In this document: one piece after another, positions 1-64,000 of the stretch | Layout: each line of letters starts with the position of its first letter | How positions within the stretch are numbered: position 1 is the first letter of the stretch | Assembly (NCBI RefSeq): GCF_900215575.1 | Contig: NZ_OBEJ01000003.1 | Coordinates: 248,001-312,000 of the forward strand | DNA from: Natronoarchaeum philippinense | GTDB lineage: Archaea > Halobacteriota > Halobacteria > Halobacteriales > Natronoarchaeaceae | Reading direction: 5' to 3' | Length of the DNA: 64,000 nucleotides | The notes under the pieces: generated by a model | What the model was told of the DNA's origin: nothing | Database searches by the model: none | What the model saw: only the letters and a program-made list of their open reading frames with translations | Made by a program: the position numbers and the translations under genes

Positions 1-60
1 CTTATCGGCAACGTGTGGCTCGTCTTCGAGATCGACGCGTTCGAACGCGACTTCGAGTGA
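1..60 (+). CDS. C-terminal end of a truncated gene
   Basis: Reading from base 1 gives 19 codons (LIGNVWLVFEIDAFERDFE) closed by TGA at 58-60. Composition and codon use resemble the neighbouring genes, so this is probably the tail of a gene that starts outside the window. Too little is visible to name a family. Confidence 0.5.
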   Translation, partial: LIGNVWLVFEIDAFERDFE

Positions 61-100
61 TGCCGACAGCGCTAAGAGTATGGATATGATATGAGTATGT

Positions 101-367
101 ATGCCCGGCGCAGAGAAACGTACAGTCGGCGAACGCGGTCAAGTGACCCTTCCGAAAGAGTTCCGCGAGGAATTTGGTCTCCACGGCGGCGACGAAGTCA
201 CGATCCGAAAGGAATCAGGACAGATCGTCATCGAGAAACCGGTTTCACGTGAGGACCTCGCAGAGGGATACCGTCGTCGTGCCGAACAGCACCAAGCGCT
301 GGCCGACGAGATGGCTGATGTCTCTCAGGAAGCTAACGACACCCTCGGCGACGTGCCGGAGTGGTAG
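101..367 (+). CDS. AbrB/SpoVT-type antitoxin
   Basis: Eighty-eight residues. The N-terminal half has the swapped-hairpin AbrB pattern (GERGQVTLPKEFREEFGL, then GDEVTIRKESGQIVIEKP, about residues 10-48), which binds DNA as a dimer. The C-terminal 40 residues are helical and charged, the usual toxin-binding part. The stop lies 8 bases before the ATG of the MazF-like toxin, so the two are one operon. Several ATGs sit just upstream; the one at 101 fits the domain boundary. AbrB antitoxins normally repress their own operon; no operator was identified here. Confidence 0.85.
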   Translation: MPGAEKRTVGERGQVTLPKEFREEFGLHGGDEVTIRKESGQIVIEKPVSREDLAEGYRRRAEQHQALADEMADVSQEANDTLGDVPEW

Positions 368-375
368 TGGTTTCG

Positions 376-729
376 ATGCACGTTCACCGTGGCGATATTG
401 CCATTGTCGAGCTAGACCCAACGCAAGGATCTGAGCAGCGTGGTACGCGCCCCTGTCTCGTTGTCCAGAACGATGTTGGAAACGAGAACGCCCCGACGAC
501 CATTGTCGTCCCGTTCACGACCTCTTTCGGTGATGAACTCTATCCGTTCGAAGTGCTGGTTCCTGCCGACGAGTGTGCGCTTCGAGAGGATTCAGTCGCT
601 GTCTGTAGTCAGATTCGGACTGTCTCGGTTGATCATCGCGTCTCCGATGTGATTGGCTCCATCCCGGATGACCGGATGGCAGAGGTCGATACCGCCCTCG
701 AGTACAGTCTCGGGCTTCGTGATGTGTAG
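376..729 (+). CDS. MazF/PemK-type endoribonuclease toxin
   Basis: About 117 residues from the ATG at 376. An in-frame GTG at 361 would overlap the antitoxin stop and add residues not typical of the family. The opening RGDIAIVELDPTQGSEQRG followed by TRPCLVVQND is the classical PemK/MazF signature for sequence-specific mRNA interferases; the TIVVPFTT and CSQIRTVS strands also match the fold. It directly follows an AbrB-type antitoxin, so this is a type II toxin-antitoxin pair. Cleavage specificity cannot be read from sequence. Confidence 0.88.
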   Translation: MHVHRGDIAIVELDPTQGSEQRGTRPCLVVQNDVGNENAPTTIVVPFTTSFGDELYPFEVLVPADECALREDSVAVCSQIRTVSVDHRVSDVIGSIPDDRMAEVDTALEYSLGLRDV

Positions 730-750
730 CGAGTCGGTCAGCTCACGTCA

Positions 751-2037
751 CTACCAGGTCAGCCCTTCATACGTAATCCCCTCACCGCGCTCCACGACAC
801 GCCGCCCATCCACCACGACGGACTCTTCCATCGCGTCGAACGCTTCGTCGAGCGCCGCGAACTCGTCCCAGTCGGTCACCACGAGCGCTCCCGAGGCCCA
901 CTCCAGCGCCTCACCAGCGGAGTCCGCGTACTCGATCTCCGGGAACTGCTCGCGCATGTTCTCGGTTGCGACCGGATCGTACCCTACCACGTCGGCTCCG
1001 CGCTCTTTGAGCCCCTCGATCACCGGAATCGCCCGCGAGTTGCGCGTGTCGTCCGTCCCGGGCTTGAACGCTAGGCCGAGCACGGCGACACGCTTACCTT
1101 CCACGTCGACGTGCTCGTCGAGCAACTCCAGCAGTCGTTCTGGCTGGCGGTCGTTGACCTCGACGGCGGCGTCTAACACTGCGGGATCGTAGCCGGCCTC
1201 CCGCGCCGCGGCGATGATCGCTGCGACGTCTTTGGGAAAACACGACCCGCCCCAGCCGACGCCCGAACGCAAGAACTGCTCGCCGATGCGGTCGTCGAGA
1301 CCGATCGCGTCGGCGACCTCGTAGGCGTCGATGCCGAACTCCTTGCAGACGTTCCCCAAGTCGTTGATCAGCGAGATTTTCGTCGCCAAGAAGGCGTTGT
1401 TGGCGTACTTGATCATCGTCGCCGTCTCGGGGCCCGTCTGGACGACGTGAGTGTCGTGGTCGGCAAGTAGCGGTGCGTACACGGCCTCCAGCCGATCGGT
1501 CGCCCACGCCGAGTCAGTCCCGAAGACGACCTTCTGGGGTGCCAGAAAGTCCTCAACTGCAGTCCCCTCGCGCAGGAACTCGGGGTTCGTCGCCACCTCG
1601 ACGCGCGATGACGACTCGCCCAGTCCCTCGGCGACGGCGTCCCGAATCTCGTCGACCTTCGGCGGCGTGATCGTGCTCTTGACGATCACCAGATGATCGC
1701 TGTCGGCGTCCGCGAGCGCCTCGCCAGTCATCTCGGCGGCCGCTTCCAGCGGCGCCACGTCGATGCTGCCGTCCTCGCGCGATGGCGTCTGGATGGCGAG
1801 GAACGTCGCCTCGGCGTCAGCGACATTCTCGTAGGCTGTCGTCGCCTGCAAGTTCTCGCCGGCGTGCTCGGCGACCAGCTCGTCCAGTCCGGGCTCGTGG
1901 ATCGGCGCTCGCCCCGCGTTCAGTTCGGCGACGACGTCTTCGTCGATGTCGATCGCCGTTACGTCGTGACCCAGATCGGCGAGACAGGCCGCGAGCGTCG
2001 TCCCGACGTAGCCGCTCCCGACGACGTTGATGTTCAT
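751..2037 (-). CDS. UDP-glucose/GDP-mannose 6-dehydrogenase family protein
   Basis: About 428 residues. It oxidises the C6 hydroxyl of a nucleotide sugar to a uronic acid with two NAD. It shows the N-terminal Rossmann motif [12 protein letters not shown] (residues 5-16), the central [12 protein letters not shown] segment (about 209-220), the catalytic-cysteine motif [10 protein letters not shown] (Cys266) and the C-terminal [14 protein letters not shown] substrate-binding loop. The start at 2037 gives MNINVVGSG; an upstream in-frame ATG at 2064 would add nine atypical residues. Haloferax AglM, which makes UDP-glucuronate for protein N-glycosylation, is a family member. The nucleotidyltransferase at 4754 is a natural partner, since separated from it by a toxin pair and an IS element. 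Confidence 0.92.
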
Positions 2038-2207
2038 GCTCGGTGATGGTTCGCTCGGGCGCATTAACGTTGTGCACCGTGGTTTGGTATTTGTACTGTC
2101 CGTCTGGATAGCGCTCTGTGCCGTTGGAGATCGACAGGTGTCTCTGAGAGGCTCGGGAAACTATTCTCCGAAGAAAGAATTATATCTGTGGCTGCGTAGT
2201 ATCGAGT
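2038..2207. promoter_or_regulatory. divergent promoter region
   Basis: This gap separates the leftward dehydrogenase from the rightward winged-helix gene. A clear TATA element, AATTATATCT at about 2176-2185, precedes the ATG at 2208 by about 27 bases, which suggests a leaderless transcript. No obvious palindromic operator was seen. Confidence 0.5.
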
Positions 2208-2741
2208 ATGGACGCCACAGACGCCTCCGACGGCCCTCCACCGTTCGAGGATGCATTTCGCGGTGACGATGTCGAACAGCGCATCTACGGCACGGTCCTC
2301 CAGACCCGCGAGCCGACGACGGCGGGTGCCATCGCCGATCAGGTCGACTGCGATCCGAAAACGGCCCGGAAGTATCTCGGCTGGTTTAGCGATCTCGGGA
2401 TCGTCACGCGCTATGACGGCACTCCGGTCACCTACGAACGGAACGACGCGTACTTCCAGTGGCGACGGATCAACCAGCTTGCCGCCGAGCACACTCTCGA
2501 TACGCTTCGCCAGCGCGTCCGGAACCTAACCGACCGGATCACCGCGTACGAGGAGACGTACGACGCCGAGAGGCCAGGGGCAGTCGACGCTGTCGCAGCC
2601 GCCGAAGCGAGCGACGAGCGGACGATCGATGCCGTGTATGGCGATCTCGCCGACTGGGCAACCGTTCGAGAGGAGCGCGAACGCTACGAACGCGCCCGAC
2701 AGCAACGCGCTGATACTGAGACCGAACCGGTGTCTGGGTAG
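2208..2741 (+). CDS. winged-helix DNA-binding protein, probable antitoxin partner
   Basis: One hundred seventy-seven residues. The region around 25-75 (RIYGTVLQTREPTTAGAIAD, then CDPKTARKYLGWFSDLGIV) is a winged helix-turn-helix of the ArsR/TrmB kind. The rest (about 90-170) is a highly charged helical stretch likely to form a coiled coil. Only 9 bases separate it from the TumE-like gene at 2751, and this paired layout is typical of haloarchaeal regulator-toxin couples. Its role as antitoxin and autorepressor is inferred from that layout. It could equally be a plain transcription factor. Confidence 0.65.
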   Translation: MDATDASDGPPPFEDAFRGDDVEQRIYGTVLQTREPTTAGAIADQVDCDPKTARKYLGWFSDLGIVTRYDGTPVTYERNDAYFQWRRINQLAAEHTLDTLRQRVRNLTDRITAYEETYDAERPGAVDAVAAAEASDERTIDAVYGDLADWATVREERERYERARQQRADTETEPVSG

Positions 2742-2750
2742 TCACGTCCA

Positions 2751-3182
2751 ATGGTGCCGCCAGCAGGCGACGGTCGGAGCCCCGCGCCGATCGATCGTCC
2801 GATTCTCGAATTTCTCCAGACGCGTCTCCAAGGCACGAACCAAGTTTCCCGAGCGACTATCACGGACGCTAACGGACATCTGGAGCTCAACGTCTCGCTT
2901 GCAGCATCGTACTACCCCGCGAGCGTCGATAAAGCGAGTCTAGCCGTTCGCTGGTACACGAACGACGACTTCAAAATCCACTACCGTGAGGTTTCCTCGG
3001 ATGATTCGTGGGAGTGTCGCTGGGATCGCCATCCGAACCCCCACAATTCGCGGGACCATTTCCATCCCTCTCCTGCCGCGCCGACGCCCGGCAAGGACGC
3101 TTCGTGGCCGAACGACCACCGCGACGTGTTGCGGCTTGTTCTCGACGAAATCGAAGCACGGATCGCGGATCTCTGGAAGTGA
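2751..3182 (+). CDS. TumE-like (DUF6516-type) toxin candidate
   Basis: One hundred forty-three residues. After a basic/hydrophobic N-terminus, the core holds HYREVSSDDSWECRWDRHPN followed by PHNSRDHFHP and a C-terminal DHRDVLRLVLDEIEARIADL helix. The order of aromatic, RWD, clustered histidines and closing helix is that of the DUF6516/TumE toxin family found beside HTH antitoxins. It starts 9 bases after the winged-helix gene, so both are probably co-transcribed. The biochemical activity of this haloarchaeal branch is not evident from sequence, so toxin is a family-level assignment. Confidence 0.6.
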   Translation: MVPPAGDGRSPAPIDRPILEFLQTRLQGTNQVSRATITDANGHLELNVSLAASYYPASVDKASLAVRWYTNDDFKIHYREVSSDDSWECRWDRHPNPHNSRDHFHPSPAAPTPGKDASWPNDHRDVLRLVLDEIEARIADLWK

Positions 3183-3277
3183 TGAAACTGCTGTTCGTCG
3201 TGTGGGAGATCTGGTCTCTACCTCACATAATTCCAGCGACACGAAATGACTTTATGGAAGTTGCAAGGCTAAAACCC

Positions 3278-3291
3278 CGCTCTTCAGGGCG
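3278..3291 (+). repeat. left-end hairpin of the TnpB element
   Basis: A five-pair stem (one G-T pair) with loop TTCA, followed by GAGGATACAGCCG. It mirrors the right-end hairpin in stem length, loop length and loop sequence pattern (TTYA). Confidence 0.6.
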
Positions 3292-3378
3292 AGGATACAG
3301 CCGACAACTCCTACACAACCCACCGTCGATGGCAAGGCCGGATATTTCACGCCAACCGACTGTATCAAGATACCACCG

Positions 3379-3396
3379 TTCATAACCAGTTATGAA
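3379..3396. promoter_or_regulatory. palindrome ahead of tnpB
   Basis: TTCATAAC and GTTATGAA are perfect 8-base inverted repeats with a 2-base spacer, ending 8 bases before the tnpB ATG. It could be an operator or a leader hairpin affecting initiation. No experimental counterpart is known to me. Confidence 0.4.
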
Positions 3397-3404
3397 GCCA
3401 GAAA

Positions 3405-4679
3405 ATGAGTCGAACCATCCGAACCTTCGAGGCCACAATCACGAACCAGCAACAGGTTTGTGACGACCTCGACCAACTCGGATGGGCCGCCTCAAAACTC
3501 TGGAACGTCGGTCGCTACTACGCACAAGAACGGTGGGACGAAACGGGCGATATTCCCGATGATGGGGAACTCAAAGCCGAACTCAAACGCCACGACCGCT
3601 ACACGGACTTACATTCTCAATCCAGTCAGCGCGTTCTCGAAGAACTCGCTGAAGCGTTCACCGGCTGGTTCGGCAAGCGTCGGAACGGCGATGACCGTGC
3701 CCGACCGCCCGGCTACCGCAAACACGGAGACTCCCACCCGCGTTCAACCGTGTCGTTCAAAGCGGCTGGCTTCAAGCACGACGCACAGTTCACCCGCGTT
3801 CGCCTCTCGAAAGGACGAAACCTCAAAGAACATCGTTCGGACTTCATCCTCTGTGAGTACCAGACTCGCCCAGATGTTGACCTGTCCGAGTGGGACATTC
3901 AACAGGTTCGCACCGTCTACAAGCGCGACGAGTGGCGGCTACAGTTCGTCTGTCGCACCACCATCGACCCGGAACCGCCGGGTGATGAAGTGGCAGGTGT
4001 TGACCTCGGGATTTGCAACGTCGCCGCCGTCTCGTTCGGCGGTGAGTCGGTGTTGTACCCCGGTGGCGCACTCAAAGAGGACGAATACTACTTCACGAAG
4101 CAGAAAGCCAAATGCGACGATTCCTCGTCCCGTGAGGCTACTCGTCTTGATCGGACGAGAACTGGTCGTCGGACGCACTTCTTGCACGCACTCTCGAAAT
4201 CAATCGTAGAGGAGTGTGTCGAACGAGGTGTTGGTACACTTGTCGTGGGCGACCTCGGCGGCATCCGTGAGGACGATGAAAACGGCGAACCTCGGAATTG
4301 GGGCGACCACGGGAATCTCGACTTGCATGGGTGGGCGTTCGACCGCTTCACGACGCTTCTCGGCTACAAAGCAGAAGCCGAGGGCATCGACGTGGAGTTG
4401 GTGTCGGAACGCGACACATCGAAGTCGTGTTCAGCATGTGGTCACACGGATGACAACCAGCGTGTGGAGCGTGGACTGTACGTGTGTGACGCGTGCGGTA
4501 CGGTTTCGAACGCAGACGTGAACGGCGCGGAGAATATTCGACAAAAGGTACTCCCGAGTCTCGCCACGGATGGCGGTGATAGGGATAACGGCTGGTTGGC
4601 ACAGCCAGCGGTTCACCTGTTCGACCGTAGCGAGGGCAGTTTCGTCCCGCGAGAACAGGCCGTGAACCGCGAACCGTAA
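3405..4679 (+). CDS. tnpB: TnpB, RNA-guided endonuclease of IS1341-type element
   Basis: Four hundred twenty-four residues, full length for haloarchaeal OrfB/TnpB. An N-terminal helix-turn-helix-like region precedes a split RuvC fold: RuvC-I GVDLGICNVAAVS (Asp200), RuvC-II VVGDLGGIREDD (281-291) and RuvC-III NADVNGAENI (Asp371). Between RuvC-II and III lies a four-cysteine zinc ribbon (Cys342, 345, 361, 364). In characterised TnpB proteins the RuvC-II acidic residue is Glu; here that place appears to be Gly282 followed by Asp283, so catalysis may rely on Asp283 or a shifted acidic residue in REDD. TnpB uses an RNA from the element's 3' end to cut the unoccupied donor site and so promotes element retention. 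The reading frame is intact. Confidence 0.9.
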   Translation: MSRTIRTFEATITNQQQVCDDLDQLGWAASKLWNVGRYYAQERWDETGDIPDDGELKAELKRHDRYTDLHSQSSQRVLEELAEAFTGWFGKRRNGDDRARPPGYRKHGDSHPRSTVSFKAAGFKHDAQFTRVRLSKGRNLKEHRSDFILCEYQTRPDVDLSEWDIQQVRTVYKRDEWRLQFVCRTTIDPEPPGDEVAGVDLGICNVAAVSFGGESVLYPGGALKEDEYYFTKQKAKCDDSSSREATRLDRTRTGRRTHFLHALSKSIVEECVERGVGTLVVGDLGGIREDDENGEPRNWGDHGNLDLHGWAFDRFTTLLGYKAEAEGIDVELVSERDTSKSCSACGHTDDNQRVERGLYVCDACGTVSNADVNGAENIRQKVLPSLATDGGDRDNGWLAQPAVHLFDRSEGSFVPREQAVNREP

Positions 4680-4730
4680 TATCCCAACGCGGTCGGGAAC
4701 CTTCGCACTTTAGTGCGGGGAGGATGTCAA
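4600..4730 (+). ncRNA. predicted omega (right-end) RNA of the TnpB element
   Basis: In IS200/IS605 elements the guide RNA scaffold overlaps the 3' part of tnpB and ends at the right end, with the guide taken from flanking DNA; sense overlapping RNAs are known for haloarchaeal IS1341 genes. Here the right-end stem-loop at 4704-4717 and the GGGGAGGATGTCAA end fit that design. The 5' boundary is a guess. The guide would start near 4731, in the leader of the nucleotidyltransferase. Confidence 0.35.
4704..4717 (+). repeat. right-end hairpin of the TnpB element
   Basis: Perfect stem CGCAC/GTGCG with loop TTTA, 24 bases after the tnpB stop. It is the right-end counterpart of the hairpin at 3278-3291. 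Confidence 0.65.
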
Positions 4731-4753
4731 AGCTGACTGAGGGACAACAACGC

Positions 4754-5500
4754 ATGCAAGCAGTCGTTCTCGCCGCTGGCGAAGGCACTCGCCTGCGGCC
4801 GCTGACCGAAGACAAACCGAAGGGGATGGTCGAGGTCGCCGGCGAACCCATCCTCACCCACTGCTTCGAGCAGTTGGTCGAACTCGGCGCCGAGGAGTTG
4901 ATCGTCGTCGTCGGCTACAAAAAAGAGAAGATCATCCAGCACTACGACGACGAGTTCCGCGGGGTGCCGATCACCTACACCCACCAGCGCGAACAGCAGG
5001 GCCTCGCCCACGCGCTGCTCACTGCCGAGGAACACGTCGATCAGGACTTCATGTTGATGCTGGGCGACAATATCTTCGACGCGAACCTCCAGGATGTCGT
5101 GCGCCGGCACAACGAGGACCGCGCCGACGCCGCCTTCCTCGTCGAGGAGGTGCCCATGGAGGAGGCCTCCCGCTACGGCGTCTGTGACACGAACGACTAC
5201 GGCGAGATCACCGACGTGATCGAGAAACCCGAGGAGCCGCCGACGAACCTCGTGATGACTGGCTTCTACACGTTCACGCCCGCGATCTTCCACGCCTGTC
5301 ACCTCGTCCAGCCCTCGAATCGCGGCGAGTACGAGATCAGTGAGGCGGTCGACCTCCTGCTGGCCAGCGGGCGCACGATCGACGCGATCGGCCTCGACGG
5401 CTGGCGACTGGACATCGGCTATCCCGAGGACCGCGACGAAGCCGAACGGCGCCTGACCGGTGAGGTTGACGAGGAGGCCGCGGCGGCATCGAGCGAGTAA
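4754..5500 (+). CDS. sugar-1-phosphate nucleotidyltransferase (AglF/RfbA type)
   Basis: Two hundred forty-eight residues of the NTP-transferase fold. The nucleotide-binding signature LAAGEGTRLRPL with downstream KPKGMVEV lies at about residues 6-27, and MLMLGDNIFD supplies the metal-binding aspartate. The C-terminus has ASGRTIDAIGLDGWRLDIGYPED, written here in parts: a typical substrate-pocket WRLDIGYPED. It makes NDP-glucose or a related sugar from sugar-1-phosphate and NTP. The in-frame ATG at 4724 lies inside the IS right end, and the protein proper starts with MQAVVLAAG at 4754. AglF of Haloferax, which feeds the AglM dehydrogenase, is a close functional analogue; exact substrate is not readable. 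The IS insertion may have replaced its native promoter. Confidence 0.85.
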   Translation: MQAVVLAAGEGTRLRPLTEDKPKGMVEVAGEPILTHCFEQLVELGAEELIVVVGYKKEKIIQHYDDEFRGVPITYTHQREQQGLAHALLTAEEHVDQDFMLMLGDNIFDANLQDVVRRHNEDRADAAFLVEEVPMEEASRYGVCDTNDYGEITDVIEKPEEPPTNLVMTGFYTFTPAIFHACHLVQPSNRGEYEISEAVDLLLASGRTIDAIGLDGWRLDIGYPEDRDEAERRLTGEVDEEAAAASSE

Positions 5501-5504
5501 ACTA

Positions 5505-5604
5505 CCCCACCCTACTCCCTCGGCGCATACGCGCCTCGGTCCGTGAGGGTGGGGCCACCGATAGAGCGGAGCTCTATCGAGGCCTCGAAAGGCTTCGCCT
5601 TTCG
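5505..5604. repeat. three successive perfect hairpins
   Basis: Directly after the nucleotidyltransferase stop: CCCCACCCT (5505-5513) pairs with AGGGTGGGG (5546-5554); CGATAGAGC-GGA-GCTCTATCG spans 5559-5579; and CGAAAGGC-TTC-GCCTTTCG spans 5586-5604. Stems are 9, 9 and 8 perfect pairs. They could be a transcription terminator array, a structured RNA, or the end of a decayed mobile element. Confidence 0.7.
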
Positions 5605-5621
5605 CTGAATCCCCACTGCTT

Positions 5622-5789
5622 CTACGAGCTCGGGACGAGAAGTTTGTCCAGTTCTTCGAGACCGAACAGCGACCGGTTGTCGCCGAGATCGTCGGCGAGT
5701 CCGTCGACGAAGCCGCTCTTCGAGAAGAGGACGAACTCTTCCTCACGCGTGTTCGGTCCCCACCGAGCCCGCTCGGCCGTCCCCAGATA
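5622..5789 (-). pseudogene. C-terminal fragment of a DUF234-type ATPase
   Basis: Read leftward, about 55 codons (WGPNTREEEFVLFSKSGFVD and on to NRSLFGLEELDKLL) align with the last 50 residues of the intact ATPase at 5862-7244 (RWAEKPADGEPLYVLFSRSG and DDVLLFGLSDLI). Homology stops at about 5789, where repeated ATT/TTC-rich sequence begins, so the ATPase domain is missing. The nucleotide sequence differs clearly from the intact gene, so it is an old paralogue remnant rather than a fresh duplicate. It lies head-to-head with the intact gene. Confidence 0.75.
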
Positions 5790-5799
5790 AGAAATCACG

Positions 5800-5825
5800 A
5801 TTTCGGAAATCACAATTTCCGAAAT
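5800..5825. promoter_or_regulatory. 11-bp inverted repeat upstream of the ATPase
   Basis: ATTTCGGAAAT and ATTTCCGAAAT are perfect inverted repeats around the spacer CACA. A TATA-like TTCTATTT follows at about 5831-5838, about 27 bases ahead of the ATG at 5862. The repeat thus sits at or just above the BRE/TATA position, where a bound factor would control the ATPase gene. Confidence 0.6.
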
Positions 5826-5861
5826 GGAGAGTTCTATTTGTGTGGAGATGGTACCAGACGT

Positions 5862-7244
5862 ATGGAGCAATTCGTCGATCGGGATCTCGAACTCGAGCAA
5901 CTCACGGACTGCTACGAGTCCGGAACGGCGGACTTCGTCGTGATCTACGGACGCCGTCGTCTCGGCAAGAGCGAACTCGTCCGACAGTCCATCGCTGATC
6001 GGGACGACGCTGTCTACTACCAAGCAGTCGAGTCCACCGCACAAAATCAGCTCGAACAATTTATCGACGCTGCCACCGCACAGTTCCCTTCGTTGCGCAA
6101 TGTCCGCCGAGACTGGGAACTACTTCTAGAAGCGCTCGGCGAGCAAGACGCTACCGTAGTCATCGACGAGTTTCCGTTCCTCATCGAGGAGGACGAATCC
6201 CTTCCATCCCGGATTCAGCGCGTCTGGGACATGAAATTGCAGGAAACGGGGATGACCATCGTGCTCGTTGGGTCCTCGATCAGCGTCATGGAGGACAAGG
6301 TTCTTTCCGGGAGTGCACCGCTGTACGGCCGGCGGACGGCGACGATTGATCTCAAACCCCTCTCTGTAGCCGACTCCCACCAGTTCTTTCCGGACTACGA
6401 CCCCGAAACCGCCATCACTGCGTGGTCGATCTACGGCGGTACACCGTACTACCTCCAGACCATCGATCCCGACCAGCCGTTAGGAACGAATGTGCAGCAA
6501 GCGATCCTTTCGGAGCGTGGACTCCTGTATTCCGAACCTGAGTTCCTCCTCCGTACCGAACTTCGACAACCAAACACGTACTTCAGCATCCTCCGCGCGC
6601 TCGCTCACGGGCGTCGCACGCCGAACGAAATCGCTGGCATGGCCGGTGTCGAGTCCAGCTCACTCAGTACGTATCTCCAGAAGCTCCGTCGACTTCGCCT
6701 CGTCGAACGTCACATCCCCGTGACGGAATCGCCGACAGCATCGAAACGCGGCCGATACCGAATTGCCGCGCCGCTGTTCCGGTTCTGGTTCCGATTCGTC
6801 TATGGTAATCAAGACCAGCTTCGCATGCTCGACGAAGACGCGTACGACGAACTCGTTGTGCCCGAACTAGCGGACTACGTGAGTCCGCTGTTCGAACGAC
6901 TGTGTCAACGAGCGCTGCCGAATCTCGTCGACCGACGATTCCGTGAGGTAGGGCGGTGGTGGTTCAAGGAACACGAGCTGGACGTTCTCGGCCTTACAGG
7001 TGAAGGACTTGTCGCTGGAGAATGTAAGTTCACATCTCACCCCGTGAGCGAAGGTGTTCTCGCGGATCTCGAACGGACAGCATCGGAAGTCAGGTGGGCA
7101 GAAAAACCAGCAGACGGGGAACCGCTGTACGTTCTTTTCAGCCGCTCCGGATACACTGATGACCTCGAACGCGTCGCAGAAACGCGTGATGATGTCCTCC
7201 TCTTCGGGTTGTCCGATCTGATCGCCACCGATTACAGAATCTAA
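5862..7244 (+). CDS. ATP-binding protein with C-terminal DUF234 domain
   Basis: Four hundred sixty residues. The N-terminal archaeal ATPase domain has Walker A GRRRLGKSEL (about 30-39), Walker B TVVIDEFPFL and a sensor-like VLVGSSISVME. A winged-helix segment follows (RRTPNEIAGMAGVESSSLST). The C-terminal DUF234 region has ELDVLGL and GECKFTSHPV, spaced like the D and ExK of PD-(D/E)XK nucleases. Members are common and mobile in archaea, but their cellular role is unresolved; defence or toxin functions have been suggested. The start at 5862 follows a TATA box; an upstream in-frame GTG at 5838 would precede the expected transcription start. Its own paralogue fragment lies just upstream. Confidence 0.85.
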   Translation: MEQFVDRDLELEQLTDCYESGTADFVVIYGRRRLGKSELVRQSIADRDDAVYYQAVESTAQNQLEQFIDAATAQFPSLRNVRRDWELLLEALGEQDATVVIDEFPFLIEEDESLPSRIQRVWDMKLQETGMTIVLVGSSISVMEDKVLSGSAPLYGRRTATIDLKPLSVADSHQFFPDYDPETAITAWSIYGGTPYYLQTIDPDQPLGTNVQQAILSERGLLYSEPEFLLRTELRQPNTYFSILRALAHGRRTPNEIAGMAGVESSSLSTYLQKLRRLRLVERHIPVTESPTASKRGRYRIAAPLFRFWFRFVYGNQDQLRMLDEDAYDELVVPELADYVSPLFERLCQRALPNLVDRRFREVGRWWFKEHELDVLGLTGEGLVAGECKFTSHPVSEGVLADLERTASEVRWAEKPADGEPLYVLFSRSGYTDDLERVAETRDDVLLFGLSDLIATDYRI

Positions 7245-7400
7245 GAGCCACCTCCTTCGGGACCGGGAAAATGGTACCAATCGCAGTTTGCGATCTGGCC
7301 TTTTGGGGCACCGAATCGGCTGTGCTTCTGCTCCCTCTGACTGTCAACCACCTCCGCACACAACGACGCTTACAAACACCCACTTCGCCTACAACACCAC

Positions 7401-8012
7401 ATGTCCGACCTACTCGATACTGTCCGCGACGACAACGAGACCGCCCTTTCACGACTCGGCTCCTCGAAGGCGCTGTACGCGATCACCAGCGGCGAGATGG
7501 AAGAACAAGCCGTTCTCACCGCCGCGGCCGACCGCGCCCACGCCGCCAGCGAGACGGTCGCCGCGTGGGTGCCCGAAGCGGACGGCGACGACGAGCGCGA
7601 CTGCTACGACGAGGCCGCCCAACTGACCGCAGACCACTACGAGCAGGTGCTCGACAAGCTCGGCGAGCACGACCCCGACGCGGTCCCGGCGCTACACGAA
7701 CAGCTCCGCGACGCCGACGACGCCGCCGCGCGCCTCGGTGGCCTGCTCGGCCACACGCTCGTGGCGGGCAAGCTCGTCGAACAGCTCACCGGCTTTTTCG
7801 TCGGCGAAGCCGACCCGCAGACGGCGTCGCTGTTCCGCGGCTACGGCGGCGACCTCGACGACCTGCGCGAGGACGTGCTCGAACTGGTCGACGACCTCGC
7901 TGTCGACGACGATGCGGTCGCCGCCGCGGCGACAGACGCCGTGCAGGCGGCCTACGAGTCCTACACCGAGCAGCTCGAAGCGATGGGCGTCAACCCCAAG
8001 CCCGTCTGCTGA
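7401..8012 (+). CDS. conserved haloarchaeal helical protein, function unknown
   Basis: Two hundred three residues, very acidic and almost entirely predicted helix (for example ALSRLGSSKALYAITSGEME and LGGLLGHTLVAGKLVEQLTG). Spaced acidic and histidine residues give a ferritin/rubrerythrin-like impression, but no convincing ExxH metal set is visible, so no function is assigned. No signal peptide. It stands alone between the ATPase and the DUF2270 gene. Confidence 0.7.
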   Translation: MSDLLDTVRDDNETALSRLGSSKALYAITSGEMEEQAVLTAAADRAHAASETVAAWVPEADGDDERDCYDEAAQLTADHYEQVLDKLGEHDPDAVPALHEQLRDADDAAARLGGLLGHTLVAGKLVEQLTGFFVGEADPQTASLFRGYGGDLDDLREDVLELVDDLAVDDDAVAAAATDAVQAAYESYTEQLEAMGVNPKPVC

Positions 8013-8127
8013 GCTTCTCGGGCGTCCCGACTCACGCGCTGTTTCTCCGGTCTGCTGTGCCGGCCGGTAGTATTGTATAGTTCTTGCAAAAGCATTAACC
8101 GTCCGCGTACCGGAGTGTGACTCCACG

Positions 8128-8223
8128 ATGCCGACCACGAGCACCGAACAGCACCAGCTAGCCGCCTCTGCCGTGCGGCGAGCGATCGACCAGCGGCGTC
8201 AAGCGACGGTGACCGTCCAGTGA
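8128..8223 (+). CDS. 31-codon upstream ORF coupled to the DUF2270 gene
   Basis: The ATG at 8128 opens MPTTSTEQHQLAASAVRRAI and runs to a TGA at 8221-8223 that overlaps the GTG start of the next gene by four bases (GTGA). An AT-rich GTATTGTATAG stretch lies about 55 bases upstream. The overlap suggests translational coupling; whether the peptide itself matters is unknown. Confidence 0.4.
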   Translation: MPTTSTEQHQLAASAVRRAIDQRRQATVTVQ

Positions 8224-9044
8224 GCGGCGACACCGATCCGAACAACATCGATCCCATGGGAGTCGAGTCGGGAGCAGTCGACGGTAAGGCCGAAACACCG
8301 TCCGGAACCGCCGATGGCGGCGCGGCGTCCGCACACGACACCGACCCCAAGTCGCCAACCGATTTCGACCCCGCCGTCGGCCGAGGGCTGCTCGATGTCG
8401 ACATGGGCCCGAGTTCGGCACTCGCACATCTCTACCGTGGCGAGGTCCACCGCATGAAGCTCTGGCGCGAGCGCCTCGACCGGACGACCAACTGGGCGGT
8501 CGTGCTGATGGCCGCGATCCTCACGTGGGCTTTCGGCAGCGCGAACAACCCCCACTACGTCCTCCTGATCGGGAACGCGGCGGTCGCGCTCTTCCTGACG
8601 ATCGAAGCGCGACGGTATCGCGCCTACGAGACGTGGCGCTCGCGCGTGCGCATCCTCCAGCGGAACGTCTGGGCGCCCGGCCTCGATCCGTCCTCACCGA
8701 TCAACGACGGCTGGCGCGAGCGCCTGGCCGCTGACTATCGCCGGCCGACGCTGAAGATTCCCGCCGAGGAGGCGATTTCCCACCGGCTTCGCCGGGTGTA
8801 CCTGCCGCTCTTTGGCATCCTCTCGGGCGCGTGGCTGCTCCGGGTGCTGGCCTTTGGCGACGCCGCGTGGCCCGCCAGCGCCGACATCGGCCAGATTCCG
8901 GGCGAGGCCGTCACCGCGATCGTCGTGGTGTTTCTCGCGGCGACGACTGTTGTCGCCTGCCGGCCGCGCTCGTGGCACGCCCGCGGTGAGCTTCGGGAAG
9001 AGGATCTCCGCGACGAGTCGGCCACACACCACGCTGACGACTAA
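8220..9044 (+). CDS. DUF2270 family membrane protein
   Basis: Two hundred seventy-four residues. A long acidic, low-complexity N-terminus (1-65) precedes SALAHLYRGEVHRMKLWRER, then two close membrane segments (TTNWAVVLMAAILTWAFG and VLLIGNAAVALFLTIEA), a loop RYRAYETWRSRVRILQRNVW, and two more membrane segments (VYLPLFGILSGAWLLRVLAF and AVTAIVVVFLAATTVVA). The RGE/RYR/WRSR pattern marks DUF2270, of unknown function. The GTG start at 8220 overlaps the stop of a 31-codon ORF; an ATG at 8256 is a possible alternative start. Confidence 0.8.
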   Translation: MSGDTDPNNIDPMGVESGAVDGKAETPSGTADGGAASAHDTDPKSPTDFDPAVGRGLLDVDMGPSSALAHLYRGEVHRMKLWRERLDRTTNWAVVLMAAILTWAFGSANNPHYVLLIGNAAVALFLTIEARRYRAYETWRSRVRILQRNVWAPGLDPSSPINDGWRERLAADYRRPTLKIPAEEAISHRLRRVYLPLFGILSGAWLLRVLAFGDAAWPASADIGQIPGEAVTAIVVVFLAATTVVACRPRSWHARGELREEDLRDESATHHADD

Positions 9045-9088
9045 CAGGTCGGTGCGACACTAGGACAAAAATCGGCCGGGTCGGTGTC

Positions 9089-9367
9089 TTAGACGCCGGG
9101 CAGATCTTCGCGGAACTCTCGGATCTTCTCGCGGGCCGTCTCGACGTGCTCGCTCACGTCCTCGTTCACGTCGTTGTCGTCCAGCACGTCCCGCAGGACG
9201 CCGTCCTCGCGGGCCAGTCGGCCGTGGTCGGGCTTGCGGTCTTTCGAGGCCAGCGTCGCCAGCGCGTCCGAGCGCTCGTGGAGGTGCTCGCGCAGTTCGT
9301 CGGTCGCTGCAGCTTCGCTGGCGTCTTTGAGTGCGTCGCTCGCGTCGGCGAGTTCGTCGTGTGTCAT
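9089..9367 (-). CDS. small acidic haloarchaeal protein, function unknown
   Basis: Ninety-two residues starting MTHDELADASDALKDASEAA. It is charged, helical and without membrane segments or cysteines, and has the look of conserved haloarchaeal proteins of about 90 residues with no known role. It is convergent with the DUF2270 gene, with 44 bases between them. Confidence 0.65.
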   Translation of the reverse strand: MTHDELADASDALKDASEAAATDELREHLHERSDALATLASKDRKPDHGRLAREDGVLRDVLDDNDVNEDVSEHVETAREKIREFREDLPGV

Positions 9368-10196
9368 GGTTCGAAGTATCCACCGTATCGTATAGAACGT
9401 TTATCCATTCGTATCGATGGTTGAGGACGCGTGTTGAAACCCCCCTAGGAGCCGCGGCGACGAGTCGCTAGGTTGTTCAACTCGATCTGCACCGTCTACT
9501 ATGCGTGATAGAAACGTGTACGTAGTTTTTGAATGAGAATCAGGAGACTCCACGAAACTGATTCAACTATCTGCCGCAAAAATAACGGTTTTACATACAG
9601 TTCATAATAAATAGGAATCTGCTGCCAGCTGCCGGCACATAACCGGATCTCCAGTAGGCGTACTAAATGATTCTTGGACTCGCGGTGGTCGGGTCTCCAT
9701 GCCACTTGTTGGATGCAACAATCCACAGAGCACCTCAAATCGCAATATGAGGCAGCGACTACTTCCGGTAGCGAGATGGACGTACATCCTCATTGCAGAG
9801 TATCGCCTCGGTCACAAGCCTTATTATATGCCTAAAATAAATTTTTGAATAAAAAGGTAGGAAGGCATTATATCTATTTTCTGCTGATCAACGGTTTCAC
9901 AGTTCGATAGATTCGGTCGTCTATCCTTCGGACTAAAATCTGCAGTGCTCATGATGCAAAATATAGTAAATTATCTTAAGTTTGGACACTCTAGTCAATC
10001 TAATTATGGTTTGTTCGTGCCATCATGAAACACCGCTAAACTGCTGTGATCGGAACCGAGAAAAACTATAGACGTGTTTATAACCAAAGCTACAGGGCCA
10101 TCGCGTCGCGAGAATCACGTCAGAATGATGGACTCTCGATCCCCCAGTCGATCGATTTCCGTGAGACCGGCTCGGGATCTCGGTCCGTAGACGCTA
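9368..10196. other. AT-rich gene-poor stretch at the left edge of the catabolic island
   Basis: About 830 bases. From 9480 to 10120 the DNA is much richer in A/T than either side, with runs such as AAATAAATTTTTGAATAAAAA near 9835. No frame shows haloarchaeal codon bias, and the short frames present lack recognisable motifs. A short piece near 9455-9500 could be a transposase remnant, but I cannot support that. No tRNA was seen. Confidence 0.6.
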
Positions 10197-11060
10197 TCAG
10201 ACCTCGATAACGGTGTTTTCCAGCCGTCCAATGCTCTCGATAGAGATCGATACCTCGTCCTCCGGTGACAGTGTGAACCCCTCCTCGGGAACGAGGGATG
10301 TGCCAGTCAGTAGGACCCCCAGCTCCGGGACCGCGTTGTGTGCGGTCCAGTAGTCGACGAGCGTTTCGCAGGTTCTGGCCATCTTCGCCGTCGAGGTCTC
10401 GTCTTCGTACAGCGTCTCCCCGTCGCGGTCGATGGTCATCGACATCGTCAGGTCGTGCGGATCGCCGATCGCTTCGGCAGAGACGACACAGGGCCCGAGC
10501 GAGCAACACCGGTCGTACACCTTCGCCTGTGGGAGGTACAGCGGATTCTCGCCCTCGATCGAGCGACTGCTCACGTCGTTACCGATCGTGTAGCCGACAA
10601 TTTCGCCGTCGTACAGCACGATTCCGAGTTCCGGTTCCGGAACGTTCCACGAGGAGTCGCCGCGGACGCCGATCGCCTCGCCGGGGCCGACGGTCCGGCT
10701 CGGCGTCGCCTTGAAGAAGATCTCCGGGCGCTCGGCGCCGTAAACGTCCAAATACATTTCGGGCATCCCGCTCTCGGCCTCGCGCGCTTCCTCGCTGATC
10801 TCGTAGGTCACACCCGCGGCCCACACTTCCTCGGGGACGATCGGGAGCGCGGCGTCCTCCGGCGCGAAGTCGATAGCCGGAGCGTCCGCTGTCAGGTGGA
10901 TGGCTAGCTCGTCGACGCCGGTCTCCGCGATGTCGGCGGCTGCGGCGAGGTCGCCGAAATCGTCCAGCCGGGGCTTGACTGCCGTGAGATCGTACGCGGC
11001 GTCGCCGTCGTCGGCAATCAGCCTGTCGTCGGACCCGTCGTCGAGCCGGTAGTATCGCAT
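10197..11060 (-). CDS. FAA-hydrolase family 2-keto-3-deoxypentonate dehydratase (XacE-like)
   Basis: About 287 residues from the ATG at 11060 (MRYYRLDDGS); longer upstream starts would cross the TATA box (TTTATGATAG on this strand, about 26 bases upstream). The C-terminal FAH fold shows the metal-binding PEPELGIVLYDGEIVGYTIG. Haloferax XacE is an FAH-type enzyme of about this length that dehydrates 2-keto-3-deoxyxylonate/arabinonate to 2-oxoglutarate semialdehyde. The adjacent divergent gene encodes the dehydrogenase for that semialdehyde, and XacA- and XacD-like genes follow. The substrate is therefore well supported by context; a related keto-deoxy acid remains possible. Confidence 0.78.
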   Translation of the reverse strand: MRYYRLDDGSDDRLIADDGDAAYDLTAVKPRLDDFGDLAAAADIAETGVDELAIHLTADAPAIDFAPEDAALPIVPEEVWAAGVTYEISEEAREAESGMPEMYLDVYGAERPEIFFKATPSRTVGPGEAIGVRGDSSWNVPEPELGIVLYDGEIVGYTIGNDVSSRSIEGENPLYLPQAKVYDRCCSLGPCVVSAEAIGDPHDLTMSMTIDRDGETLYEDETSTAKMARTCETLVDYWTAHNAVPELGVLLTGTSLVPEEGFTLSPEDEVSISIESIGRLENTVIEV

Positions 11061-11151
11061 GGAATGAGAGAGAACCTTCGCTATCATAAATCTCCCGCCG
11101 GATCGCTCGTGAGGGTAAAACGTTAAAGGCGAATAGAACTGATTAGAGCGT
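11061..11151. promoter_or_regulatory. divergent promoter between xacE-like and xacF-like genes
   Basis: Ninety-one bases contain two back-to-back promoters. TTTATGATAG (minus strand, around 11086) lies about 26 bases from the xacE-like ATG. TTAAA at 11122-11126 lies about 28 bases from the xacF-like GTG. Both transcripts are probably leaderless. The GTCYA-N7-TGGAC operator seen elsewhere in the island is absent here. Confidence 0.6.
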
Positions 11152-12591
11152 GTGCCAACCGAGTACAGCAACTACGTCGGCGGAGAGTGGACTGACGCAC
11201 GGAGCGGCGAAACGTTCGAGACGCGCGACCCGGCGAACCCGGACGAAGTGGTGGCGACCTACCCGCAGTCCGACGCGGCGGACACCGAGACGGCCATCGA
11301 GGCCGCCGTCGCCGCGAGCGCTGAGTGGGGGTCGACACCCGGACCCGAGCGCGGTCGGATCCTCTCGCGAACGAGCGCGCTCCTCGCGGAGCGCAAGGAC
11401 GAGCTCACCGACCTCCTCGTCCGCGAAGAAGGAAAGACCCGCAGCGAGGCAGGCGGCGAGGTCCAGCGCGCCATCGACATCTTCGATTACTACGGCGCGA
11501 AGGCGAGCGACCTCGGCGGCACGGTCAAAAGCTCCAGCGCTCGGAACACGAACCTGTACACGGAAAACGAGCCGCTCGGCGTCGCGGGGCTGATCACGCC
11601 GTGGAATTACCCCATCGCCATCCCCGCGTGGAAGATCGCGCCCGCGCTGGCGGCCGGGAACGCGGCGGTCATCAAGCCCGCGTCGCTCGCCCCCGGCGTG
11701 GTCCACGAGATGGCGACGGCGCTCGAGGAGGCCGGCCTTCCGGACGGCGTCCTGAACGTCGTCACCGGTCCGGGTAGCGAGGTCGGCGATACCATCGCCA
11801 GCCATCCCGAGGTCGACGCCGTCTCGTTCACCGGGAGCACGGCCGTCGGCAACACCGTGTACGACACGGCGACCGACGACGGCAAGCGCGTTCAGCTGGA
11901 GATGGGCGGCAAGAACCCGACGGTCGTCTCCGACAGCGCCGACGTCGAGGAAGCGGCTGACATCGTCGCGTCCGGCGCGTTCGGCGTCACGGGACAGGCC
12001 TGTACCGCCTGCTCTCGCGCCATCGTGTACGAGGACGTGTACGACGAGTTCGTCGACGCGGTCGTCGAGCGCGCCGAGGCGATCGAGCCCGGCCCGGGTC
12101 TGGACGACCCGGACATGGGTCCCCACGTCAGCGAGTCCGAACTGGAGAGCACCGTCGACTACGTCGGGATCGGGGAGGATGAGGGCGCAACCCTCGAAAC
12201 GGGCGGCGCGGCGCTCGACCGTGAGGGGTACTTCGTGGAACCTGCCGTCTTCTCGGACGTGGAGCCGGACTACCGGATCGCCCAAGAGGAGATCTTCGGC
12301 CCGGTGCTGTCGGTCATCCCCGTCGGCGGCTACGAGGAGGCCCTCGACGTCGCCAACGGCGTCGAGTACGGGCTCTCGGCCAGCATCGTCACGGACGATC
12401 ACACGGAGGCCAACCGTTTCGTCGACGAGGCCGAAGCTGGCGTCGTGAAGATCAACGAGAAGACGACCGGGCTCGAGCTCCACGTTCCGTTCGGCGGCGT
12501 GAAAGCCTCCTCCAGCGAGACGTACCGCGAGCAGGGCGACGCGGGACTTGACTTCTACACCATCAGCAAGACGGTGTACGACAGCTACTGA
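11152..12591 (+). CDS. 2-oxoglutarate semialdehyde dehydrogenase (XacF-like ALDH)
   Basis: Four hundred seventy-nine residues of the aldehyde dehydrogenase superfamily. Catalytic residues are clear: Asn152 in ITPWNYP, Glu250 in LEMGGKNP and Cys284 in [15 protein letters not shown] is the NAD-binding turn. The GTG start at 11152 fits a leaderless transcript. In the oxidative pentose pathway the enzyme converts 2-oxoglutarate semialdehyde to 2-oxoglutarate with NAD(P), and it is divergent from the XacE-like dehydratase that would supply the substrate. Other semialdehyde substrates cannot be excluded from sequence alone. Confidence 0.82.
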
Positions 12592-12727
12592 ACGCGGAGC
12601 CGTCCGGTCGAGGGAGCGGGCCGGCGTGATCCCGTTCCGGCGCCGCGCCGCCCGCTCCACCTGCCCGTTCCGACGCTCCGCTCGATTCCACGTAACGACT
12701 ATTACGCCGGCCCGAGACGGTTCCAGC

Positions 12728-13810
12728 ATGGAGATCGAGGCCCTCGCCGACGAGTTCGCCCGGCGGGACTGGCAGGAGATCACCGAAACCGACGACCCGG
12801 TTCGGTTCGCCATGGTCGGCGTCGGCTGGTGGACCCGCGAGCAGGCGATGCCGGCCGTCGCGAACGGCGATCTCTGCGAGACGACCGTACTGGTCAGCGG
12901 CGACCGCGAGAAGGCTGCCGACGTGGCGTCGTCGACGCCGACCGTCGAGCACGCGATCACTTACGACGAGTTCCACGAGGGGGCAGCCGGCGACGCGTAC
13001 GACGCCGTCTACGTCGTCACGCCGAACGCGCGCCATCACCCATTCGTCGAGACGGCCGCCGAACTGGACAAGGCGATCCTCTGCGAGAAGCCCATGGAGG
13101 CGACCGTCGAGCGCGCCGAGCGGATGGTCGAGGTCTGCGACGAGCACGACGCGACGCTGATGATCGCTTACCGGATGCACACCGAACCGGCGGTCCGCCG
13201 CGCGAAGGAGCTGCTCGACGAGGGCGTCGTCGGCGACCCCGTCTTCGTCAACGGGAATATGACCGAGCCGATCCTCGACCTAGTGCCCGATCCCGACCAG
13301 TGGCGGCTCGACGGCGAGCTCTCGGGCGGCTGCGCGGTCATGGACATCGGTCTGTACCCCATCAATACGAGCCGGTTCCTGCTCGGCGAGGACCCGGTCG
13401 GTGTCCGCGGCACGGTCGCCTCCGTGAATGAGGCGTTCGCGGACGTGCCGGACGAACACGCCGCGTTCCAGCTGGACTTTCCGGGCCACGTCTACGCGGT
13501 CTGTACCGCGAGCCAGAACGCCTACATGGCGAGTCACATCTCCGTCATCGGAACGGAGGGCCGCCTGCGGATCGACCCCGCCTTCTACCCGTGGGACGAC
13601 CGCGCGCTCACCGTCTCCCGGGGCGGCACGACGTTCGACGTCGACTTCGAGCAGGTCGACCAGATGGAAGAGGAGTTCGAGTACTTCGCCCACTGCCTGC
13701 TCGCGGGCGAGGAACCGTACCCGGACGGCGAGCACGGCCTCGTCGACATCGAGGCGATCGAGGCCGTCTACGAGGCCTCGGAGACCGACGAGACGGTCGA
13801 CCTGCGTTGA
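12728..13810 (+). CDS. XacA-like D-xylose 1-dehydrogenase (Gfo/Idh/MocA family)
   Basis: Three hundred sixty residues. The Rossmann motif is [10 protein letters not shown]; the catalytic EKP of the family is in [18 protein letters not shown]; and a C-terminal beta-sheet domain holds [20 protein letters not shown] with the usual DxxxH/N-type arrangement. The N-terminus ([20 protein letters not shown]) strongly recalls haloarchaeal NADP-dependent xylose dehydrogenases. It would oxidise xylose to xylonolactone as the first step of the pathway completed by the XacD-, XacE- and XacF-like genes beside it. The start at 12728 is chosen by family length; the reading frame is open further upstream but with atypical composition. 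Confidence 0.8.
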
Positions 13811-13907
13811 GGGCCGCCGCCGTCGTCTCGCGTTCTCGTCCCGCGCCGTCCTCGTCACGCGTCGGTCGGTGGACAGTTTTATTATCCGCTCCGCGGAACA
13901 TCGGGCC

Positions 13908-15083
13908 ATGGCACCGACAATAACGAGGATCGAGAGCCGCGAGTTCGAGTACCCGCTCGAAGACGTTGGGACCGACAAACACGGGTTCAACTTGGTGTAC
14001 GAGCCCGGCGAAACGACCTACCGGAAACTGTTCGGCGTGAAGATCCACACCGATGAAGGGATCGTCGGCGAGTACGTCGGCGGGAACTCCCCGGCGGCGG
14101 CCCAGTACAACATCATCGCGAAGTACCTAATCGGCAAGAATCCGCTAAAGCGCGAGAAGCACTGGTCGGAGATCAAGCGCGCCCTGCGGAAGTACGACCG
14201 GATGGGGATGGGCCCCATCGACATCGCGCTGTGGGACTTCGCGGGCAAGTACTACGACGCACCCATCCACGAACTGCTCGGCACCTACCGCGAACGCATT
14301 CCAGCGTACGCCTCGACGTACCACGGCGACGAGGCGGGCGGGCTCGACTCGCCCGAGGCGTTCGCCGACTTCGCCGAAGACTGTCTGAACCGGGGCTTCG
14401 GCGGCTTCAAGATCCACGGCTGGGGCGGCGGCGACGAGTCCCGCGATCTCACCCGCGAGATAGAAGCCGTCCGCGCGGTCGGCGAGCGCGTCGGCGACGA
14501 GATGGATCTGATGCACGATCCGGCATGCGAACTCGAGACGTTCGCGGACGCGCTGGAACTCGGCCGCGCGCTCGACGAGCAGGGATTCTTCTGGTACGAG
14601 GATCCCTTCCGTGACGGCGGCATCTCACAGCACGCCCACCGGAAGCTCGCCCGGAAGCTCGACACCCCCATCCTCCAGACCGAACACGTCCGCGGCCTCG
14701 AAGTCAAGTCGGACTTCGCGGGCAACGAGGCCACGGACTTCCTCCGCGCGGACCCCGAGTACGACGCGGGAATCACCGGCGCGATGAAGGTCGCACACAT
14801 GGCCGAGGCGTACGGCCTCGACGTGGAGTTCCACGCGCCCGGCCCGGCCCAGCGCCACTGTATCGCCGCCTGCCGCAACTCGAACTACTACGAGATGGCG
14901 CTGGTCCATCCCCACTGTCAGAACACGCAGCCGCCCGTCTACGACGGCGGCTATTCCGACATGATCGATACCGTCGACGACGATGGCACCGTCGGAGTAC
15001 CGGACGGCCCCGGCCTCGGCGTGGAGTACGACTGGGACTTCATCGAGGCGAACACCACCGGCGCCGTCCACACCTACGAGTGA
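13908..15083 (+). CDS. xylonate dehydratase, enolase superfamily (XacD-like)
   Basis: Three hundred ninety-one residues. The N-terminal capping domain (about 1-125) precedes a TIM barrel with FKIHGW (Lys168, His170) as the base motif, metal ligands at Asp204 (MHDPA), Glu231 (WYEDPF) and Glu259 (QTEHV), and His309 in VEFHAPGPA. It dehydrates an aldonate, here most likely xylonate or arabinonate, to the 2-keto-3-deoxy acid. Its place next to XacA-, XacF- and XacE-like genes fixes the pathway. A TATA element GTTTTATTATC at about 13876 lies about 27 bases before the ATG, so it has its own promoter. Confidence 0.84.
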   Translation: MAPTITRIESREFEYPLEDVGTDKHGFNLVYEPGETTYRKLFGVKIHTDEGIVGEYVGGNSPAAAQYNIIAKYLIGKNPLKREKHWSEIKRALRKYDRMGMGPIDIALWDFAGKYYDAPIHELLGTYRERIPAYASTYHGDEAGGLDSPEAFADFAEDCLNRGFGGFKIHGWGGGDESRDLTREIEAVRAVGERVGDEMDLMHDPACELETFADALELGRALDEQGFFWYEDPFRDGGISQHAHRKLARKLDTPILQTEHVRGLEVKSDFAGNEATDFLRADPEYDAGITGAMKVAHMAEAYGLDVEFHAPGPAQRHCIAACRNSNYYEMALVHPHCQNTQPPVYDGGYSDMIDTVDDDGTVGVPDGPGLGVEYDWDFIEANTTGAVHTYE

Positions 15084-15342
15084 CGGTGGTAATCGACCGT
15101 GGACGGCGGGCATCCGCCGTTCGGTCGCGGCACATCACGGGAGGTCGGCTCGCTCGCGATGATCACTCTGGATCCGTTCCCCCGAGCACGTTCTCGCCCG
15201 CAGTGGCGCGCATTCCCGGGCGCGATGACGGGACGCACACGTGGCGTCTACGCTGCCGTTTTCTCGACTCCGCTCTCGTACGCCCCGCGGGAAGCAGACT
15301 GATATCGATTTCTGCCGACTTGGTCCGCCGGCCAATCGGATC

Positions 15343-15359
15343 GTCCACCAATAGTGGAC
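15343..15359. promoter_or_regulatory. operator copy A1 (GTCYA-N7-TGGAC)
   Basis: GTCCACCAATAGTGGAC. The symmetry extends one base further each side (7-base arms CGTCCAC/GTGGACG). It matches copy A2 at 31001-31017. Confidence 0.65.
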
Positions 15360-15399
15360 GTGGATCGGGGGAGCTGCTGCAGGTCGACTGATGGACGTA

Positions 15400-15419
15400 T
15401 TACAGAGTTACCGATGTAA
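15400..15419. promoter_or_regulatory. palindrome copy C1 (TTACA-N10-TGTAA)
   Basis: TTACA and TGTAA arms flank a 10-base spacer. The start is exactly 57 bases from the start of A1, the same distance as between A2 and C2 at 31001/31058. Confidence 0.6.
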
Positions 15420-15523
15420 AGAGATGCGTTGCCGCGATACCTCGCCACCCGGATCCTTGTTAAATGTACACGTGGCACGCACGGTCTTGAAAACAGCTGT
15501 AGTGGTCGAGCGAACGTTTCGGC

Positions 15524-15540
15524 GTCTAGTTTTGTTGGAC
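15524..15540. promoter_or_regulatory. operator copy B1 (GTCYA-N7-TGGAC)
   Basis: GTCTAGTTTTGTTGGAC, extended by GC on the left and GC on the right to longer arms. Its T-rich centre and half-sites match B2 at 31168-31184. It lies about 60 bases past a TATA-like element. Confidence 0.65.
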
Positions 15541-15767
15541 GCGGATCGAGACACCCGGAGGAGCCAGAAGGTGCAGTGCCCATAGGGGTGGACAGTCAGT
15601 GCTCCTCGGCACAGCGTCCGGATCAGTCGGGCGATTGTATCGGGAACAGGATACCACCGACCCTCTCGCCCTGTCGGGACGCGGTTCCGACGCTACGACC
15701 GTGGCCGACGGCATCTCTCACCGGGGAACCCGAGAAGTTATTTGACAGGAGATCGGACGTGAATTCG

Positions 15768-16511
15768 ATGTCTGGAGACCTCGACGATACGAACGCGTTC
15801 GTCGTCGGAGCGAGCCGCGGGATCGGAAGAACGATCGCCGAGGAGTACGCCGCTCGCGGCGCGGATATCGCCGCCCTCGCCCGGTCGGGATCGGCGCTGG
15901 AGGAGTTCGCGGCGTCGCTGCCGACCCGGTGCGTTCCGATCGAGTGCGACGTGCGGGACGACGAGGCCGTCGAGCGCGCCGCGACGACCGCGGTCGACAC
16001 CCTCGGAACGATCGACACCGTCGTCAACAGCGCGGGGACGATCGCACGCGGGCGACTGCACGAGGCGGACGAGGACGACCTGACGGCGGTGATCGACGTG
16101 AACCTCGTCGGCGCGCTCCGGGTCAGCAAGCACCTGCTGCCCGCCCTGATGGAGACGGAGGGAACGCTCATCCACGTCTCCTCGGAAGCGGGATCGGTCG
16201 GCGTTCCGGAGCTACCGACGTACTGCGCCAGCAAGGGCGGCCTCCACGCCGCGGTCCGCCAGCTCGCGGTCGATTACGGTCCCGACGGCGTCTCGGTGGT
16301 GGCGATCGCTCCGGGGACGACGAAGACGTCGATGAACGAGGACGTGCGGGAGCGCGACCCATCGTGGGCCGACGATCGGGCGGCGGGCGTGCCGCTCGGT
16401 CGTCTGGGAGAACCGGAGGATATCAGCGATCTCGCGGCGTTTCTCGCGAGGGATCGGTCGGACTATCTCACGGGCGAGGTCATCCACGTCGATGGCGGGT
16501 CGACGGCCTGA
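15768..16511 (+). CDS. SDR-family oxidoreductase
   Basis: Two hundred forty-seven residues of the classical short-chain dehydrogenase family: cofactor motif GASRGIGR (about 14-21), NSAG in place of NNAG, catalytic Ser in VSSEAGS, YCASK active-site pair, and the C-terminal GEVIHVDGGST. The start at 15768 follows TTATTTGAC by about 27 bases. Candidates by context are a sugar or keto-deoxyaldonate dehydrogenase or a uronate reductase; the substrate is not readable. It is convergent with the IclR gene, 16 bases apart. Confidence 0.8.
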   Translation: MSGDLDDTNAFVVGASRGIGRTIAEEYAARGADIAALARSGSALEEFAASLPTRCVPIECDVRDDEAVERAATTAVDTLGTIDTVVNSAGTIARGRLHEADEDDLTAVIDVNLVGALRVSKHLLPALMETEGTLIHVSSEAGSVGVPELPTYCASKGGLHAAVRQLAVDYGPDGVSVVAIAPGTTKTSMNEDVRERDPSWADDRAAGVPLGRLGEPEDISDLAAFLARDRSDYLTGEVIHVDGGSTA

Positions 16512-16527
16512 GAGAGGAAAGATCCGC

Positions 16528-17289
16528 TCAGTAGTGTTTGGTCTTGAGCTCGACCACGTTGGCGGTGTTCTGGAGCGCCGGGAGGAACTCCTCTTGGATG
16601 CGATCGTCGTCGAACTCGTGTTTCGGCCCCGCCACGGAGATCGCGGCGCCGGCCGTCTCGCCGTTGCTCTCGATCGGGACGGCGACCGACCTGACCCCCT
16701 TGACGCGCTCTTCGTCCTCCACGGCGTACCCTTGGGATCTGACGGATTCGATCTCGCCGAGCAGCTCGTCTTGATCGACGATCGTGTGTTCCGTCGCCCG
16801 CGGGAGCCCGTGACGGTCCGCGATCGCCCGGACCTCCGCGTCGGATTTCTGTGCCAGTATCGCTTTGCCCAGCGCCGTCCAGTGCATCTGGGTGTACTCG
16901 CCCGTCGGCGCGTTGTTGAACACGGCTCCCGTCGGCTCCGTCCGATACAGCATCACCCGGTAGCCGTCCTCCTCGTAGCCGATGGTGGCGACTTCGCTCG
17001 TCGTCTGGGCCAGCTCGTCGACCTCGCTGCGCCCCTCTTGGTAGAGGCTCATGTTGTGTCGGGCCCGGCCGCCGATATTCAGAAACCGGAGACTGAGGTG
17101 GTACTCGCCGTCCCGGTTGATGACGTATCCGATGTCCTCCAGCGTTTTGAGGTAGACGTGGGCCGTGCTCTTCGGGAGGTCCATGTGCTCGGCGAGCTCG
17201 CGGACCCCACACCGTTCGAGTTCCCCCACGCTCTCGATGATCTCGAAGACGTTTTCGACCGCTTGGATTCGATTTGGGTCGTCTGTCAT
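16528..17289 (-). CDS. IclR-family transcriptional regulator
   Basis: About 253 residues from the ATG at 17289 (MTDDPNRIQAVENVFEIIES). A winged-helix domain (10-70, with VRELAEHMDLPKSTAHVYLK as recognition region) precedes the IclR effector domain, ending in VPIESNGETAGAAISVAGP. Haloferax XacR, which controls pentose genes, is of this family. It probably senses a sugar-acid intermediate of the surrounding island. A TATA-like AATTAATAATGG (minus strand) near 17372-17388 and an operator-like palindrome at 17334-17350 just past the expected transcript start suggest autoregulation with a short leader. Confidence 0.88.
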   Translation of the reverse strand: MTDDPNRIQAVENVFEIIESVGELERCGVRELAEHMDLPKSTAHVYLKTLEDIGYVINRDGEYHLSLRFLNIGGRARHNMSLYQEGRSEVDELAQTTSEVATIGYEEDGYRVMLYRTEPTGAVFNNAPTGEYTQMHWTALGKAILAQKSDAEVRAIADRHGLPRATEHTIVDQDELLGEIESVRSQGYAVEDEERVKGVRSVAVPIESNGETAGAAISVAGPKHEFDDDRIQEEFLPALQNTANVVELKTKHY

Positions 17290-17333
17290 TGTGTAGGTGT
17301 GGCGTGGCATGCCGGATATCACTTTCGAAGGTT

Positions 17334-17350
17334 GTCCAACGATACTGGAG
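17334..17350. promoter_or_regulatory. operator-like palindrome in the IclR promoter
   Basis: GTCCA-ACGATAC-TGGAG matches GTCYA-N7-TGGAC at nine of the ten defined positions. It lies 45-61 bases ahead of the IclR start codon, just downstream of its TATA-like sequence, the position expected for repression. Confidence 0.5.
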
Positions 17351-17522
17351 GCGTACTGCCGGTATCCAACACCATTATTAATTATAGTATTGTGCGCTGC
17401 GTTCCGGATCCCGATGCGATCTGTCACGCGTTCTATCCGGCGAAAATCATGGTGCGACGGCGGGATGTCCGCGGGCGCGCGTCGTCCCACCGACGCAACG
17501 TCCCCGCACGATCAGCGGCGTC

Positions 17523-18485
17523 TTACTGTTCGGTCCGTTCCATCAGTCCCCGCATGTACCCGATCGCAAAGAGCCGCCCCTTCGTGTGGTAGCCCGGATT
17601 CGAGTTGTCTTCTCCGACCATCGTCGGGACGTGGTCGGGGCGCATCACCACGTCGTCATCGACGGCCTCTTGGTAGGCCTCCATCGCCGCGAGCATGTCG
17701 TTGGGGCCCTCGTCGTGCCACGTCTCGACGAAGTTGTCGGCGTCGCCCTCGACGTCGCGGAAGTGGACGAAGTTGATGCGGTCGCCGAACCGTCGGATCG
17801 TCTCCGGCAGATCGACGCCCATCGCGGCGAAGTTGCCTTGGCAGAACGTGATCCCGTTGTGTTCGCTGTCGTAGCAATCGAGAACGCGCTGGTACGCCTC
17901 GGGGCTGTTGACGATGCGCGGGACGCCGCCGAGCGACTCCCGAGGGGGATCATCAGGATGGAGGCCGAGTTTCACCCCGGCCTCCTCCGCGACAGGCGTC
18001 ACTTCTTGGAGGAAGTACTCTAGGGCCTCCCAGATTTGCTCGCGAGAAGCGTCGACCGCCTGCTCGGCTCCGTCCCTATGCATCCGATCGTCGGAGTATG
18101 CGGTCACTAGCGATCCACCGCGCGCCTCGACGTGCGCCTCGGTTCGCGCCCAGCGGATGCCGACCATCCAGTCGTAACAGACGACCGGGATGTCGAGCTC
18201 CCCGCAGTGCCTGATAAACTCCTTGAACTCCTCGATGTCCTCGTCGCGACCCTCCAGTCCAAGCCTGACGCGGTCGGTCAGCGGGACGCTCCCCTCGATG
18301 ACGCTGACGTCGAGCCCGGCGTCCTCGTACCAGTTCTTCGTGTGCAACAGGTCGTGGTACGACCAAGACGTTTTGCCGTCACCGATCTCCAAGGTGTGAA
18401 CGACGGCGTTGGTCACGCCCATCTGTTTGGCGAGCTGCCATCTGTCGTCCGGCTGTGGCGGTAAGACTACCGCTAAGTCGACCAT
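17523..18485 (-). CDS. uxuA: mannonate dehydratase
   Basis: About 320 residues from the ATG at 18485 (MVDLAVVLPPQPDD). A TIM-barrel protein of the UxuA family with KLGLHPDDPP, GITFCQGNFAAMG and NFVHFRDVEG carrying the metal ligands (His, Cys, His, Asp). It dehydrates D-mannonate to 2-keto-3-deoxygluconate in glucuronate breakdown. The divergent SDR at 18639 could be the fructuronate reductase that makes mannonate. The in-frame upstream ATG at 18551 gives an unlikely 22-residue extension. 2-keto-3-deoxygluconate kinase and aldolase genes are not in this window. Confidence 0.88.
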   Translation of the reverse strand: MVDLAVVLPPQPDDRWQLAKQMGVTNAVVHTLEIGDGKTSWSYHDLLHTKNWYEDAGLDVSVIEGSVPLTDRVRLGLEGRDEDIEEFKEFIRHCGELDIPVVCYDWMVGIRWARTEAHVEARGGSLVTAYSDDRMHRDGAEQAVDASREQIWEALEYFLQEVTPVAEEAGVKLGLHPDDPPRESLGGVPRIVNSPEAYQRVLDCYDSEHNGITFCQGNFAAMGVDLPETIRRFGDRINFVHFRDVEGDADNFVETWHDEGPNDMLAAMEAYQEAVDDDVVMRPDHVPTMVGEDNSNPGYHTKGRLFAIGYMRGLMERTEQ

Positions 18486-18638
18486 GGACAGATGATTTAG
18501 AACTACGAATAAATAGCTTTCTTTCCCCGAGCTGATTTGCCGAAGCTCCAATCGATCGGACGCTTCGATCCGCGAGCGGCCGGTACTGCCGGGGGAAGAT
18601 AGAAATACTCTGCCGTGTGAGATTTCAACGGATTACAC

Positions 18639-19427
18639 ATGAGCGAGACGTTCGACGGAGAGACTGCCATCGTCACGGGTGCATCGAGAGGGATCGGCAG
18701 CGGGATCGCGATCAAACTCGCGGAGCAGGGGGCATCGGTGATCGTCAACTACCGCTCTTCCGAACGGCGAGCGGAATCGGTCGTCGACGAGATCGTGGAC
18801 CGCGGGGGAGAAGCCGTCGCGGTGCAGGCCGACGTGAGCGATCGCGACGACGTGGCGGCGATGGTCGAGGCGACCGTCGATCGCTTCGGCTCGCTGGACG
18901 TGATGGTGAACAACGCGGGGATGACGACGCTGGGTCCGGCCGAAGAGATCGACGTCGAGGACTGGCGGCGGGTGATCGACGTGGACCTGACGGGCGTGTT
19001 CATCGGGTGTCAGGCGGCGGGCCGGCAGATGCAGTCCCAAGCCGACGGCGGGGCGATCGTCAACGTCTCGTCGATGATGGGCGAGATGGGGTTTCACATG
19101 CGGGCGCCGTACTGTGCGGCGAAGGCGGGCGTGATCAATCTCACCCGAACCCTCGCCGTCGAGTGGGCGGAGGACGATATCAGCGTGAACGCGCTCGCGC
19201 CGGGGTTCATCCAGACCGACATCACGGACCAGACGCAGGATTCGGCCGGATACACCGACGACGACATCCGTCGACGCACGCCGATGGCGCGGTACGGCAC
19301 CGTCGAGGAGATGGCCAACTGCGTGAGCTTCCTAGCACGCGGGGACACGTACGTCACGGGCGAGGTGCTTCGGGCCGACGGCGGATGGACGTCCGACGCT
19401 TGGCGATACCACGAAGATCGCGCGTGA
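18639..19427 (+). CDS. SDR-family oxidoreductase, candidate uronate/aldonate reductase
   Basis: Two hundred sixty-two residues: GASRGIGSG cofactor loop (about 15-23), NNAG, catalytic VSSMMGEMG serine, YCAAK pair, and C-terminal GEVLRADGGW. It diverges from the mannonate dehydratase, sharing a 153-base promoter region, so a role as NAD(P)H-dependent fructuronate reductase is the most economical inference. A 2-keto-3-deoxyaldonate dehydrogenase is the main alternative, given the downstream FAA hydrolase and lactate oxidation genes. Confidence 0.78.
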   Translation: MSETFDGETAIVTGASRGIGSGIAIKLAEQGASVIVNYRSSERRAESVVDEIVDRGGEAVAVQADVSDRDDVAAMVEATVDRFGSLDVMVNNAGMTTLGPAEEIDVEDWRRVIDVDLTGVFIGCQAAGRQMQSQADGGAIVNVSSMMGEMGFHMRAPYCAAKAGVINLTRTLAVEWAEDDISVNALAPGFIQTDITDQTQDSAGYTDDDIRRRTPMARYGTVEEMANCVSFLARGDTYVTGEVLRADGGWTSDAWRYHEDRA

Positions 19428-19520
19428 CATCGCCAACTCGGTACTGTCTGAATGGTTGGTGGTGACAACTGCCACATTACAAAGTTTTATATAATTGTGC
19501 CCGGTCGTCTATGATGAACC

Positions 19521-20543
19521 ATGTCAAATGGGTCATCCGTTGTTAGCAGACGCTCGCTGATCAAGGGTATCGGTACGGGCGCTATCGCAGCGACCGCCGG
19601 CTGTTCCGGCCTCACGGGAGGCGGCGGCGGTGGCGGTGGCGTCGACATGACGATCGCCAGTACGTTCGAGCCGGGACACATCTTAGTCCAGACCTCCGAG
19701 ATGTTCAAGGAGAACATCGAGGAAGAGTCGGACGGCGATATTTCCGTCCAAATCAGCGCCGGCGGTGCCTACGGCTCTGAAGACGAGACCGGCGAGATCG
19801 TCAGCCAAGGCGGCGTCGAGGCTCACGCCGCGGGTAGCTTCCCGTACTTCCAGTTCGCGCCCGAGTACTGGTTCTTCGGGTGCCCGTTCGTTCTCTCGAG
19901 CTACGACCAGCTGCTGTCGGTCTTGGAGAGTGACCAGATGCAGGAGGCACACGACGCGCTCGTCGAGAGCGGGAATCAACGCCCCATCGGCCAGCAGATC
20001 TACCGCGGTGCGCGCCACTTCACCTCGAACTCGCCGATCCGCGGCCCGAGCGACGTCGATGGACTCAACCTGCGCCTGCCGGAGCTCGACCCGTGGGTCG
20101 CCATCTGGGAGCAGGTCGGTGCCTCGCCGACCCCGATTGCGCTGGACGAGCTGTACAGCGCGCTCGAACAGGGGACGGCGGACGCATCGGAGGGCGGCGC
20201 GGAGCAGATCAGCGCGTTCAACCTCCACGAGGTCCAGAGCCACCTGAGCCTGACGGGCCACCTGATCGCGAACGGGAACATCTACATCAACGACGACTTC
20301 TACCAGGGGCTCGACGAGACCCACCAAGACATGATCATGGAGGTCGGCCAGTCGGTGACGGAGACCGCCTCGGAGGAATCCCAGTCGAGCGAGGAGGACC
20401 TGATTCAGGAGCTGGGCGAGCAGGGTATGACGATCGTCGAGGATGTCGACACCGAAGCGTTCCAGGAGCAGGCGGCACCGGCAGTCGAGCAACTGTTCGA
20501 AAACACGTGGGCCTTCGACTGGGAAACCGTCCGGAATATGTGA
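19521..20543 (+). CDS. TRAP transporter substrate-binding lipoprotein (DctP family)
   Basis: Three hundred forty residues. The N-terminus has a twin-arginine pair (Arg10-Arg11, SRRSLIKGIGTGAI) and a lipobox ending at Cys28, then a poly-glycine linker, so it is Tat-exported and lipid-anchored. The mature part is a DctP fold; NLRLPELDPWVAIWEQVGAS contains the substrate-carboxylate-binding region, and ALDELYSALEQGTADASEGG is the family signature. TRAP systems import organic acids with a Na+ or H+ gradient; uronates or aldonates fit the context. A TATA-like TTTTATATAA lies about 30 bases upstream. Confidence 0.92.
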   Translation: MSNGSSVVSRRSLIKGIGTGAIAATAGCSGLTGGGGGGGGVDMTIASTFEPGHILVQTSEMFKENIEEESDGDISVQISAGGAYGSEDETGEIVSQGGVEAHAAGSFPYFQFAPEYWFFGCPFVLSSYDQLLSVLESDQMQEAHDALVESGNQRPIGQQIYRGARHFTSNSPIRGPSDVDGLNLRLPELDPWVAIWEQVGASPTPIALDELYSALEQGTADASEGGAEQISAFNLHEVQSHLSLTGHLIANGNIYINDDFYQGLDETHQDMIMEVGQSVTETASEESQSSEEDLIQELGEQGMTIVEDVDTEAFQEQAAPAVEQLFENTWAFDWETVRNM

Positions 20544-20594
20544 CCGGTAGATCCGTAAAGATGATTAGGTGAGCTAGATACTGTTTCACTTACA

Positions 20595-21161
20595 ATGGAA
20601 ATCGATCAATCACTCGACCTGAAGCGGGATCACCTCCTGGACAGGATCATCCTCTACAGCGCGACGGCGCTGTTTACGTCGACGATCGTCCTGACCACGC
20701 TTCAGGTGTTCATTCGGCTGTTGAACCTGCCCACGTTCGGCTTCCTTCACTGGACCCAGCCGGCGGCGCGGTTCGTGCTCGTCATCGCGACGTATCTGGG
20801 TGCTGCCGTCGCCATTCGGAACAACGAGCAGATCGCGATCCAGTTCCTGCTCGAACGGCTCGCGAACTGGAAGCCGTGGCTCGGCTACTTGGTGAAAGTG
20901 CTCGGAAAACTGGTTACCGCCGGCTTCCTGCTCGTCGCCCTCGAAGGGACGGTCATCACGACCATCGATGACTGGGCGACGTCGATCGGTGGAATCGGAT
21001 TCGTCACGTCCGGTCATCTCTACCTCGGGATCGGCATCGGCCTCGCGCTGATGCTGCTCTACACCGCGATCGACCTCGTGGCGCTCGTACGAGAGATCCT
21101 GGCGTGGACGGGCGACGAAACCAGCGGTAGCCAGCTCGAGGAGGGGATGGCCGATGAGTGA
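20595..21161 (+). CDS. TRAP transporter small membrane subunit (DctQ family)
   Basis: One hundred eighty-eight residues with four membrane segments, the usual DctQ topology: 20-42, 55-77, about 92-118 and 132-155. It follows the binding protein by 51 bases and overlaps the large subunit start by 8 bases (ATGAGTGA), so the two membrane subunits are translationally coupled. Confidence 0.9.
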   Translation: MEIDQSLDLKRDHLLDRIILYSATALFTSTIVLTTLQVFIRLLNLPTFGFLHWTQPAARFVLVIATYLGAAVAIRNNEQIAIQFLLERLANWKPWLGYLVKVLGKLVTAGFLLVALEGTVITTIDDWATSIGGIGFVTSGHLYLGIGIGLALMLLYTAIDLVALVREILAWTGDETSGSQLEEGMADE

Positions 21162-22458
21162 GGTGCTCATTATCGGCACTCTGTTCCTCGGGACGCTCTT
21201 GGTCCTGTACGCGCTCGGCGTCTCCGTTGGGATCGCCATGGGCGCCACCTGCGTCATCGTGATGCTATCTCCGTTCGGGCGCGGACTCAACCCCGGGCTG
21301 ATCGCTCAACAGCTGCTCTACGGGCTCAACAGCTTCACGCTGCTCGCCATCCCGTTCTACCTGCTGCTGGGACGGTTGATGAACCGCATCGGGATGACAC
21401 AGCGCATCTTCTCGCTGGCGAACTCACTCGTCGGGCAGTTCCGCGGGGGGATCGCCCACGTCAACATCGTCGCGAGCATGATCTTCTCGGGGATGTCCGG
21501 CCTCGCGGTCGCCGACGCCGCGGGACTCGGTCGCGTCGAGTACACCGCGATGCGCGACCAGGGGTACGAGAAAGACATCTCGCTGGGCGTCACCGGATCG
21601 TCCGCGATCATCGGCCCGATCATCCCGCCGAGCGTGCCGATCATCATCTACGCCGTGCTGGCCGAAGAGTCGATCGGCGAGCTGTTCCTCGGCGGGATCA
21701 TCCCCGGGATCCTCATCGGTATCTTCCTGATGGCGCTCGTCTTCCTGATCGTGCACCTGCGGGGGTACGAGTCCGAGGATTCCTTCGATCTGGGGGATTG
21801 CTGGAAGAGCTTGAAGGAGGCGGTATTCCCGCTGTTTGCCCCGATACTCATCGTCGGCGGCATCCTCTCGGGTATTTTCACCGCCACCGAAGCGGGGGCC
21901 ATCGCGGTCGTCTACACCATCTTCCTCGGGATGTTCGTCTACGACGAACTCTCCCTCCGGGGGCTGTTCGAGGAGCTCCAGTACGGGATGGTCGAGACGT
22001 TCTCGCTGACGTTCATCGTCGGCGTGGCGTCGCTGTACGGCCTCGTCGCGCTCCAGCTGCAGCTGCCGATCCTGATGGCCGAGTCGATCACGAACTTCTC
22101 GGGCGATCCCACGATCGTGATCCTGCTGCTGGTCGGGCTCCTGCTTGTCGTCGGGACGTTCATGGAGACCATCGCCGCGATCACGATCCTCGTTCCGATT
22201 TTCATGCCGATCCTGGAGATTACCGGAATCGATCCGCTCCACTTCGGCATCGTGATGATCCTGACGCTGATGCTGGGTCTGCTGACGCCGCCGTTCGGCG
22301 TCATCCTCTTTGTCCTAGAGAAGGTGACCGACGCGACGCTGGAAGAGGCGATGAAGGCAGTCTTGCCCTACTACGTGCCGATCCTCTTGGTGTTGCTGAT
22401 CACCATCTTCGTCCCGGAGGTCGTCACGTACCCGGTGACCGAACTGATGGGCGGCTGA
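21154..22458 (+). CDS. TRAP transporter large membrane subunit (DctM family)
   Basis: Four hundred thirty-four residues, about twelve membrane segments. Family marks include the early AIPFYLLLGRLMNRIGMTQR, the GMSGLAVADAAGLG and SSAIIGPIIPPSVPIIIYAV segments that form the transport site, and the second-half LTPPFGVILF. It completes the DctPQM transporter encoded from 19521. Confidence 0.93.
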   Translation: MSEVLIIGTLFLGTLLVLYALGVSVGIAMGATCVIVMLSPFGRGLNPGLIAQQLLYGLNSFTLLAIPFYLLLGRLMNRIGMTQRIFSLANSLVGQFRGGIAHVNIVASMIFSGMSGLAVADAAGLGRVEYTAMRDQGYEKDISLGVTGSSAIIGPIIPPSVPIIIYAVLAEESIGELFLGGIIPGILIGIFLMALVFLIVHLRGYESEDSFDLGDCWKSLKEAVFPLFAPILIVGGILSGIFTATEAGAIAVVYTIFLGMFVYDELSLRGLFEELQYGMVETFSLTFIVGVASLYGLVALQLQLPILMAESITNFSGDPTIVILLLVGLLLVVGTFMETIAAITILVPIFMPILEITGIDPLHFGIVMILTLMLGLLTPPFGVILFVLEKVTDATLEEAMKAVLPYYVPILLVLLITIFVPEVVTYPVTELMGG

Positions 22459-22538
22459 GGCGGCCTTCGTTTTCTCCCCTCGTCGCCGGCGCCTGAACCA
22501 ACGGAAACACTTTTTCCGGTTGCCAGTGAGTACCACCC

Positions 22539-23726
22539 GTGAGAACGTTTGAGGGCTACCCGCGGGACGACGGCCCCGCCGGTGTACGAAACTACGTGGC
22601 AGTGATACCGACGTCGGTCACGGCGTCGCCGGTCGCGGCGGAGATCGCCGATCGATCGGCCGAGACCGTCCGAGCGACGCCGCACCAGATGGGGACCGAT
22701 CCGCCGGCGGCGGCTCGCGATCAGGTCGAGCGAACGCTGACGGGCGTCGGCAGCAACCCCAACGTCGGCGCGGCGCTGGTCGTCGATCTCGGCACGGAGG
22801 CGATCGACGCTGACGATATCGCCGACGCGGTGGCGGCGACCGGGCGCGGCGCGGCGACGCTCTCGATCCGCGAGGCGGGCGGGACGGCGGCCGCAGTCGA
22901 GGAGGGAACGGAACTGGCCCGCTCCCTTCGCGAGGAGATCTCCGGCGCGCGCCGGGAGGAACGCGGCGCGGACGAACTAGTCTTCGCCGTCGAGTGCGGC
23001 GGCTCCGACGCGACGAGCGGGATCGCCGCCAACCCGGCCGTCGGGGCGGCCTGCGACCGCTTGGTCCGAGACGGCGGCACGGCGACGTTCTCCGAGACGC
23101 CGGAGTTCATCGGCGCCGAGCACGTCTTGGCCGAGCGGTGCGCGGACGAGGGCGTCAGAGAGCGACTCCTCGATCGCGTCGAGCGCCGGGAGGCCACGGC
23201 CGAACTGATGGGCGTGGACCTGCGAGGCGCGCAGCCGAGCCCCGGCAACCAAGAAGGCGGTCTGACGACCATCGAGGAGAAGAGCCTCGGCGCCATCTCG
23301 AAGGGCGGGACGACCCCGGTCCGCGGCATCGTCGACTACGCCGAGCGGCTCCCGACCGGGGGTGGGTTGGTGCTGATGGACACGCCGGGGTACGACATCG
23401 AGAGCGTCGTCGGCAAGGTCGCCGGCGGTGCGCAGGTCGTCGCCTTCACGACCGGGCGGGGATCAACGACCGGGAACCCGCTGGCACCCGTGATCAAGGT
23501 GACGGGGAACCCGAAGACGGCGGACCGCCTCGCCGCGAACGTCGACGTCGACGCGAGCGACGTGATCGACGGCGAGTCGATCGACGCCGTCGGCGAGCGG
23601 ATCTACGAGACGCTGCTCGCGGTTGCCGGCGGCGAGCGGACCGCGGCGGAGCGCCACCGTCTGGAGGAGTTCGCCGTCAACGAACTCCAGCCGAACGAAC
23701 TCGCGGAGTTGCGGGGTGACGCATGA
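22539..23726 (+). CDS. UxaA/GarD-family large subunit, paralogue A (C-terminal motifs retained)
   Basis: Three hundred ninety-five residues of the altronate/galactarate dehydratase family without the SAF domain. The C-terminal half is canonical: CGGSDATSG (153-161), SETPEFIGAEH, SPGNQEGGLTTIEEKSLG (234-251), DTPGYD and TTGRGS. The N-terminal half has lost its signatures: HQMGTD (49-54) stands where the family has HGTGCG, and DLGTE (83-87) where it has GLGCE. The paralogue at 24037 shows the opposite loss. The GTG start is at 22539, and the stop overlaps the SAF gene by 4 bases (ATGA). Probably one part of a hetero-oligomeric altronate or related acid dehydratase. Confidence 0.82.
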   Translation: MRTFEGYPRDDGPAGVRNYVAVIPTSVTASPVAAEIADRSAETVRATPHQMGTDPPAAARDQVERTLTGVGSNPNVGAALVVDLGTEAIDADDIADAVAATGRGAATLSIREAGGTAAAVEEGTELARSLREEISGARREERGADELVFAVECGGSDATSGIAANPAVGAACDRLVRDGGTATFSETPEFIGAEHVLAERCADEGVRERLLDRVERREATAELMGVDLRGAQPSPGNQEGGLTTIEEKSLGAISKGGTTPVRGIVDYAERLPTGGGLVLMDTPGYDIESVVGKVAGGAQVVAFTTGRGSTTGNPLAPVIKVTGNPKTADRLAANVDVDASDVIDGESIDAVGERIYETLLAVAGGERTAAERHRLEEFAVNELQPNELAELRGDA

Positions 23727-24037
23727 AGGGGACGGTCCTCGGCGACGCGGGGCTGTACATGACGGCCCGGGACAACGTCGTCACGGCTATCGACGACTTG
23801 GAGGCCGGCACGGAAATCCCGCACGACGGCGTGACGGTCGAACTCGCGGAGGCGGTCCCGTTCGGCCACAAGATCGCGCTGGTGGCGATGGAACCCGGTG
23901 ACGCCGTCGTGAAGTACGGCGAGACGATCGGGGAGGCCGTCGAGCCGATCGCTCCCGGCGAGTGGGTGCACACGCACAACTGCGAGAGCAGGCGCGGCCG
24001 AGGCGACCGCGCCGTAGGCGACGGGGAGGTGGCCTGA
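23723..24037 (+). CDS. SAF-domain small subunit of UxaA-like dehydratase
   Basis: One hundred four residues: TARDNVVTAIDDLEAG, then AVPFGHKIALVAMEPGDAVV, KYGETIGEAVEPI and VHTHN. This is the SAF domain that forms the N-terminus of UxaA/GarD or the separate small subunit of split enzymes. It lies between and overlaps both large-subunit paralogues (ATGA at the front, TGATG at the back), so the three are made together. A similar small subunit occurs in sulfolactate sulfo-lyase (SuyA), the main functional alternative. Confidence 0.87.
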   Translation: MKGTVLGDAGLYMTARDNVVTAIDDLEAGTEIPHDGVTVELAEAVPFGHKIALVAMEPGDAVVKYGETIGEAVEPIAPGEWVHTHNCESRRGRGDRAVGDGEVA

Positions 24038-25173
24038 TGTCGGCGCCGACTGGCGTGGCTTCGGACCGCGAGCCGACGCCGTCGTTCGACGGTTACCGGC
24101 GGGAGGACGGGCGCGTGGGCGTGCGGAACCGCGTGCTAGTCGTCCCGTCGGTGATCTGCTCGCACGTCGTCGCCGAACGCGTCGCCGAGAGCGAAGAGAG
24201 CGCCGTCTGCGCTCCGCACGACCACGGCTGCGGGCAGATCGGCGACGACCACGACCAGACCGAACGGACGCTTCTAAATCTCGCCCGCAATCCGAACGTC
24301 GCGGGCGCGACCGTCGTGGGGCTGGGCTGTGAACACCTCCAGAGCGGGCCGTTCGCCGACCGGGTCGCCGAGAGCGGCGTGACGGTCCGCGAGACGGCGA
24401 TACAGGACGCGGGCGGCACCGACCCCTGCGTCGAGAAGGGCGCCGCGGCAACAGCCGATCTGGCGGCGGCCGCGGCGGACGCGGATCGGACTGGCGCGAC
24501 GCTCGCCGACCTCACCGTCGGCGTCGTGAGCTCGGACCTCGACGAGTCGACGCGGACGGTCGCGGATCCGCTCGTGGGCGATACCGTCGACGCGCTAATC
24601 GACGCCGGCGCGCGCGTCGTCGTCGCCGGGACGGATCGTCTCACAGCCCACCGGGACGCGGCAGCCGACCGCGCCGCGACGGCGACCGTCGCCGACTCGG
24701 TCCGGACCGTCGGCGAACGCGACGCCGGCCGCCCCGGGAACGCCCGTCGCGTCGCCCGGCGCGCGGCCGACGCACCGTTCGACGAGATCGTCGGGGCGTG
24801 GGGAAGCGCGAGCGTCGACGAACTCGTCCCGTACGGCGGCCGCGCCTCGACCGGCAGCGGGCTGACGCTGGTCGACTCCCCCTCCCGCTTCGAGGAGGCC
24901 GCGACCGCGCTCGCGGCGGCCGGGGCGTCGGTCGTCGTCCACGTCACCGCGGACGGGGTGCCGACGGGACATCCGGTCGTCCCGGTACTCAAGATGACCG
25001 GCGACGGAGCGACGGCGGAGGCGCTCGCGGACGATATCGACCTCGACGCCCGAGCGGCCGACATCGACGCGGTACTCGGCGAGCTCGGTCGCGTCGCCGG
25101 CGGCGCCCGGACCGCGAGCGAGGAACACGGGCTGACGTCGTTCGCGATCAGTCGCGTCGGGCCGTCGCTGTAG
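24037..25173 (+). CDS. UxaA/GarD-family large subunit, paralogue B (N-terminal motifs retained)
   Basis: Three hundred seventy-eight residues from the ATG at 24037. It keeps the N-terminal family motifs HDHGCG (61-66), NPNVAGATVVGLGCE (85-99) and IQDAGGTDPCVEKG. Its C-terminal half is degenerate: VVSSDLDES (163-171) replaces CGGSDxxSG, RPGNARRVARR (from 232) replaces the SPGN-GGLTTI-EKSLG block, and TTGRGS is gone. The loss is complementary to paralogue A. The frame is intact with haloarchaeal codon use, so this is not a decaying pseudogene by appearance. It probably pairs with A and the SAF subunit in one enzyme. Confidence 0.82.
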   Translation: MSAPTGVASDREPTPSFDGYRREDGRVGVRNRVLVVPSVICSHVVAERVAESEESAVCAPHDHGCGQIGDDHDQTERTLLNLARNPNVAGATVVGLGCEHLQSGPFADRVAESGVTVRETAIQDAGGTDPCVEKGAAATADLAAAAADADRTGATLADLTVGVVSSDLDESTRTVADPLVGDTVDALIDAGARVVVAGTDRLTAHRDAAADRAATATVADSVRTVGERDAGRPGNARRVARRAADAPFDEIVGAWGSASVDELVPYGGRASTGSGLTLVDSPSRFEEAATALAAAGASVVVHVTADGVPTGHPVVPVLKMTGDGATAEALADDIDLDARAADIDAVLGELGRVAGGARTASEEHGLTSFAISRVGPSL

Positions 25174-25302
25174 GGCGGCAGCCGGACCGCCGACGAACGG
25201 CTCCGTTTCCGCGGTCGACGATCCGCGGGCCGAACGGCGACGACCCGAGTGATTCGAGGCGGGGAAAAGAATAATACAGCAACACGTCACGTAGAACACG
25301 AG

Positions 25303-25422
25303 ATGACACTGTTTGAACACGGTTCGGTAGCGGGTCGGCAGCAGACGGCCCGAACGCCCGGCTGCGACGGGCCGGAACGAACCGACGGCACTGCTTGGAG
25401 CACCTCGGAGGCGCCGGCATGA
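25303..25422 (+). CDS. 39-codon leader ORF coupled to the alcohol dehydrogenase
   Basis: The ATG at 25303 lies about 30 bases after AAAGAATAATAC, a good TATA position for a leaderless start. It encodes MTLFEHGSVAGRQQTARTPG and continues to a TGA (25420-25422) overlapping the dehydrogenase ATG (25419). No family is recognisable. It may be a coupling or regulatory leader peptide. Confidence 0.4.
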   Translation: MTLFEHGSVAGRQQTARTPGCDGPERTDGTAWSTSEAPA

Positions 25423-26444
25423 GAGCGGCGCCGCTCGTCAAGGCGGGAACGTTCGAGCCGGAAACCAGGGAGCGCCCGACGCCGGGGCCGTCGGAGGTGC
25501 TCGTCGAAGTGAGTGACGTGGGCATCTGCGGCTCTGACGTCCACTGGTACGAGCACGGCGAGATGGGCGACCGGGTCGTCGAGGACCCGCTGGTGCTCGG
25601 CCACGAGAGCGCCGGGACGGTCGTGGAAGTCGGCGCGGAGGTCGACGACCACGCTGTCGGCGACGCCGTGACGATCGAGCCCGGCGTTCCCTGCGGCGAG
25701 TGCGAGCACTGCCGGCGTGGAGCGTACAACCTCTGTCGGGCGGTCGAGTTCATGGCGACGCCCGGTACCGATGGCGCGTTTCGGGAGTACGTCGCTTGGC
25801 CCGCGGAGTACGTGTACGGTCTCCCGGCGTCCGTCTCTCCCCGCGAGGGGGCGCTCTGCGAGCCGATAAGCGTCGGCGTCCACGCCGTTCGGCGCGCCGA
25901 GGTTGGAATGGGCGATTCGGTGCTCGTCATGGGTGCGGGCCCAATCGGACTCCTCGCCGCCGACGTGGCACGGGCGGCCGGAGCCGCAAACGTGGCCGTC
26001 GTCGACGTCGTCGACTCGAAGCTCGACCGGGCTCTCGACCGCGGCGCAGACCTCGCGATCGACAGCCGCGAGACGAACCCCGCCACGGCGGTCCGCGACG
26101 AGTTCGGCGCGGGCGTCGACGCCGCGATCGAGGCCACCGGAGCGCCGCCCGCGATCGAGGCGGTGCTCGACACGCCCGGGCCGGACGGCACCGCGGTGCT
26201 GGTCGGCCTCGCGCCCGACGCCGAGGTGCCGGTGGACACGTTCGAACTGGTCCGGCGGCAGGTCGACGTGCGGGGGAGCTACCGATTCGCCAACACGTAC
26301 CCGACGGCGATTTCCCTGCTCGCGAGCGGTGACGTGGACGCGGCCGGAATCGTCGACTTCGACCTGCCGCTCGACCGGATCGGCGACGCGTTCGAGCGGG
26401 CCACGGAGCCCGACGTGGTCAAGGGCATGATCTCGACGGACTGA
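25419..26444 (+). CDS. zinc-dependent medium-chain dehydrogenase (sorbitol/threonine dehydrogenase type)
   Basis: Three hundred forty-one residues from MRAAPLVKAG. Catalytic zinc ligands sit in GICGSDVHWYEHG and LGHESAG; the structural zinc is bound by the four cysteines of CGECEHCRRGAYNLC; CEPISVGVHAV holds the conserved Glu; and GAGPIGLLAADVARAAGA is the Rossmann loop. It oxidises a secondary alcohol of a polyol or sugar acid with NAD(P). In this island it may act on an aldonate or on a keto-deoxy acid. It starts within the stop of a 39-codon ORF (ATGA). Confidence 0.87.
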   Translation: MRAAPLVKAGTFEPETRERPTPGPSEVLVEVSDVGICGSDVHWYEHGEMGDRVVEDPLVLGHESAGTVVEVGAEVDDHAVGDAVTIEPGVPCGECEHCRRGAYNLCRAVEFMATPGTDGAFREYVAWPAEYVYGLPASVSPREGALCEPISVGVHAVRRAEVGMGDSVLVMGAGPIGLLAADVARAAGAANVAVVDVVDSKLDRALDRGADLAIDSRETNPATAVRDEFGAGVDAAIEATGAPPAIEAVLDTPGPDGTAVLVGLAPDAEVPVDTFELVRRQVDVRGSYRFANTYPTAISLLASGDVDAAGIVDFDLPLDRIGDAFERATEPDVVKGMISTD

Positions 26445-26504
26445 CCGGGAACTCGACGGATACGCGGCCGAAGATTTATGTTCAAACGGACACCGTGTTT
26501 CGGC

Positions 26505-26933
26505 ATGGTAATCGTCGCAGCTATCAGCGGATCCGAGCAGTCGATGGAGATCGCCGCGCAGGCGGACGAGCTCGCGCGGGCGTTCGACGACGAACTCCAC
26601 CTCGTCCACGTCGTCGAGGAGACCGAGTACACGCGGCTGGTCGAAAAGCAGTCCGGCGCGCGCGAGACGGATTCGGGATCCGTCGAGGAAAACGCCGCCA
26701 CCGCGGCGATGGAGGGGGTCGACGAGATTGTCGATGCCGACTACGAGATCGTCGGCCGCGTCGGGAATCCGAGCAAGACGGTTCTCGACTACGCGGACGA
26801 GGTCGACGCCCGGTACGTCGTCGTCGGGGGCCGGTCCCGTTCCCCGACGGGGAAGGCGTTGTTCGGCAGCGTCACTCAGTCGATCCTCCTGAAGACGGAA
26901 CGTCCCGTCGTGACCATCACGGAGACGAAGTAG
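26505..26933 (+). CDS. universal stress protein (UspA family)
   Basis: One hundred forty-two residues. The fold is given by MVIVAAISGSEQSMEIAAQA, the central DARYVVVGGRSRSPTGKALF and GSVTQSILLKTERPVVTI; the G-2x-G-9x-G(S/T) nucleotide-binding pattern is only partly kept. The ATG at 26505 lies about 27 bases past ATTTATG, so an upstream ATG at 26478 is within the promoter. Stress proteins are often embedded in haloarchaeal catabolic clusters. Confidence 0.82.
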   Translation: MVIVAAISGSEQSMEIAAQADELARAFDDELHLVHVVEETEYTRLVEKQSGARETDSGSVEENAATAAMEGVDEIVDADYEIVGRVGNPSKTVLDYADEVDARYVVVGGRSRSPTGKALFGSVTQSILLKTERPVVTITETK

Positions 26934-26967
26934 CTGATCCGAGTCGACCATGATGTCACAGCCGCGA

Positions 26968-26999
26968 CTAGCTGATCCGGGCGACTGCTCCCCAGCTAG
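26968..26999. promoter_or_regulatory. inverted repeat ahead of the Lut operon
   Basis: CTAGCTG and CAGCTAG, 18 bases apart, lie about 20 bases ahead of the TATA-like ATGCTTATCC at 27017-27027. It is a candidate site for a regulator of lactate oxidation. TAGCTGATCCG also occurs as a direct repeat starting at 26932. Confidence 0.35.
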
Positions 27000-27050
27000 A
27001 ACTGACACGAACATTGCAATGCTTATCCCGATACGCACGAAGGTGGACGT

Positions 27051-27563
27051 ATGAGCACAGGTTCGGTAGAGCAGTTCCAACAGTCGTTGTCGCGTCTAGA
27101 CACCGCGTGGACCGTCGTCTCGCCCGACGATCTGGCGACGACGGTCGCCGACTTGGTCGATCCCCCCGCGGTCGGAGCCGAACTGCCGTTCGACGATCTC
27201 TCGCTCGCCGAGACGCCGGTCACCCTCGGCCCGTCGCCCGCACAGCTCAGGGACGCGGTGACGGGCGTGACGGGATCGCGTATGGGTATCGCCTCGCTGG
27301 GGACGGTCGCCGTCGAGTTCCGAAAAGAGGGCGACGAGTTCGTCGCGCTGTACCCCGAACGACACGTGGTAGTGATCAAAGCGAGCGACCTTCGGTCGGA
27401 CCTCGGGGACGCCTTCGGCTGGATCCGGCGGGAGTTCGAGGCCGATCGACAGTCGTTCATCCTCGCGACGGGACCGAGTTCGACCGGCGACATGGGCGCA
27501 CTCGTACAGGGTGTCCACGGACCCGAACAGGTCCACATCGTCATCGTCAGGGACAATGAGTGA
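27051..27563 (+). CDS. lutC: LutC-like LUD-domain protein
   Basis: One hundred seventy residues with the LUD/LutC pattern: a variable N-terminus, then TGSRMGIASLGTVAVEFRKE, DEFVALYPERHVVVIKASDL, and the C-terminal ILATGPSSTGDMGALVQGVH plus GPEQVHIVIV. It is part of the iron-sulfur L-lactate dehydrogenase LutABC, which oxidises L-lactate to pyruvate. The stop overlaps the start of the LutB-LutA fusion by 8 bases. Confidence 0.87.
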   Translation: MSTGSVEQFQQSLSRLDTAWTVVSPDDLATTVADLVDPPAVGAELPFDDLSLAETPVTLGPSPAQLRDAVTGVTGSRMGIASLGTVAVEFRKEGDEFVALYPERHVVVIKASDLRSDLGDAFGWIRREFEADRQSFILATGPSSTGDMGALVQGVHGPEQVHIVIVRDNE

Positions 27564-29769
27564 ATCAGAACAACTGGATGCCGACCGCATCCGCACGCTA
27601 CTCGAATCGGAGGGTGACGAGATCAAGGAGAACACGCGCCTGTTCAACGCCGAACGGTACGACGCGGTGGAGGCCGTCGGTGAGGACGAACATGAGGACA
27701 ACCGGTCCCGAGCACGGGAAATAAAGGAGGACGCGATCGAGCGTCTCCCGGAACTCATCGAACGGACCAGAGAGGCCGTTGAGGCGAACGGCGGGACGGT
27801 GTACGTCGCCGACGACGCCGCCGATGCGAACCGATACGTTCGCGAGGTCGCGGCCGACGCCGACGCCGACAGCGTCGTGAAATCGAAGTCGATGACGACC
27901 GAGGAGATCGACCTGAACGAGGCGCTGGAGGCCGACGACCTCGATGTCTGGGAGACCGACCTCGGCGAGTTCGTCGTCCAGGTCGCCGAGGAAGCGCCGT
28001 CGCACATCGTCGGCCCGTCGCTCCACAAGTCCCGCGAGGATATCACGGAGCTGTTCGAACGGGAGTTCGACCCGGAAGAGTCGCTCGACTCCGCGGAGAA
28101 GCTGACGGCGTTCGCACGGGAGTACCTCGGCGGGCGCATCGACGACGCGGACGTCGGCATCACGGGCGCGAACTTCGTCATGGCCGACAGCGGGTCGATA
28201 GCGCTGGTGACGAACGAGGGCAACGCCCGCAAGTGCGCGTCGATCCCCGACACGCACGTCGCCGTCGCCGGAATCGAGAAGATCATCCCCTCGGTCACCG
28301 AGCTGGAGCCGTTCGCGGAGCTCATCTCGCGGTCTGCGACGGGGCAGGAGATCCCGCAGTACCTGTCGCTGCTGACGCCGCCGGTCGACACGCCCGCGAT
28401 CGACTTCGACAGCGAGGACGAGCCGAACTTCGGGAACAGCGACGCGGACAGGGAGTTCCACTTGGTGCTCCTCGACAACGGCCGGCGGGCGATGCGCGAG
28501 GACGACGATCTCCGCGAGACGCTGTACTGCATCCGCTGTGGCGCCTGCGCGAACTCATGTGCGAACTTCCAGTCGGTCGGCGGCCACGCCTTCGGCGGCG
28601 AGACGTACACGGGCGGTATCGCCACCGGCTGGGAGGCCGGGATCGAGGGCAACGACGTGGCGGCGGAGTTCAACGACCTCTGTACCGGCTGTTCCCGCTG
28701 CGTGAACGCCTGTCCGGTGAAGATCGACATCCCGTGGATCAACACGGTCGTCCGGGATCGCATTAATCGCGGGAAGGATCCCGGCTTCGACGACATGCTC
28801 GTCGACGGGTTGATCCCTGATGAAGAGGAGAGCGGGACGCCGCTCCGGAAGCGCTTCTTCGGGAACTTCGAGACGATGGCGAAAATCGGGAGCGTGACCG
28901 CGCCGCTCTCGAACGCCGTCGCCTCGACCGGCCTCGCGCGGACGGCGATGGAGTCCGTGCTGGGCGTCGACGCCCGACGCGATCTGCCCGAGTTCGAGCG
29001 CACGACGTTCCGCGACTGGGCCGGGAGCCGCGAGTCCCGCGTCGAGGAGCCCGCCCGTCGCGTCGCGCTGTATCCGGACGTGTACACGAACTACGTGCAG
29101 ACCGAGCGCGGCAAGGCCGCTGTCCGCGTGCTGGAGGCGCTCGGCTGCGACGTCGTCGTCCCCGACGTCGGCGGTTCGGGGCGCGCGCCGCTGTCCCAAG
29201 GGATGATCGCGACGGCCGAACGGAAGGCCGAAGCCGTCGCCGAATCGCTCGACCCGTACGTCGAGGACGGGTACGACGTGGTCGTCGTCGAACCCAGCGA
29301 CCTCGCGATGTTTCGCCGCGAGTACGAAAAACTGCTCCCCGCGGAGGATCACGAGCGACTCGACGAGGGGAGCTACGAGATTCTAGAGTACGTGTTCGGC
29401 CTGCTGGAGAACGGCGCAGACGCCGACGCCTTGCCCGCGGGTGACGGTGACGGCGTCGCGTACCACAGCCACTGCCAGCAGCGAACGCTCGGCCTAGAAG
29501 CGTACACCGAGACGGTGCTGGAGCGGCTGGGGTACGACGTGTTCACCTCCGACGTCGAGTGCTGCGGGATGGCGGGGAGCTTCGGGTACAAAACCGAGTA
29601 CTACGACCTGAGCATGGACGTCGGCGCGACGCTGGCCGACCAGTTCGAGGCGGTCGCCGACGAGCGGACGGTCGTCGCCAGCGGCACCTCCTGTATGGAG
29701 CAACTCGACTCGCTGCTATCGCCGGGGACGCGTCACCCCATCGAACTTCTCGATCCCGCTGGCCGATAG
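27556..29769 (+). CDS. LutB-LutA fusion, iron-sulfur L-lactate oxidation subunit
   Basis: Seven hundred thirty-seven residues from the ATG at 27556. Residues 1-330 are LutB: a LUD domain (MADSGSIALVTNEGNARKCA) and two 4Fe-4S motifs, CIRCGACANSCANF and CTGCSRCVNACPVKI. The C-terminal part (about 490-735) resembles LutA/GlpC: YHSHCQQRTLG and SDVECCGMAGSFG form a complete CCG-type motif. The first CCG repeat of two-repeat LutA appears degraded to VPDVGGSGRAP. With LutC it would oxidise lactate, which points to a pathway releasing L-lactate, such as the diketo-hydrolase route for deoxysugars. Confidence 0.85.
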   Translation: MSESEQLDADRIRTLLESEGDEIKENTRLFNAERYDAVEAVGEDEHEDNRSRAREIKEDAIERLPELIERTREAVEANGGTVYVADDAADANRYVREVAADADADSVVKSKSMTTEEIDLNEALEADDLDVWETDLGEFVVQVAEEAPSHIVGPSLHKSREDITELFEREFDPEESLDSAEKLTAFAREYLGGRIDDADVGITGANFVMADSGSIALVTNEGNARKCASIPDTHVAVAGIEKIIPSVTELEPFAELISRSATGQEIPQYLSLLTPPVDTPAIDFDSEDEPNFGNSDADREFHLVLLDNGRRAMREDDDLRETLYCIRCGACANSCANFQSVGGHAFGGETYTGGIATGWEAGIEGNDVAAEFNDLCTGCSRCVNACPVKIDIPWINTVVRDRINRGKDPGFDDMLVDGLIPDEEESGTPLRKRFFGNFETMAKIGSVTAPLSNAVASTGLARTAMESVLGVDARRDLPEFERTTFRDWAGSRESRVEEPARRVALYPDVYTNYVQTERGKAAVRVLEALGCDVVVPDVGGSGRAPLSQGMIATAERKAEAVAESLDPYVEDGYDVVVVEPSDLAMFRREYEKLLPAEDHERLDEGSYEILEYVFGLLENGADADALPAGDGDGVAYHSHCQQRTLGLEAYTETVLERLGYDVFTSDVECCGMAGSFGYKTEYYDLSMDVGATLADQFEAVADERTVVASGTSCMEQLDSLLSPGTRHPIELLDPAGR

Positions 29770-29863
29770 TCTCCCGAGGCCGTCCGCAGGTAGTCCCGGC
29801 AATCGGGGGATCGTCTACCTCGGGTAACTTCTTTATATCGAGGATCCGATAGCCGAATGTACC

Positions 29864-30958
29864 ATGACCCGGAAGTCTACGGATACGATACGCACAGTCG
29901 ACACCGACCTCTACCGCGTGCCGAACGAGCAGGTCCTCGAGGATGCGACGCAGTCGTTCGACACGCTGGAGATCGTCTCGGTCACCGTGGAGTCGGAGGG
30001 CGCTCGGCGCGGATTCGGATTCACCTACACGATCGGCCGCGGCGGCGCTGCGATCAAGCGCTTCCTCGACGACGAACTCGTCCCGCTACTGGAGGGCCAG
30101 CCGGTCTCCCCCCGTAGGGTGCGGTCGAACTTGCGGGGGAACACGACGTTTGTCGGGCGCGAGGGGATAAGCGAGTTCGCCCTCGCTGCGGTCGACATCG
30201 CGGTCTGGGATCTCCTCGGGAAGATCGCCGGGCTCCCGTTGTGCGAACTCCTCGGCGGGGCTCGACAGGACGTGCCGATGTACGAGACCGATGGTGGCTG
30301 GCTCCAGTACGACGCGGACACACTCGTCGAGAACGCGAAGGGGATCGCCGAGGACGGGTTCGCGGGCATGAAGATGAAGGTGGGATCGTCGGTCGATCGC
30401 GATGTCACGCGCGTGCGTGCCGTTCGGGACGCGCTTCCAGCCGACCTAGACCTGATGCTCGACGCCAACTGCTCGTACACGGTGCCGGAGGCGCGTGACC
30501 TAGCCGGCCGACTCGACGATGCGGCGATAACTTGGCTGGAGGAACCGCTTCCCAAGGGCGACTACACGTCGTACGCCGACCTCCGCGAGCGCATCGACAT
30601 CCCGATCGCCACCGGCGAGAACTTCTACAACGAGACGCAGTTCCGGCAGGTGATCGACCGCAACGCCGTCGATTACCTGCAGCCCGACGTCTGCCGGGTC
30701 GGCGGGATCTCGCCGTGGGTGAACGTCGCCGAACAGGCGGCGGCGACTGGACTCGCCCTGTCGCCGCACTACATCGAGCCGCTCCACGCCCACCTCGCGT
30801 GTGCCTTCGACAACGTCCCGTACATCGAACACCACTCAACCGTGTTGGACGAACTACTCGCCGATCCCGTCGCGGTCGAGGATGGTGAGATACTCCCGCC
30901 CGACCGTCCTGGACACGGGATGGCTTTCGAGGGTGCGGACGCGTACCGGGTAAACTGA
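29864..30958 (+). CDS. enolase-superfamily sugar-acid dehydratase (mandelate racemase group)
   Basis: Three hundred sixty-four residues. Barrel residues are Lys170 and Lys172 in GMKMKVG, metal ligands Asp200 (LDANCSY), Glu226 (WLEEPLP) and Glu252 (ATGENF), and His302 in SPHYIEP. The capping segment GFGFTYTIGRGG resembles L-talarate/galactarate dehydratase-like proteins, but active-site loops alone do not fix the substrate. It is distinct from the XacD-like enzyme at 13908, which has FKIHGW at the base position. Candidates are galactarate, rhamnonate or fuconate. TTTATATCG lies about 30 bases upstream. Confidence 0.82.
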   Translation: MTRKSTDTIRTVDTDLYRVPNEQVLEDATQSFDTLEIVSVTVESEGARRGFGFTYTIGRGGAAIKRFLDDELVPLLEGQPVSPRRVRSNLRGNTTFVGREGISEFALAAVDIAVWDLLGKIAGLPLCELLGGARQDVPMYETDGGWLQYDADTLVENAKGIAEDGFAGMKMKVGSSVDRDVTRVRAVRDALPADLDLMLDANCSYTVPEARDLAGRLDDAAITWLEEPLPKGDYTSYADLRERIDIPIATGENFYNETQFRQVIDRNAVDYLQPDVCRVGGISPWVNVAEQAAATGLALSPHYIEPLHAHLACAFDNVPYIEHHSTVLDELLADPVAVEDGEILPPDRPGHGMAFEGADAYRVN

Positions 30959-31000
30959 TCTCCGCCGTCCGCGCGACCTCGTCGGCGGCCGCGAACCGGC

Positions 31001-31017
31001 GTCCATCCATCGTGGAC
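31001..31017. promoter_or_regulatory. operator copy A2 (GTCYA-N7-TGGAC)
   Basis: GTCCATCCATCGTGGAC, with symmetry extending to GCGTCCA/TGGACGC arms. It differs from A1 (15343) at only three of 17 positions, all in the spacer. Confidence 0.65.
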
Positions 31018-31057
31018 GCAATTCAGGGGCGCCAGTCGTAGATCGGCGACCGATGAA

Positions 31058-31077
31058 TTACAATCTTATGTCTGTAA
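31058..31077. promoter_or_regulatory. palindrome copy C2 (TTACA-N10-TGTAA)
   Basis: TTACA and TGTAA arms around a 10-base spacer, starting exactly 57 bases after A2, as C1 does after A1. Flanking bases A and A are also shared. Confidence 0.6.
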
Positions 31078-31167
31078 ATCCACGGCGGTTCTCGGGTATC
31101 TTAATGAATGATAATAAAATACTCTGCGTCCGACTCGTCAATCTGCCCTTCACTGAATTCCAACGGT

Positions 31168-31184
31168 GTCTATTTTTGTTGGAC
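31168..31184. promoter_or_regulatory. operator copy B2 (GTCYA-N7-TGGAC)
   Basis: GTCTATTTTTGTTGGAC, extended by GT on the left and AC on the right. B1 has GC and GC in those places, so the outer pair changes on both sides and symmetry is kept. Confidence 0.65.
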
Positions 31185-31204
31185 ACGCTCCGTTTGCGCC
31201 CCGG

Positions 31205-31451
31205 AGACGCACCCGGCCGGTCGAACGAGAACACCGGTTTGCAGGTCTCGGAGTACAGGAACGCCTCGAACGCCGCCATCGGTGTGCATGCCGGTGATCG
31301 AGAAGTTCTTGCAGACGTTCGACCCGTTCTTGCACTGAAAACAGTCGCCGCAGCGGCGGATCGGTTCCTTGATCTCCTTGTCGACGACCGAGAGACCATC
31401 GACCTCTTCGCCGATTGCGGCGACGGTCCCGGCGTACTCGTGACCCATCAC
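31205..31451 (-). pseudogene. remnant of a zinc alcohol dehydrogenase
   Basis: Read leftward from 31451: [20 protein letters not shown], then IRRCGDCFQCKNGSNVCKNF and SITGMHTDGG, which is the structural-zinc region of a medium-chain dehydrogenase. The first 60 or so residues, with the catalytic Cys, are missing. After HTDGG the frame changes, and AFEAFLYSETCKPVFSFD, which looks like an enzyme C-terminus, follows directly, so about 200 residues have been deleted. It is not a copy of the intact gene at 25419, since the cysteine region differs. Confidence 0.7.
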
Positions 31452-31507
31452 TCGCGGGGTGCGTAACCACCAGAATACTTATACCGGTCGGGATGAACCC
31501 TCCTCGT

Positions 31508-32239
31508 ATGCGACGAGTTCGATTCAGCGACCCAGCCGGGAGCGTCAGAGCTGGAATCTGGACCGAGAATGGCATCGAGTTCGGTGGACGGACGTACGAC
31601 CCCGAGACGGTCGACGTGCGCTCCCCGGTCAAGCCGAGTAAGATCGTGTGCGTCGGTCTCAACTACGCCGACCACGCCGAAGAAGAGGGCATGGAGCTGC
31701 CCGATCGACCGATGCTCTTTTTGAAACCTCCGAACACGGTGTCCGGTCACGGCGACGAGATCCCGCTTCCACCGGGCAAAGAATCGGTGGAGTACGAGGC
31801 CGAACTCGGCGTCGTCATCGGCGAGCAGTGCCGCAACGTTCCGGAGGATGAGGCGATGTCAGTCGTCGACGGGTTCACCTGTCTCAACGACGTGTCGAAC
31901 CGCGACGACCAGCGCGTCGAGCAGAACTGGGTCCGCGGGAAGGCGTTCGACAACGCCGCGCCGATAGGACCGGTCGTGGCGACACCCGACGAGGTCCCCG
32001 AGGACGCCGACGTCGAACTGCGTGTCAACGGCGAAGTACGACAGAGTTCGAGTCGCGACCAATTCATCTTCTCGGTCGAGGAACTGATCGCGGAGATCAC
32101 CGCGTACATGACGCTGGAACCGGGCGACGTGATATCGACCGGAACCCCCGCCGGCGTCGGTCCGCTCTCCGACGGCGACATCGTCGAGGTCGAGGTCGAG
32201 GGCGTCGGCGTCCTAGAAAACGAGTTCGCAAGTCGGTAG
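31508..32239 (+). CDS. FAA-hydrolase family enzyme, candidate 2,4-diketo-3-deoxyaldonate hydrolase
   Basis: About 243 residues from [10 protein letters not shown] at 31508, about 28 bases past CTTATACC. It has [20 protein letters not shown], the metal-ligand run [11 protein letters not shown], and [20 protein letters not shown] near the end, all classic for FAHD1/2-keto-4-pentenoate hydratase-like enzymes. In the archaeal rhamnose diketo-hydrolase pathway such an enzyme splits 2,4-diketo-3-deoxy-L-rhamnonate into pyruvate and L-lactate. The Lut genes and dehydrogenases here fit that role, which remains an inference. An acylpyruvate hydrolase is the alternative. Confidence 0.8.
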
Positions 32240-32336
32240 GACCGCGCCTCTCGATCCCGTCTCGCTTTGTGCCGTGGCGGCGCGAAACCGGACAGAAGTT
32301 TAATGATCGCTCACGATACACAGTAACACGTCATCA

Positions 32337-33434
32337 ATGACCTATCGAGCGGGGATAATCGGCACCGGCGGAATCGCCGGAATGGGAATTCTCGGGATGC
32401 ACGACGAGGACGCCATCGGACAAGAGAAGATACGCGCCAGCCACGCGGGCGGGTACGACGCCACGCCGGGCGTCGATCTCGTCGCGGTCGCCGACGTCGA
32501 CGAGGCGAACCTCCGTCGGTTCGGCGAGGCGTGGGAGATTCCGGCCGAGCGCCGCTACGACGGCCACGAGGCGATGCTGGCCGAGGAGGACCTAGACGCG
32601 GTGTCGGTGTGCACGCCGTCGTTCCTGCACCGCGACCACGTCGTCGACGCCGCGCGGTCCGCGGCCGCTCCCGACGTCATCTGGTGCGAGAAGCCGATCG
32701 CCTCCGGCGTGTCCGACGCCGAGGAGATGATCGAGGCGTGCGACGACGCCGACGCGGAGCTGCTTGTCAACCACTCCTTCCGGTTCACGGACAAGCTGCA
32801 GCGACTCCACGCGCTGATACAGGAGGACGACCTCTTGGGCGAGGTCCACTCGGTGTCGAGCCAGTTCAGGATGGAACTGCTCCGGAACTCGACTCACCTG
32901 CTCGACATGCTTGTCTATCTGTTAGACGCGCGGGCAGATCGGGTCTCCGGGTACATCTCGGGGGAAAACGAGGCGGTCGATTCGCTCGAAGCGGACAGGG
33001 ACGTCGACGACGCCGCTGGCGGGGGGTACGTCCTGCTGGATGACGGAACCTTCGCCACGATCGACTGCACCATCCCGCGAGACGATTCGTCGATGGCCCT
33101 CTCGTTCGTGGGGAGTGAAGGCAAACTGTACCTGAACAACGACGACGGCGAGTGGCGCTACTGGTCGCTTGAGGACGGGGAGCACGTCGAGGAGCCGCTG
33201 CCCGGCATCGAGGACGCGTGGACGTGGGACGACGACTACGAATCGGCCTTCGAGAACGCCGCCAACCACGTCTTCGACCTGCTCGACGGCGAGGCGACGA
33301 ACCGCTCGCCGGGAAGGGAGGCGCTCCGATCGCTCGAGATCATCGTCGGGTTCTACATCTCCCACTACACGAGCGGTGACGTTTCGATCCCGCTCGACAG
33401 GCCGCTTCGCGACGTGACGATCACGTCTTGGTGA
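32337..33434 (+). CDS. Gfo/Idh/MocA-family oxidoreductase
   Basis: Three hundred sixty-five residues. The cofactor-binding loop is IIGTGGIAGMG (about 7-17), the EKP motif is in VIWCEKPIASGVSDAEEM, and NHSFRFTDKLQRL and NSTHLLDMLVYLLDA form the active-site side. It is only distantly like the XacA-like enzyme at 12728, so a different sugar or inositol-type substrate is likely. It ends the island; the ATG lies about 30 bases after AAGTTTAATG. Confidence 0.8.
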   Translation: MTYRAGIIGTGGIAGMGILGMHDEDAIGQEKIRASHAGGYDATPGVDLVAVADVDEANLRRFGEAWEIPAERRYDGHEAMLAEEDLDAVSVCTPSFLHRDHVVDAARSAAAPDVIWCEKPIASGVSDAEEMIEACDDADAELLVNHSFRFTDKLQRLHALIQEDDLLGEVHSVSSQFRMELLRNSTHLLDMLVYLLDARADRVSGYISGENEAVDSLEADRDVDDAAGGGYVLLDDGTFATIDCTIPRDDSSMALSFVGSEGKLYLNNDDGEWRYWSLEDGEHVEEPLPGIEDAWTWDDDYESAFENAANHVFDLLDGEATNRSPGREALRSLEIIVGFYISHYTSGDVSIPLDRPLRDVTITSW

Positions 33435-34183
33435 CGGTTTGGGATCCGGACGGAACGCGACGACATTGAGTCCGGAACTACGACATAATGCTTTTCGAAG
33501 AATAATAAAGTACTAATTAGATCTCCGAAATGCCTACTTTCCTATGGGAAATCAGCCGAGCGAATCGACGATCCGCACGGGGAGCTTCGGCTGGGTCTGT
33601 GGCGGTAAAAGGAGCTCCTGACCTCTGGCCGGGCATGTGTGTTCTCAGAAAAGCATATATTCGGGACTTACCCGGTATTATTTGGTGAGTTTTGAACTAC
33701 TTGGAGTATTTTGGTGTATATTGGTGTTGCAAGGAGAATTTTGTTTATATATTTGGATAGAGGGTGTGGAGATGGCGCTCAGACGATTTCGGGGCATTAA
33801 CCGTTGTATACCGGTTCTATACTCGACTTGCACCGAATAAATCTCGCCGGGTCAAGACGGTGAACGAGAGTGGTTGTGGCCGCGTCTCCACGTGGTCCCA
33901 GCCGAACATTGCGACGGCGTTGACAACGATCGGTGGATAGGAATCTCTCCGGCCGTCGTAGATATATCAACACACAATTCATTATTTGTATTTGGTATAA
34001 AAGGGAATCAGATCGCGTAATTACTTATCATCGCGCCGAACCTAGATCTCCGCACACCGCCGCTCCGCTGCATTCGAACACGCGGGAACCCTCGAATTTC
34101 TGCTTCCCGGAAACTCGTATCGCCTCGGGGTACTGCGCATCGAGCGCGCCCGTAAAGTGCTTCGAGCACCAACGCAGTTCCAG
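33435..34183. other. AT-rich gene-poor stretch at the right edge of the island
   Basis: About 750 bases. The part from 33640 to 33780 is strikingly T-rich, with near-repeats of TATTTTGGTG and TATATTGGTG. On the minus strand 33817-33965 has haloarchaeal-style codons (YPPIVVNAVAMFGWDHVETR, then PQPLSFTVLTRRDLF) but no start, and may be a decayed gene end of unknown family. No tRNA was seen. Confidence 0.55.
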
Positions 34184-36244
34184 ATGAGCGACGCCAACTC
34201 CGGGCCGCTGTCACCGGACCAGCCGGAACAGGAACGCCCGTTTCGAGTCGAGGCGCCCTTCGAGCCTGCCGGGGACCAACCCGAGGCCATCGAGCAACTC
34301 GCCGAGGGCTACCGGAACGGCGCCGACGAACAGACGCTGCTCGGCGTCACCGGCTCGGGGAAGACAAACACCGTCTCGTGGACGATCGAGGAGATCCAGA
34401 AGCCGACGCTGGTCATCGCCCACAACAAGACGCTCGCCGCCCAGCTCTACGAGGAGTTCAAGAATCTCTTCCCGGACAACGCCGTCGAGTACTTCGTCTC
34501 CTACTACGACTACTACCAGCCCGAGGCCTACGTCGAGCAGACCGACACGTACATCGACAAGGACGCCTCGATCAACGACGAGATCGACAAGCTTCGCCAC
34601 TCGGCGACGCGCTCTCTCCTGACGCGCGACGACGTGATCGTCGTCGCGTCGGTGTCTGCGATCTATGGACTGGGCGATCCGGCGAACTACGAGGCCATGA
34701 GCCTTCGTTTGGAGGACGGCCAGCAGATCGAGCGCGACGAACTGCTGAGCCGGCTCGTCGATCTGAACTACGAGCGCAACGACGTGGATTTCACGCAGGG
34801 CACATTCAGAGTTCGGGGCGACACCGTCGAGATCTACCCGATGTACGGCCGCTACGCCGTCCGGGTCGAGCTGTGGGGTGACGAGATCGACCGCATGACG
34901 AAGGTCGATCCCATGCACGGCGAGGTCGTGAGCGAGGAGCCGGCCGTCCTCTTTCACCCCGCAGAACACTACTCCGTCGAGGACGACACGCTCGAAGACG
35001 CCATCGAGATGATCGAGTCCGATCTGGAGGACCGGATCGACTACTTCGAGCGCAAGGGCGACATGCTCGCCGCCCAGCGCATCGAGGAGCGCACCACCTT
35101 CGATCTGGAGATGATGCGCGAGGCGGGCTACTGCTCGGGAATCGAGAACTACTCGGTGTATCTCGCCGACCGGGAGTCGGGCGAGGCGCCCTACACGCTG
35201 ATGGACTACTTCCCCGACGACTTTCTCACTGTGATCGACGAGTCCCACCAGACGATCCCCCAGATCAAGGGCCAGTTCGCGGGCGACAAGTCCCGCAAGG
35301 ACTCGCTGGTCGAGAACGGCTTTCGGCTTCCCACAGCGTACGACAACCGCCCCCTGACCTTCGAGGAGTTCGAGGAGAAAGCCGGGAAGATGCTGTACGT
35401 CTCGGCGACGCCGGGCGAGTACGAGCGCGACCAGTCCGCACAGATCGTCGAGCAGATCGTTCGACCAACCCACCTCGTCGACCCGAAGGTCGAGGTCACC
35501 GACGCCACCGGGCAGGTCGAAGATCTGATGGACCGGATCGACGAGCGCATCGAGCGCGAGGAACGCACGCTCGTCACGACGCTCACCAAGCGCATGGCCG
35601 AGGACCTCACCGAGTACCTCGAAGAAGCCGGCGTCGATGTCGCGTACATGCACGACGAGACCGACACCTTAGAGCGCCACGAACTGATCCGGTCGCTCCG
35701 ACTGGGCGAGATCGACGTGCTCGTCGGTATCAACCTCCTGCGCGAGGGACTCGACATCCCGGAGGTCTCGCTCGTCGCTATCCTCGACGCCGACCAAGAG
35801 GGGTTCTTGCGGTCGGAGACGACGCTCGTCCAGACGATGGGCCGTGCAGCCCGGAACGTCAACGGCGAGGTCGTGCTGTACGCCGACGACCGGACCGACG
35901 CCATGGACTCGGCGATCGAGGAGACCCAGCGCCGCCGGAAGATTCAGCAGGAGTACAACGCCGAACACGGCTTCGAGCCCACGACGATCGACAAGGAGAT
36001 CGGCGAGACGAACCTGCCGGGCGCCGAAACCGACACCAGCGGCGTCGCCGGCGACGGCCCGAGCGACGAGGACGAGGCCGCCCGCCAGATCGAGGAACTC
36101 GAACGCCGGATGCAGGAGGCCGCCGACAATCTGGAGTTCGAACTCGCCGCGGACATCCGCGACCGGATGCGCGAACTGCGCGAGGAGTTCGACCTCGACG
36201 GCGCCGACGACGGCGTCGCGCCGGAGATCGATCCGGAGTTCTAG
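34184..36244 (+). CDS. uvrB: excinuclease ABC subunit B
   Basis: Six hundred eighty-six residues, full length. Walker A is in [13 protein letters not shown]; the beta-hairpin that probes damaged DNA is the tyrosine-rich [15 protein letters not shown]; helicase motifs include [32 protein letters not shown] and QTMGRAARN; and the C-terminal UVR coiled coil for UvrC binding is near 630-665. It acts with UvrA and UvrC in nucleotide excision repair. The start at 34184 is the ATG nearest the conserved N-terminus. Its stop overlaps the stop of the convergent PPC gene. Confidence 0.97.
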
Positions 36245-36744
36245 TCGTCACCGCTCCCGGTGTGGTTGAGCGTGAGCCCGGTTGCTTCGTGGGCCGTGGG
36301 ATCGGCGTCGATCGCGGCCGATCGCCACGACTCCGTCTCCAGCACCGGCGTGGCCTCCGAGCGACGCTCGACGGCGTCCTCGAACAGTTCGACGTAGATC
36401 TCGCCGACGAACGCCTCGGCCGATTCGAGGTGGCCACCCACCGAGTTGCCGCGCATGTCCGAGACCGTGACGTGCGTGTGGGCGAACGTGTTCCCGTCGA
36501 CCGACGCCACGTTGCCGATACACAGCGTCAGTTCGAGCGGTTCGTCGAACGTCCGGTCGTCGTAGCGCCGCTCCTCTTGATCGTAGAACCACAGCGTCGC
36601 GTTTCGGAGCCCGCCGAAGCCGACGAACCAGCCCGCGTCGGCGCCGGCGTCGTCGACCGCGCGTTCGATCCCCGCACGAAGCTCTTCGCCGTCGCGCAGC
36701 CGAACGAGCAGCTTTCGCGTCGTGTTGACCTCTCGATATTCCAC
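36241..36744 (-). CDS. PPC/DUF296 domain protein
   Basis: One hundred sixty-seven residues. Family features are [40 protein letters not shown], and the conserved [18 protein letters not shown] with its metal-like His pair. In plants the domain is joined to AT-hooks; stand-alone archaeal forms make trimers of unknown function. It is convergent with uvrB, and both stop codons share the same four bases (CTAG). Confidence 0.85.
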
Positions 36745-36846
36745 ACGGGTACCAGTCTACCGCTCTACAAAAATTCTGCTACTTTCTGGGTGAATTACTC
36801 GGCGTTACTATAGATAATTACGTGACGTGACGTTGGCGACCGAATA

Positions 36847-37722
36847 TCACTCTGTCCCGGTCAGCGTCACGTCGCCGGTCGTCGTCTCGATCGAGAGCCG
36901 GTCAGTTCCCTCGCCGAGCGTCCCTTCGAGGCTGTGCTCGGCGGACTCTAGGTCCGAGAAGTCCAGCCCGCTGGCCGACACGTCGCCGGTGTCAGTCTCG
37001 ACCGCGACGCGGGCGTCGAGCGACGCCGACAGCGCCGCGTCGACATCGCCGGTGTCGGTCCCCATGTCGGCGTCGCCGTCGAGCGCGGCCACCTCGACAT
37101 CCACGTCGCCGGTCGTCGTCTGGATGTCGTCGATCCACCCACGCCTGACTTGCACGTCGCCGGTATCGGTGCTCGTTCGAACCGGCCCACCGGCACCAGA
37201 GACGACGATATCGCCGGTGTTGGTATCTATGGACACACCGGCTGCCGTCTCAGTGATATCCACGTCGCCCGTCGCGGTTTCGATGGCGATGTCCCCGCCC
37301 GTGTCGCTGACGCCGACATCGCCTGTCGCGGTGTCGACGCGAGCCACGCGCAGATCGGCGGGCACGGCGATGTCCAGCGTCATCGACGGCGGCGATCCGA
37401 CTAACACGCTGTCGATCTCGTTGTCGACGGTCAGCGAGAGCGTCTCGCCCGCTCGCTCGTCGTTCAGCGTGATCGCGTCGAACTGGTCCTCGCTGCCGGC
37501 GTGTTTGACTGCACGGACCCGAACGTCCGAGCGCTCTTCGGCGCTGACGGTCACGTCGCCGACGCCGTTTTCGACGGTCAGTTCCGAGCTATCGCTCACA
37601 TCGAACGTGTGCGTCTCCTCGGTCTGCTGGCGCTCGCCCAGCGAGATACAGCCTCCGAGCGCACCGAGTCCGATCGCGGCGATACCGGCCAGAAACCCGC
37701 GTCGCGGTGTCGTGGCGGTCAT
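36847..37722 (-). CDS. DUF4097-type beta-helix lipoprotein with TGD repeats
   Basis: About 291 residues from MTATTPRRGF. A twin-arginine signal (Arg7-Arg8) leads to a lipobox ending at Cys25, so it is a Tat-exported lipoprotein. The body is a series of short strands each ending in TGDV/TGDI (ATGDVGVS, ATGDVDIT, NTGDIVVS, DTGDVQVR, TTGDVDVE, DTGDVDAA, DTGDVSAS), as in the DUF4097 right-handed beta repeat. Function is unknown; cell-surface or adhesin-like scaffolding is possible. Confidence 0.85.
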   Translation of the reverse strand: MTATTPRRGFLAGIAAIGLGALGGCISLGERQQTEETHTFDVSDSSELTVENGVGDVTVSAEERSDVRVRAVKHAGSEDQFDAITLNDERAGETLSLTVDNEIDSVLVGSPPSMTLDIAVPADLRVARVDTATGDVGVSDTGGDIAIETATGDVDITETAAGVSIDTNTGDIVVSGAGGPVRTSTDTGDVQVRRGWIDDIQTTTGDVDVEVAALDGDADMGTDTGDVDAALSASLDARVAVETDTGDVSASGLDFSDLESAEHSLEGTLGEGTDRLSIETTTGDVTLTGTE

Positions 37723-37824
37723 ACTTCGACGTTCTTGTGCAACCACCCTTAATCCCCCTAACCGGTTACTCGGGTGGAAAGTACGGGAAAGATACTTGTA
37801 GCAGAACGGGCTGTGTTGTCCGAC

Positions 37825-38952
37825 TCACTCTAACCGATCCAGCACCGCCTCGGGTTCGTACTCCAGCGAGAGTGACCGAGACCGGCCGCGCCCCTCGATT
37901 TCGGCGTACTCGGTCTCGATGATGCCGAGTTTTTCGAGCTTGTTGATGATCTCGGAGTATCGGGTGTAGCCAAGTTCGGTGCGCTCGTGGAACACTTCGT
38001 AGACATCGCCGGCCTGATCGCCGTCGTGCTCGGCGATCACCTCGACGAGGTCGGCCTCGCTGTCGCTCAGGTTCTTGAGGTTCCGCGAGAGGTGGATGAA
38101 CTTCGAGGTCTCGAAGGCGTCCTCGACGTCCTGCGAGTTGACGGTGCGGCTGGCGCGCATTTCCGCGTTCAGCCCGGCCCGTCGCAGCAGGTCGATGCCG
38201 ACGCGCAGATCGCCGCTTTGGGCGGTCAGTTCGGCCACGCGATCGAGCACCGCCGTCGAGACGACGCCGTCGTGGAAGCCGCGTTTCACGCGCTCGCGGA
38301 GGATGTCGGCGATCTCGCCCTCGCCGTAGCGGTTGAAATACACTTCCTCGGGGCGGAACACGCTCTGGACGCGGCTGTCCAGCGCGTCGATCACGTCCAG
38401 ATCGGGGTCCGAGGAGATGATGATGACGCCGATCTTCGCGCCGCTGTGTTCCTCGTGGGCCCGAAGCAGCGAGTACAGCGTGTCTGAGGCCTCGTTCTCG
38501 TAGAACAGGTAGTTCACGTCGTCGAGCGCGACGATCAGTACCTCGTCGTCCTCGACGAGCTGGTCGGCGATCTGGGTGAACAGCTTCTTGAACGAGATGC
38601 TGCTCGTCGGCGGTTCGTAGTCGAACACGCCCTCGAAAAGCCGCGAGAACACCGCGTACCGCGTCGCGTTGACCTGACAGTTGACCCGGATCGTCGCCAC
38701 GTCGCTTTGGGCGGCGAGTTCGCTAAAGAGCTTCTGGACGGACGTGGTCTTGCCCGTGCCCGGTGGCCCGCGCACCATCGCGTTCAGCGGCCGGGACCCG
38801 CGCACCGCCGGGCGCAGCGCGTACTTGAGACTCTCCATCTGGCTCTCGCGGTGCTTGAACGTCTCGGGGACGTAGTCGATCTCGAAGACGTGCTCGTCCC
38901 GGAACACCGATTCGTCCCAAGACAGCATCCCCTCCTCGGGGTCGTCGGCCAT
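37825..38952 (-). CDS. Orc1/Cdc6-family replication initiator
   Basis: Three hundred seventy-five residues from MADDPEEGML; a long upstream open frame has non-coding composition. AAA+ motifs are Walker A GPPGTGKTTS (about 62-71), Walker B VLIVALDDVNYL and sensor 2 SGDLRVGIDLLRRAG. The C-terminal winged helix (about 290-370) includes YTRYSEIINKLEKLGIIETE for origin binding. Haloarchaea carry several such genes, some without a linked origin. I see no obvious ORB-type repeats upstream (38953-39046), so this may be an origin-unlinked copy. Confidence 0.93.
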   Translation of the reverse strand: MADDPEEGMLSWDESVFRDEHVFEIDYVPETFKHRESQMESLKYALRPAVRGSRPLNAMVRGPPGTGKTTSVQKLFSELAAQSDVATIRVNCQVNATRYAVFSRLFEGVFDYEPPTSSISFKKLFTQIADQLVEDDEVLIVALDDVNYLFYENEASDTLYSLLRAHEEHSGAKIGVIIISSDPDLDVIDALDSRVQSVFRPEEVYFNRYGEGEIADILRERVKRGFHDGVVSTAVLDRVAELTAQSGDLRVGIDLLRRAGLNAEMRASRTVNSQDVEDAFETSKFIHLSRNLKNLSDSEADLVEVIAEHDGDQAGDVYEVFHERTELGYTRYSEIINKLEKLGIIETEYAEIEGRGRSRSLSLEYEPEAVLDRLE

Positions 38953-39046
38953 CACTTTCACCACGCTCCCCGAGGCACTTAGTCTTTCGGCAGCTATGCG
39001 TCTGACGCACCGACTGATCGGCGGTAGGAGCGTCCTACTCGCCGTA

Positions 39047-39208
39047 TCAGGTACTCGACACCGACGCGACGTGCGTCTCGACCGACCCCTCGTCGGCGTC
39101 CTCGCCGTGCTTCCGGTCGCGGTGCCGGCGCGCGAGGTCGATCGCTTCGCCGTACTCCGGCGTCCGGACGACGAACCCGCAATCGGGACACTGGAACTGC
39201 TCTGGCAT
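39047..39208 (-). CDS. 53-residue C2H2-type zinc-finger protein
   Basis: The sequence opens MPEQFQCPDCGFVVRTPEYG and continues EAIDLARRHRDRKHGEDADE. Cys-x2-Cys followed by His-x4-His forms a single C2H2-like finger. Such mini-proteins are frequent in haloarchaea and several act in regulation or stress. The ATG at 39208 fits the domain. Confidence 0.75.
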   Translation of the reverse strand: MPEQFQCPDCGFVVRTPEYGEAIDLARRHRDRKHGEDADEGSVETHVASVSST

Positions 39209-39356
39209 GGCATGTGACGCTACCACGACGGCGATGAAAAGCGGACGGCCCCGCGAGTTGGCGTCGGTCGGTTCGTCTTCCCATCGTTCGCCGACGTTTC
39301 GTTCGGAAATAATCACGTTCGTGACATTAAATACGCGCACTTGCGACTGCGAGGGT

Positions 39357-39677
39357 ATGGAAACCGCGTCTATCGACCTGCTTCCGGCGTTCCTGAAGGA
39401 ACGGTTCGACGAACTTGATCCGGCGGCGCTCCGCGCGGCCGCCGAGTACGCGGCGGGCGATCGCGTCACCGCCCCCGATTCGGTTCCGGACGACGTCACC
39501 GATTCGTTCGCGCTGCAGGACGACGAGACGCTCGCGACCGCTGCGGTGTACGCTCACGGTCTGGCGCGAGGGAAAGCACTCTCGGCAAGCGTCGGTGCGA
39601 CGGACGACGCGAGCGAGGTGTCCGCGACCGACTCGGACGAGGAGCGCGACGACTGGTGGGAAGACAAGTTCTATTGA
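39357..39677 (+). CDS. small haloarchaeal acidic protein, function unknown
   Basis: One hundred six residues starting METASIDLLPAFLKERFDEL. The N-terminal two-thirds is helical (DPAALRAAAEYAAG and ETLATAAVYAHGLARGKA), and the end is a strongly acidic tail closing in DDWWEDKFY. No domain recognised. TATA-like ACATTAAATAC lies about 27 bases upstream. Divergent from the zinc-finger gene. Confidence 0.7.
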   Translation: METASIDLLPAFLKERFDELDPAALRAAAEYAAGDRVTAPDSVPDDVTDSFALQDDETLATAAVYAHGLARGKALSASVGATDDASEVSATDSDEERDDWWEDKFY

Positions 39678-39733
39678 ACTCTATTACCCGTGCACGGCAG
39701 GACGGCGGCGACGCCGAACCGTCGCAGTCTCAC

Positions 39734-41761
39734 TTACTCGAACTTCTCCAGTAGCTCCCCGTAGAACTCGCTGTCGTGTTCCCCTGCCAGCTTCTCGACG
39801 ATCAGTTCCGGCGTCGAGCGCGCGAGGTGGTCTTTGACCGGCGAGCGATTGACCTGCAACTCGCCGTCGACCAGCCCCTCGGCCTCGATGCCGTCGACTG
39901 TCACCTCGAAGTCGGCGGTCTCGCGGATCTCGCCTGCGAGGTGCGAGACGAACACGCCGGTCGCGTCGTTTTCGTCCAAGGCTTCGAGGATGCCCGCGAT
40001 GATCTTCGCGCTCGCGCCGGGTTCGGTGATACTCTCTAGCTCGTCGACGAGGACGAGACTGCCCTCCCCGCCCGTCGCCAGATCGGCGAACTCCCGGACC
40101 GTGCTCTCGAACGCGCCGGCGTCGAGCGTCCCCTGGGTTTTGGCGTGGTAGTGTAAGTCTTCGAACAGCGCGATGTCGGCGTCCTCGGCCGGGACGGGCA
40201 GGCCCATGTGGGTCAGAATGACGACGGCGGCGACCAGATCCAGCGTCGATGTCTTCCCGCCGCTATTTACACCAGAGAGCAGCGCGACGCCGCCGACCTC
40301 GTAGTCGACCGGATCGACTTCCTCGATCGGCACGTCGAGCAGTGGTGAGCGTCCCCCCTCGATGGCGACGCCGCCGGCACGTTCGCGTCCGTTCTGCACA
40401 GCAGCGGTCCCGCCGTCCGCGGCCGCGGGCTCGACGAGGTCGGGCATCGTACACTCGAAGTCCGCGGCAAAGCGCGCCACTGCGAGTTCCACGTCGAGTT
40501 CGAGCGCGGCCCGCACGAGTCGGCGGGCGTTCTCGCGCTCGTCGGCCAGATCCTGCGCGAGCTCCGTCTTGAGTCTGGTCGCCCGTCGGTCGCGGGCGGC
40601 CTGTAGCTCCTCGCGCAGCCGCGAGATCGCGTCCTCGTCGTGCTCGACCGGAAACGTGGGGTCCTCGCCGAACGCTCGGCGAGCGATTTCTGCCTCTCCC
40701 GAATCGAGATCGAGCGCGTCGATCAGGTTCTCGCGGGCCGCCTCGACCGCGGCGGCGTACTCGTCGGCCAGTTCCCTCGAAAGCAGCGAGTCGACGCCCG
40801 CGCCCTGCTCGACCAGCGAGAGCAGGTCAGATCCCTCGACGGTCACATCTTGCTCGCGGATCGACTCGCGCAGGCGATCGTTGGCGACCGACTCGGAGGT
40901 CCCCACGGCGGCGTCGAGATCGTCGACCGCGTTCGTCAGCCGTTCGAGTTCGGCGTCGCCGGCGGGCGTGCCGTCGTCGTCGAGCCGTTCGAGGGCGCCC
41001 TCCAGCGCGTCCAGATCGCAGTCGGGATCGAGGTCTGACGCCCGGTGTACGTCGATCGCCGCCCGGATGCGGTCGCGGTTCGCCGCGAAAAACGCCAGCG
41101 CGCGCTCGGGGACGATCTCGGCGGGTCGCTCGGTGGCGTCTGGTTCGACGCGAACGTCGCCCTCCACGTCGACGCCGGCGAAGGCCTCGTCGATGGCGAT
41201 CACCGTCGAGTACCCACGCGCCAACTCGGCCAGCCCGCGGGCGTCCTCGACGACTTCGACGCTCAACTCGGGCATCGCGTCGGTCGCCTCGCGGTAGCGC
41301 TCGGCGTCCGCAGTAGCGAGACAGCGATCTCTGACCGTCACGTCTCGGGGCTCCGACAGCGGCTCGACGCCGGCCAACGCGTCGATCGCAGCCGCGTCGG
41401 CGTCGCGCTCCATCGCCTCGCGGGCGAACTCGCGGACCTCCTCGACCCGAGAGCGCGCGCCGGAGGGGAAAAACGTCTCTAAGCGTGCTTCGGCGTAGCT
41501 CGTCACCGTGCGATCGGCGAGCAGCCCAAGCACCTCGCGGTACACCTCCCGCGCCCGGTCGGTCGCCAGAAACGCGCCGTCGTCGTCGTGCTCGCGACGG
41601 ATCGCGCCGCGGGCGATGCGGGCGGCCCGGCCCTGCGTGATCCCCGGCGCTTCGGCCAGTGCGGCCACGTCGCCGGTCTCCAAGGCGCGCTCGGCGTCGT
41701 CGAGTTCGGCAAGCGCCGCGGCGGTCTTGGCTCCGACGCCCGGAATCGACTCGAACTCCAT
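39734..41761 (-). CDS. MutS5/MutS2-like ATPase with N-terminal helix-hairpin-helix
   Basis: Six hundred seventy-five residues. The N-terminus (1-50) has two HhH-like units (SIPGVGAKTAAALAEL and EAPGITQGRAARIA). A long helical core resembles the MutS lever and clamp. The C-terminal ATPase has Walker A LLSGVNSGGKTSTL, Walker B SLVLVDELESITEPG and a VFVSHL signature. There is no mismatch-reading domain I of MutS1 and no Smr nuclease domain. Haloarchaeal MutS5 proteins of this kind have unclear roles, perhaps in recombination. Confidence 0.85.
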   Translation of the reverse strand: MEFESIPGVGAKTAAALAELDDAERALETGDVAALAEAPGITQGRAARIARGAIRREHDDDGAFLATDRAREVYREVLGLLADRTVTSYAEARLETFFPSGARSRVEEVREFAREAMERDADAAAIDALAGVEPLSEPRDVTVRDRCLATADAERYREATDAMPELSVEVVEDARGLAELARGYSTVIAIDEAFAGVDVEGDVRVEPDATERPAEIVPERALAFFAANRDRIRAAIDVHRASDLDPDCDLDALEGALERLDDDGTPAGDAELERLTNAVDDLDAAVGTSESVANDRLRESIREQDVTVEGSDLLSLVEQGAGVDSLLSRELADEYAAAVEAARENLIDALDLDSGEAEIARRAFGEDPTFPVEHDEDAISRLREELQAARDRRATRLKTELAQDLADERENARRLVRAALELDVELAVARFAADFECTMPDLVEPAAADGGTAAVQNGRERAGGVAIEGGRSPLLDVPIEEVDPVDYEVGGVALLSGVNSGGKTSTLDLVAAVVILTHMGLPVPAEDADIALFEDLHYHAKTQGTLDAGAFESTVREFADLATGGEGSLVLVDELESITEPGASAKIIAGILEALDENDATGVFVSHLAGEIRETADFEVTVDGIEAEGLVDGELQVNRSPVKDHLARSTPELIVEKLAGEHDSEFYGELLEKFE

Positions 41762-41900
41762 CTACTCGCCCCATTCGATCCGAACGAGAAAAAGCTCCCG
41801 CCGTCGGCGATCGGCTCACGCGCTGGGTCGTACGAGCATCCGATTACCGGCTGGCTCCGGAATAGTTGTATTTTTAATCATGGATGGGGAATATCGCGGT

Positions 41901-42224
41901 ATGGCTGCACACGGCGCTCGTGACGGCGGCGTCGACCGCGCGGCGCTTCCCGAGTCGTTTCCGTTCGATCTGGATCGTCTGAGCCGGCTGAGTTGGGAAC
42001 TCGGCTCGCGCGTCGTCGAGGACGACGACGCGACTTCCCACAGCGAGTGGAACCACGTCGGAACGTCGTGGAAGCTCTCGATCGTCCGCGTCACCGACGA
42101 CACCGTTTTGCTGTCGGTACGCACCCCCGTCGGTCGGGAGCGATTCTACGGCGCCGCTCAGATCGATGTCGAGGAGGCGCTGCCTCGTCTCGACGCCGCG
42201 GCGTGCTGGCAGCGCGTCGAGTAA
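41901..42224 (+). CDS. haloarchaeal protein of unknown function
   Basis: About 107 residues from MAAHGARDGG; TTTTTAATC lies about 27 bases before 41901, which favours this ATG over one at 41880. Content includes PFDLDRLSRLSWELGSRVVE and RTPVGRERFYGAAQIDVEEA. No membrane segment or known motif. It is short, acidic and followed by LarE after 58 bases. Confidence 0.65.
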   Translation: MAAHGARDGGVDRAALPESFPFDLDRLSRLSWELGSRVVEDDDATSHSEWNHVGTSWKLSIVRVTDDTVLLSVRTPVGRERFYGAAQIDVEEALPRLDAAACWQRVE

Positions 42225-42282
42225 GCGGCGAGTTCGCCGCCGTGTCGGTTTGCTTTTCCCCGTCGACCGACAAGGTCGGTCC

Positions 42283-43164
42283 ATGGACACCGTCGAGGAG
42301 AAACTGGAGGCGATGCGCGCTGACCTCGCAGAGCGAGACGGCGTGCTGGTCGCCTTCAGCGGCGGCGTGGACTCCGGCGTCGTCGCCGCGGTCGCCCGAG
42401 AAGCGCTGGGCGAGGACGCCGTGGCCTGCACCGCAAAGAGCGAAACCTTACCCGACGAGGAACTCGACGACGCCCGTCGGGTCGCCGACGAGATCGGCAT
42501 CCAACACGACATCGTCGAGTTCAGCGAACTCGACAGCCCGGATTTTGTCGCAAACGGCGACGACCGGTGTTATCACTGCCGGACGATGAGACTGGGCCAG
42601 ATGTTCAACCACGCGAAGGAACTCGACATCGGGACGGTCTGTGACGGCACCAACGCCAGCGATCCCGGTGAGGGGCATCGCCCCGGCCTGCAGGCCGTCG
42701 AGGAACTCGACGCTCACTCGCCGCTGCTCGAACACGACATCACCAAAGAGGAGGTCCGCGAGATCGCCGACCGCTACGACCTCTCGGTCGCCGACAAGCC
42801 CTCGATGGCGTGTCTCTCCTCGCGCATCCCGACCGGCCTCGAAGTCACCGAGGAGAAACTCACGCGCGTCGAGAAGGCAGAACGCGTCCTCAGAGAGTGG
42901 GGCTTCTCGCAGTTTCGCGTGCGCGACCACGACGGCCTCGCCCGGATCGAGGTCGCCGAGGACGAGTTAGAGGTCGCGCTCGATCCGAACTTCGTCGAGA
43001 CGGTCCGAGACCACCTGACCGACCTCGGCTTCGAGCATGTCACGCTCGACTTACACGGCTATCAGACCGGCAGCGTCAGCCCCGGCAACGAAGCCGAGGC
43101 CGACGACGAACCGCTCGTCGAGAACGTTTTCGACACCGATTACAGCGCGCTGCGCTCGGAGTAG
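42283..43164 (+). CDS. larE: LarE-family ATP-dependent sulfur transferase
   Basis: Two hundred ninety-three residues. The PP-loop SGGVDSGVVA (about 25-34) binds ATP, and CYHCR and the SMACLSSRIPTGLEV loop mark the LarE/NAD-synthase-like fold. LarE activates the carboxylates of a nicotinate-derived dinucleotide and donates sulfur to make the nickel-pincer cofactor of lactate racemase. No larB, larC or larA lies in this window, so other sulfur-transfer roles are possible. Two in-frame cysteines (CYHC) are visible near the active region, which may indicate a cluster-binding rather than sacrificial type. Confidence 0.87.
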   Translation: MDTVEEKLEAMRADLAERDGVLVAFSGGVDSGVVAAVAREALGEDAVACTAKSETLPDEELDDARRVADEIGIQHDIVEFSELDSPDFVANGDDRCYHCRTMRLGQMFNHAKELDIGTVCDGTNASDPGEGHRPGLQAVEELDAHSPLLEHDITKEEVREIADRYDLSVADKPSMACLSSRIPTGLEVTEEKLTRVEKAERVLREWGFSQFRVRDHDGLARIEVAEDELEVALDPNFVETVRDHLTDLGFEHVTLDLHGYQTGSVSPGNEAEADDEPLVENVFDTDYSALRSE

Positions 43165-43194
43165 ATCGACCAGCGGCGTCGCGCCGCCGCGGCG

Positions 43195-43359
43195 TCAGGC
43201 GGCGCGCTCGACCATGTAGTTCAGGCCGACCTCGTTGGTCCCTTCCTCGTCGGCCCACCGCTTTGCCTCGGCGCGGTCGTCGAACGGCCCGGCGACCCGG
43301 TCGCCGTTCAGGGTGACGTAGTACTCGCTCACGTCGTCGTGAGAGCGCTCGGCCGGCAT
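43195..43359 (-). CDS. 54-residue small protein, function unknown
   Basis: It reads MPAERSHDDVSEYYVTLNGD, then RVAGPFDDRAEAKRWADEEG and TNEVGLNYMVERAA. The strand-strand-helix-strand pattern with GPFD and a W in the helix is that of small conserved haloarchaeal proteins with an SPOR/DUF-like fold. Codon use matches neighbours. It is convergent with larE, 30 bases apart. Confidence 0.65.
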   Translation of the reverse strand: MPAERSHDDVSEYYVTLNGDRVAGPFDDRAEAKRWADEEGTNEVGLNYMVERAA

Positions 43360-43449
43360 AACCGTTGTGGCTGGTACACCGACCGAGTGACGACGCCGCC
43401 TTCTCGACCAATCCTAGTTTTATCTCCCCATAGCGTGCAACGAACGCGT

Positions 43450-43689
43450 ATGTTCCGGTGGCTCTGGGACCGACTACTCGAGCGCGGCGAGCGCGACGAC
43501 CCCGATTCGGACGGCGCCGCGGACGCCTCGGCGTCCGACGACGGGACGGTCTGGGACCTCACACCGGACTGGCAGATCGGCGGGTATCGGCTCCAAGGCG
43601 CGTCGGCGTCCCGCGACGAGCAACGGCAGGCCGTCGCCGAGGTACACGAGCAAGCAAGCGAGATGGAGCGCGAACTCGACGATCGGTAG
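43450..43689 (+). CDS. small acidic protein, function unknown
   Basis: Seventy-nine residues: MFRWLWDRLLERGERDDPDS, a low-complexity acidic linker, then WDLTPDWQIGGYRLQGASAS and a charged C-terminal helix. No family recognised. Divergent from the 54-residue gene. Confidence 0.6.
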   Translation: MFRWLWDRLLERGERDDPDSDGAADASASDDGTVWDLTPDWQIGGYRLQGASASRDEQRQAVAEVHEQASEMERELDDR

Positions 43690-43722
43690 CAACGGGTTCG
43701 GCGTCGATATTTTCTACCGTCC

Positions 43723-43878
43723 TCAGTCGTTCGCCAGCCCGTACCCGACGAATATCGTTCCGACAAACACCAACGTAGCTGACAGCAGGAACCCGAGTGC
43801 GATATCGAGTACAGCGACGAAAACGCCGAGCAGCGTCAGTTGGATGCCCAAGATCGAATTTTTCGAGACGGCGGTCAT
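43723..43878 (-). CDS. 51-residue membrane protein
   Basis: It opens MTAVSKNSILGIQLTLLGVF and continues VAVLDIALGFLLSATLVFVG, ending VGYGLAND. Two predicted membrane segments (about 9-27 and 28-47) with a short polar turn. Codon use is less GC-biased than neighbours. It is convergent with the 79-residue gene. Function unknown. Confidence 0.6.
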   Translation of the reverse strand: MTAVSKNSILGIQLTLLGVFVAVLDIALGFLLSATLVFVGTIFVGYGLAND

Positions 43879-44001
43879 ATTGAACGCCTATCATGTATCG
43901 CTGTAGTATTTGTGGTGCGGTGCCCGTCGCTTCGAAAATTCGGCTGTCTCACTAGCGATTGTCGCTTTGGATGTCGTTCCGAAGCGCGGACGCGCTCCCG
44001 A

Positions 44002-44637
44002 TTACTGCTCGGCGTCGGCGTCCAGAAATGCCGTCTCGCCCTCCCTGTGGAGGGTCGGCGCGCCGTCGCCGTCGACGCCGACCTCCGTCAGCGCGCAGTT
44101 GTCCAGTTCGACCTTCGTGATCGTCTCGATCACGTCGTAGCCCCGGAGGAGACCGATCACGACGTGGATCGGCCCGCCGTGGCTCACCACCACGACCGTC
44201 TCCTCGCCGACCGTCTCGATCAGCTCGGTCCACGCGTCCCGGATCCGATCGAACACGTCGACCCAGCTCTCGCCGCCTTCGGGACGGGCGGTGGCGGCGT
44301 CGTAGCCCGATTTCTGGACCGAGAACTCGGGGTACTCCCCGAACAGGTCGCCGTAGGCCAGTCCCTGCAGGACGCCGAAGTCGCGCTCGCGCCACGCCCG
44401 CGCGAACTCCACGTCGATGCCGGGCAGCGCTCGCCCGACCTCGCGGGCAGTTTCTGTCGTTCGCCGGAGGTCCGACGCGACGATGCGGTCGACCTCGTAC
44501 CGCGCGGCGACGTGCTCGCCGAGCGACTTGGCCTGCTGACGCCCGCGATCGTTGAGCGAGGCGGGCGCCCAGCCTTGAATCCGTCGCTCGTCGTTCCACG
44601 CCGTCTCGCCGTGCCGTACCAGAACGACCGTTCCCAT
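44002..44637 (-). CDS. histidine phosphatase family protein (phosphoglycerate-mutase-like)
   Basis: Two hundred eleven residues from MGTVVLVRHG. The catalytic phospho-histidine motif is LVRHGETAWN (about 6-15), with IVASDLRRTTETA, AWRERDFGVLQGLAYGD and the second catalytic SHGGPIHVV. It removes phosphate from a small molecule; substrates of this group range from 2-phosphoglycerate to cofactor precursors, and this one cannot be narrowed. Confidence 0.85.
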   Translation of the reverse strand: MGTVVLVRHGETAWNDERRIQGWAPASLNDRGRQQAKSLGEHVAARYEVDRIVASDLRRTTETAREVGRALPGIDVEFARAWRERDFGVLQGLAYGDLFGEYPEFSVQKSGYDAATARPEGGESWVDVFDRIRDAWTELIETVGEETVVVVSHGGPIHVVIGLLRGYDVIETITKVELDNCALTEVGVDGDGAPTLHREGETAFLDADAEQ

Positions 44638-44856
44638 CGCCGTCCTGTTAGTTCCCGGACACAAAGTAGCTTGGCGTGCCCGTCACGACGCCGCTGCGCG
44701 GCAAACGCTGCCGCCCGATCCTCAGACTCTGGACGCTTGGCCAGTTTATCAGGGTATTGGTGGTGCCAAACGGTGACGTTCGTCTGGAACGCAGATTATG
44801 TCGGGCGAATATTGGGCCATTCTATACGTTCGTTAAATAGGGGGTTGTTGTGGAGG

Positions 44857-45252
44857 ATGATGGACGACGACGAGCTGCCGACCGACTGGGCACGCGACGA
44901 GCGGTACGATCGGCTGGCGCGCCGGTCCGGTCGTGATCCGACCTACGAGGGGTACGTCCACGACACTGGCGACGTACGCCTCCACGTTGCGATGCCCGAC
45001 GCCGACGCCGGCGAACCCGGCGCCTACACGATTTTCCTCACGCTGTACCCCTACACCGAACTCGCCACACAGACCGAGGTGCGAACGGTCACGACGGCCG
45101 CCCGCGCCGACGAGGTTGTGTCGACGTTTGCGGACCTGTTCGTCGGCGCCTGCGACGGTCCTTCGGATGTCGAGGCCGCCGCCGAGTACGCGTTGGAACG
45201 CACCCGACCGGCGAACGTGACGGACACGTCACTGGTCAACGACAGCGAATAA
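44857..45252 (+). CDS. haloarchaeal protein of unknown function
   Basis: One hundred thirty-one residues starting MMDDDELPTDWARDERYDRL. The core VHDTGDVRLHVAMPDADAGE and YTIFLTLYPYTELATQTEVR is strand-rich, followed by helices ADEVVSTFADLFVGACDG and EAAAEYALERT. No known domain. CGTTAAATAG lies about 25 bases upstream, suggesting a leaderless mRNA. Confidence 0.65.
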   Translation: MMDDDELPTDWARDERYDRLARRSGRDPTYEGYVHDTGDVRLHVAMPDADAGEPGAYTIFLTLYPYTELATQTEVRTVTTAARADEVVSTFADLFVGACDGPSDVEAAAEYALERTRPANVTDTSLVNDSE

Positions 45253-45315
45253 GAACCGACGGCGCGGTGGGTCGCTCCGGCGGCGTTACTGTACCAGCGA
45301 TGAGCGGCTGATCCC

Positions 45316-46506
45316 TTACCGCCCGACCCAGCGCAACAGCAACAGCGTGCCTTCATAGAGCAAGACCATCGTCGTGGCGACCAGCAGCGGCGCCATCCCG
45401 GTCGGGTCCGGGCTAAAGAGGAAGGCGATACCGAGGAACGCCCCCCAAAAGTACAGCCGGTTGGCCGCCAGCCACGCCCGCGAGGTGATCCCCATCATGA
45501 TCGCCAGCATGATCAACAGCGGAATCTGGAACACGACCGCGAGCATCCCCATCATCGTCAGGATGAGGTTGAACGTCTCTCGCAGCCCGAACGCGACGTT
45601 TGCGGTCACGTCCGAGTAGTACATGAAGTAGGTGAACAGCCCCGGCAGCACGAGGAAATAGGCGAAGGCGATGCCGACGAGTGCGAGAATCAGGCTCGTC
45701 GGAACCGCTGCCAGATAGTACCGACGCTCGTTGGGATACAGCCCCGGGCGCATGAACAGATACGTCTCGTACACTGCGACCGGTAGCGCGACCGTCAGCC
45801 CCGCGAGACTGGCGAGTTTCAACTCGGTGAGTTTGAGCTCGAGCGGGCCGTAGACGTGGGGCGCGGCCACGTCTTGGTTCGGGAGAACGCCGTACCAGAC
45901 TGTCGTGATCAGGTTCTCGGCGATCGGGAACGCGACCACCGTCACCACTGAGGCCGCAAACAGCACGACCGCGAGCCGGTTTATCATCTCCTCGACGTGG
46001 TCGGCCAGCGGCATCTCCTGATCGTCTGGCGGCTGACCGATACCGACCTCGCCGGTCTCGTCGGCGACACTGCCGGTTCCGGCGACGCCGACGCCAGAGC
46101 CGGTGTGGCTGCCGTCGGTTCGGGCGGCGTTCTCCTCGGCAGTGCCGCCGTCGGCGTGCGGCGCGTCCTCCGGTGGTGCGTCCTCGGATTGGTCGGCGTG
46201 CCCGGCGCCGGCGTCGGCCGGGTCCGGATGGATCCGGTCGGGCGACGACTCGACGCCGTTCGCCGAGTTGTCGTCGGCATCGACGCCGTTCGCTTCCCGT
46301 TGCTCGTCGCCGTCGCTCGCCGTGTGGTCGGTTTCGCTGGGGTCGTGATACGGCCGGTAGGATGTCGGCTCTTCGTCCGCACCCGCCTCGCCCGACGACT
46401 CCGCGTCGTCTGTCGTCTCGGCTGGCGGGTCCTGTGGCTCCTCGTCCGGACTGTCGCCTCGGTCCTCGGGGACCGACTCGTCCCTGTCGTCCGGCTGCTC
46501 GGCCAT
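45316..46506 (-). CDS. tatC: Sec-independent translocase TatC, single-domain form (TatCo type)
   Basis: Three hundred ninety-six residues from MAEQPDDRDE. The first 170 or so residues are an acidic, low-complexity cytoplasmic tail. Then come PLADHVEEMINRLAVVLFAA (the conserved twin-arginine-signal binding region) and six membrane segments with AFGLRETFNLILTMMGMLAV and FSPDPTGMAPLLV. Haloarchaea send most exported proteins through Tat, and in Haloferax both TatC forms are essential. It is divergent from the twin TatC gene at 46611. Several proteins here carry Tat signals (19521, 36847). Confidence 0.92.
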   Translation of the reverse strand: MAEQPDDRDESVPEDRGDSPDEEPQDPPAETTDDAESSGEAGADEEPTSYRPYHDPSETDHTASDGDEQREANGVDADDNSANGVESSPDRIHPDPADAGAGHADQSEDAPPEDAPHADGGTAEENAARTDGSHTGSGVGVAGTGSVADETGEVGIGQPPDDQEMPLADHVEEMINRLAVVLFAASVVTVVAFPIAENLITTVWYGVLPNQDVAAPHVYGPLELKLTELKLASLAGLTVALPVAVYETYLFMRPGLYPNERRYYLAAVPTSLILALVGIAFAYFLVLPGLFTYFMYYSDVTANVAFGLRETFNLILTMMGMLAVVFQIPLLIMLAIMMGITSRAWLAANRLYFWGAFLGIAFLFSPDPTGMAPLLVATTMVLLYEGTLLLLRWVGR

Positions 46507-46610
46507 CTGATCGAATGTAGGCGCACGACGCATTATAGGCCTTTTTACTGACCCGAAGAGGGCCCGGAGAAGAAGATTGATAACGGCAAGCCAGTTACTT
46601 CCCGGTAGCT

Positions 46611-48878
46611 ATGAGTTCGGCCGTCGACGAGGACACAGTCCAGACCGTCCAAGCCGGCCGCGAGACGATCGCGGGCGTGCTCTCGTCGGCCCAGACACAC
46701 CTCCAGAAAGCCTTTATCGCCTTCGTTATCGGCATGATGGGGACGATCTGGGCGATGCGGGCGTTCGTCTGGGAGTTCCTCGAAGCCAACACCAAGTCCC
46801 GCATGGGTCCCCAGACGGCCGAGGTCACCGATATCGTCGTCCGGACGCCGTTCGACGTCATCCTGTTGCAGGTGAAAATCGGCCTCGCCGTCGGCATCCT
46901 GTTTGCGGTACCCGTCCTGCTGTACTACGGTCGCGAGGCGATCGTCGAGCGCGCCGACGCGACGGTGCCGATCAACAAGCGCCGCGTCGTCGGCTTCGCG
47001 GTCACGTCGGTCACGCTGTTCGTCGGCGGCGTCATCTACGCCTACGGGGTCTTTTTCCCCTACATGTTCGAGTTCTTGGCTAGCAACGCCGTGCAGGCCG
47101 GCGTCAAGCCAAGTTACGGCATCGTCGAGTACACCGAGTTCATCCTCCTGTTGAGCCTCTCTTTCGGCCTTGCCGCCCAGCTTCCCATGGCGATGGCCGT
47201 GCTGTCCTACACCGAGATCGTCCCCTACGAGACGTTCCGGGACAAGTGGAAGTACGCCGTGCTCGGCATCTTCGTCTTCGGCGCCGTGTTCTCCCCGCCG
47301 GACCCGTTCACGCAGGTGATGTGGGCGCTCCCGCTGGTCGCGCTGTACGCCGCCAGTTTGGGGCTCTCGAAGCTCATCACCAACGTCAAACGCGCCGGGC
47401 GGGCCGCAGACCCAGCCGAGGCACAGAAGTTCCGCCGCCGCGGGAAGGTGCTCGTTGCCGCGCTCGTGGCCGCCTTCGTCGGGACGCTCGCCTTCCTGTC
47501 GGCCGGTGGTCCCGAACTCGCCAACCAACAACTGCTGCCGGCGCTCCCCGATATGATCCGGCCGGCCGGCGAGTTCGTCGCCGGCGATTCGCTGGCGCGC
47601 CTCTGGGCGGCGACGAAAGTCACCGCGGTCGTCGGACTGCTGGGGATCATCTACAACACGGCTCGCGTGCTCCGCTCGCCAGTCCAGCCGCGTCGTCCCT
47701 CGCGGTCGTCGAGTTCGAGCGACGGTCCCGCACCCGCCAGTGCGGGCGATCCGTCTGACCTCGACCTCGACAATCTCGACGCCGCCGGCGTTCGGGCCGC
47801 CCCGCCACAGACGTTCCTCTCGCTGACCGAAGACGAGGCCTTAGAGCGCGCGCGAACGGCGATGGACGACGACCACCCCGAGAAGGCCCAAGCGATCCTC
47901 GACCGGTTCGACGAGGTCGAGGCCGCCCACGATGACGCCGAATCGGGTGACGGCGATGCAAACGCCGCGGCGGCCGATTCCGGGGACGAGGACGATGGCA
48001 GTCTGGTGACCGGTACCGCCGCGGGGATGATGGACGCCTTTACCGAGGACGAGACGACCGAAGAGGAGATCGGCGGCTACTTCTACGATCTCCAGTTTAT
48101 CTTCTCCAGCCTCACCTCGAAGCTGTTCCGCATCGTCGGGCTCGGCATCGCGGTGTTCGTCGGCGTGTTCGTCTGGCTCTACTCCGGCGGGATCGGCGAC
48201 ATCCGCGAGCTGTTCCTCTCGCAGGTCCCCCCCGAACTGCGACCGACCGAGGCGGGCTCGCAGGTCGCGGGCGGCGCCGGCGAGATCATCGCGCTCCACC
48301 CCGTCGAGGTGCTGATCTTCGAGGTGCAGGTCAGTACGATCCTCGCGGTCGTCGTCACGCTCCCGATGATCCTCTACTACGCGTGGCCCGCCTTAGAGGA
48401 GCGCGGGCTCGTCGCCCAAGGTAAGGTCTCGCGGTCGGTCTTTTTCCTCTGGGGCGGCTGTCTCGTCGGTGGCCTGATCGGCGGGAGCCTGCTGGGCTTT
48501 TTCGTGATCGCGCCCGAGCTCATCTCCTACTTCGTCGCCGACGCGAAGGCCGCGGGGATGATCGTCTCCTACCGGCTCAGAAACTTCTTCTGGCTGATCT
48601 TCTCGCTGACCATCGGGATCGGCCTGCTGGCGAACATTCCCGTGACGATGCTGCTGTTCGCCCGCAGCGGCGTCGTCTCGTTCGGGGCGATGCTCAAGCG
48701 CTGGCGGGTCGTCGTCCTCGCCATCTTTGCGATCGCGGGCGTGGCGACGCCCAACGGCATCCTGACGATGCTGCTGTTTGCCGCCCCGGTCGCGCTCGCG
48801 TACCTGCTCGGACTGGGCGTGCTGTGGATCGTCACGCTGCCCGGACGGCTCCGCGGCCGCGGCGGCTCGCCGGCCTGA
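46611..48878 (+). CDS. tatC: twin TatC fusion translocase (TatCt type)
   Basis: Seven hundred fifty-five residues with two complete TatC domains joined by an extra pair of membrane segments and an acidic cytoplasmic loop (about 360-480). The first domain has AFIAFVIGMMGTIWAMRAFV and VFSPPDPFTQVMWALPLVAL; the second has YDLQFIFSSLTSKLFRIVGL and VATPNGILTMLLFAAPVAL. This 14-span architecture is peculiar to haloarchaea. It shares a divergent promoter region with the single TatC. Confidence 0.93.
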   Translation: MSSAVDEDTVQTVQAGRETIAGVLSSAQTHLQKAFIAFVIGMMGTIWAMRAFVWEFLEANTKSRMGPQTAEVTDIVVRTPFDVILLQVKIGLAVGILFAVPVLLYYGREAIVERADATVPINKRRVVGFAVTSVTLFVGGVIYAYGVFFPYMFEFLASNAVQAGVKPSYGIVEYTEFILLLSLSFGLAAQLPMAMAVLSYTEIVPYETFRDKWKYAVLGIFVFGAVFSPPDPFTQVMWALPLVALYAASLGLSKLITNVKRAGRAADPAEAQKFRRRGKVLVAALVAAFVGTLAFLSAGGPELANQQLLPALPDMIRPAGEFVAGDSLARLWAATKVTAVVGLLGIIYNTARVLRSPVQPRRPSRSSSSSDGPAPASAGDPSDLDLDNLDAAGVRAAPPQTFLSLTEDEALERARTAMDDDHPEKAQAILDRFDEVEAAHDDAESGDGDANAAAADSGDEDDGSLVTGTAAGMMDAFTEDETTEEEIGGYFYDLQFIFSSLTSKLFRIVGLGIAVFVGVFVWLYSGGIGDIRELFLSQVPPELRPTEAGSQVAGGAGEIIALHPVEVLIFEVQVSTILAVVVTLPMILYYAWPALEERGLVAQGKVSRSVFFLWGGCLVGGLIGGSLLGFFVIAPELISYFVADAKAAGMIVSYRLRNFFWLIFSLTIGIGLLANIPVTMLLFARSGVVSFGAMLKRWRVVVLAIFAIAGVATPNGILTMLLFAAPVALAYLLGLGVLWIVTLPGRLRGRGGSPA

Positions 48879-48956
48879 TCGACGCCGCCGGCCGATCGCA
48901 TTCGGTAGTGCGGCCGCTGTCGCCAGTTTGATGCCGACCCGACAGTATCACTCCGT

Positions 48957-49130
48957 ATGCCAAAGATCAGCGTCGAGATCCCTCAAGAACTCCTCGCCGA
49001 CCTCGACGAACACGTCGGTGACGACGGCAAGTACGTCAACCGCAGCGAAGCCGTCCGCGCGTCGATCAGGAAGAACCTCGATATTCTCGACGAGATCGAC
49101 GAACGTCACGGCCGGCTAGACGAAGAGTAA
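48957..49130 (+). CDS. ribbon-helix-helix (CopG-type) DNA-binding protein
   Basis: Fifty-seven residues: MPKISVEIPQELLADLDEHV then YVNRSEAVRASIRKNLDILD. The strand-helix-helix pattern, with NRSEAVR before the second helix, is diagnostic for RHH domains that bind DNA as dimers. No toxin gene follows, so it is more likely a small regulator than an antitoxin. The gene is convergent with rlmE. Confidence 0.82.
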   Translation: MPKISVEIPQELLADLDEHVGDDGKYVNRSEAVRASIRKNLDILDEIDERHGRLDEE

Positions 49131-49157
49131 CGTCGTCCGTCCTACACCGCCCGGTTC

Positions 49158-49925
49158 TCAGTCGATCCGCTCGGCGAAGCCAAAGCGCTCTTTGATCTCG
49201 TCGACCCGGACCCGGACCGTCTCGCCCGTCTCGGCGCCGGGGACGAACAGCCGGAACCCTTCGACGCTGGCGATGCCGTCGCCCTCGCTGCCCACGTCTT
49301 CGATCTCGACTTCGAGTTCGTCGCCGGCGCTGACCGGCGCGGTCAGCCGGCTCTTGGCGACCAGATACACTTCGGAAGACTCGTCGCGGCTGGCGTCGGG
49401 CGCCATCGTCCGGACGTACTTGAACTCCTCGTCGATGTCCTCGCGCAGTGGTTCGAGGTCCTGTCCTTGGAAAATCTTCGCCGCGAAGTCGCCGCCGCTG
49501 TCGAGCACTTCCAGCGCCGTCTCGAACGCCTGCCGGGCGAGGTGGGCCGAGCGGGCGTGATCGAGGTTGTACTCGCCGGTCATGTTCGGCGCCATGTCCG
49601 AGACGACGGCGTCGACCTTGCCCGCGATCTCGACGACCTCTTCGCGGGTGCTCTCGTCGGTCATGTCCCCGCGGACGTACTCGACCTGCGCGTCGGCGTC
49701 GACGGCGTCGACCCGCTGGCGGTCGACCGCGATCACGGTTCCCGTCTCACCGACTTTCTCGGCGGCGACTTCCGTCCAGCCGCCGGGCGCGGCGCCGAGG
49801 TCGACGACGACATCGCCCTCCTCGATGAGATTTTCTGCGGCGTCTAACTGCTTGAGCTTGTAGGCCGCGCGGGTCCGATACCCCTCCTGCTTGGCCTTGT
49901 TGTAGTAGTGGTCTTTCCGGGCCAT
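49158..49925 (-). CDS. rlmE: 23S rRNA ribose 2'-O-methyltransferase RlmE with TRAM domain
   Basis: Two hundred fifty-five residues. The FtsJ/RrmJ domain (1-190) shows RTRAAYKLKQLDAAENLI (catalytic Lys), DLGAAPGGWTEVA as the SAM-binding loop, VSDMAPNMTG with the catalytic Asp, and AAKIFQGQDLE with the last catalytic Lys. A C-terminal TRAM domain (about 200-250, IEDVGSEGDGIASVEGFRLF) adds RNA binding, as usual in haloarchaea. It methylates the A-loop uridine of 23S rRNA. Confidence 0.93.
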   Translation of the reverse strand: MARKDHYYNKAKQEGYRTRAAYKLKQLDAAENLIEEGDVVVDLGAAPGGWTEVAAEKVGETGTVIAVDRQRVDAVDADAQVEYVRGDMTDESTREEVVEIAGKVDAVVSDMAPNMTGEYNLDHARSAHLARQAFETALEVLDSGGDFAAKIFQGQDLEPLREDIDEEFKYVRTMAPDASRDESSEVYLVAKSRLTAPVSAGDELEVEIEDVGSEGDGIASVEGFRLFVPGAETGETVRVRVDEIKERFGFAERID

Positions 49926-50024
49926 CTGATTGCCCGTAGTTGACCCTCAGCGGGTTTACGCGCTTCGCTCGGCGGCGAGCGGGCAGAGAAAACGAGTGTC
50001 CGAGACGTGGCGCCGCGGCGCCGA

Positions 50025-50678
50025 TCAGTAACCGAGCTGGTCGCGGACGAGCACGAGCGTCGTGCGTCCCTCTTCGAGTTCCTGTCGGAAGATGAGCTGC
50101 TTGGCGATCGCGGAGTCGACGCCGTAGGCCTCCTGTGCGCGCTCGTTTTCGAGCGGATACGCGACGTCTTCGAGCCGGTCGAGCGCGTCCGAGAGCGTCG
50201 GGACGATCTTGTTGACGCCGCTGACGATCACGACGTTGCTGGCGGCGAAGGGGTAGGCGCCGATGCGACTGCCCGAGCGGTCGGCCGCGACGAGTTCGCC
50301 CGACTGGGAGATAGCGTTGATGCCGCCGAGGAAGTAGTCGGCCGTCTGTGACTCGCGGCGGGCGGCCTGTCGCTCGGCGTCGTCGTCGATGCTCCAGATC
50401 TCGTCGGGCAGGCTCTCCCACTCGTGGTCCCCCTCGCCGAGATACTCGACGAAGCCGATCTCTTCGAGCGTCGTCGAGTGGCCGTTCATCACGGATGCGC
50501 CGGCGGGAATCTCCGATTGCACCGCGTCGAGCGCCTCGTCGGCGTCGTCGACCACGACGACCTCGAACCCGTTTGCTTCGAGGTTTGCGACCGTCTCTTC
50601 GACTGTCTCGTCGGAGGGAAGTTGGTCGAGCGTCGCGTCGATTTCGGCGTCGTCTACGTAGTCGGATTTCTGCGACAT
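50025..50678 (-). CDS. LUD-domain protein (LutC-related)
   Basis: Two hundred seventeen residues. The core has GASVMNGHSTTLEEIGFVEY, DYFLGGINAISQSGELVAAD and SNVVIVSGVNKIVPTLSDAL, the DUF162/LUD fold related to LutB and LutC. Here it stands alone, without iron-sulfur partners, so a direct lactate role is unproven. It is separate from the lut genes at 27051-29769. Confidence 0.82.
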   Translation of the reverse strand: MSQKSDYVDDAEIDATLDQLPSDETVEETVANLEANGFEVVVVDDADEALDAVQSEIPAGASVMNGHSTTLEEIGFVEYLGEGDHEWESLPDEIWSIDDDAERQAARRESQTADYFLGGINAISQSGELVAADRSGSRIGAYPFAASNVVIVSGVNKIVPTLSDALDRLEDVAYPLENERAQEAYGVDSAIAKQLIFRQELEEGRTTLVLVRDQLGY

Positions 50679-50767
50679 GATCGTACCACCCGTTGTGTCG
50701 GTAGCGTCTTAACGTCTCGCGGACACCCGCGTCAGGTGGTTACGCCGGTGTTACTCCCCTCGATCGG

Positions 50768-50971
50768 TCAGGCTCTCGCCCGGACGAGCGTCACGACCAC
50801 GGCGACGATGGCGGCGCCGACACCGAGCCACCACGGGAGCGAGCCAGTCGGGGCGCCGAACTCACCGCCTTGGCTGGTGTAGTACGCCGCGTACGCCGCG
50901 GCGCCGACGCCGAGGAGCAGTATCGCCGCAGCGATTGACGAGTCGCGCGCGTCGCTGAGCGTGATTCGCAT
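50768..50971 (-). CDS. 67-residue membrane protein
   Basis: Two membrane segments: [20 protein letters not shown] (about 11-30) and [20 protein letters not shown] (about 45-64), with a short glycine-rich loop. No family name recognised. It is divergent from the PCNA gene. Confidence 0.65.
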
Positions 50972-51091
50972 ACACGAGAATTATTGCCGAAACGACATAA
51001 ATATGGGTCTCGCTGCGGCGCTGTGGAGTCCTCGCACGCGCGAGCGCGAACGCGGGGGTTTTTATGCCGGGACGCTAAAAATTCGACCAAT

Positions 51092-51835
51092 ATGTTCAAG
51101 GCGATCGTCAGTGCCGAGACGCTCGGGACGGCGCTGGACTCCGTGAGCGTGCTGGTCGACGAGTGTAAGATCCATCTCGAAGAGGACGGCATCGCCATCC
51201 GCGCCGTCGACCCCGCGAACGTCGGCATGGTCGACCTGTCGCTCGACGACGCCGCCTTCGAGTCCTACGAGGCCGACGGCGGCATCATCGGCGTCAACCT
51301 CTCTCGCCTCGAAGACATCGTCGGGATGGCCGACTCCGGCCAGCTCGTCGAACTCGAACTCGACGAGGAGACGCGAAAGCTCCACATCCAGATCGACGGG
51401 CTGGAGTACACGCTCGCGCTGATCGACCCCGACTCGATCCGACAGGAGCCCGACATCCCGGATCTCGACCTGCCCGCCGAGGTCGTCATCGAGGGCAGCG
51501 ACATCAACCGCGCGGTCACGGCCGCCGACATGGTCTCCGACCACATCGCGCTGGGCGTCGACGAGAGCGCCGAGACGTTCTACGTCGAAGCCGAGGGCGA
51601 CACCGACGACGTTCACTTCGAACTCGACCGCGAGGATCTGATCGACCTGCAGGCCGGCGAGGCGCGCTCGCTGTTTAGCCTCGACTACCTGAAAGACATG
51701 AACAAGGCGATCGCCAAGGACGGCGAGGTCACGACCGAACTCGGCGAGGAGTTCCCCGTCAAGATGCACTTCGACATCGCCGAGGGGCAAGGCAACGTCA
51801 CGTTCATGCTCGCGCCGCGGATCCAGTCGGACTGA
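51092..51835 (+). CDS. pcn: DNA polymerase sliding clamp PCNA
   Basis: Two hundred forty-seven residues, the standard length. The start [37 protein letters not shown], the interdomain loop [20 protein letters not shown] and the closing [13 protein letters not shown] are typical of archaeal PCNA, a homotrimer that tethers polymerases, ligase and nucleases. TTTTTATG at about 51058 lies about 28 bases upstream, consistent with a very short leader. Acidic substitutions fit a halophile. Confidence 0.97.
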
Positions 51836-51967
51836 TCGCGCGAGTTTCGCCCGTTTTCACTCGCTGGGGTCCGCAGAGTCATTTATTAGCGTCCCATCGA
51901 AATGTCCATGCAGGCGGCCCGGTCCCCCGATATCGCGGTCGGGCCGCACCCGCCGTTCGATGTACTC

Positions 51968-52927
51968 ATGACCACGACAATCGCAGTCAGCGACACGCCG
52001 TTTATCAAACAGGACGTCGTCCGCGACGAACTTGCACCGATCGACCACGAACTCGAACCGATACCGACGGGCGACCGGGAGGCGATCGTCGACGCCGACC
52101 CCGAAGCGCTCGTCCTCGACGTCAACACGGGCGTCGATGCCGACCTCGTCGACCGCCTCGACGCCCTGCAGATCGTCGCCCGCGCGGGCACCGGCTTCGA
52201 CAACGTCGACGTCGAGGCCTGCCGTGACGCCGGCGTCGAAGTTGTCAACGTTCCCGGCTACTCCACGAACGAGGTGGCGACACACGCGTTTTCCTTGCTA
52301 CTCGCCTGTCGCCGCACGCTCGTCGAGTACGACCGCGATGTCAAGACCGAGGAGTGGAACTGGATGCCGGACCGTCCATTCCCCCGGTTTTACGGCTCCA
52401 CGCTCGGCGTCGTCTCCTTCGGGACGATCGCCCAGCGACTGGCCGATCTCACCGCCGGCTTCGACCTCGATCTGGTCGTCTACGACCCCTACGTCGACGA
52501 GGAAACGACCGACGAGTACGACGCCGACCTCGTCGAGTTCGAGGAGTTGCTCGACCGGGCCGACGCCGTGACGATCCACGCGCCCCTGACCGAGGAGACC
52601 CGCGGGATGTTCGACGCCGAGGCCTTCGAGCGCATGGCCGACCACGCGATCGTCGTCAACGTCGGCCGCGGCGGCATCGTCGACGAGGACGCCCTCTACG
52701 AGGCGCTCGTCGACAGAGAAATCTTCGGCGCCGGGCTCGACGTGATGGACGAGGAGCCCCCGACCGGCTCCCCGCTCTTAGAGCGCGACGATGTCGTCCT
52801 GACGCCACACGCCGCGTGGTACTCCGCGGACTCCCATCAGGATCTGAACGAAACGGTCGCAGGCGACGTTCGCCGCGTGCTACAGGGTGAAGAGCCCGAA
52901 AATCCCGTCCAGCCGAAGGGCTGGTGA
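51968..52927 (+). CDS. D-2-hydroxyacid dehydrogenase (CtBP/phosphoglycerate-dehydrogenase-like)
   Basis: About 319 residues from MTTTIAVSDTPF. The Rossmann loop is LGVVSFGTIAQRLA, where the first G of GxGxxG is altered to V-S-F-G-T-I. Catalytic residues sit in ARAGTGFDNVDVEAC and VNVGRGGIVDED (Arg), PLLERDDVVLTPHAAWYSAD (His) and the Glu of GAGLDVMDEEP. It reduces or oxidises 2-keto/2-hydroxy acids with NAD(P). A TATA element TTTATTAG at about 51881 suggests transcription from about 51908, where an in-frame ATG would add 20 residues, so the start is uncertain. Confidence 0.85.
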   Translation: MTTTIAVSDTPFIKQDVVRDELAPIDHELEPIPTGDREAIVDADPEALVLDVNTGVDADLVDRLDALQIVARAGTGFDNVDVEACRDAGVEVVNVPGYSTNEVATHAFSLLLACRRTLVEYDRDVKTEEWNWMPDRPFPRFYGSTLGVVSFGTIAQRLADLTAGFDLDLVVYDPYVDEETTDEYDADLVEFEELLDRADAVTIHAPLTEETRGMFDAEAFERMADHAIVVNVGRGGIVDEDALYEALVDREIFGAGLDVMDEEPPTGSPLLERDDVVLTPHAAWYSADSHQDLNETVAGDVRRVLQGEEPENPVQPKGW

Positions 52928-52977
52928 GGTGCGATTACCGTCGAGAATCGCGGCGTCGGGGCGACCGGCCGTAACTA

Positions 52978-53586
52978 CTAGTTCCGGTCGATGACCGACT
53001 TCGCCGCAGTCGCTTTTTCCTTCCAGCCGTAGCCCTGCTCGTAGACGTGGCGCTTGCTGTCGACAAGTTCCTCGGGTGTTGCCTCCTCGAAGCCGCCCCG
53101 CGCCCACGTGCCGGTCTGGTGGAGCCACTCGACGACGTTTTCGCGCGTTTCGTCCCACGAGAGCCCGACCATCTCGTACCACGCGATCAGCGCGAACACG
53201 CTGTTGTCGTGACAGCCGGGGACGCTGCCTTCCTCGTAGATCGTCTTGATCGGGTCGTGAGTCGGCGTGCTGACGCGCTCTTTGCGCTCCTCGGGCGTCA
53301 GCAGTTCGAGCACGTCGTCGTCCTCGCGGACGCGGTGCTCCCGGCGCAACTGGGAGAGCGCGGCGGCGTGCAGGCCGCTCCAGCGCCCGTCGACGGCCTC
53401 CCGAAGGGCTGACTCGGGACGGGGCTCGGCCGAGAGGACCGCGAGCACGTCGGTGTAGGCCTTCTCGACGGTTTCCCAGTCGGTCCCCGAGAACCGACAG
53501 CCCGGCTCGTGGAGATCGTTGGTCGTCCGGCAGTCTGGACAGGGATACCCGAAGTACGGCACAACACGCGTTGCTACGCTCGGCAC
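52978..53586 (-). CDS. haloarchaeal protein with N-terminal zinc-binding cysteines
   Basis: Two hundred two residues. The N-terminus YPCPDCRTTNDLHEPGC binds zinc by its look (Cys-x2-Cys, later His and Cys). Then come a helical region ALREAVDGRWSGLHAAALSQ and a conserved block SVPGCHDNSVFALIAWYEMV and WLHQTGTWARGGFEEATPEE. I know no assigned function. It diverges from the primase large-subunit gene, and such a protein beside priL seems to be a regular haloarchaeal arrangement. Confidence 0.7.
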   Translation of the reverse strand: MPSVATRVVPYFGYPCPDCRTTNDLHEPGCRFSGTDWETVEKAYTDVLAVLSAEPRPESALREAVDGRWSGLHAAALSQLRREHRVREDDDVLELLTPEERKERVSTPTHDPIKTIYEEGSVPGCHDNSVFALIAWYEMVGLSWDETRENVVEWLHQTGTWARGGFEEATPEELVDSKRHVYEQGYGWKEKATAAKSVIDRN

Positions 53587-53691
53587 GGCAAAAGGATGCC
53601 GATTGCTTACCGGCCGGGCCGGCAGTCTCCAGATCGGCGTCGCCCGCGCCGATCGGTCGTTTTATCGGTGCCCAACCGAAACGGCAGGCCG

Positions 53692-54738
53692 ATGAAGCGG
53701 CTCCACGCGCGGTATCCGTTCCTCGATGCCGCCCGCGAGGCGGTCGAACTCGCCGAAGTCGACCTCGCCGAGCTGGTGCTCCGCGACGACGGCGCCGCCG
53801 CGGTCGATCGGGCCGTCGAGCGCGTCGACGCCGCGCTCTCGGGCGAGTCCGTCGGGGCGCCACATCGCCGTCCGCGCGTCGAACTGCTATCGTATCCGAT
53901 CGCTCGCGTGCTCGTCTCGCTCGTCGACGAGCCGGTGTTGCTCCGCAAGTACGCCCACGCCGAGGCTTCGACCGCCCGCGAGCGCTTCGAGGCCGACGCC
54001 GACGACGACGCCGAGCTAAAGAGCACGAGCGGCTCGCGGATGACGATCGACCGGCTGCTCGCCGACTTCGATCTGGCTGGCGACGTTCGATCGACCGGCG
54101 ACGACCAGTATCGCGTCGCGGTCGGTCCCTATCTGCGCCTGTCTGGACAACTCGACGGCGCGGAGTGGCGACTGGCGACGCGCGCGCTCGGCGACGGCGA
54201 GGTACCCGTCGAGGAAGCGGAACTGCGTGACTTGCTCGAAGCAGCGATCCGCGAGCGCGTCGCAGACGGGCTCCCACTGCCGGTGCCCGATCCGATCGCG
54301 GAGGGTCTCTCGGACGCCGTCGAGCGCATCGAAGAATCGCTGGCCGACCGCCAGCTCAGCACCGACTTCGACGCCGTCGTCCCCTCGCTGTTCCCGCCCT
54401 GTATCCGGGCCTTACTGGAGCAGGTCGACGACGGCGAGTCGATCGACGAGCCCGGTCGGTTCGCGCTGACTTCGTTCTTGACGAGTCTCGGAATGGCGCC
54501 CGACGCGGCCGCCGATCTCGTTGCGGGCGCGACCGTCGGCGGCGAGTCGATCCGCTATCAGGCTGCCCATCTCGGCGACGAGGACGACCCCGGCTACGCG
54601 CCACCCAGTTGCAACTCGATGGTCGCTTACGGACTCTGTGTCGACAAAGACGAACTCTGCGAATCGGTCGAGCACCCGATCACGTACTACGACCGGCGGC
54701 TCGACGACGCCGACACCGCGACTGCAGAATCGGAGTAA
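53692..54738 (+). CDS. priL: DNA primase large subunit
   Basis: Three hundred forty-eight residues. The N-terminal helical domain starts LHARYPFLDAAREAVELAEV. The C-terminal domain carries four cysteines for a 4Fe-4S cluster: PPCIRALLEQ, SCNSMVAYGLC and KDELC. PriL supports PriS in RNA/DNA primer synthesis. The ATG at 53692 follows CGTTTTATC by about 28 bases. Confidence 0.93.
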   Translation: MKRLHARYPFLDAAREAVELAEVDLAELVLRDDGAAAVDRAVERVDAALSGESVGAPHRRPRVELLSYPIARVLVSLVDEPVLLRKYAHAEASTARERFEADADDDAELKSTSGSRMTIDRLLADFDLAGDVRSTGDDQYRVAVGPYLRLSGQLDGAEWRLATRALGDGEVPVEEAELRDLLEAAIRERVADGLPLPVPDPIAEGLSDAVERIEESLADRQLSTDFDAVVPSLFPPCIRALLEQVDDGESIDEPGRFALTSFLTSLGMAPDAAADLVAGATVGGESIRYQAAHLGDEDDPGYAPPSCNSMVAYGLCVDKDELCESVEHPITYYDRRLDDADTATAESE

Positions 54739-54987
54739 TTAGGCCAGTTCCGGCGTCTCGTCGTCGTTGTCCTCGTTCGCCGTGACTTTCGTTGCGAGCA
54801 GGTAGCCGGTGACGGCCATCAGCAGAATGAAGCCGACGATCGTTCCGACCAGCAACTGCCCGCCTTGGGCCGTCAGGCCGCCGTCGGCCGAGTAGCTCGC
54901 GCCGACCGCCATCATCGCACCGATCACGACGGCCAGCCCGCCGACCGAGACGCCGATCTCGATCTTTTGCTCGCGCTCTATGTCCAT
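54739..54987 (-). CDS. 82-residue two-span membrane protein next to priL
   Basis: From MDIEREQKIE, two membrane segments (VSVGGLAVVIGAMMAVGASY and LLVGTIVGFILLMAVTGYLL) and an acidic tail ETPELA. The stop is immediately adjacent to the priL stop, a tight convergent layout. No function known. The 255 bases between its start and the SWIM gene hold no gene I can support. Confidence 0.72.
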   Translation of the reverse strand: MDIEREQKIEIGVSVGGLAVVIGAMMAVGASYSADGGLTAQGGQLLVGTIVGFILLMAVTGYLLATKVTANEDNDDETPELA

Positions 54988-55242
54988 ACCTGTTGGAACC
55001 CCCGGCCCGGCAAAAAGGGCTTCGGTGGCGTTCTCTCGGCGTAAACCGGTCGGCTCACCGCCCGAGACACTACCACTCGTTGGATTCGAGCCAGCCGCGG
55101 CATCGAACCCTCGCACGACCACAAACTGCACCGGAAGTGAAGGGGGTTCGATTGGTCTCTTTTCCCCGAATATCGGCGTATGAGGGATGCTATCCTTATT
55201 TCGACTGGAAGACTTACCCGGCTGGATCCCCTATGACATACT

Positions 55243-55911
55243 ATGACGCAAACCGAACACACACCAGCGTCAGACCGGCGAAGGCGGGGGATCTCGAGGG
55301 GCAAGAGCGGCGTCGACGAGCGCACGCGGCGGGCGTTCACCGAGCGGATGCGCGTCACGGCGATCGGCGGCGGCACCTACGAGGTCGACAGCCAGAGCGG
55401 GCACAGCTACCTCGTCGATCTGGAGGGCGGTCGCTGCACCTGTCCGGACCACGTCTACCGCGGCGAGCGCTGCAAGCATCTCCGCCGCGTCGCCATCGAC
55501 GTTTCTGAGGGCCGGGTTCCGCCGCCCGGGAAGATGGCCGTCGACTGTGCGGTCTGTGGCGTCGAGTTGTTCGTCGACGAGGGCGCCCACGCGCCACACC
55601 TCTGTGGCGACCACGAGTTCGGAGTCGGCGATCTGGTCTACGACCGCGAGACGGGGAACCGGGTGCTCGTCGTCGGAACGCCCGAGCGCCGCGCCGACGA
55701 CATCTCGATCCGGCGCGGACACTCCGTCGCCGACCACTACTCGAACGCCGACTATCCCGAGGACGACGCCGTCGTCGCGGCCGTCTACCCCCAATCGCTC
55801 CAGTTCACGGCGGACGGCCCGGTCCCGCCGTCGCTGACGGTCTACACGTTCCCGCGCTCGCGGCTCTCGCCGTCGCCGCCCGAGCGGTCGGCGGCCACAG
55901 CGGCGCCCTGA
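55243..55911 (+). CDS. SWIM zinc-finger protein
   Basis: Two hundred twenty-two residues. The SWIM motif is CTCPDHVYRGERCKHL (about 65-80; C-x-C-xn-C-x-H), preceded by YEVDSQSGHSYLVDLEGGRC. A second cysteine/histidine cluster (CAVCGVELFVDEGAHAPHLC) follows. The C-terminal part is strand-rich, with HSVADHYSNADYPEDDAVVA. SWIM proteins bind DNA or partner proteins, and in archaea several act with recombination or repair. Role here unknown. Confidence 0.83.
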   Translation: MTQTEHTPASDRRRRGISRGKSGVDERTRRAFTERMRVTAIGGGTYEVDSQSGHSYLVDLEGGRCTCPDHVYRGERCKHLRRVAIDVSEGRVPPPGKMAVDCAVCGVELFVDEGAHAPHLCGDHEFGVGDLVYDRETGNRVLVVGTPERRADDISIRRGHSVADHYSNADYPEDDAVVAAVYPQSLQFTADGPVPPSLTVYTFPRSRLSPSPPERSAATAAP

Positions 55912-55970
55912 CGGCGATTCGCGGCGGCTTCAGCCAGTTGATCTCCCCCGCCGGCTGCCCACCAGCGTTG

Positions 55971-57284
55971 TCACCGCGGCTCGATCCGCACGTCGACGCC
56001 GTCTTTCGGATGCATCGTCAGCGATCCTCGGAGGTCCAGTTCTCCGTCGTCGACTCGGTCCAGCCGATACTCGCGGGCGATCGTCGCCAGCACGATCGTC
56101 GCCTCGGTCAGCGAGAACTGCTTGCCGATACACGAGCGCGGCCCGGCGCCGAAGGGGAAGTAGGCGTAGGTCGGATGATCGCTCTCGGCCCAGCGCTCGG
56201 GGCGGAACTCCTCTGGTTCCTCGAAGTACCGCGGGTCCCGGTGGGTCGCCCACTGCGACAGCATGACGAGTGAGCCTGCAGGAACGTCGTAGCCTTCGAT
56301 CTCGACGTCACGGTCGGGCTGGCGGAACATCGCGTACACCGGCGGGTACAGCCGCATCGCCTCGTCGAGCACGTTGCGGACGTAGGACAGCTCGCGCACG
56401 TCGGCGAACGTCGGCCGGCCGTCGACGACCGCGTCGATCTCCTCGTGGACCTTCCGCTCGACTTCGGGATGCTCCGAGAGCAGGTACCACGTGTACGTCA
56501 GAGCGAGCGCCGTCGTGTCGTGGCCGGCCAGCAGCATCGTCATCAGCTCGTCACGGACCTGTCGATCGTCGATATCGCCGTCCTCGCGGGCGCGCAGGAG
56601 GATCGACAGCAGGTCGCTCCGGTCTTCGACGGCGTCCCGGCGCTCGGCGACGATGTCGTCGATGACCCCCTCCAACGTCTCGATGGCGGCGTGGTACTGG
56701 CGGTTCTCCGGCGTCGGCAGCCAGTCGGGGACGACGGCGCGACGCGGTTCCGGCTCGAAGCGCCGCCCCAGCGGTTCGAGGTTTTCTTGGACGATCTGCG
56801 TCCGCTCGGGCCCGAGGTCGGCGCCGAACATCGCGTCGACGATGATCTCGACGGTGAGTCGCGCCATCTCGGACTCCACGTCGCGCACCTCACCGGGCTC
56901 CCAGCGCGCTGTCAGCGCCTCGGTGCGCTCGGCCATCATGTCCGCGAGGCCGGCGACTCGGTCGGGCGCGAACGCCGGCTGGGCCAGCGTGCGCATATCG
57001 CGCCAGAACGTCCCTTCGCTCAGCAGCAGGCCCTGCCCCAGCAGCTCCTCCATCGCGTCGGTCTGGAAGTCGGGCTTGCTGAATCGGTCGGCCTCGTCGA
57101 CCAGCACCTGCTCGACGCCCGCCGGCGTCGTCACAAGATAGGTCTGCTGGCGGCCCAGCCGGAACTGCGCCACGTCGCCGTAGGCGTCGCGCAGGTCGGT
57201 CGCAAACCGAAACGGGTCGCGGGCGTAGTACGGCGTCGCGCCAACCAGCGGGAGGTCCTGTGGGCCGGGCGGCTTCGGGTGCAT
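55971..57284 (-). CDS. cytochrome P450
   Basis: Four hundred thirty-seven residues from MHPKPPGPQDLPLVGATPYY. The oxygen-activating I-helix is LLAGHDTTALALTY, the ExxR motif is EAMRLYPP, the PERF-like region is FRPERWAES, and the heme-binding loop is FGAGPRSCIGKQ with the axial Cys. A fatty-acid or terpenoid hydroxylase of the CYP102/CYP4-like soluble type is likely; redox partners are not nearby. A soluble cytoplasmic protein, no N-terminal anchor seen. Confidence 0.93.
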   Translation of the reverse strand: MHPKPPGPQDLPLVGATPYYARDPFRFATDLRDAYGDVAQFRLGRQQTYLVTTPAGVEQVLVDEADRFSKPDFQTDAMEELLGQGLLLSEGTFWRDMRTLAQPAFAPDRVAGLADMMAERTEALTARWEPGEVRDVESEMARLTVEIIVDAMFGADLGPERTQIVQENLEPLGRRFEPEPRRAVVPDWLPTPENRQYHAAIETLEGVIDDIVAERRDAVEDRSDLLSILLRAREDGDIDDRQVRDELMTMLLAGHDTTALALTYTWYLLSEHPEVERKVHEEIDAVVDGRPTFADVRELSYVRNVLDEAMRLYPPVYAMFRQPDRDVEIEGYDVPAGSLVMLSQWATHRDPRYFEEPEEFRPERWAESDHPTYAYFPFGAGPRSCIGKQFSLTEATIVLATIAREYRLDRVDDGELDLRGSLTMHPKDGVDVRIEPR

Positions 57285-57428
57285 CGTACGGGAGCTTTGA
57301 CTGGACAGGTATGAATCGCTCGCTGGTCCGTGAACTGACAGGAACTGCACTGTCGATCGGTCACGAATGGATCTTACACCGAACGGTGATTCAGTAGAAT
57401 TAACTCACTTGCAAAGCGGATGCGTACC

Positions 57429-58076
57429 ATGTCCCCTCCGACCGACGGTAACCGCCCCGACGCGGGCGTCGCCGTCGCGCAGCGCTATCTCCGGCGTGAA
57501 CGCCCGCTCAGCGCGCTCGTCGCTATCGTCGTTGCCTCGCTGTTCATCGGAGCGTACCTGTTGACCTCGCTGGTACCCGCGGTCGCCGTCGCCGCGGTGC
57601 TGGCCGTCGTCGTCCGCGCACCGGTGCTTCGACCGCACGGAACGGTTCGACTCCGCAGCGACGACGACCCAGAGACAGTACGCACTGCGTTTGCGGGATC
57701 GACGCCGCCGGTGCTCGTGTTCCAGTGGGGTATCGCGGACGACGTGACCACGGACGACGACACGGCAACGTACTCCACGTCGTATCTGTTCGGCCTGCGT
57801 TCTGCCGATGTGACCGTTCGGACACACACTGAGACGACGACACGCGATGGCGCTCGTGTCGAGCTGAAAGTCACGGCGAGCAATCAGCCGTGGGCGACGT
57901 ACACTGCGTCCATCCGTGCGGATGGCGATCAGACGCGTATCGATGTCGAATACGACTCCGACCGACGCTTCGGTCTCCGACGCCTTCCCCAGCAACTGTT
58001 CGCACACAGATACAGGGACGAGGCGCTCGAAGCGCAGGGGTACACGGTCGTCGAGCGCGAGTCGAACCTTCGATGA
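57429..58076 (+). CDS. membrane-anchored haloarchaeal protein, function unknown
   Basis: About 215 residues from MSPPTDGNRP (an ATG at 57420 is also possible). Two membrane segments (about 29-48 and 50-65: LSALVAIVVASLFIGAYLLT and AVAVAAVLAVVV) precede a strand-rich domain, with FQWGIADDVTTDDDTATYST and RIDVEYDSDRRFGLRRLPQQ. No known domain. TATA-like AATTAACTC is about 27 bases upstream of 57429. Confidence 0.65.
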   Translation: MSPPTDGNRPDAGVAVAQRYLRRERPLSALVAIVVASLFIGAYLLTSLVPAVAVAAVLAVVVRAPVLRPHGTVRLRSDDDPETVRTAFAGSTPPVLVFQWGIADDVTTDDDTATYSTSYLFGLRSADVTVRTHTETTTRDGARVELKVTASNQPWATYTASIRADGDQTRIDVEYDSDRRFGLRRLPQQLFAHRYRDEALEAQGYTVVERESNLR

Positions 58077-58080
58077 GCCC

Positions 58081-58506
58081 TTACTCGCCCACGTCGTCCA
58101 GCCGCGCCTGACTGGAGTGGCCGGTCAGCTCGTCGAAGTCGGTGCCGTCCGAGAGCGCGGTCTCTTTTTTGACGCGGTAGTTGCCGCCGTCCGTGGTGTA
58201 CAGATCCGCCGGGTGGAAAAAATACCAGTCCTCGCGGTCGAACCGGACGCCGATGCGGGGCTTGGCGCCGAAGTTCTGCGAGAAAAAGACCAGCGCCTCG
58301 ACCTCCTCGCCGGTGAGATAGATCGGATCGCCGGCGCTGGACTTGGCTTCGATCGCGTAGAAGTCCTCGCCGTTGCCCGCCAGCGCGTCGGGCAGTTCCC
58401 GCTCCGTTGCGCTCCCGCTGGCCGGCGCGCGCATCACCGCGAAGCCGGCCTCGTCTAACTTGTTGACGAGTTCGCGCTCGCGCCGGTCGCCTTTCGCGTT
58501 CGACAT
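58081..58506 (-). CDS. hjc: Holliday junction resolvase Hjc
   Basis: One hundred forty-one residues, archaeal Hjc length. It starts [20 protein letters not shown] (catalytic Glu), followed by [19 protein letters not shown] (Asp) and [20 protein letters not shown] with the E-x-K of the PD-(D/E)XK nuclease. It cuts four-way junctions in recombination. It is convergent with the unknown membrane protein. Confidence 0.93.
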
Positions 58507-58607
58507 TGACGGAAGGTGGTTCGGGCGACTCTTGAACCCAGTGATTGCGGGGACGGCGCCGAGGGGAGGGACGACGCCGCGTCAGTTCGTCCGTCGCCGC
58601 ACCGGCG

Positions 58608-60359
58608 TCACGCCCCGAGCGTCGCAAACGCGAACACGAGCGCGAAGTACGCGACGACGACGGTGATCGCCGTCACCGTCACCGGCGAGACGTGATCGTA
58701 ACTGCCGTTGTTGCCGTCGACCTCGCCCGAGGAAACGTCCTCGATATCGACTTCGCCGGCCTCGATGGCGTCGCGGGTCGGCATCACCTCGGGGAGGCCC
58801 TTGCGACGCGCGTCGAACTTGTTGAGCGCGATGACCGCGACTGTGGTCAGCACGAACGCCAGCGGGAGTGCGACGATCGGACTCCGCAGCCCGAAGCCGT
58901 ACAGCACCAGCACGATACCGGTGACGCCGGCGGCCGTCGCCGCGAAGGGGATCTGCGTGTTGACGTGGTCGATGTGGTCCGAGCCGGCGAAGATCGAGGA
59001 CATCACCGTCGTGTCGCTGATCGGCGAGCTGTGGTCGCCCCAGATGGCGCCGCCGAACAGCGTCGCCACCAGCACCGGCAGCACCTCGGGGCCGACGAGC
59101 TGGAAGCCAAGCGGGATCGCAAGCGGCGTCAGAATCGCCATCGTCCCCCACGAGGTCCCGGTCGTGAAGGCGACGAACATCGCCGCGATGAAGATGATCA
59201 GCGGGAGGAAGCTCCCGGGGATGCCGCTGCCGACCATTATCTCGACGATGAACTCGGCGGTGCCGACGTTCTCGGCGGCCAGCCCGATCGCCCACGCCAG
59301 CACGATGATCGCCAGCGCGATCATCATCGTCTTGAAGCCGTCGATGATCGTGTCGCTGGCCTCCTCTAAGTCCATCGTCCGGAAGCCGACCGCGCCGACG
59401 AACCCGGTCAGCATGAACGCGAAGGCGCCGTACAACAGCCCGAGCGCGACATCGGTCTCTCGGAACGCCTCGGCGATGTCGACGCCGGGCTGGTGCCCGC
59501 CGCCGAGATACCACATCGAGACCAGTCCGACCACGAGCAACACCAGAATGGGCGCGAAGAAGTTCACCAGCGTCGGGTTCTTCTCGCTCGGCTCGCCCAC
59601 GTCGGCCGAGACATCCGACAGCGGCGTCGCGTCCTCCCGGATCGTGTTCCCGGTCGAGCGCGCCCGCCACTCGGCGTCGAGCATCGGCCCGAAAAACCGC
59701 TGGGTGATCGCGATGAACCCGACCATGAAGAAGGCCATGAAGCAGTAGATGTTCCACGGGATCGACTGCAAGAACAGGCCGAAGGCCGTCACGCCCAGCT
59801 CGTCGGCGGTAAAGGACGCGGCCTCGAACCCGGTGATGATCATCGACACCTGAAACCCGATCCAGTTCGACACCGGGCCGAACGTCGTCACGGGCGAGGT
59901 CGTCGAGTCCAGCGTGTAGGCGTGCATCTCGCGGGACGAGTTGTTGTCCTGTGCGAGCTCTCGCGTCGCGTTGCCCGTGACGACGGTGCTGGTGTACGAA
60001 TCGAAGAAAATGAACACGCCGATCAGCCACGTGAGGATCTGGGAGTCGCGGGCGGTCGTCACCCGGTCGCCGATCCAGCGTTCGAGCGCCAAGATCCCGC
60101 CCGATCTGTGGATGAACGCGGCGCCGGCGCCCATGAACAGGATCAGAATGATGAACTTGGTGTCGAAGGGGGATCTGACGACTTCGACGAGCCAGTCCAT
60201 CGTCAGCGCCGTGGCGCCGATCGGGTTCCACTCGGCGACCAGCAACGCCCCGATCCAGACGCCGGCGAACAGCGAGATCAACACCTGTCTGGTGGTCATC
60301 GCCAGTACGATCGCCAACAGCGGCGGCGCCAGCGCGAGCACGCCGAAGTGTTCGGCCAT
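58608..60359 (-). CDS. Na+/H+ antiporter, NhaC family
   Basis: Five hundred eighty-three residues, at least ten membrane segments. Family sequence features include LISLFAGVWIGALL, FFDSYTSTVVTGNATRELAQ, FTTGTSWGTMAILTPLAIPL and GAIWGDHSSPISDTTVMSS. The DSYTST and GDHSSPISDTT loops hold the conserved acidic transport residues. It exports sodium or exchanges other amino-acid-type anions; NhaC relatives include malate-lactate antiporters. Upstream lies a TATA-like ATATAATAAAAATT, consistent with its own promoter. Confidence 0.9.
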   Translation of the reverse strand: MAEHFGVLALAPPLLAIVLAMTTRQVLISLFAGVWIGALLVAEWNPIGATALTMDWLVEVVRSPFDTKFIILILFMGAGAAFIHRSGGILALERWIGDRVTTARDSQILTWLIGVFIFFDSYTSTVVTGNATRELAQDNNSSREMHAYTLDSTTSPVTTFGPVSNWIGFQVSMIITGFEAASFTADELGVTAFGLFLQSIPWNIYCFMAFFMVGFIAITQRFFGPMLDAEWRARSTGNTIREDATPLSDVSADVGEPSEKNPTLVNFFAPILVLLVVGLVSMWYLGGGHQPGVDIAEAFRETDVALGLLYGAFAFMLTGFVGAVGFRTMDLEEASDTIIDGFKTMMIALAIIVLAWAIGLAAENVGTAEFIVEIMVGSGIPGSFLPLIIFIAAMFVAFTTGTSWGTMAILTPLAIPLGFQLVGPEVLPVLVATLFGGAIWGDHSSPISDTTVMSSIFAGSDHIDHVNTQIPFAATAAGVTGIVLVLYGFGLRSPIVALPLAFVLTTVAVIALNKFDARRKGLPEVMPTRDAIEAGEVDIEDVSSGEVDGNNGSYDHVSPVTVTAITVVVAYFALVFAFATLGA

Positions 60360-60498
60360 ACGAAGGTATGGACCGATGTATATAATAAAAATTGGGGCAA
60401 GTTATCGCAGTACCGACCTCTCTGCTGGCCCAACCGGGGCCTTCGGCTACTGATTCGCACGAAACAGAAGGAAAACTCGTCAGCCGTTCGCCGCAGTG

Positions 60499-61461
60499 CT
60501 ACTCTTGATCGAGCAGCCAGACCAGCAACCCTTTCTGGGCGTGCAGGCGGTTCTCGGCCTGATCCCAGACCGCGGCGCTGTCGGACTCCATGACGTCGTC
60601 GGTGATCTCCTCGCCCCGATGGGCGGGCAGGCAGTGCATCACCGAGGCGTCGTCGGCGTGAGCGAGCAGGTCGTCGCCGACCTGGAACCCCTCGAAGGCG
60701 TCCATCCGAACGTCGCGTTCGTCCTCTTGGCCCATGCTGATCCACACGTCGGTGTAGATCACGTCGGCGTCGGTGGCGGCTTCGACCGGATCGGTCGTGA
60801 TCGTCGGATCGCCGCCGAGGTCGCGGGCGCGCTCGACCACGTCGTCGTCGATGCCATAGCCTTCGGGCGTCGCCACCGTCAGGTCGATGTCGGTCAGCGC
60901 ACAGCCCAACATGAACGACTGAGCGACGTTGTTGCCGTCGCCGATCCACGCCGCCTGCACGTCCTCGAAGCTCCCCTCGTGCTCGCGGATCGTCAGCAGG
61001 TCCGCCAGCGTCTGGCAGGGGTGGGCGTCGTCGGTCAGTCCGTTGACGACGGGCACGTCGGCGTAGCGTGCCAGTTCGACGGCGTTGGCGTGCTTGAACA
61101 CGCGGGCCATCAGCACGTCGACGTACCGCGAGAGCGCCCGCGAGGTGTCGCGCAGGGGCTCGCCGCGGCCGAGCTGGATGTCGTCCTCGCCGAGGAAGAT
61201 GGCGTGGCCACCCAGCTGGGTCATTCCCGTCTCGAAGGAGACGCGGGTTCGCGTCGAGGGCTTTTGGAACAGCATTCCCAGCGTCTGCTGATCGAAGTCG
61301 TCGTGCGGCCCCTCGGCCTCGAACTCGGCTTTGTACTCGGCGGCAACGTCGAGCACCTCGTCGAGTTCGTCGCCGGTGAGGTCGTCGATGTCGAGGAAGT
61401 GACGAGCCTCCGAGTCGCCGTACTTGCCGGGCGCGCGCCGGCTGTCACGAGCGTCGCTCAT
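60499..61461 (-). CDS. argF: ornithine carbamoyltransferase
   Basis: Three hundred twenty residues. The carbamoyl-phosphate motif is FQKPSTRTRVSFE, followed by HANAVELARYADVPVVNGLT, HPCQTLADLLTIRE (ornithine side) and CLPAHRGEEIT. It makes citrulline from ornithine. Its start overlaps the stop of the M20 peptidase gene upstream (ATGA), so it is the last gene of an operon reading leftward. Confidence 0.95.
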   Translation of the reverse strand: MSDARDSRRAPGKYGDSEARHFLDIDDLTGDELDEVLDVAAEYKAEFEAEGPHDDFDQQTLGMLFQKPSTRTRVSFETGMTQLGGHAIFLGEDDIQLGRGEPLRDTSRALSRYVDVLMARVFKHANAVELARYADVPVVNGLTDDAHPCQTLADLLTIREHEGSFEDVQAAWIGDGNNVAQSFMLGCALTDIDLTVATPEGYGIDDDVVERARDLGGDPTITTDPVEAATDADVIYTDVWISMGQEDERDVRMDAFEGFQVGDDLLAHADDASVMHCLPAHRGEEITDDVMESDSAAVWDQAENRLHAQKGLLVWLLDQE

Positions 61462-62546
61462 TTGTCACCCTCCTGAAGCCGCTCGGCGACATCGACGAGC
61501 ACGTCGACCGATCGGTCGTACTCTTCGAGCGCGAGGTGTTCGTTGGGCGCGTGGTCGAGATCCGAGTCGCCCGGGCCGTAGGTGACCATCGGGCAGTCCC
61601 AGTGCTGGGCGAACACGTTCATGTCGCTGGTGCCGGTCTTGCGCAGCAGGCGCGGGTCGCCGTCGGCCTGCCGGATCGCAACGCGGAACGCCCGGGCCAC
61701 CTTCGTCCGGGAGCTTTGCATCACGGGCTCGACCTTGTCGTTCCAGTGGACGCTGCCGACGCCTTCGAGGTAGCCGTCGGCGATCTCGCGGACCTCCTCG
61801 ACGGTGAGCCGCGGCGGAACGCGCAACTGGACCTCCATCGTCGCCTCGACGGAGAGGCCGTCCTCGGTCAGGCCGCCCTTCATCTGGGTGGGCTTGGGCG
61901 TCACCTGCTCGAAGACGGGCCCCCACTCGTCCTCCTCGAACTCGGCTTCGACCTGCGACCACCAGCGAATCGCGTCCTGCACGGCGTTGTTCTCGGGCCG
62001 CGAGCTGTGACCGGACTCGCTGGTCGCCACGTAGGTACCAGCGAGCAGGCCGCGATAGCCCAGCGTGATGCCGTTCCAGCCGCTGGGTTCGCCGTTGACG
62101 ACGGCGTCCGGGCCGGAATCGCGGTCCTCGACGACGTGGCGCGAGCCCCGGGAGTCGACCTCCTCGCCGGTGACGCCGATGAAACTCACTCCCGTGCGGA
62201 CGGCGGCGACGGCCATCGCGGCCAGCGGGCCGGTGGCGTCGACGCTCCCGCGGCCCCACAGCGCCTCGCCCGCGCGGATGCCCTCGTCGTACTCGCTGTC
62301 GTCGATCCGGACGGGGATGTCGCCCGGGACGGTGTCGAGGTGAGAGGTCAGTAAGACTGAATCGTCGGCCGGCGCGCGCACGTTGCCGATGTCGTCGATC
62401 CAGACCTCGCGGTCGTGGGCCTCGAAAAAGTCGACGAGTCGTTCGGCGACGGCGTCCTCCTCGCCGGTCGGCGAGGGGGTCTCGACGAGGTCGACCAGTA
62501 GATCGCGCGCGTCGTCGGCCGAGATGGAGGCGACTGCGGCGCTCAC
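61458..62546 (-). CDS. [LysW]-ornithine/lysine hydrolase (M20 family)
   Basis: Three hundred sixty-two residues. Zinc-binding motifs are LLTSHLDTVPGD and WGRGSVDATGPLAAMA, the general-base Glu is in GVTGEEVDSRGS, and the final His is in GTSDMNVFAQHWDCPMVTYG. In archaea the ArgE/LysK-type enzyme removes the LysW carrier from ornithine or lysine. It overlaps both neighbours by 4 bases in the argB-D-E-F operon. Confidence 0.9.
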   Translation of the reverse strand: MSAAVASISADDARDLLVDLVETPSPTGEEDAVAERLVDFFEAHDREVWIDDIGNVRAPADDSVLLTSHLDTVPGDIPVRIDDSEYDEGIRAGEALWGRGSVDATGPLAAMAVAAVRTGVSFIGVTGEEVDSRGSRHVVEDRDSGPDAVVNGEPSGWNGITLGYRGLLAGTYVATSESGHSSRPENNAVQDAIRWWSQVEAEFEEDEWGPVFEQVTPKPTQMKGGLTEDGLSVEATMEVQLRVPPRLTVEEVREIADGYLEGVGSVHWNDKVEPVMQSSRTKVARAFRVAIRQADGDPRLLRKTGTSDMNVFAQHWDCPMVTYGPGDSDLDHAPNEHLALEEYDRSVDVLVDVAERLQEGDK

Positions 62547-63679
62547 GAGCCATCACCCAGTTCGTCGACCAGCGCGTCGACCACCTGATCGGCGTGCTCG
62601 CGCTCGATGGTCAGCGGCGGCAGCAGTCGGAGCACCGACCGGCCCGCGGGCAGCGCGAGGATGCCGTGGTTCAGCGCGAGCTGCTTGAGTAAGCGATTCG
62701 AGCCGCGCTTGACCTCGACGCCGACCATGAGCCCCTCGCCGCGAACGTCCCGCACCGTGTCGCCGAGTTCGGCCTCGATCTCCTCGCGCAGGTACGAGCC
62801 GACTTCCGCGGCGTGGGCGGGGACCTCTTCGTCGACGATCGTCGAGACGGTCGCCTCGGCGGCGGCGCTGATGACGGGGCCGCCCGAGAACGTCGAGGCG
62901 TGCGAGCCGTAGTTCTCGGCGATCCAGTCGCGACACAGCGTCGCACCGATCGGGAAGCCGTTGCCCAGTCCCTTCGCGCTGGTGAGGATGTCCGGGACGA
63001 CGCCGCTCTGCTCGGCGGCCCACAGCGTGCCCGTCCGGCCCATGCCGGTCTGGACCTCGTCGAAGATCAAGGCGGCGTCGTTAGCCTCGGTCTCCTCGCG
63101 AGCGGCTTCGAGGAAGGACTTCTCGGCGGGGTTGATGCCGCCTTCGCCCTGGATCGGTTCGACGATCACCGCGGCGGTGTCGGCGTCGACCGCCTCGCCC
63201 AGCGCCTCGGGATCGTTGTAGGGAACGAACTCCACGTCGCCGATCAGCGGCTCGTAGGGCTCCTTGTACTTGTTCTTCCAGGTGGTCGCCAGCGAGCCCA
63301 TCGTCCGGCCGTGGAACCCCTGCATCGTGGCGACGATCTTCGAGTCGCCCGTTGCGCTCCGGGCGAACTTCAGCGCGGCCTCGTTGGCCTCGGTGCCGGA
63401 GTTACAGAGCCACGTCTTGTCGATGCCGTCGGGCGCCGTCTCGGCCAGCAACTCGTAGATCGCCGTCCGGGACTCGACCGGGTAGGACGCCTGCACGTAG
63501 GTCAGGTCGTCCAGTTGGTCGCGCACCGCGGCGTCGACGGCGTCGTGGCTGTGTCCCAGCGGGACGCAGGCGTAACTGGCGCCCATGTCGAGGAACTCGT
63601 TGCCGCCGTCGTCGTACAGGTACGGTCCGTCGCCCGATTCGATCTGGATCGGCTTCTCGTTGAAAATGAATCCGCTCAT
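62543..63679 (-). CDS. argD: [LysW]-aminoadipate/glutamate semialdehyde aminotransferase
   Basis: Three hundred seventy-eight residues of class III aminotransferases. PLP lysine is in ILTSAKGLGNGFPIGA, the Asp for the pyridine nitrogen in AALIFDEVQTGMGRTG, and the start has YLYDDGGNEFLDMGASYACV. It makes the terminal amino group of ornithine or lysine while the substrate is carried on LysW. Overlaps its neighbours by 4 bases. Confidence 0.93.
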   Translation of the reverse strand: MSGFIFNEKPIQIESGDGPYLYDDGGNEFLDMGASYACVPLGHSHDAVDAAVRDQLDDLTYVQASYPVESRTAIYELLAETAPDGIDKTWLCNSGTEANEAALKFARSATGDSKIVATMQGFHGRTMGSLATTWKNKYKEPYEPLIGDVEFVPYNDPEALGEAVDADTAAVIVEPIQGEGGINPAEKSFLEAAREETEANDAALIFDEVQTGMGRTGTLWAAEQSGVVPDILTSAKGLGNGFPIGATLCRDWIAENYGSHASTFSGGPVISAAAEATVSTIVDEEVPAHAAEVGSYLREEIEAELGDTVRDVRGEGLMVGVEVKRGSNRLLKQLALNHGILALPAGRSVLRLLPPLTIEREHADQVVDALVDELGDGS

Positions 63680-64000
63680 TGTTCTGTCTCCGCTTCTGGT
63701 TCGGCGTCCGCATCGTCTGCAAGCGCGCTCGCCGCGATGTGCGTGCCGCCGCCATCGACGGCCGACAGCACCGGCTCCTCGGCGTTGGCGTCCGCGACGA
63801 CGACCTCGTCGGCACCGTCCGAGAGGGCTTCCTTGGCGGCCATGACCTTCTTGGTCATGAACCCTTCAGCGGCGTCCTCGATCAGTTCGAGCCCGGCGGG
63901 GTCGTCGGCCGTCTCGATCAGCGTCGACTCGTCCTCGGGATCTTCGAGGATGCCGGGCACGTCCGTCAGCACGACCAGCGTGGCGTCGAGCGCGCCCGCG
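63676..64000 (-). CDS. argB: [LysW]-aminoadipate/glutamate kinase, C-terminal part
   Basis: Partial; the N-terminus lies beyond the right edge. The visible 107 residues include AGALDATLVVLTDVPGILED, the KKVMAAKEALSDGADEVVVA lysine region and VDGGGTHIAASAL, all typical of the acetylglutamate/aminoadipate kinase family. A GTG at 63972 is internal: the frame continues in family sequence to the edge. First visible gene of the argB-D-E-F operon. Confidence 0.88.
   Translation of the reverse strand, partial: AGALDATLVVLTDVPGILEDPEDESTLIETADDPAGLELIEDAAEGFMTKKVMAAKEALSDGADEVVVADANAEEPVLSAVDGGGTHIAASALADDADAEPEAETEQ

Follow-up and report, generated by a model that had tools for sequence, protein, structure and literature searches.

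The IclR-family protein encoded in a predicted sugar-acid catabolic island of Natronoarchaeum philippinense very probably binds a site in its own promoter and controls itself, because the predicted site is conserved at the same place in related species. The site (GTCCAACGATACTGGAG; CTCCAGTATCGTTGGAC when read on the minus strand) is palindromic and occupies positions 17334 to 17350 of the 64,000-nucleotide stretch of DNA that we analysed (the window). Its centre is 53 bp before the start codon of iclR, which lies at 17289 on the minus strand. Phylogenetic footprinting among the orthologs and a family-wide test of half-site spacing together strongly support autoregulation through a predicted GTCCA-N7-TGGAC operator.

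Within the window, the site reads GTCCA-ACGATAC-TGGAG and departs from the consensus GTCYA-N7-TGGAC by one base, the last, just as the initial annotation of this DNA had described it in both sequence and position. Compared with the ortholog sites, the copy in the window has degraded slightly, and its imperfect arm reads CTCCA on the minus strand. The exact consensus has four copies in the window, all of them in the island (beginning at 15343, 15524, 31001 and 31168). The genome-wide scan that the initial annotation had proposed finds the exact consensus at eight places in 3.16 Mb, four of them in the island; this enrichment (binomial P of about 9e-8) is partly circular, the consensus having been derived from the same island sites. 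The four exact matches outside the island all lie within long open reading frames, and no fewer than two of these frames encode known proteins (cytochrome bd oxidase I and a pyridine nucleotide-disulphide oxidoreductase). The earlier claim that no such site occurs elsewhere in the window is right for the exact consensus but fails at one mismatch, where 16 matches are found against 7.1 ± 3.2 expected. Because about seven such matches are expected in any window, the 17334 site by itself proves little, and its rarity had been misjudged. One of the other matches (54982 to 54998, GTCCATACCTGTTGGAA) is palindromic to the same degree as the 17334 site and overlaps an apparent start codon; it is probably due to chance.

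The orthologs provide the stronger evidence. As expected of an autoregulated IclR gene, a conserved predicted operator stands in the own promoter of all 11 IclR orthologs of at least 70% identity (70 to 100%, from several genera): each has GTCCA-N7-TGGAC, either exact or with a single mismatch, and its centre lies 53 to 66 bp upstream of the start codon. In three orthologs that were added after the prediction (Haladaptatus pallidirubidus, H. caseinilyticus and Natrinema versiforme, with 80, 74 and 70% identity), the site is present in all three, exact in two, and centred at -53 to -55. Among the sequences compared, the closest named relatives by IclR protein are H. pallidirubidus (80%) and Halalkalicoccus paucihalophilus (75%). 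When conservation over the 11 orthologs is expressed as the mean share of the commonest base per block, the arms reach 95%, the N7 spacer 74%, the flanks 52 to 56% and the BRE/TATA region 80%; the operator is the most conserved block in these promoters, and a GAAA/TATA block is the sole other strong one. The 11 orthologs are related and hence not independent events, yet their flanks have diverged while the arms are unchanged. IclR homologs of 54 to 64% identity are without the site at the expected place, and it is absent upstream of two Haloferax plasmid IclR genes at up to one mismatch.

The seven-base spacing is also seen across the haloarchaeal IclR family. When the 300 bp upstream of each of 120 haloarchaeal IclR genes are scanned for exact half-sites in the form GTYCR-Nk-YGRAC, with k from 0 to 15, 38 sites are found at k = 7 (upstream of 31 of the 120 genes), against 0 to 5 at each other k and 0.66 in shuffles; k = 5 and k = 6 together give five sites. 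Allowing one mismatch, 52 of the 120 genes have a site centred at -35 to -75. A separate set, almost all of it from taxonomic families other than that of the window's organism, gives 15 sites at N7 against a single one at all remaining spacings between N3 and N11; bacterial IclR loci, taken as a control, give too few sites for a comparison. By its sequence, the 17334 site would belong to a general predicted class of haloarchaeal IclR operators, GTYCR-N7-YGRAC. We set aside the genome-wide count of this relaxed pattern as evidence (141 matches against 17 in the reversed control), because many of the matches listed are GC-rich and probably coding. We also reject as proof a correlation between recognition-helix residue V45 and GTCC half-sites, since its p value of 6e-9 over all genes becomes 0.12 once relatives are removed by redundancy reduction.

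The bacterial operators of IclR group 1, GKTYCRYW3-4RYGRAMC, offer the nearest comparison (PMC8222616). They are like the haloarchaeal sites in their half-sites (GTYCR / YGRAC, which GTCCA / TGGAC of the orthologs matches and the window's copy matches with one mismatch), in being palindromic, and in adjoining a regulator gene and a catabolic operon. They are unlike them in the inner spacing, which is 5 to 6 bp in that survey, one of bacteria only (PMC8222616), and 7 bp both at 17334 and in the 38 haloarchaeal sites. IclR autoregulation is a well-known arrangement, and the N7 geometry of the haloarchaeal IclR genes is a variant absent from the bacterial survey.

We turn to the protein and its island. 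The iclR gene (16528 to 17289, minus strand) encodes 253 amino acids, with the helix-turn-helix PKSTAHVYLKTLE; the N-terminal part matches HTH_IclR (PF09339, E = 3e-14) and the C-terminal part IclR_C (PF01614, E = 2e-33). The best NCBIfam matches are the BhcR, PcaR and KdgR subfamilies, of which KdgR too controls uronate catabolism, but the scores of 126 to 142 bits are far under the curated cut-offs of 275 to 350 (for the KdgR equivalog, 126 bits against 275). The gene is flanked by an SDR oxidoreductase (SDR1, 15768 to 16511, plus strand) and by the mannonate dehydratase UxuA (17523 to 18485, minus strand). The remainder of the island (18639 to 30958, plus strand), assigned from family matches and synteny, includes a second SDR protein (SDR2), the TRAP transporter DctPQM, two GarD/UxaA-like dehydratases, an ADH, a USP, a LUD/Fe-S protein and an MR_MLE dehydratase; FAA hydrolases, an ALDH, Gfo/Idh proteins and further MR_MLE dehydratases are also encoded in the island. 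Such a gene content fits hexuronate or aldarate breakdown. The gene order is largely retained in three related genomes (G008, of the same genus, G002 and G001). In G002 and G001 the SDR1 ortholog has a predicted operator about 70 to 80 bp before its start, and these extra operators are conserved along with the island synteny. In the window, the central divergent promoter between uxuA and SDR2 has no recognisable site, so uxuA stands there with a promoter but without an operator. In strain YIM A00010 (L040:5338-8615), uxuA appears to be fragmented beside iclR, and a second uxuA copy near the fragmented one has two operator-like sites upstream.

The position of the operator relative to the core promoter bears on the sign of regulation. 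Between the operator and the iclR ATG stands a BRE/TATA-like element (CGAAA-GTGATAT, 17316 to 17327, minus strand), whose CGAAA (17327 to 17323) begins 6 bp from the operator edge; its GAAA/TATA block lies about 27 to 30 bp before the ATG and is conserved in 11 of 11 orthologs. In haloarchaea the BRE has the sequence CGAAA, and leaderless transcripts make up 72% of the coding transcripts of Hfx. volcanii (PMC4983044). In the 28 IclR genes whose start codon is clear, the AT content peaks 26 to 35 bp before it, as expected for leaderless starts, and we infer that the iclR promoter is leaderless as well. Since a conserved BRE/TATA stands between the site and the ATG of a leaderless promoter, the operator adjoins the core promoter on its upstream side. 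The initial annotation had set the site just past the presumed transcript start, which is probably wrong; its proposal of autoregulation stands on the ortholog conservation and the family-wide spacing, with the position and rarity corrected and with binding by the protein as its presumptive part. An operator upstream of the BRE/TATA is a feature of activators, and the 17334 site has this arrangement, which suggests activation or promoter-adjacent control and not a block downstream of the start.

That positions 17334 to 17350 are the operator of the adjacent IclR-family protein is, on sequence evidence, a reading that we hold with good confidence, and this confidence applies to the operator and not to the sign of regulation. 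Weighing against it are the imperfect copy in the window, the absence of the site at the expected place in homologs of 54 to 64% identity, the empty promoter between uxuA and SDR2, and the loss of the V45 correlation on redundancy reduction. On the sign, activation appears somewhat likelier than repression, because every haloarchaeal IclR protein so far studied has been an activator. XacR, GacR, RhcR and MscR are IclR activators in, or acting on, haloarchaeal sugar catabolic clusters (PMC11519228), as the present protein would be; the role of MscR comes from a deletion mutant and the other three are cited there as activators. It is possible, if doubtful, that the protein represses its own gene from the same operator, a variant in sign whose probability overlaps with that of the main reading. 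Some members of the IclR family are repressors, and autoregulation is general in the family (PMC8222616); the xacR promoter is reported to contain a negative element (PMC6085418), and an operator abutting the BRE could block TFB. Repression could also follow if, as the placement in the initial annotation would imply, the site lay past a start at about 17358, which an AT-rich stretch upstream (17374 to 17389, in the window and G008) could serve. This stretch, however, shows little conservation once more distant orthologs are compared, whereas the GAAA/TATA block is kept in all 11, and the AT peak at -26 to -35 in IclR genes speaks for leaderless starts instead.

The site might instead belong to another transcription factor, such as an IclR paralog, that controls the island together with iclR. 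Five IclR-like genes were found in the genome with this IclR as query, and paralogs have similar GTYCR-N7-YGRAC sites; but the paralogs mostly have GTTCR sites beside their own genes, and in the different genera the GTCCA-type pairs go with this ortholog group and its island, which makes another owner unlikely. A chance one-mismatch match, to be reckoned with when about seven are expected per window, is contradicted by the ortholog alignment, where the site keeps its position in 11 genes and conservation is much higher in the arms than in the flanks, and we consider it extremely improbable.

Returning to the preferred reading, in which the site is the operator of the island's own IclR protein, the protein would most likely regulate itself and the island through this class of sites. 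In the presumably leaderless iclR promoter, an IclR dimer would bind GTCCA-N7-TGGAC as an inverted repeat immediately before the BRE/TATA, and the same protein would bind the related sites elsewhere in the hexuronate/aldarate catabolic island. Once it has bound a presumed sugar-acid ligand, IclR would most likely help to recruit TFB/TBP, and this recruitment would activate iclR and genes of the island.

The exact sites of the island form two modules. Module 1 has site A at 15343 to 15359 (GTCCACCAATAGTGGAC, conserved in G008) and site B at 15524 to 15540 (GTCTAGTTTTGTTGGAC), and module 2 has site A at 31001 to 31017 (GTCCATCCATCGTGGAC, conserved in G008, G002 and G001) and site B at 31168 to 31184 (GTCTATTTTTGTTGGAC), all four matching the consensus exactly; the distance between A and B in module 2 is 166 to 169 bp in four genomes. 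A second palindrome, TTACA-N4-TA-N4-TGTAA, is found at 15400 to 15419 in module 1 (TTACAGAGTTACCGATGTAA) and at 31058 to 31077 in module 2 (TTACAATCTTATGTCTGTAA), so that both modules share the order site A, TTACA-N10-TGTAA (centred 58 bp on) and site B. Genome-wide, TTACA-N10-TGTAA occurs at five places and the control at none. In 631 kb of IclR loci, which overlap so that some sites are counted more than once, the TTACA/TGTAA pair gives 53 matches at spacing 10 against 0 to 2 at each other spacing, and across nine genomes 26 of 75 matches are no more than 500 bp away from an IclR gene, against 0.24 expected. The palindrome is thus strongly specific in its spacing and enriched at IclR loci of haloarchaea.

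In the relatives examined, genes converge with their ends on module 2 (31001 to 31184). The module's right-hand neighbour in the window looks like what is left of a zinc alcohol dehydrogenase gene (31170 to 31451, minus strand), of which G008 and G002 have a much longer copy at the same place. The module contains no conserved ORF and has no Rfam match, and we reject a small ORF or a known RNA as its explanation.

To our knowledge, an operator has been described for only a small number of archaeal activators. With the N7 spacing as its mark, the class described here gives a concrete predicted operator code for the large family of haloarchaeal IclR regulators, and where this operator stands with respect to the BRE/TATA is relevant to the question of how regulators of bacterial type work at a promoter of eukaryote-like type. 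The second palindrome, TTACA-N4-TA-N4-TGTAA, suggests that sugar catabolism has an additional regulator. We lean slightly towards a picture in which haloarchaeal IclR proteins as a group would use GTYCR-N7-YGRAC, a geometry missing from the bacterial list, and another factor would bind the equally spacing-specific second palindrome at many of their loci, the two together making up a two-factor cis-architecture for sugar catabolism in the haloarchaea.

Follow-up and report, generated by a model that had tools for sequence, protein, structure and literature searches.

A stretch of Natronoarchaeum philippinense DNA (64,000 nucleotides, here called the window) contains what may be a self-contained sugar-acid operon with its own Lut proteins. 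We favour, with a probability of about 0.4, the reading that these proteins receive lactate from a 6-deoxy sugar acid by way of a heteromeric UxaA-family dehydratase. The operon would comprise an IclR-family regulator, UxuA, an SDR dehydrogenase, a TRAP transporter, a trio of UxaA-family genes, a Zn alcohol dehydrogenase (ZnADH), a universal stress protein (Usp), LutC, a LutB-LutA fusion (LutBA) and an enolase-superfamily enzyme (MR_MLE), as listed in Table 1.

The TRAP transporter would import one or more sugar acids. Their conversion to 2-keto-3-deoxy acids would fall to UxuA, to the heteromeric UxaA enzyme and perhaps also to MR_MLE, with the SDR and the ZnADH carrying out redox steps. On the lactate branch a 6-deoxy sugar acid, for which L-fuconate is our first guess, would pass through the UxaA heteromer, be oxidised and then be split by an FAA hydrolase to yield lactate; the hydrolase may act from the unit locus or from another. 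LutC and LutBA most likely oxidise L-lactate to pyruvate. Gene content, order and conservation are read from the sequence, as are the optional FAA-Gfo tail, the remnant of a second Zn-dehydrogenase (ADH2) and the separate rhamnose-type cluster with a lut copy of its own; we infer the substrates and lactate as the product; co-transcription from the SDR to the MR_MLE gene is presumed from spacing only.

Table 1. Genes of the predicted operon and of its downstream tail, in window coordinates.
Feature	Coordinates	Strand	Evidence and remarks
IclR-family regulator	16528..17289	-	ORF opens 17490, start uncertain; homologue annotated IclR in N. versiforme
UxuA, mannonate-dehydratase family	17523..18422	-	ORF opens 18551, start uncertain; Pfam UxuA 2.4e-79
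SDR dehydrogenase	18639..19427	+	Pfam adh_short_C2
TRAP transporter DctP, DctQ, DctM	19521..22458	+	Pfam DctP/DctQ/DctM
UxaA trio	22539..25173	+	L1 22539-23726, S 23723-24037, L2 24037-25173; Pfam GD_AH_second/GD_AH_C on L1, L2
Zn alcohol dehydrogenase, polyol-dehydrogenase type	25419..26444 (ORF from 25395; 25419 likely start)	+	Pfam ADH_N/ADH_zinc_N
Universal stress protein	26478..26933	+	Pfam Usp
LutC	27051..27563	+	Pfam LUD 2.3e-13
LutB-LutA fusion	27556..29769 (ORF from 27511; likely ATG 27556)	+	Pfam LUD 1.7e-39, Fer4_8, CCG
MR_MLE (enolase superfamily) enzyme	29864..30958	+	Pfam MR_MLE; KMK 170-172, D275, H302
ADH2 remnant pieces (second Zn-dehydrogenase)	30963..31482, approximate	-	blastn to G062 and G046; tblastn with rhamnose-cluster ADH
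FAA hydrolase, HxxE motif	31508..32239 (ORF from 31415; likely ATG 31508)	+	Pfam FAA_hydrolase 2.9e-70
Gfo/Idh/MocA oxidoreductase	32337..33434	+	Pfam GFO_IDH_MocA; accompanies FAA

The gene classes named in the initial annotation (LutC, a LutB-LutA fusion, a dehydratase, a dehydrogenase and an FAA protein, all on the forward strand) are borne out by Pfam and NCBIfam domains. UxuA, the TRAP transporter, the UxaA trio and IclR, which belong to the same lut-bearing unit, were left out of it. UxuA exceeds the cut-off of NCBIfam PRK03906 (241 bits, cut-off 191) and stays below that of TIGR00695 uxuA (177 bits, cut-off 200). The best PDB match of the SDR is FabG (211 bits), glucose 1-dehydrogenase giving 178 bits, and the ZnADH matches sorbitol dehydrogenase (262 bits). 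The named PDB matches of DctP bind sialic acid or isethionate and most are unnamed; these names point to no ligand. A separate xylose-type cluster is found at 10.2-15.1 kb of the window.

The clustering of these genes is not chance. Loci were located through matches to MR_MLE, lut or UxaA, and all 12 that were found (eight compared in full, four from DctP onward) have one gene order: TRAP transporter, UxaA trio, ZnADH, Usp, lutC, lutBA and MR_MLE. Shared neighbours were judged from simple gene calls that miss genes. The one order agrees with the earlier view that lut forms part of a sugar-acid cluster. IclR stands at the boundary of the unit in each of the eight fully compared loci. Searches of 146 haloarchaeal genomes with MR_MLE, lut and UxaA lead to the same seven genomes, at more than 79% identity. 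Lut of the window type accounts for seven of 135 lut matches (84-100% identity, at most 75% for the rest), with up to seven candidates scored per genome and the other searches similarly limited. Each of the seven has both UxaA and an MR_MLE gene of the window type within 6 kb; 0.066 would be expected for UxaA within 15 kb. This and the other chance expectations treat placement as uniform over 3.4 Mb of genome, and genomes that are related do not count as independent. Lactate permease lies within 6 kb of none of the seven and within 15 kb of one (G046). G046 has a second lut copy, which adjoins that permease.

LutC and LutBA are probably the operon's own iron-sulphur 2-hydroxyacid dehydrogenase, with L-lactate as the probable substrate. 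They carry the features of the Lut family, namely LUD domains in LutB and LutC, 4Fe-4S cysteines and a CCG domain, and from its likely start lutBA overlaps lutC by eight bases. The best NCBIfam model for LutBA is LdhH (L-lactate dehydrogenase (quinone), large subunit), which has the same fusion of LUD, iron-sulphur and CCG parts; it matches over 687 residues with 448 bits, below the cut-off of 800. The LutB model gives 340 bits against a cut-off of 445. Since both scores fall under their cut-offs, we name the protein Lut-like and not an equivalog. No match was obtained for LutC in NCBIfam or for LutBA in the PDB (E <= 0.001). The window LutBA retains the residues that do not vary among other copies, and these include the cluster-type cysteines; the unit Lut proteins have lost no cysteine universally shared by 65 other haloarchaeal copies. 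Positions were called diagnostic when all eight units share one residue and 95% or more of the other copies share a different one; there are five in LutBA and none in LutC. One of the five is a gained cysteine (position 531) and none is a lost cysteine. The unit LutC proteins have a mean identity of 43% to other LutC proteins, compared with 50% among those others, so a changed substrate is possible. In a tree of 74 selected LutBA rows, made by a quick method with partial lut copies (G088 among them) excluded, the unit proteins form a single clade (eight rows, SH-aLRT 97).

The UxaA dehydratase would consist of three parts, and its metal-site cysteines appear to be divided between two paralogous subunits. 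Cysteine motifs of the trio complement one another in all 13 loci compared. L1 matches galactarate dehydratase in the PDB (178 bits), neither L1 nor L2 reaches an NCBIfam cut-off, and the homologues of all three proteins in N. versiforme are annotated as UxaA family. One UxaA-family enzyme is described as active on D-arabinonate and, weakly, on L-fuconate, and gene context has served to assign a heteromeric form to L-fuconate (PMC6336799). The initial annotation had instead given the aldonate-dehydratase role to the MR_MLE enzyme at 29864. A rhamnonate or fuconate dehydratase is not supported here, as the PDB scores to these enzymes are low (97 and 127 bits) against 231 bits for 3,6-anhydro-L-galactonate cycloisomerase; in NCBIfam the enzyme gives 258 bits to talarate/galactarate dehydratase (cut-off 500), and with RhamD it scores 127 bits where 393 is the cut-off. 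It has KxK and His-Asp residues, which we take to be the active-site signature of the talarate/galactarate dehydratase and 3,6-anhydro-L-galactonate cycloisomerase type, and which do not separate the two. The UxaA trio is our better dehydratase candidate for the lactate branch.

FAA and Gfo accompany the unit in seven of the 12 loci and are absent from five, as judged by tblastn on the retrieved stretches (about 6 kb beyond MR_MLE in YIM A00010). FAA is therefore not what holds lut there, and its earlier role as the required source of lactate is not upheld. Cleavage to lactate at these five loci would need an FAA from elsewhere; relatives occur in at least 142 of the 146 genomes. The FAA protein at 31508 carries an HxxE pair (NYADHAEE), a signature of the C-C hydrolase in such routes (PMC6336799). 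It gives 175 bits to the NCBIfam model of diketo-deoxyrhamnonate hydrolase (cut-off 500) and 172 bits to the solved enzyme in the PDB, behind HpcE-type proteins (up to 217). We did not keep a role as KDX dehydratase: 31508 has the motif NYxxHxxE, which is lacking in the FAA-family protein that the xylose-type cluster itself contains. The dehydrogenases at 25419 and 18639 had been suggested as partners of FAA, for which we find no support. The dehydrogenase adjoining FAA of this type belongs to a Zn-ADH family other than that of 25419 (four of 18 places, among the matches listed), and this ADH2 is full-length beside FAA in the relative G046 and a remnant in the window. FAA lies within 3 kb of at least eight of 27 Gfo places (0.06 expected). 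Gfo itself was rejected as a xylose dehydrogenase, since the Gfo6 model gives 64 bits against a cut-off of 350 and the PDB at best 59 bits. Natrialba offers a natural test, with the FAA-Gfo tail following the operon in N. taiwanensis and N. aegyptia and missing in N. asiatica.

The rhamnose-type pathway expected at the window lut appears to lie in a different cluster of this genome, one that has lactate genes of its own. This predicted diketo-hydrolase cluster is on the same contig (G000:C3:152-169 kb), where RhaM, an Amidohydro_2 protein, a RhamD-like MR_MLE, an SDR, an FAA protein and lut lie together; the two lut copies are about 114 kb apart. RhamD is the best model for its MR_MLE (266 bits, under the cut-off of 393), and the window has only about 30% identity to this rhamnonate-dehydratase-like gene. 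NCBIfam fails to separate the FAA proteins of the two clusters. RhaM, the Amidohydro_2 protein and the ABC-binding protein of the rhamnose-type cluster have no tblastn match in the whole window at E <= 1e-3, and the rhamnonate dehydratase, RhaM and lactonase that mark an L-rhamnose diketo-hydrolase cluster were not found at the window lut. N. philippinense and three other genomes have a rhamnonate-dehydratase-like gene no more than 15 kb from lut.

The initial annotation combined the 29864 dehydratase, the 25419 or 18639 dehydrogenase and the 31508 hydrolase into one rhamnose or fucose diketo-hydrolase pathway giving L-lactate for Lut. We consider this improbable: the enzyme classes are present in cis and FAA has the HxxE motif and its diketo-deoxyrhamnonate hydrolase matches, but 29864 scores low as a rhamnonate or fuconate dehydratase, five loci have no FAA-Gfo tail, the FAA-adjacent ADH family is only a remnant and the rhamnose-type genes are elsewhere with their own lut. 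Part of the initial interpretation is supported, by the embedding of lut, the HxxE motif, the four genomes with lut near rhamnonate-dehydratase-like genes and Haloferax, which according to a review grows less well on rhamnose once its lut-like pair is deleted (PMC8305020).

UxuA, and MR_MLE by its nearest relatives, fit acids other than those of the 6-deoxy route. A hexonate operon is possible, if less probable than lactate formation through the UxaA heteromer. Gulonate and galactonate can be led via mannonate and altronate to 2-keto-3-deoxygluconate; here ZnADH and SDR would act on L-gulonate, L-galactonate and similar acids, UxuA and UxaA would follow, and Lut would serve unrelated lactate co-occurring in plant or algal material. 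UxuA reaches one subfamily cut-off, ZnADH is of the polyol/idonate type and KDPG aldolase occurs in four of the seven unit genomes, all of which fits. So does the absence of the uronate isomerase UxaC, which was found in one of the seven and not in N. philippinense itself (genome 95.7% complete); hexuronate use by the classical route is unlikely for this reason and that pathway was rejected. KDPG aldolase (PF01081) was however not found in the other three unit genomes, and a hexonate operon leaves unexplained both lut in all 12 loci and the lut of other lineages near UxaA. It is quite unlikely that Lut oxidises another 2-hydroxyacid split off by the same route, where pentonates would give glycolate and hexonates L-glycerate. 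A dehydrogenase and an FAA hydrolase are described as yielding glycolate from 2-keto-3-deoxypentonate (PMC6336799), the xylose-type cluster is next door, and in Halobellus limi a related lut (74%) is accompanied by genes resembling those of xylonate dehydratase and KDX dehydratase and by an FAA gene. Against this, no conserved Lut cysteine is lost and diagnostic changes are few. We know of no Lut that acts on glycolate or L-glycerate. It is also unlikely that the UxaA heteromer, split and with a composite site, supplies a Lut specific to this operon for which oxidation of a sugar-derived 2-hydroxyacid different from lactate is an obligatory step; if so, Lut would be part of the sugar-acid chemistry itself.

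The L-rhamnose pathway of Haloferax volcanii includes LudBC (HVO_1692/1693) (PMC8305020); the window differs from it in having no RhaM or lactonase match. Bacterial RhaR regulons with lldEFG likewise have lactate dehydrogenase genes inside a deoxysugar regulon, but as this source describes them they use an aldolase/aldehyde-dehydrogenase route (PMC3870299), and the UxaA, TRAP and MR_MLE set is a feature of the window. The Route III pentose and L-fucose pathways reported from Herbaspirillum, Acidovorax and Paraburkholderia (PMC6336799, PMC11199699) share with the window a UxaA-family dehydratase, a dehydrogenase and an HxxE FAA hydrolase; the window differs in its three-gene UxaA, its optional FAA and the lut genes in the operon. 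From the Route III L-fucose set the window has the HxxE FAA; for the L-fuconate dehydratase it offers the UxaA trio as a candidate and a poor match (127 bits) to the enolase-type enzyme.

Lut is also found near UxaA in other lineages. Outside the unit, three of 128 lut places (G107, G073 and G088) have UxaA within 15 kb (0.25 expected), and 123 have none within 40 kb among the matches listed. A locus of Halegenticoccus (L127) has a lut of another lineage near UxaA together with a RhaM-like gene; the RhaM link comes from this one locus. In Natronococcus CG52, 33 kb hold lutC-lutBA, UxuA, TRAP, Usp, the UxaA trio, Gfo, FAA and a lactate-racemase-domain gene. CG52 was considered as a counter-example, its best lut match being far from UxaA, and was dismissed as another lut pair is 8 kb from the UxaA trio. 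In the LutBA tree, which is without the lut of L127 and CG52, the four UxaA-linked rows outside the unit need three changes, two of them forced by starred branches. This suggests that in haloarchaea lactate-type oxidation became part of sugar-acid gene sets on more than one occasion. In genomes other than those with the unit, Gfo is within 20 kb of seven of 13 UxaA places (0.15 expected) and FAA of at least four (0.19 expected).

The window lut genes belong to a fixed set of genes, which comprises IclR, UxuA (divergent from an SDR), DctPQM, the UxaA trio (large-1, small and large-2), a Zn-ADH, Usp, LutC, a LutB-LutA fusion (LutBA) and MR_MLE. The order is identical in all eight loci that were fully examined (the window, genomes G062, G046, G070, G029, G057 and G014, and a Natrinema versiforme plasmid), and it is kept from DctP onward in four more (Natrialba taiwanensis, N. 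asiatica, N. aegyptia and Halobacteriales archaeon YIM A00010). A Halalkalicoccus paucihalophilus locus was taken as the same record as G057 and not counted apart. The loci span at least two families (f1 and f14; Natrinema versiforme is listed under Natrialbaceae), and by our gene calls no predicted neighbour outside the unit is shared above 45% identity among the three f14 loci. The genes from SDR to MR_MLE are tightly spaced and are therefore likely to be co-transcribed. Window-type lut (84–100% identity) occurs in seven of 146 genomes of the order, and the same seven carry window-type MR_MLE (80–100%) and UxaA (81–100%). The genome itself is 3.16 Mb in 11 contigs and 95.7% complete, with the window at 248001–312000 of contig 3. 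Among the papers listed in searches of open-licence literature, none has a title or abstract opening that describes this operon.

In a tree, eight unit LutBA proteins form one clade with support of 97, with Halobellus limi adjacent. The unit Lut proteins keep every cysteine that 65 other haloarchaeal copies share, so L-lactate would be their default substrate. A lactate permease lies within 6 kb of 30 of the 128 other lut places, compared with none of the seven unit lut. A rhamnonate-dehydratase-like gene is found within 15 kb of four of the 128 (0.09 expected under uniform placement, related genomes not being independent) and UxaA within 15 kb of three (0.25 expected).

All gene classes named in the initial annotation are found in the window. 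It had proposed that they form a rhamnose or fucose diketo-hydrolase route to L-lactate, with lactate oxidation embedded in the sugar cluster. Lactate oxidation within a rhamnose cluster would fit this genome, but at a different location: a rhamnose-type cluster with its own lut stands apart from the window on the same contig. This second lut copy, at 159–162 kb, encodes a LutBA 67% identical to that of the window, and its neighbours are RhaM, an Amidohydro_2 protein, FAA, SDR, IclR, Zn-ADH and MR_MLE. This MR_MLE scores highest with the L-rhamnonate dehydratase model, at 266 bits against a cut-off of 393. From their translations we take further genes to be a PEP-synthase-like gene and four ABC transporter genes. 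Links between lut and rhamnose are already known: one paper reports that deletion of lut-like genes impairs Haloferax growth on rhamnose (PMC8305020), and another that rhamnose regulons of some bacteria include lldEFG (PMC3870299).

The simplest lactate source for the unit would be a 6-deoxy acid, passed from UxaA to a dehydrogenase and an FAA hydrolase. The hydrolase could come from the window locus or from elsewhere in the genome, and FAA relatives occur in at least 142 of 146 genomes. FAA and Gfo follow MR_MLE at seven of 12 loci (the window, G062, G046, G070 with FAA inverted, Natrinema versiforme, Natrialba taiwanensis and N. aegyptia); neither was found at the units of G029, G057, G014, N. 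asiatica and YIM A00010. Similarity between N. asiatica and N. taiwanensis ends about 0.4 kb past MR_MLE. This tail is thus optional, whereas lut is present at every locus found, and the five units without a nearby FAA weaken the 6-deoxy-acid route. Nearly as good a reading is a hexonate operon, as the presence of UxuA in the unit suggests. Because UxaC was not found in six of the seven unit genomes, use of hexuronates through the classical pathway is less likely; four of the seven have KDPG aldolase.

Between MR_MLE and FAA, G046 has a second, full-length Zn-dehydrogenase (ADH2). In G062 this gene is split into two out-of-register pieces, and the window, N. taiwanensis and N. aegyptia have smaller pieces of it; ADH2 was not detected there in G070 or Natrinema versiforme. 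Its family lies within 3 kb of a rhamnonate-dehydratase-like gene in seven of eight cases, and within 3 kb of FAA in at least four of 18 places among the FAA matches listed (0.04 expected). Should the tail represent half of a diketo-hydrolase pathway, the dehydrogenase belonging to it would be broken in the window.

The best PDB match of the MR_MLE enzyme at 29864 is 3,6-anhydro-alpha-L-galactonate cycloisomerase (231 bits), followed by an unnamed relative (212), talarate/galactarate dehydratase (196) and mandelate racemase (146); L-fuconate and L-rhamnonate dehydratases score 127 and 97 bits. A motif scan found the KxK and His-Asp residues that mark the mandelate-racemase group.

The two large subunits of the UxaA trio have complementary cysteine motifs. 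At all 13 loci, large-1 has ECGGSD and large-2 has HGC and GLGCE; HGC and GCE are missing from large-1, and CGGSD is missing from large-2. The simplest reading suggested by these motifs is one heteromeric dehydratase with its metal site split between two paralogous subunits. We infer that the cysteines correspond to the four conserved ones described in PMC6336799 as likely iron ligands of the UxaA family. According to the same paper, a UxaA-family enzyme uses D-arabinonate and, weakly, L-fuconate, and gene context led to the assignment of a heteromeric L-fuconate dehydratase. Outside the unit genomes, Gfo is within 20 kb of UxaA in seven of 13 places, and FAA in at least four of 13 among the FAA matches listed. 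Halegenticoccus tardaugens groups Gfo, MR_MLE, UxaA trio, lut (only 68% identical), TRAP and UxuA, though not in the order of the unit; a RhaM-like gene is located some 9 kb away from the MR_MLE gene, and no FAA marker was found in the 21 kb. In Natronococcus CG52, 33 kb hold lutC-lutBA, two UxuA, TRAP, Usp, UxaA trio, Gfo, FAA and a lactate-racemase-domain gene, again in a different order. With the nickel-pincer isomerase of genome G073, this last gene raises the possibility that a hydroxyacid epimerase belongs to such gene sets.

Locations of features in the window and in other sequence stretches (L054, L057, L202)
Feature	Location	Strand	Remarks
TnpB-family RNA-guided nuclease gene	3405-4679		203 bits, above cut-off 100
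Oxidative xylose-type cluster	10197-15083		FAA-family gene, aldehyde dehydrogenase, Gfo6 xylose dehydrogenase, MR_MLE
LutB-LutA fusion	27556		likely start ATG
ADH2 remnant pieces (Zn-dehydrogenase)	30963-31482	antisense	between MR_MLE and FAA
FAA	31508		likely start ATG
Stand-alone LUD-domain protein	50025-50678	minus	adjoins RNA-methyltransferase-like gene
Rhamnose-type diketo-hydrolase cluster with own lut	L054:2080-19038		= G000 (own genome) C3:152-169 kb
Nickel-pincer isomerase (group 22)	L057:15340-16659		G073; beside D-2-hydroxyacid dehydrogenase, near TRAP and FAA genes
Lactate-racemase-domain gene	L202:30172-31509		Natronococcus CG52; near lut and UxaA

The neighbour of the LUD-domain protein is presumably RNA-methyltransferase-like, a name given from reading its sequence. 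In the xylose-type cluster the aldehyde dehydrogenase is 70% identical to a 2,5-dioxovalerate dehydrogenase, and the Gfo6 xylose dehydrogenase scores 565 bits, above the cut-off.
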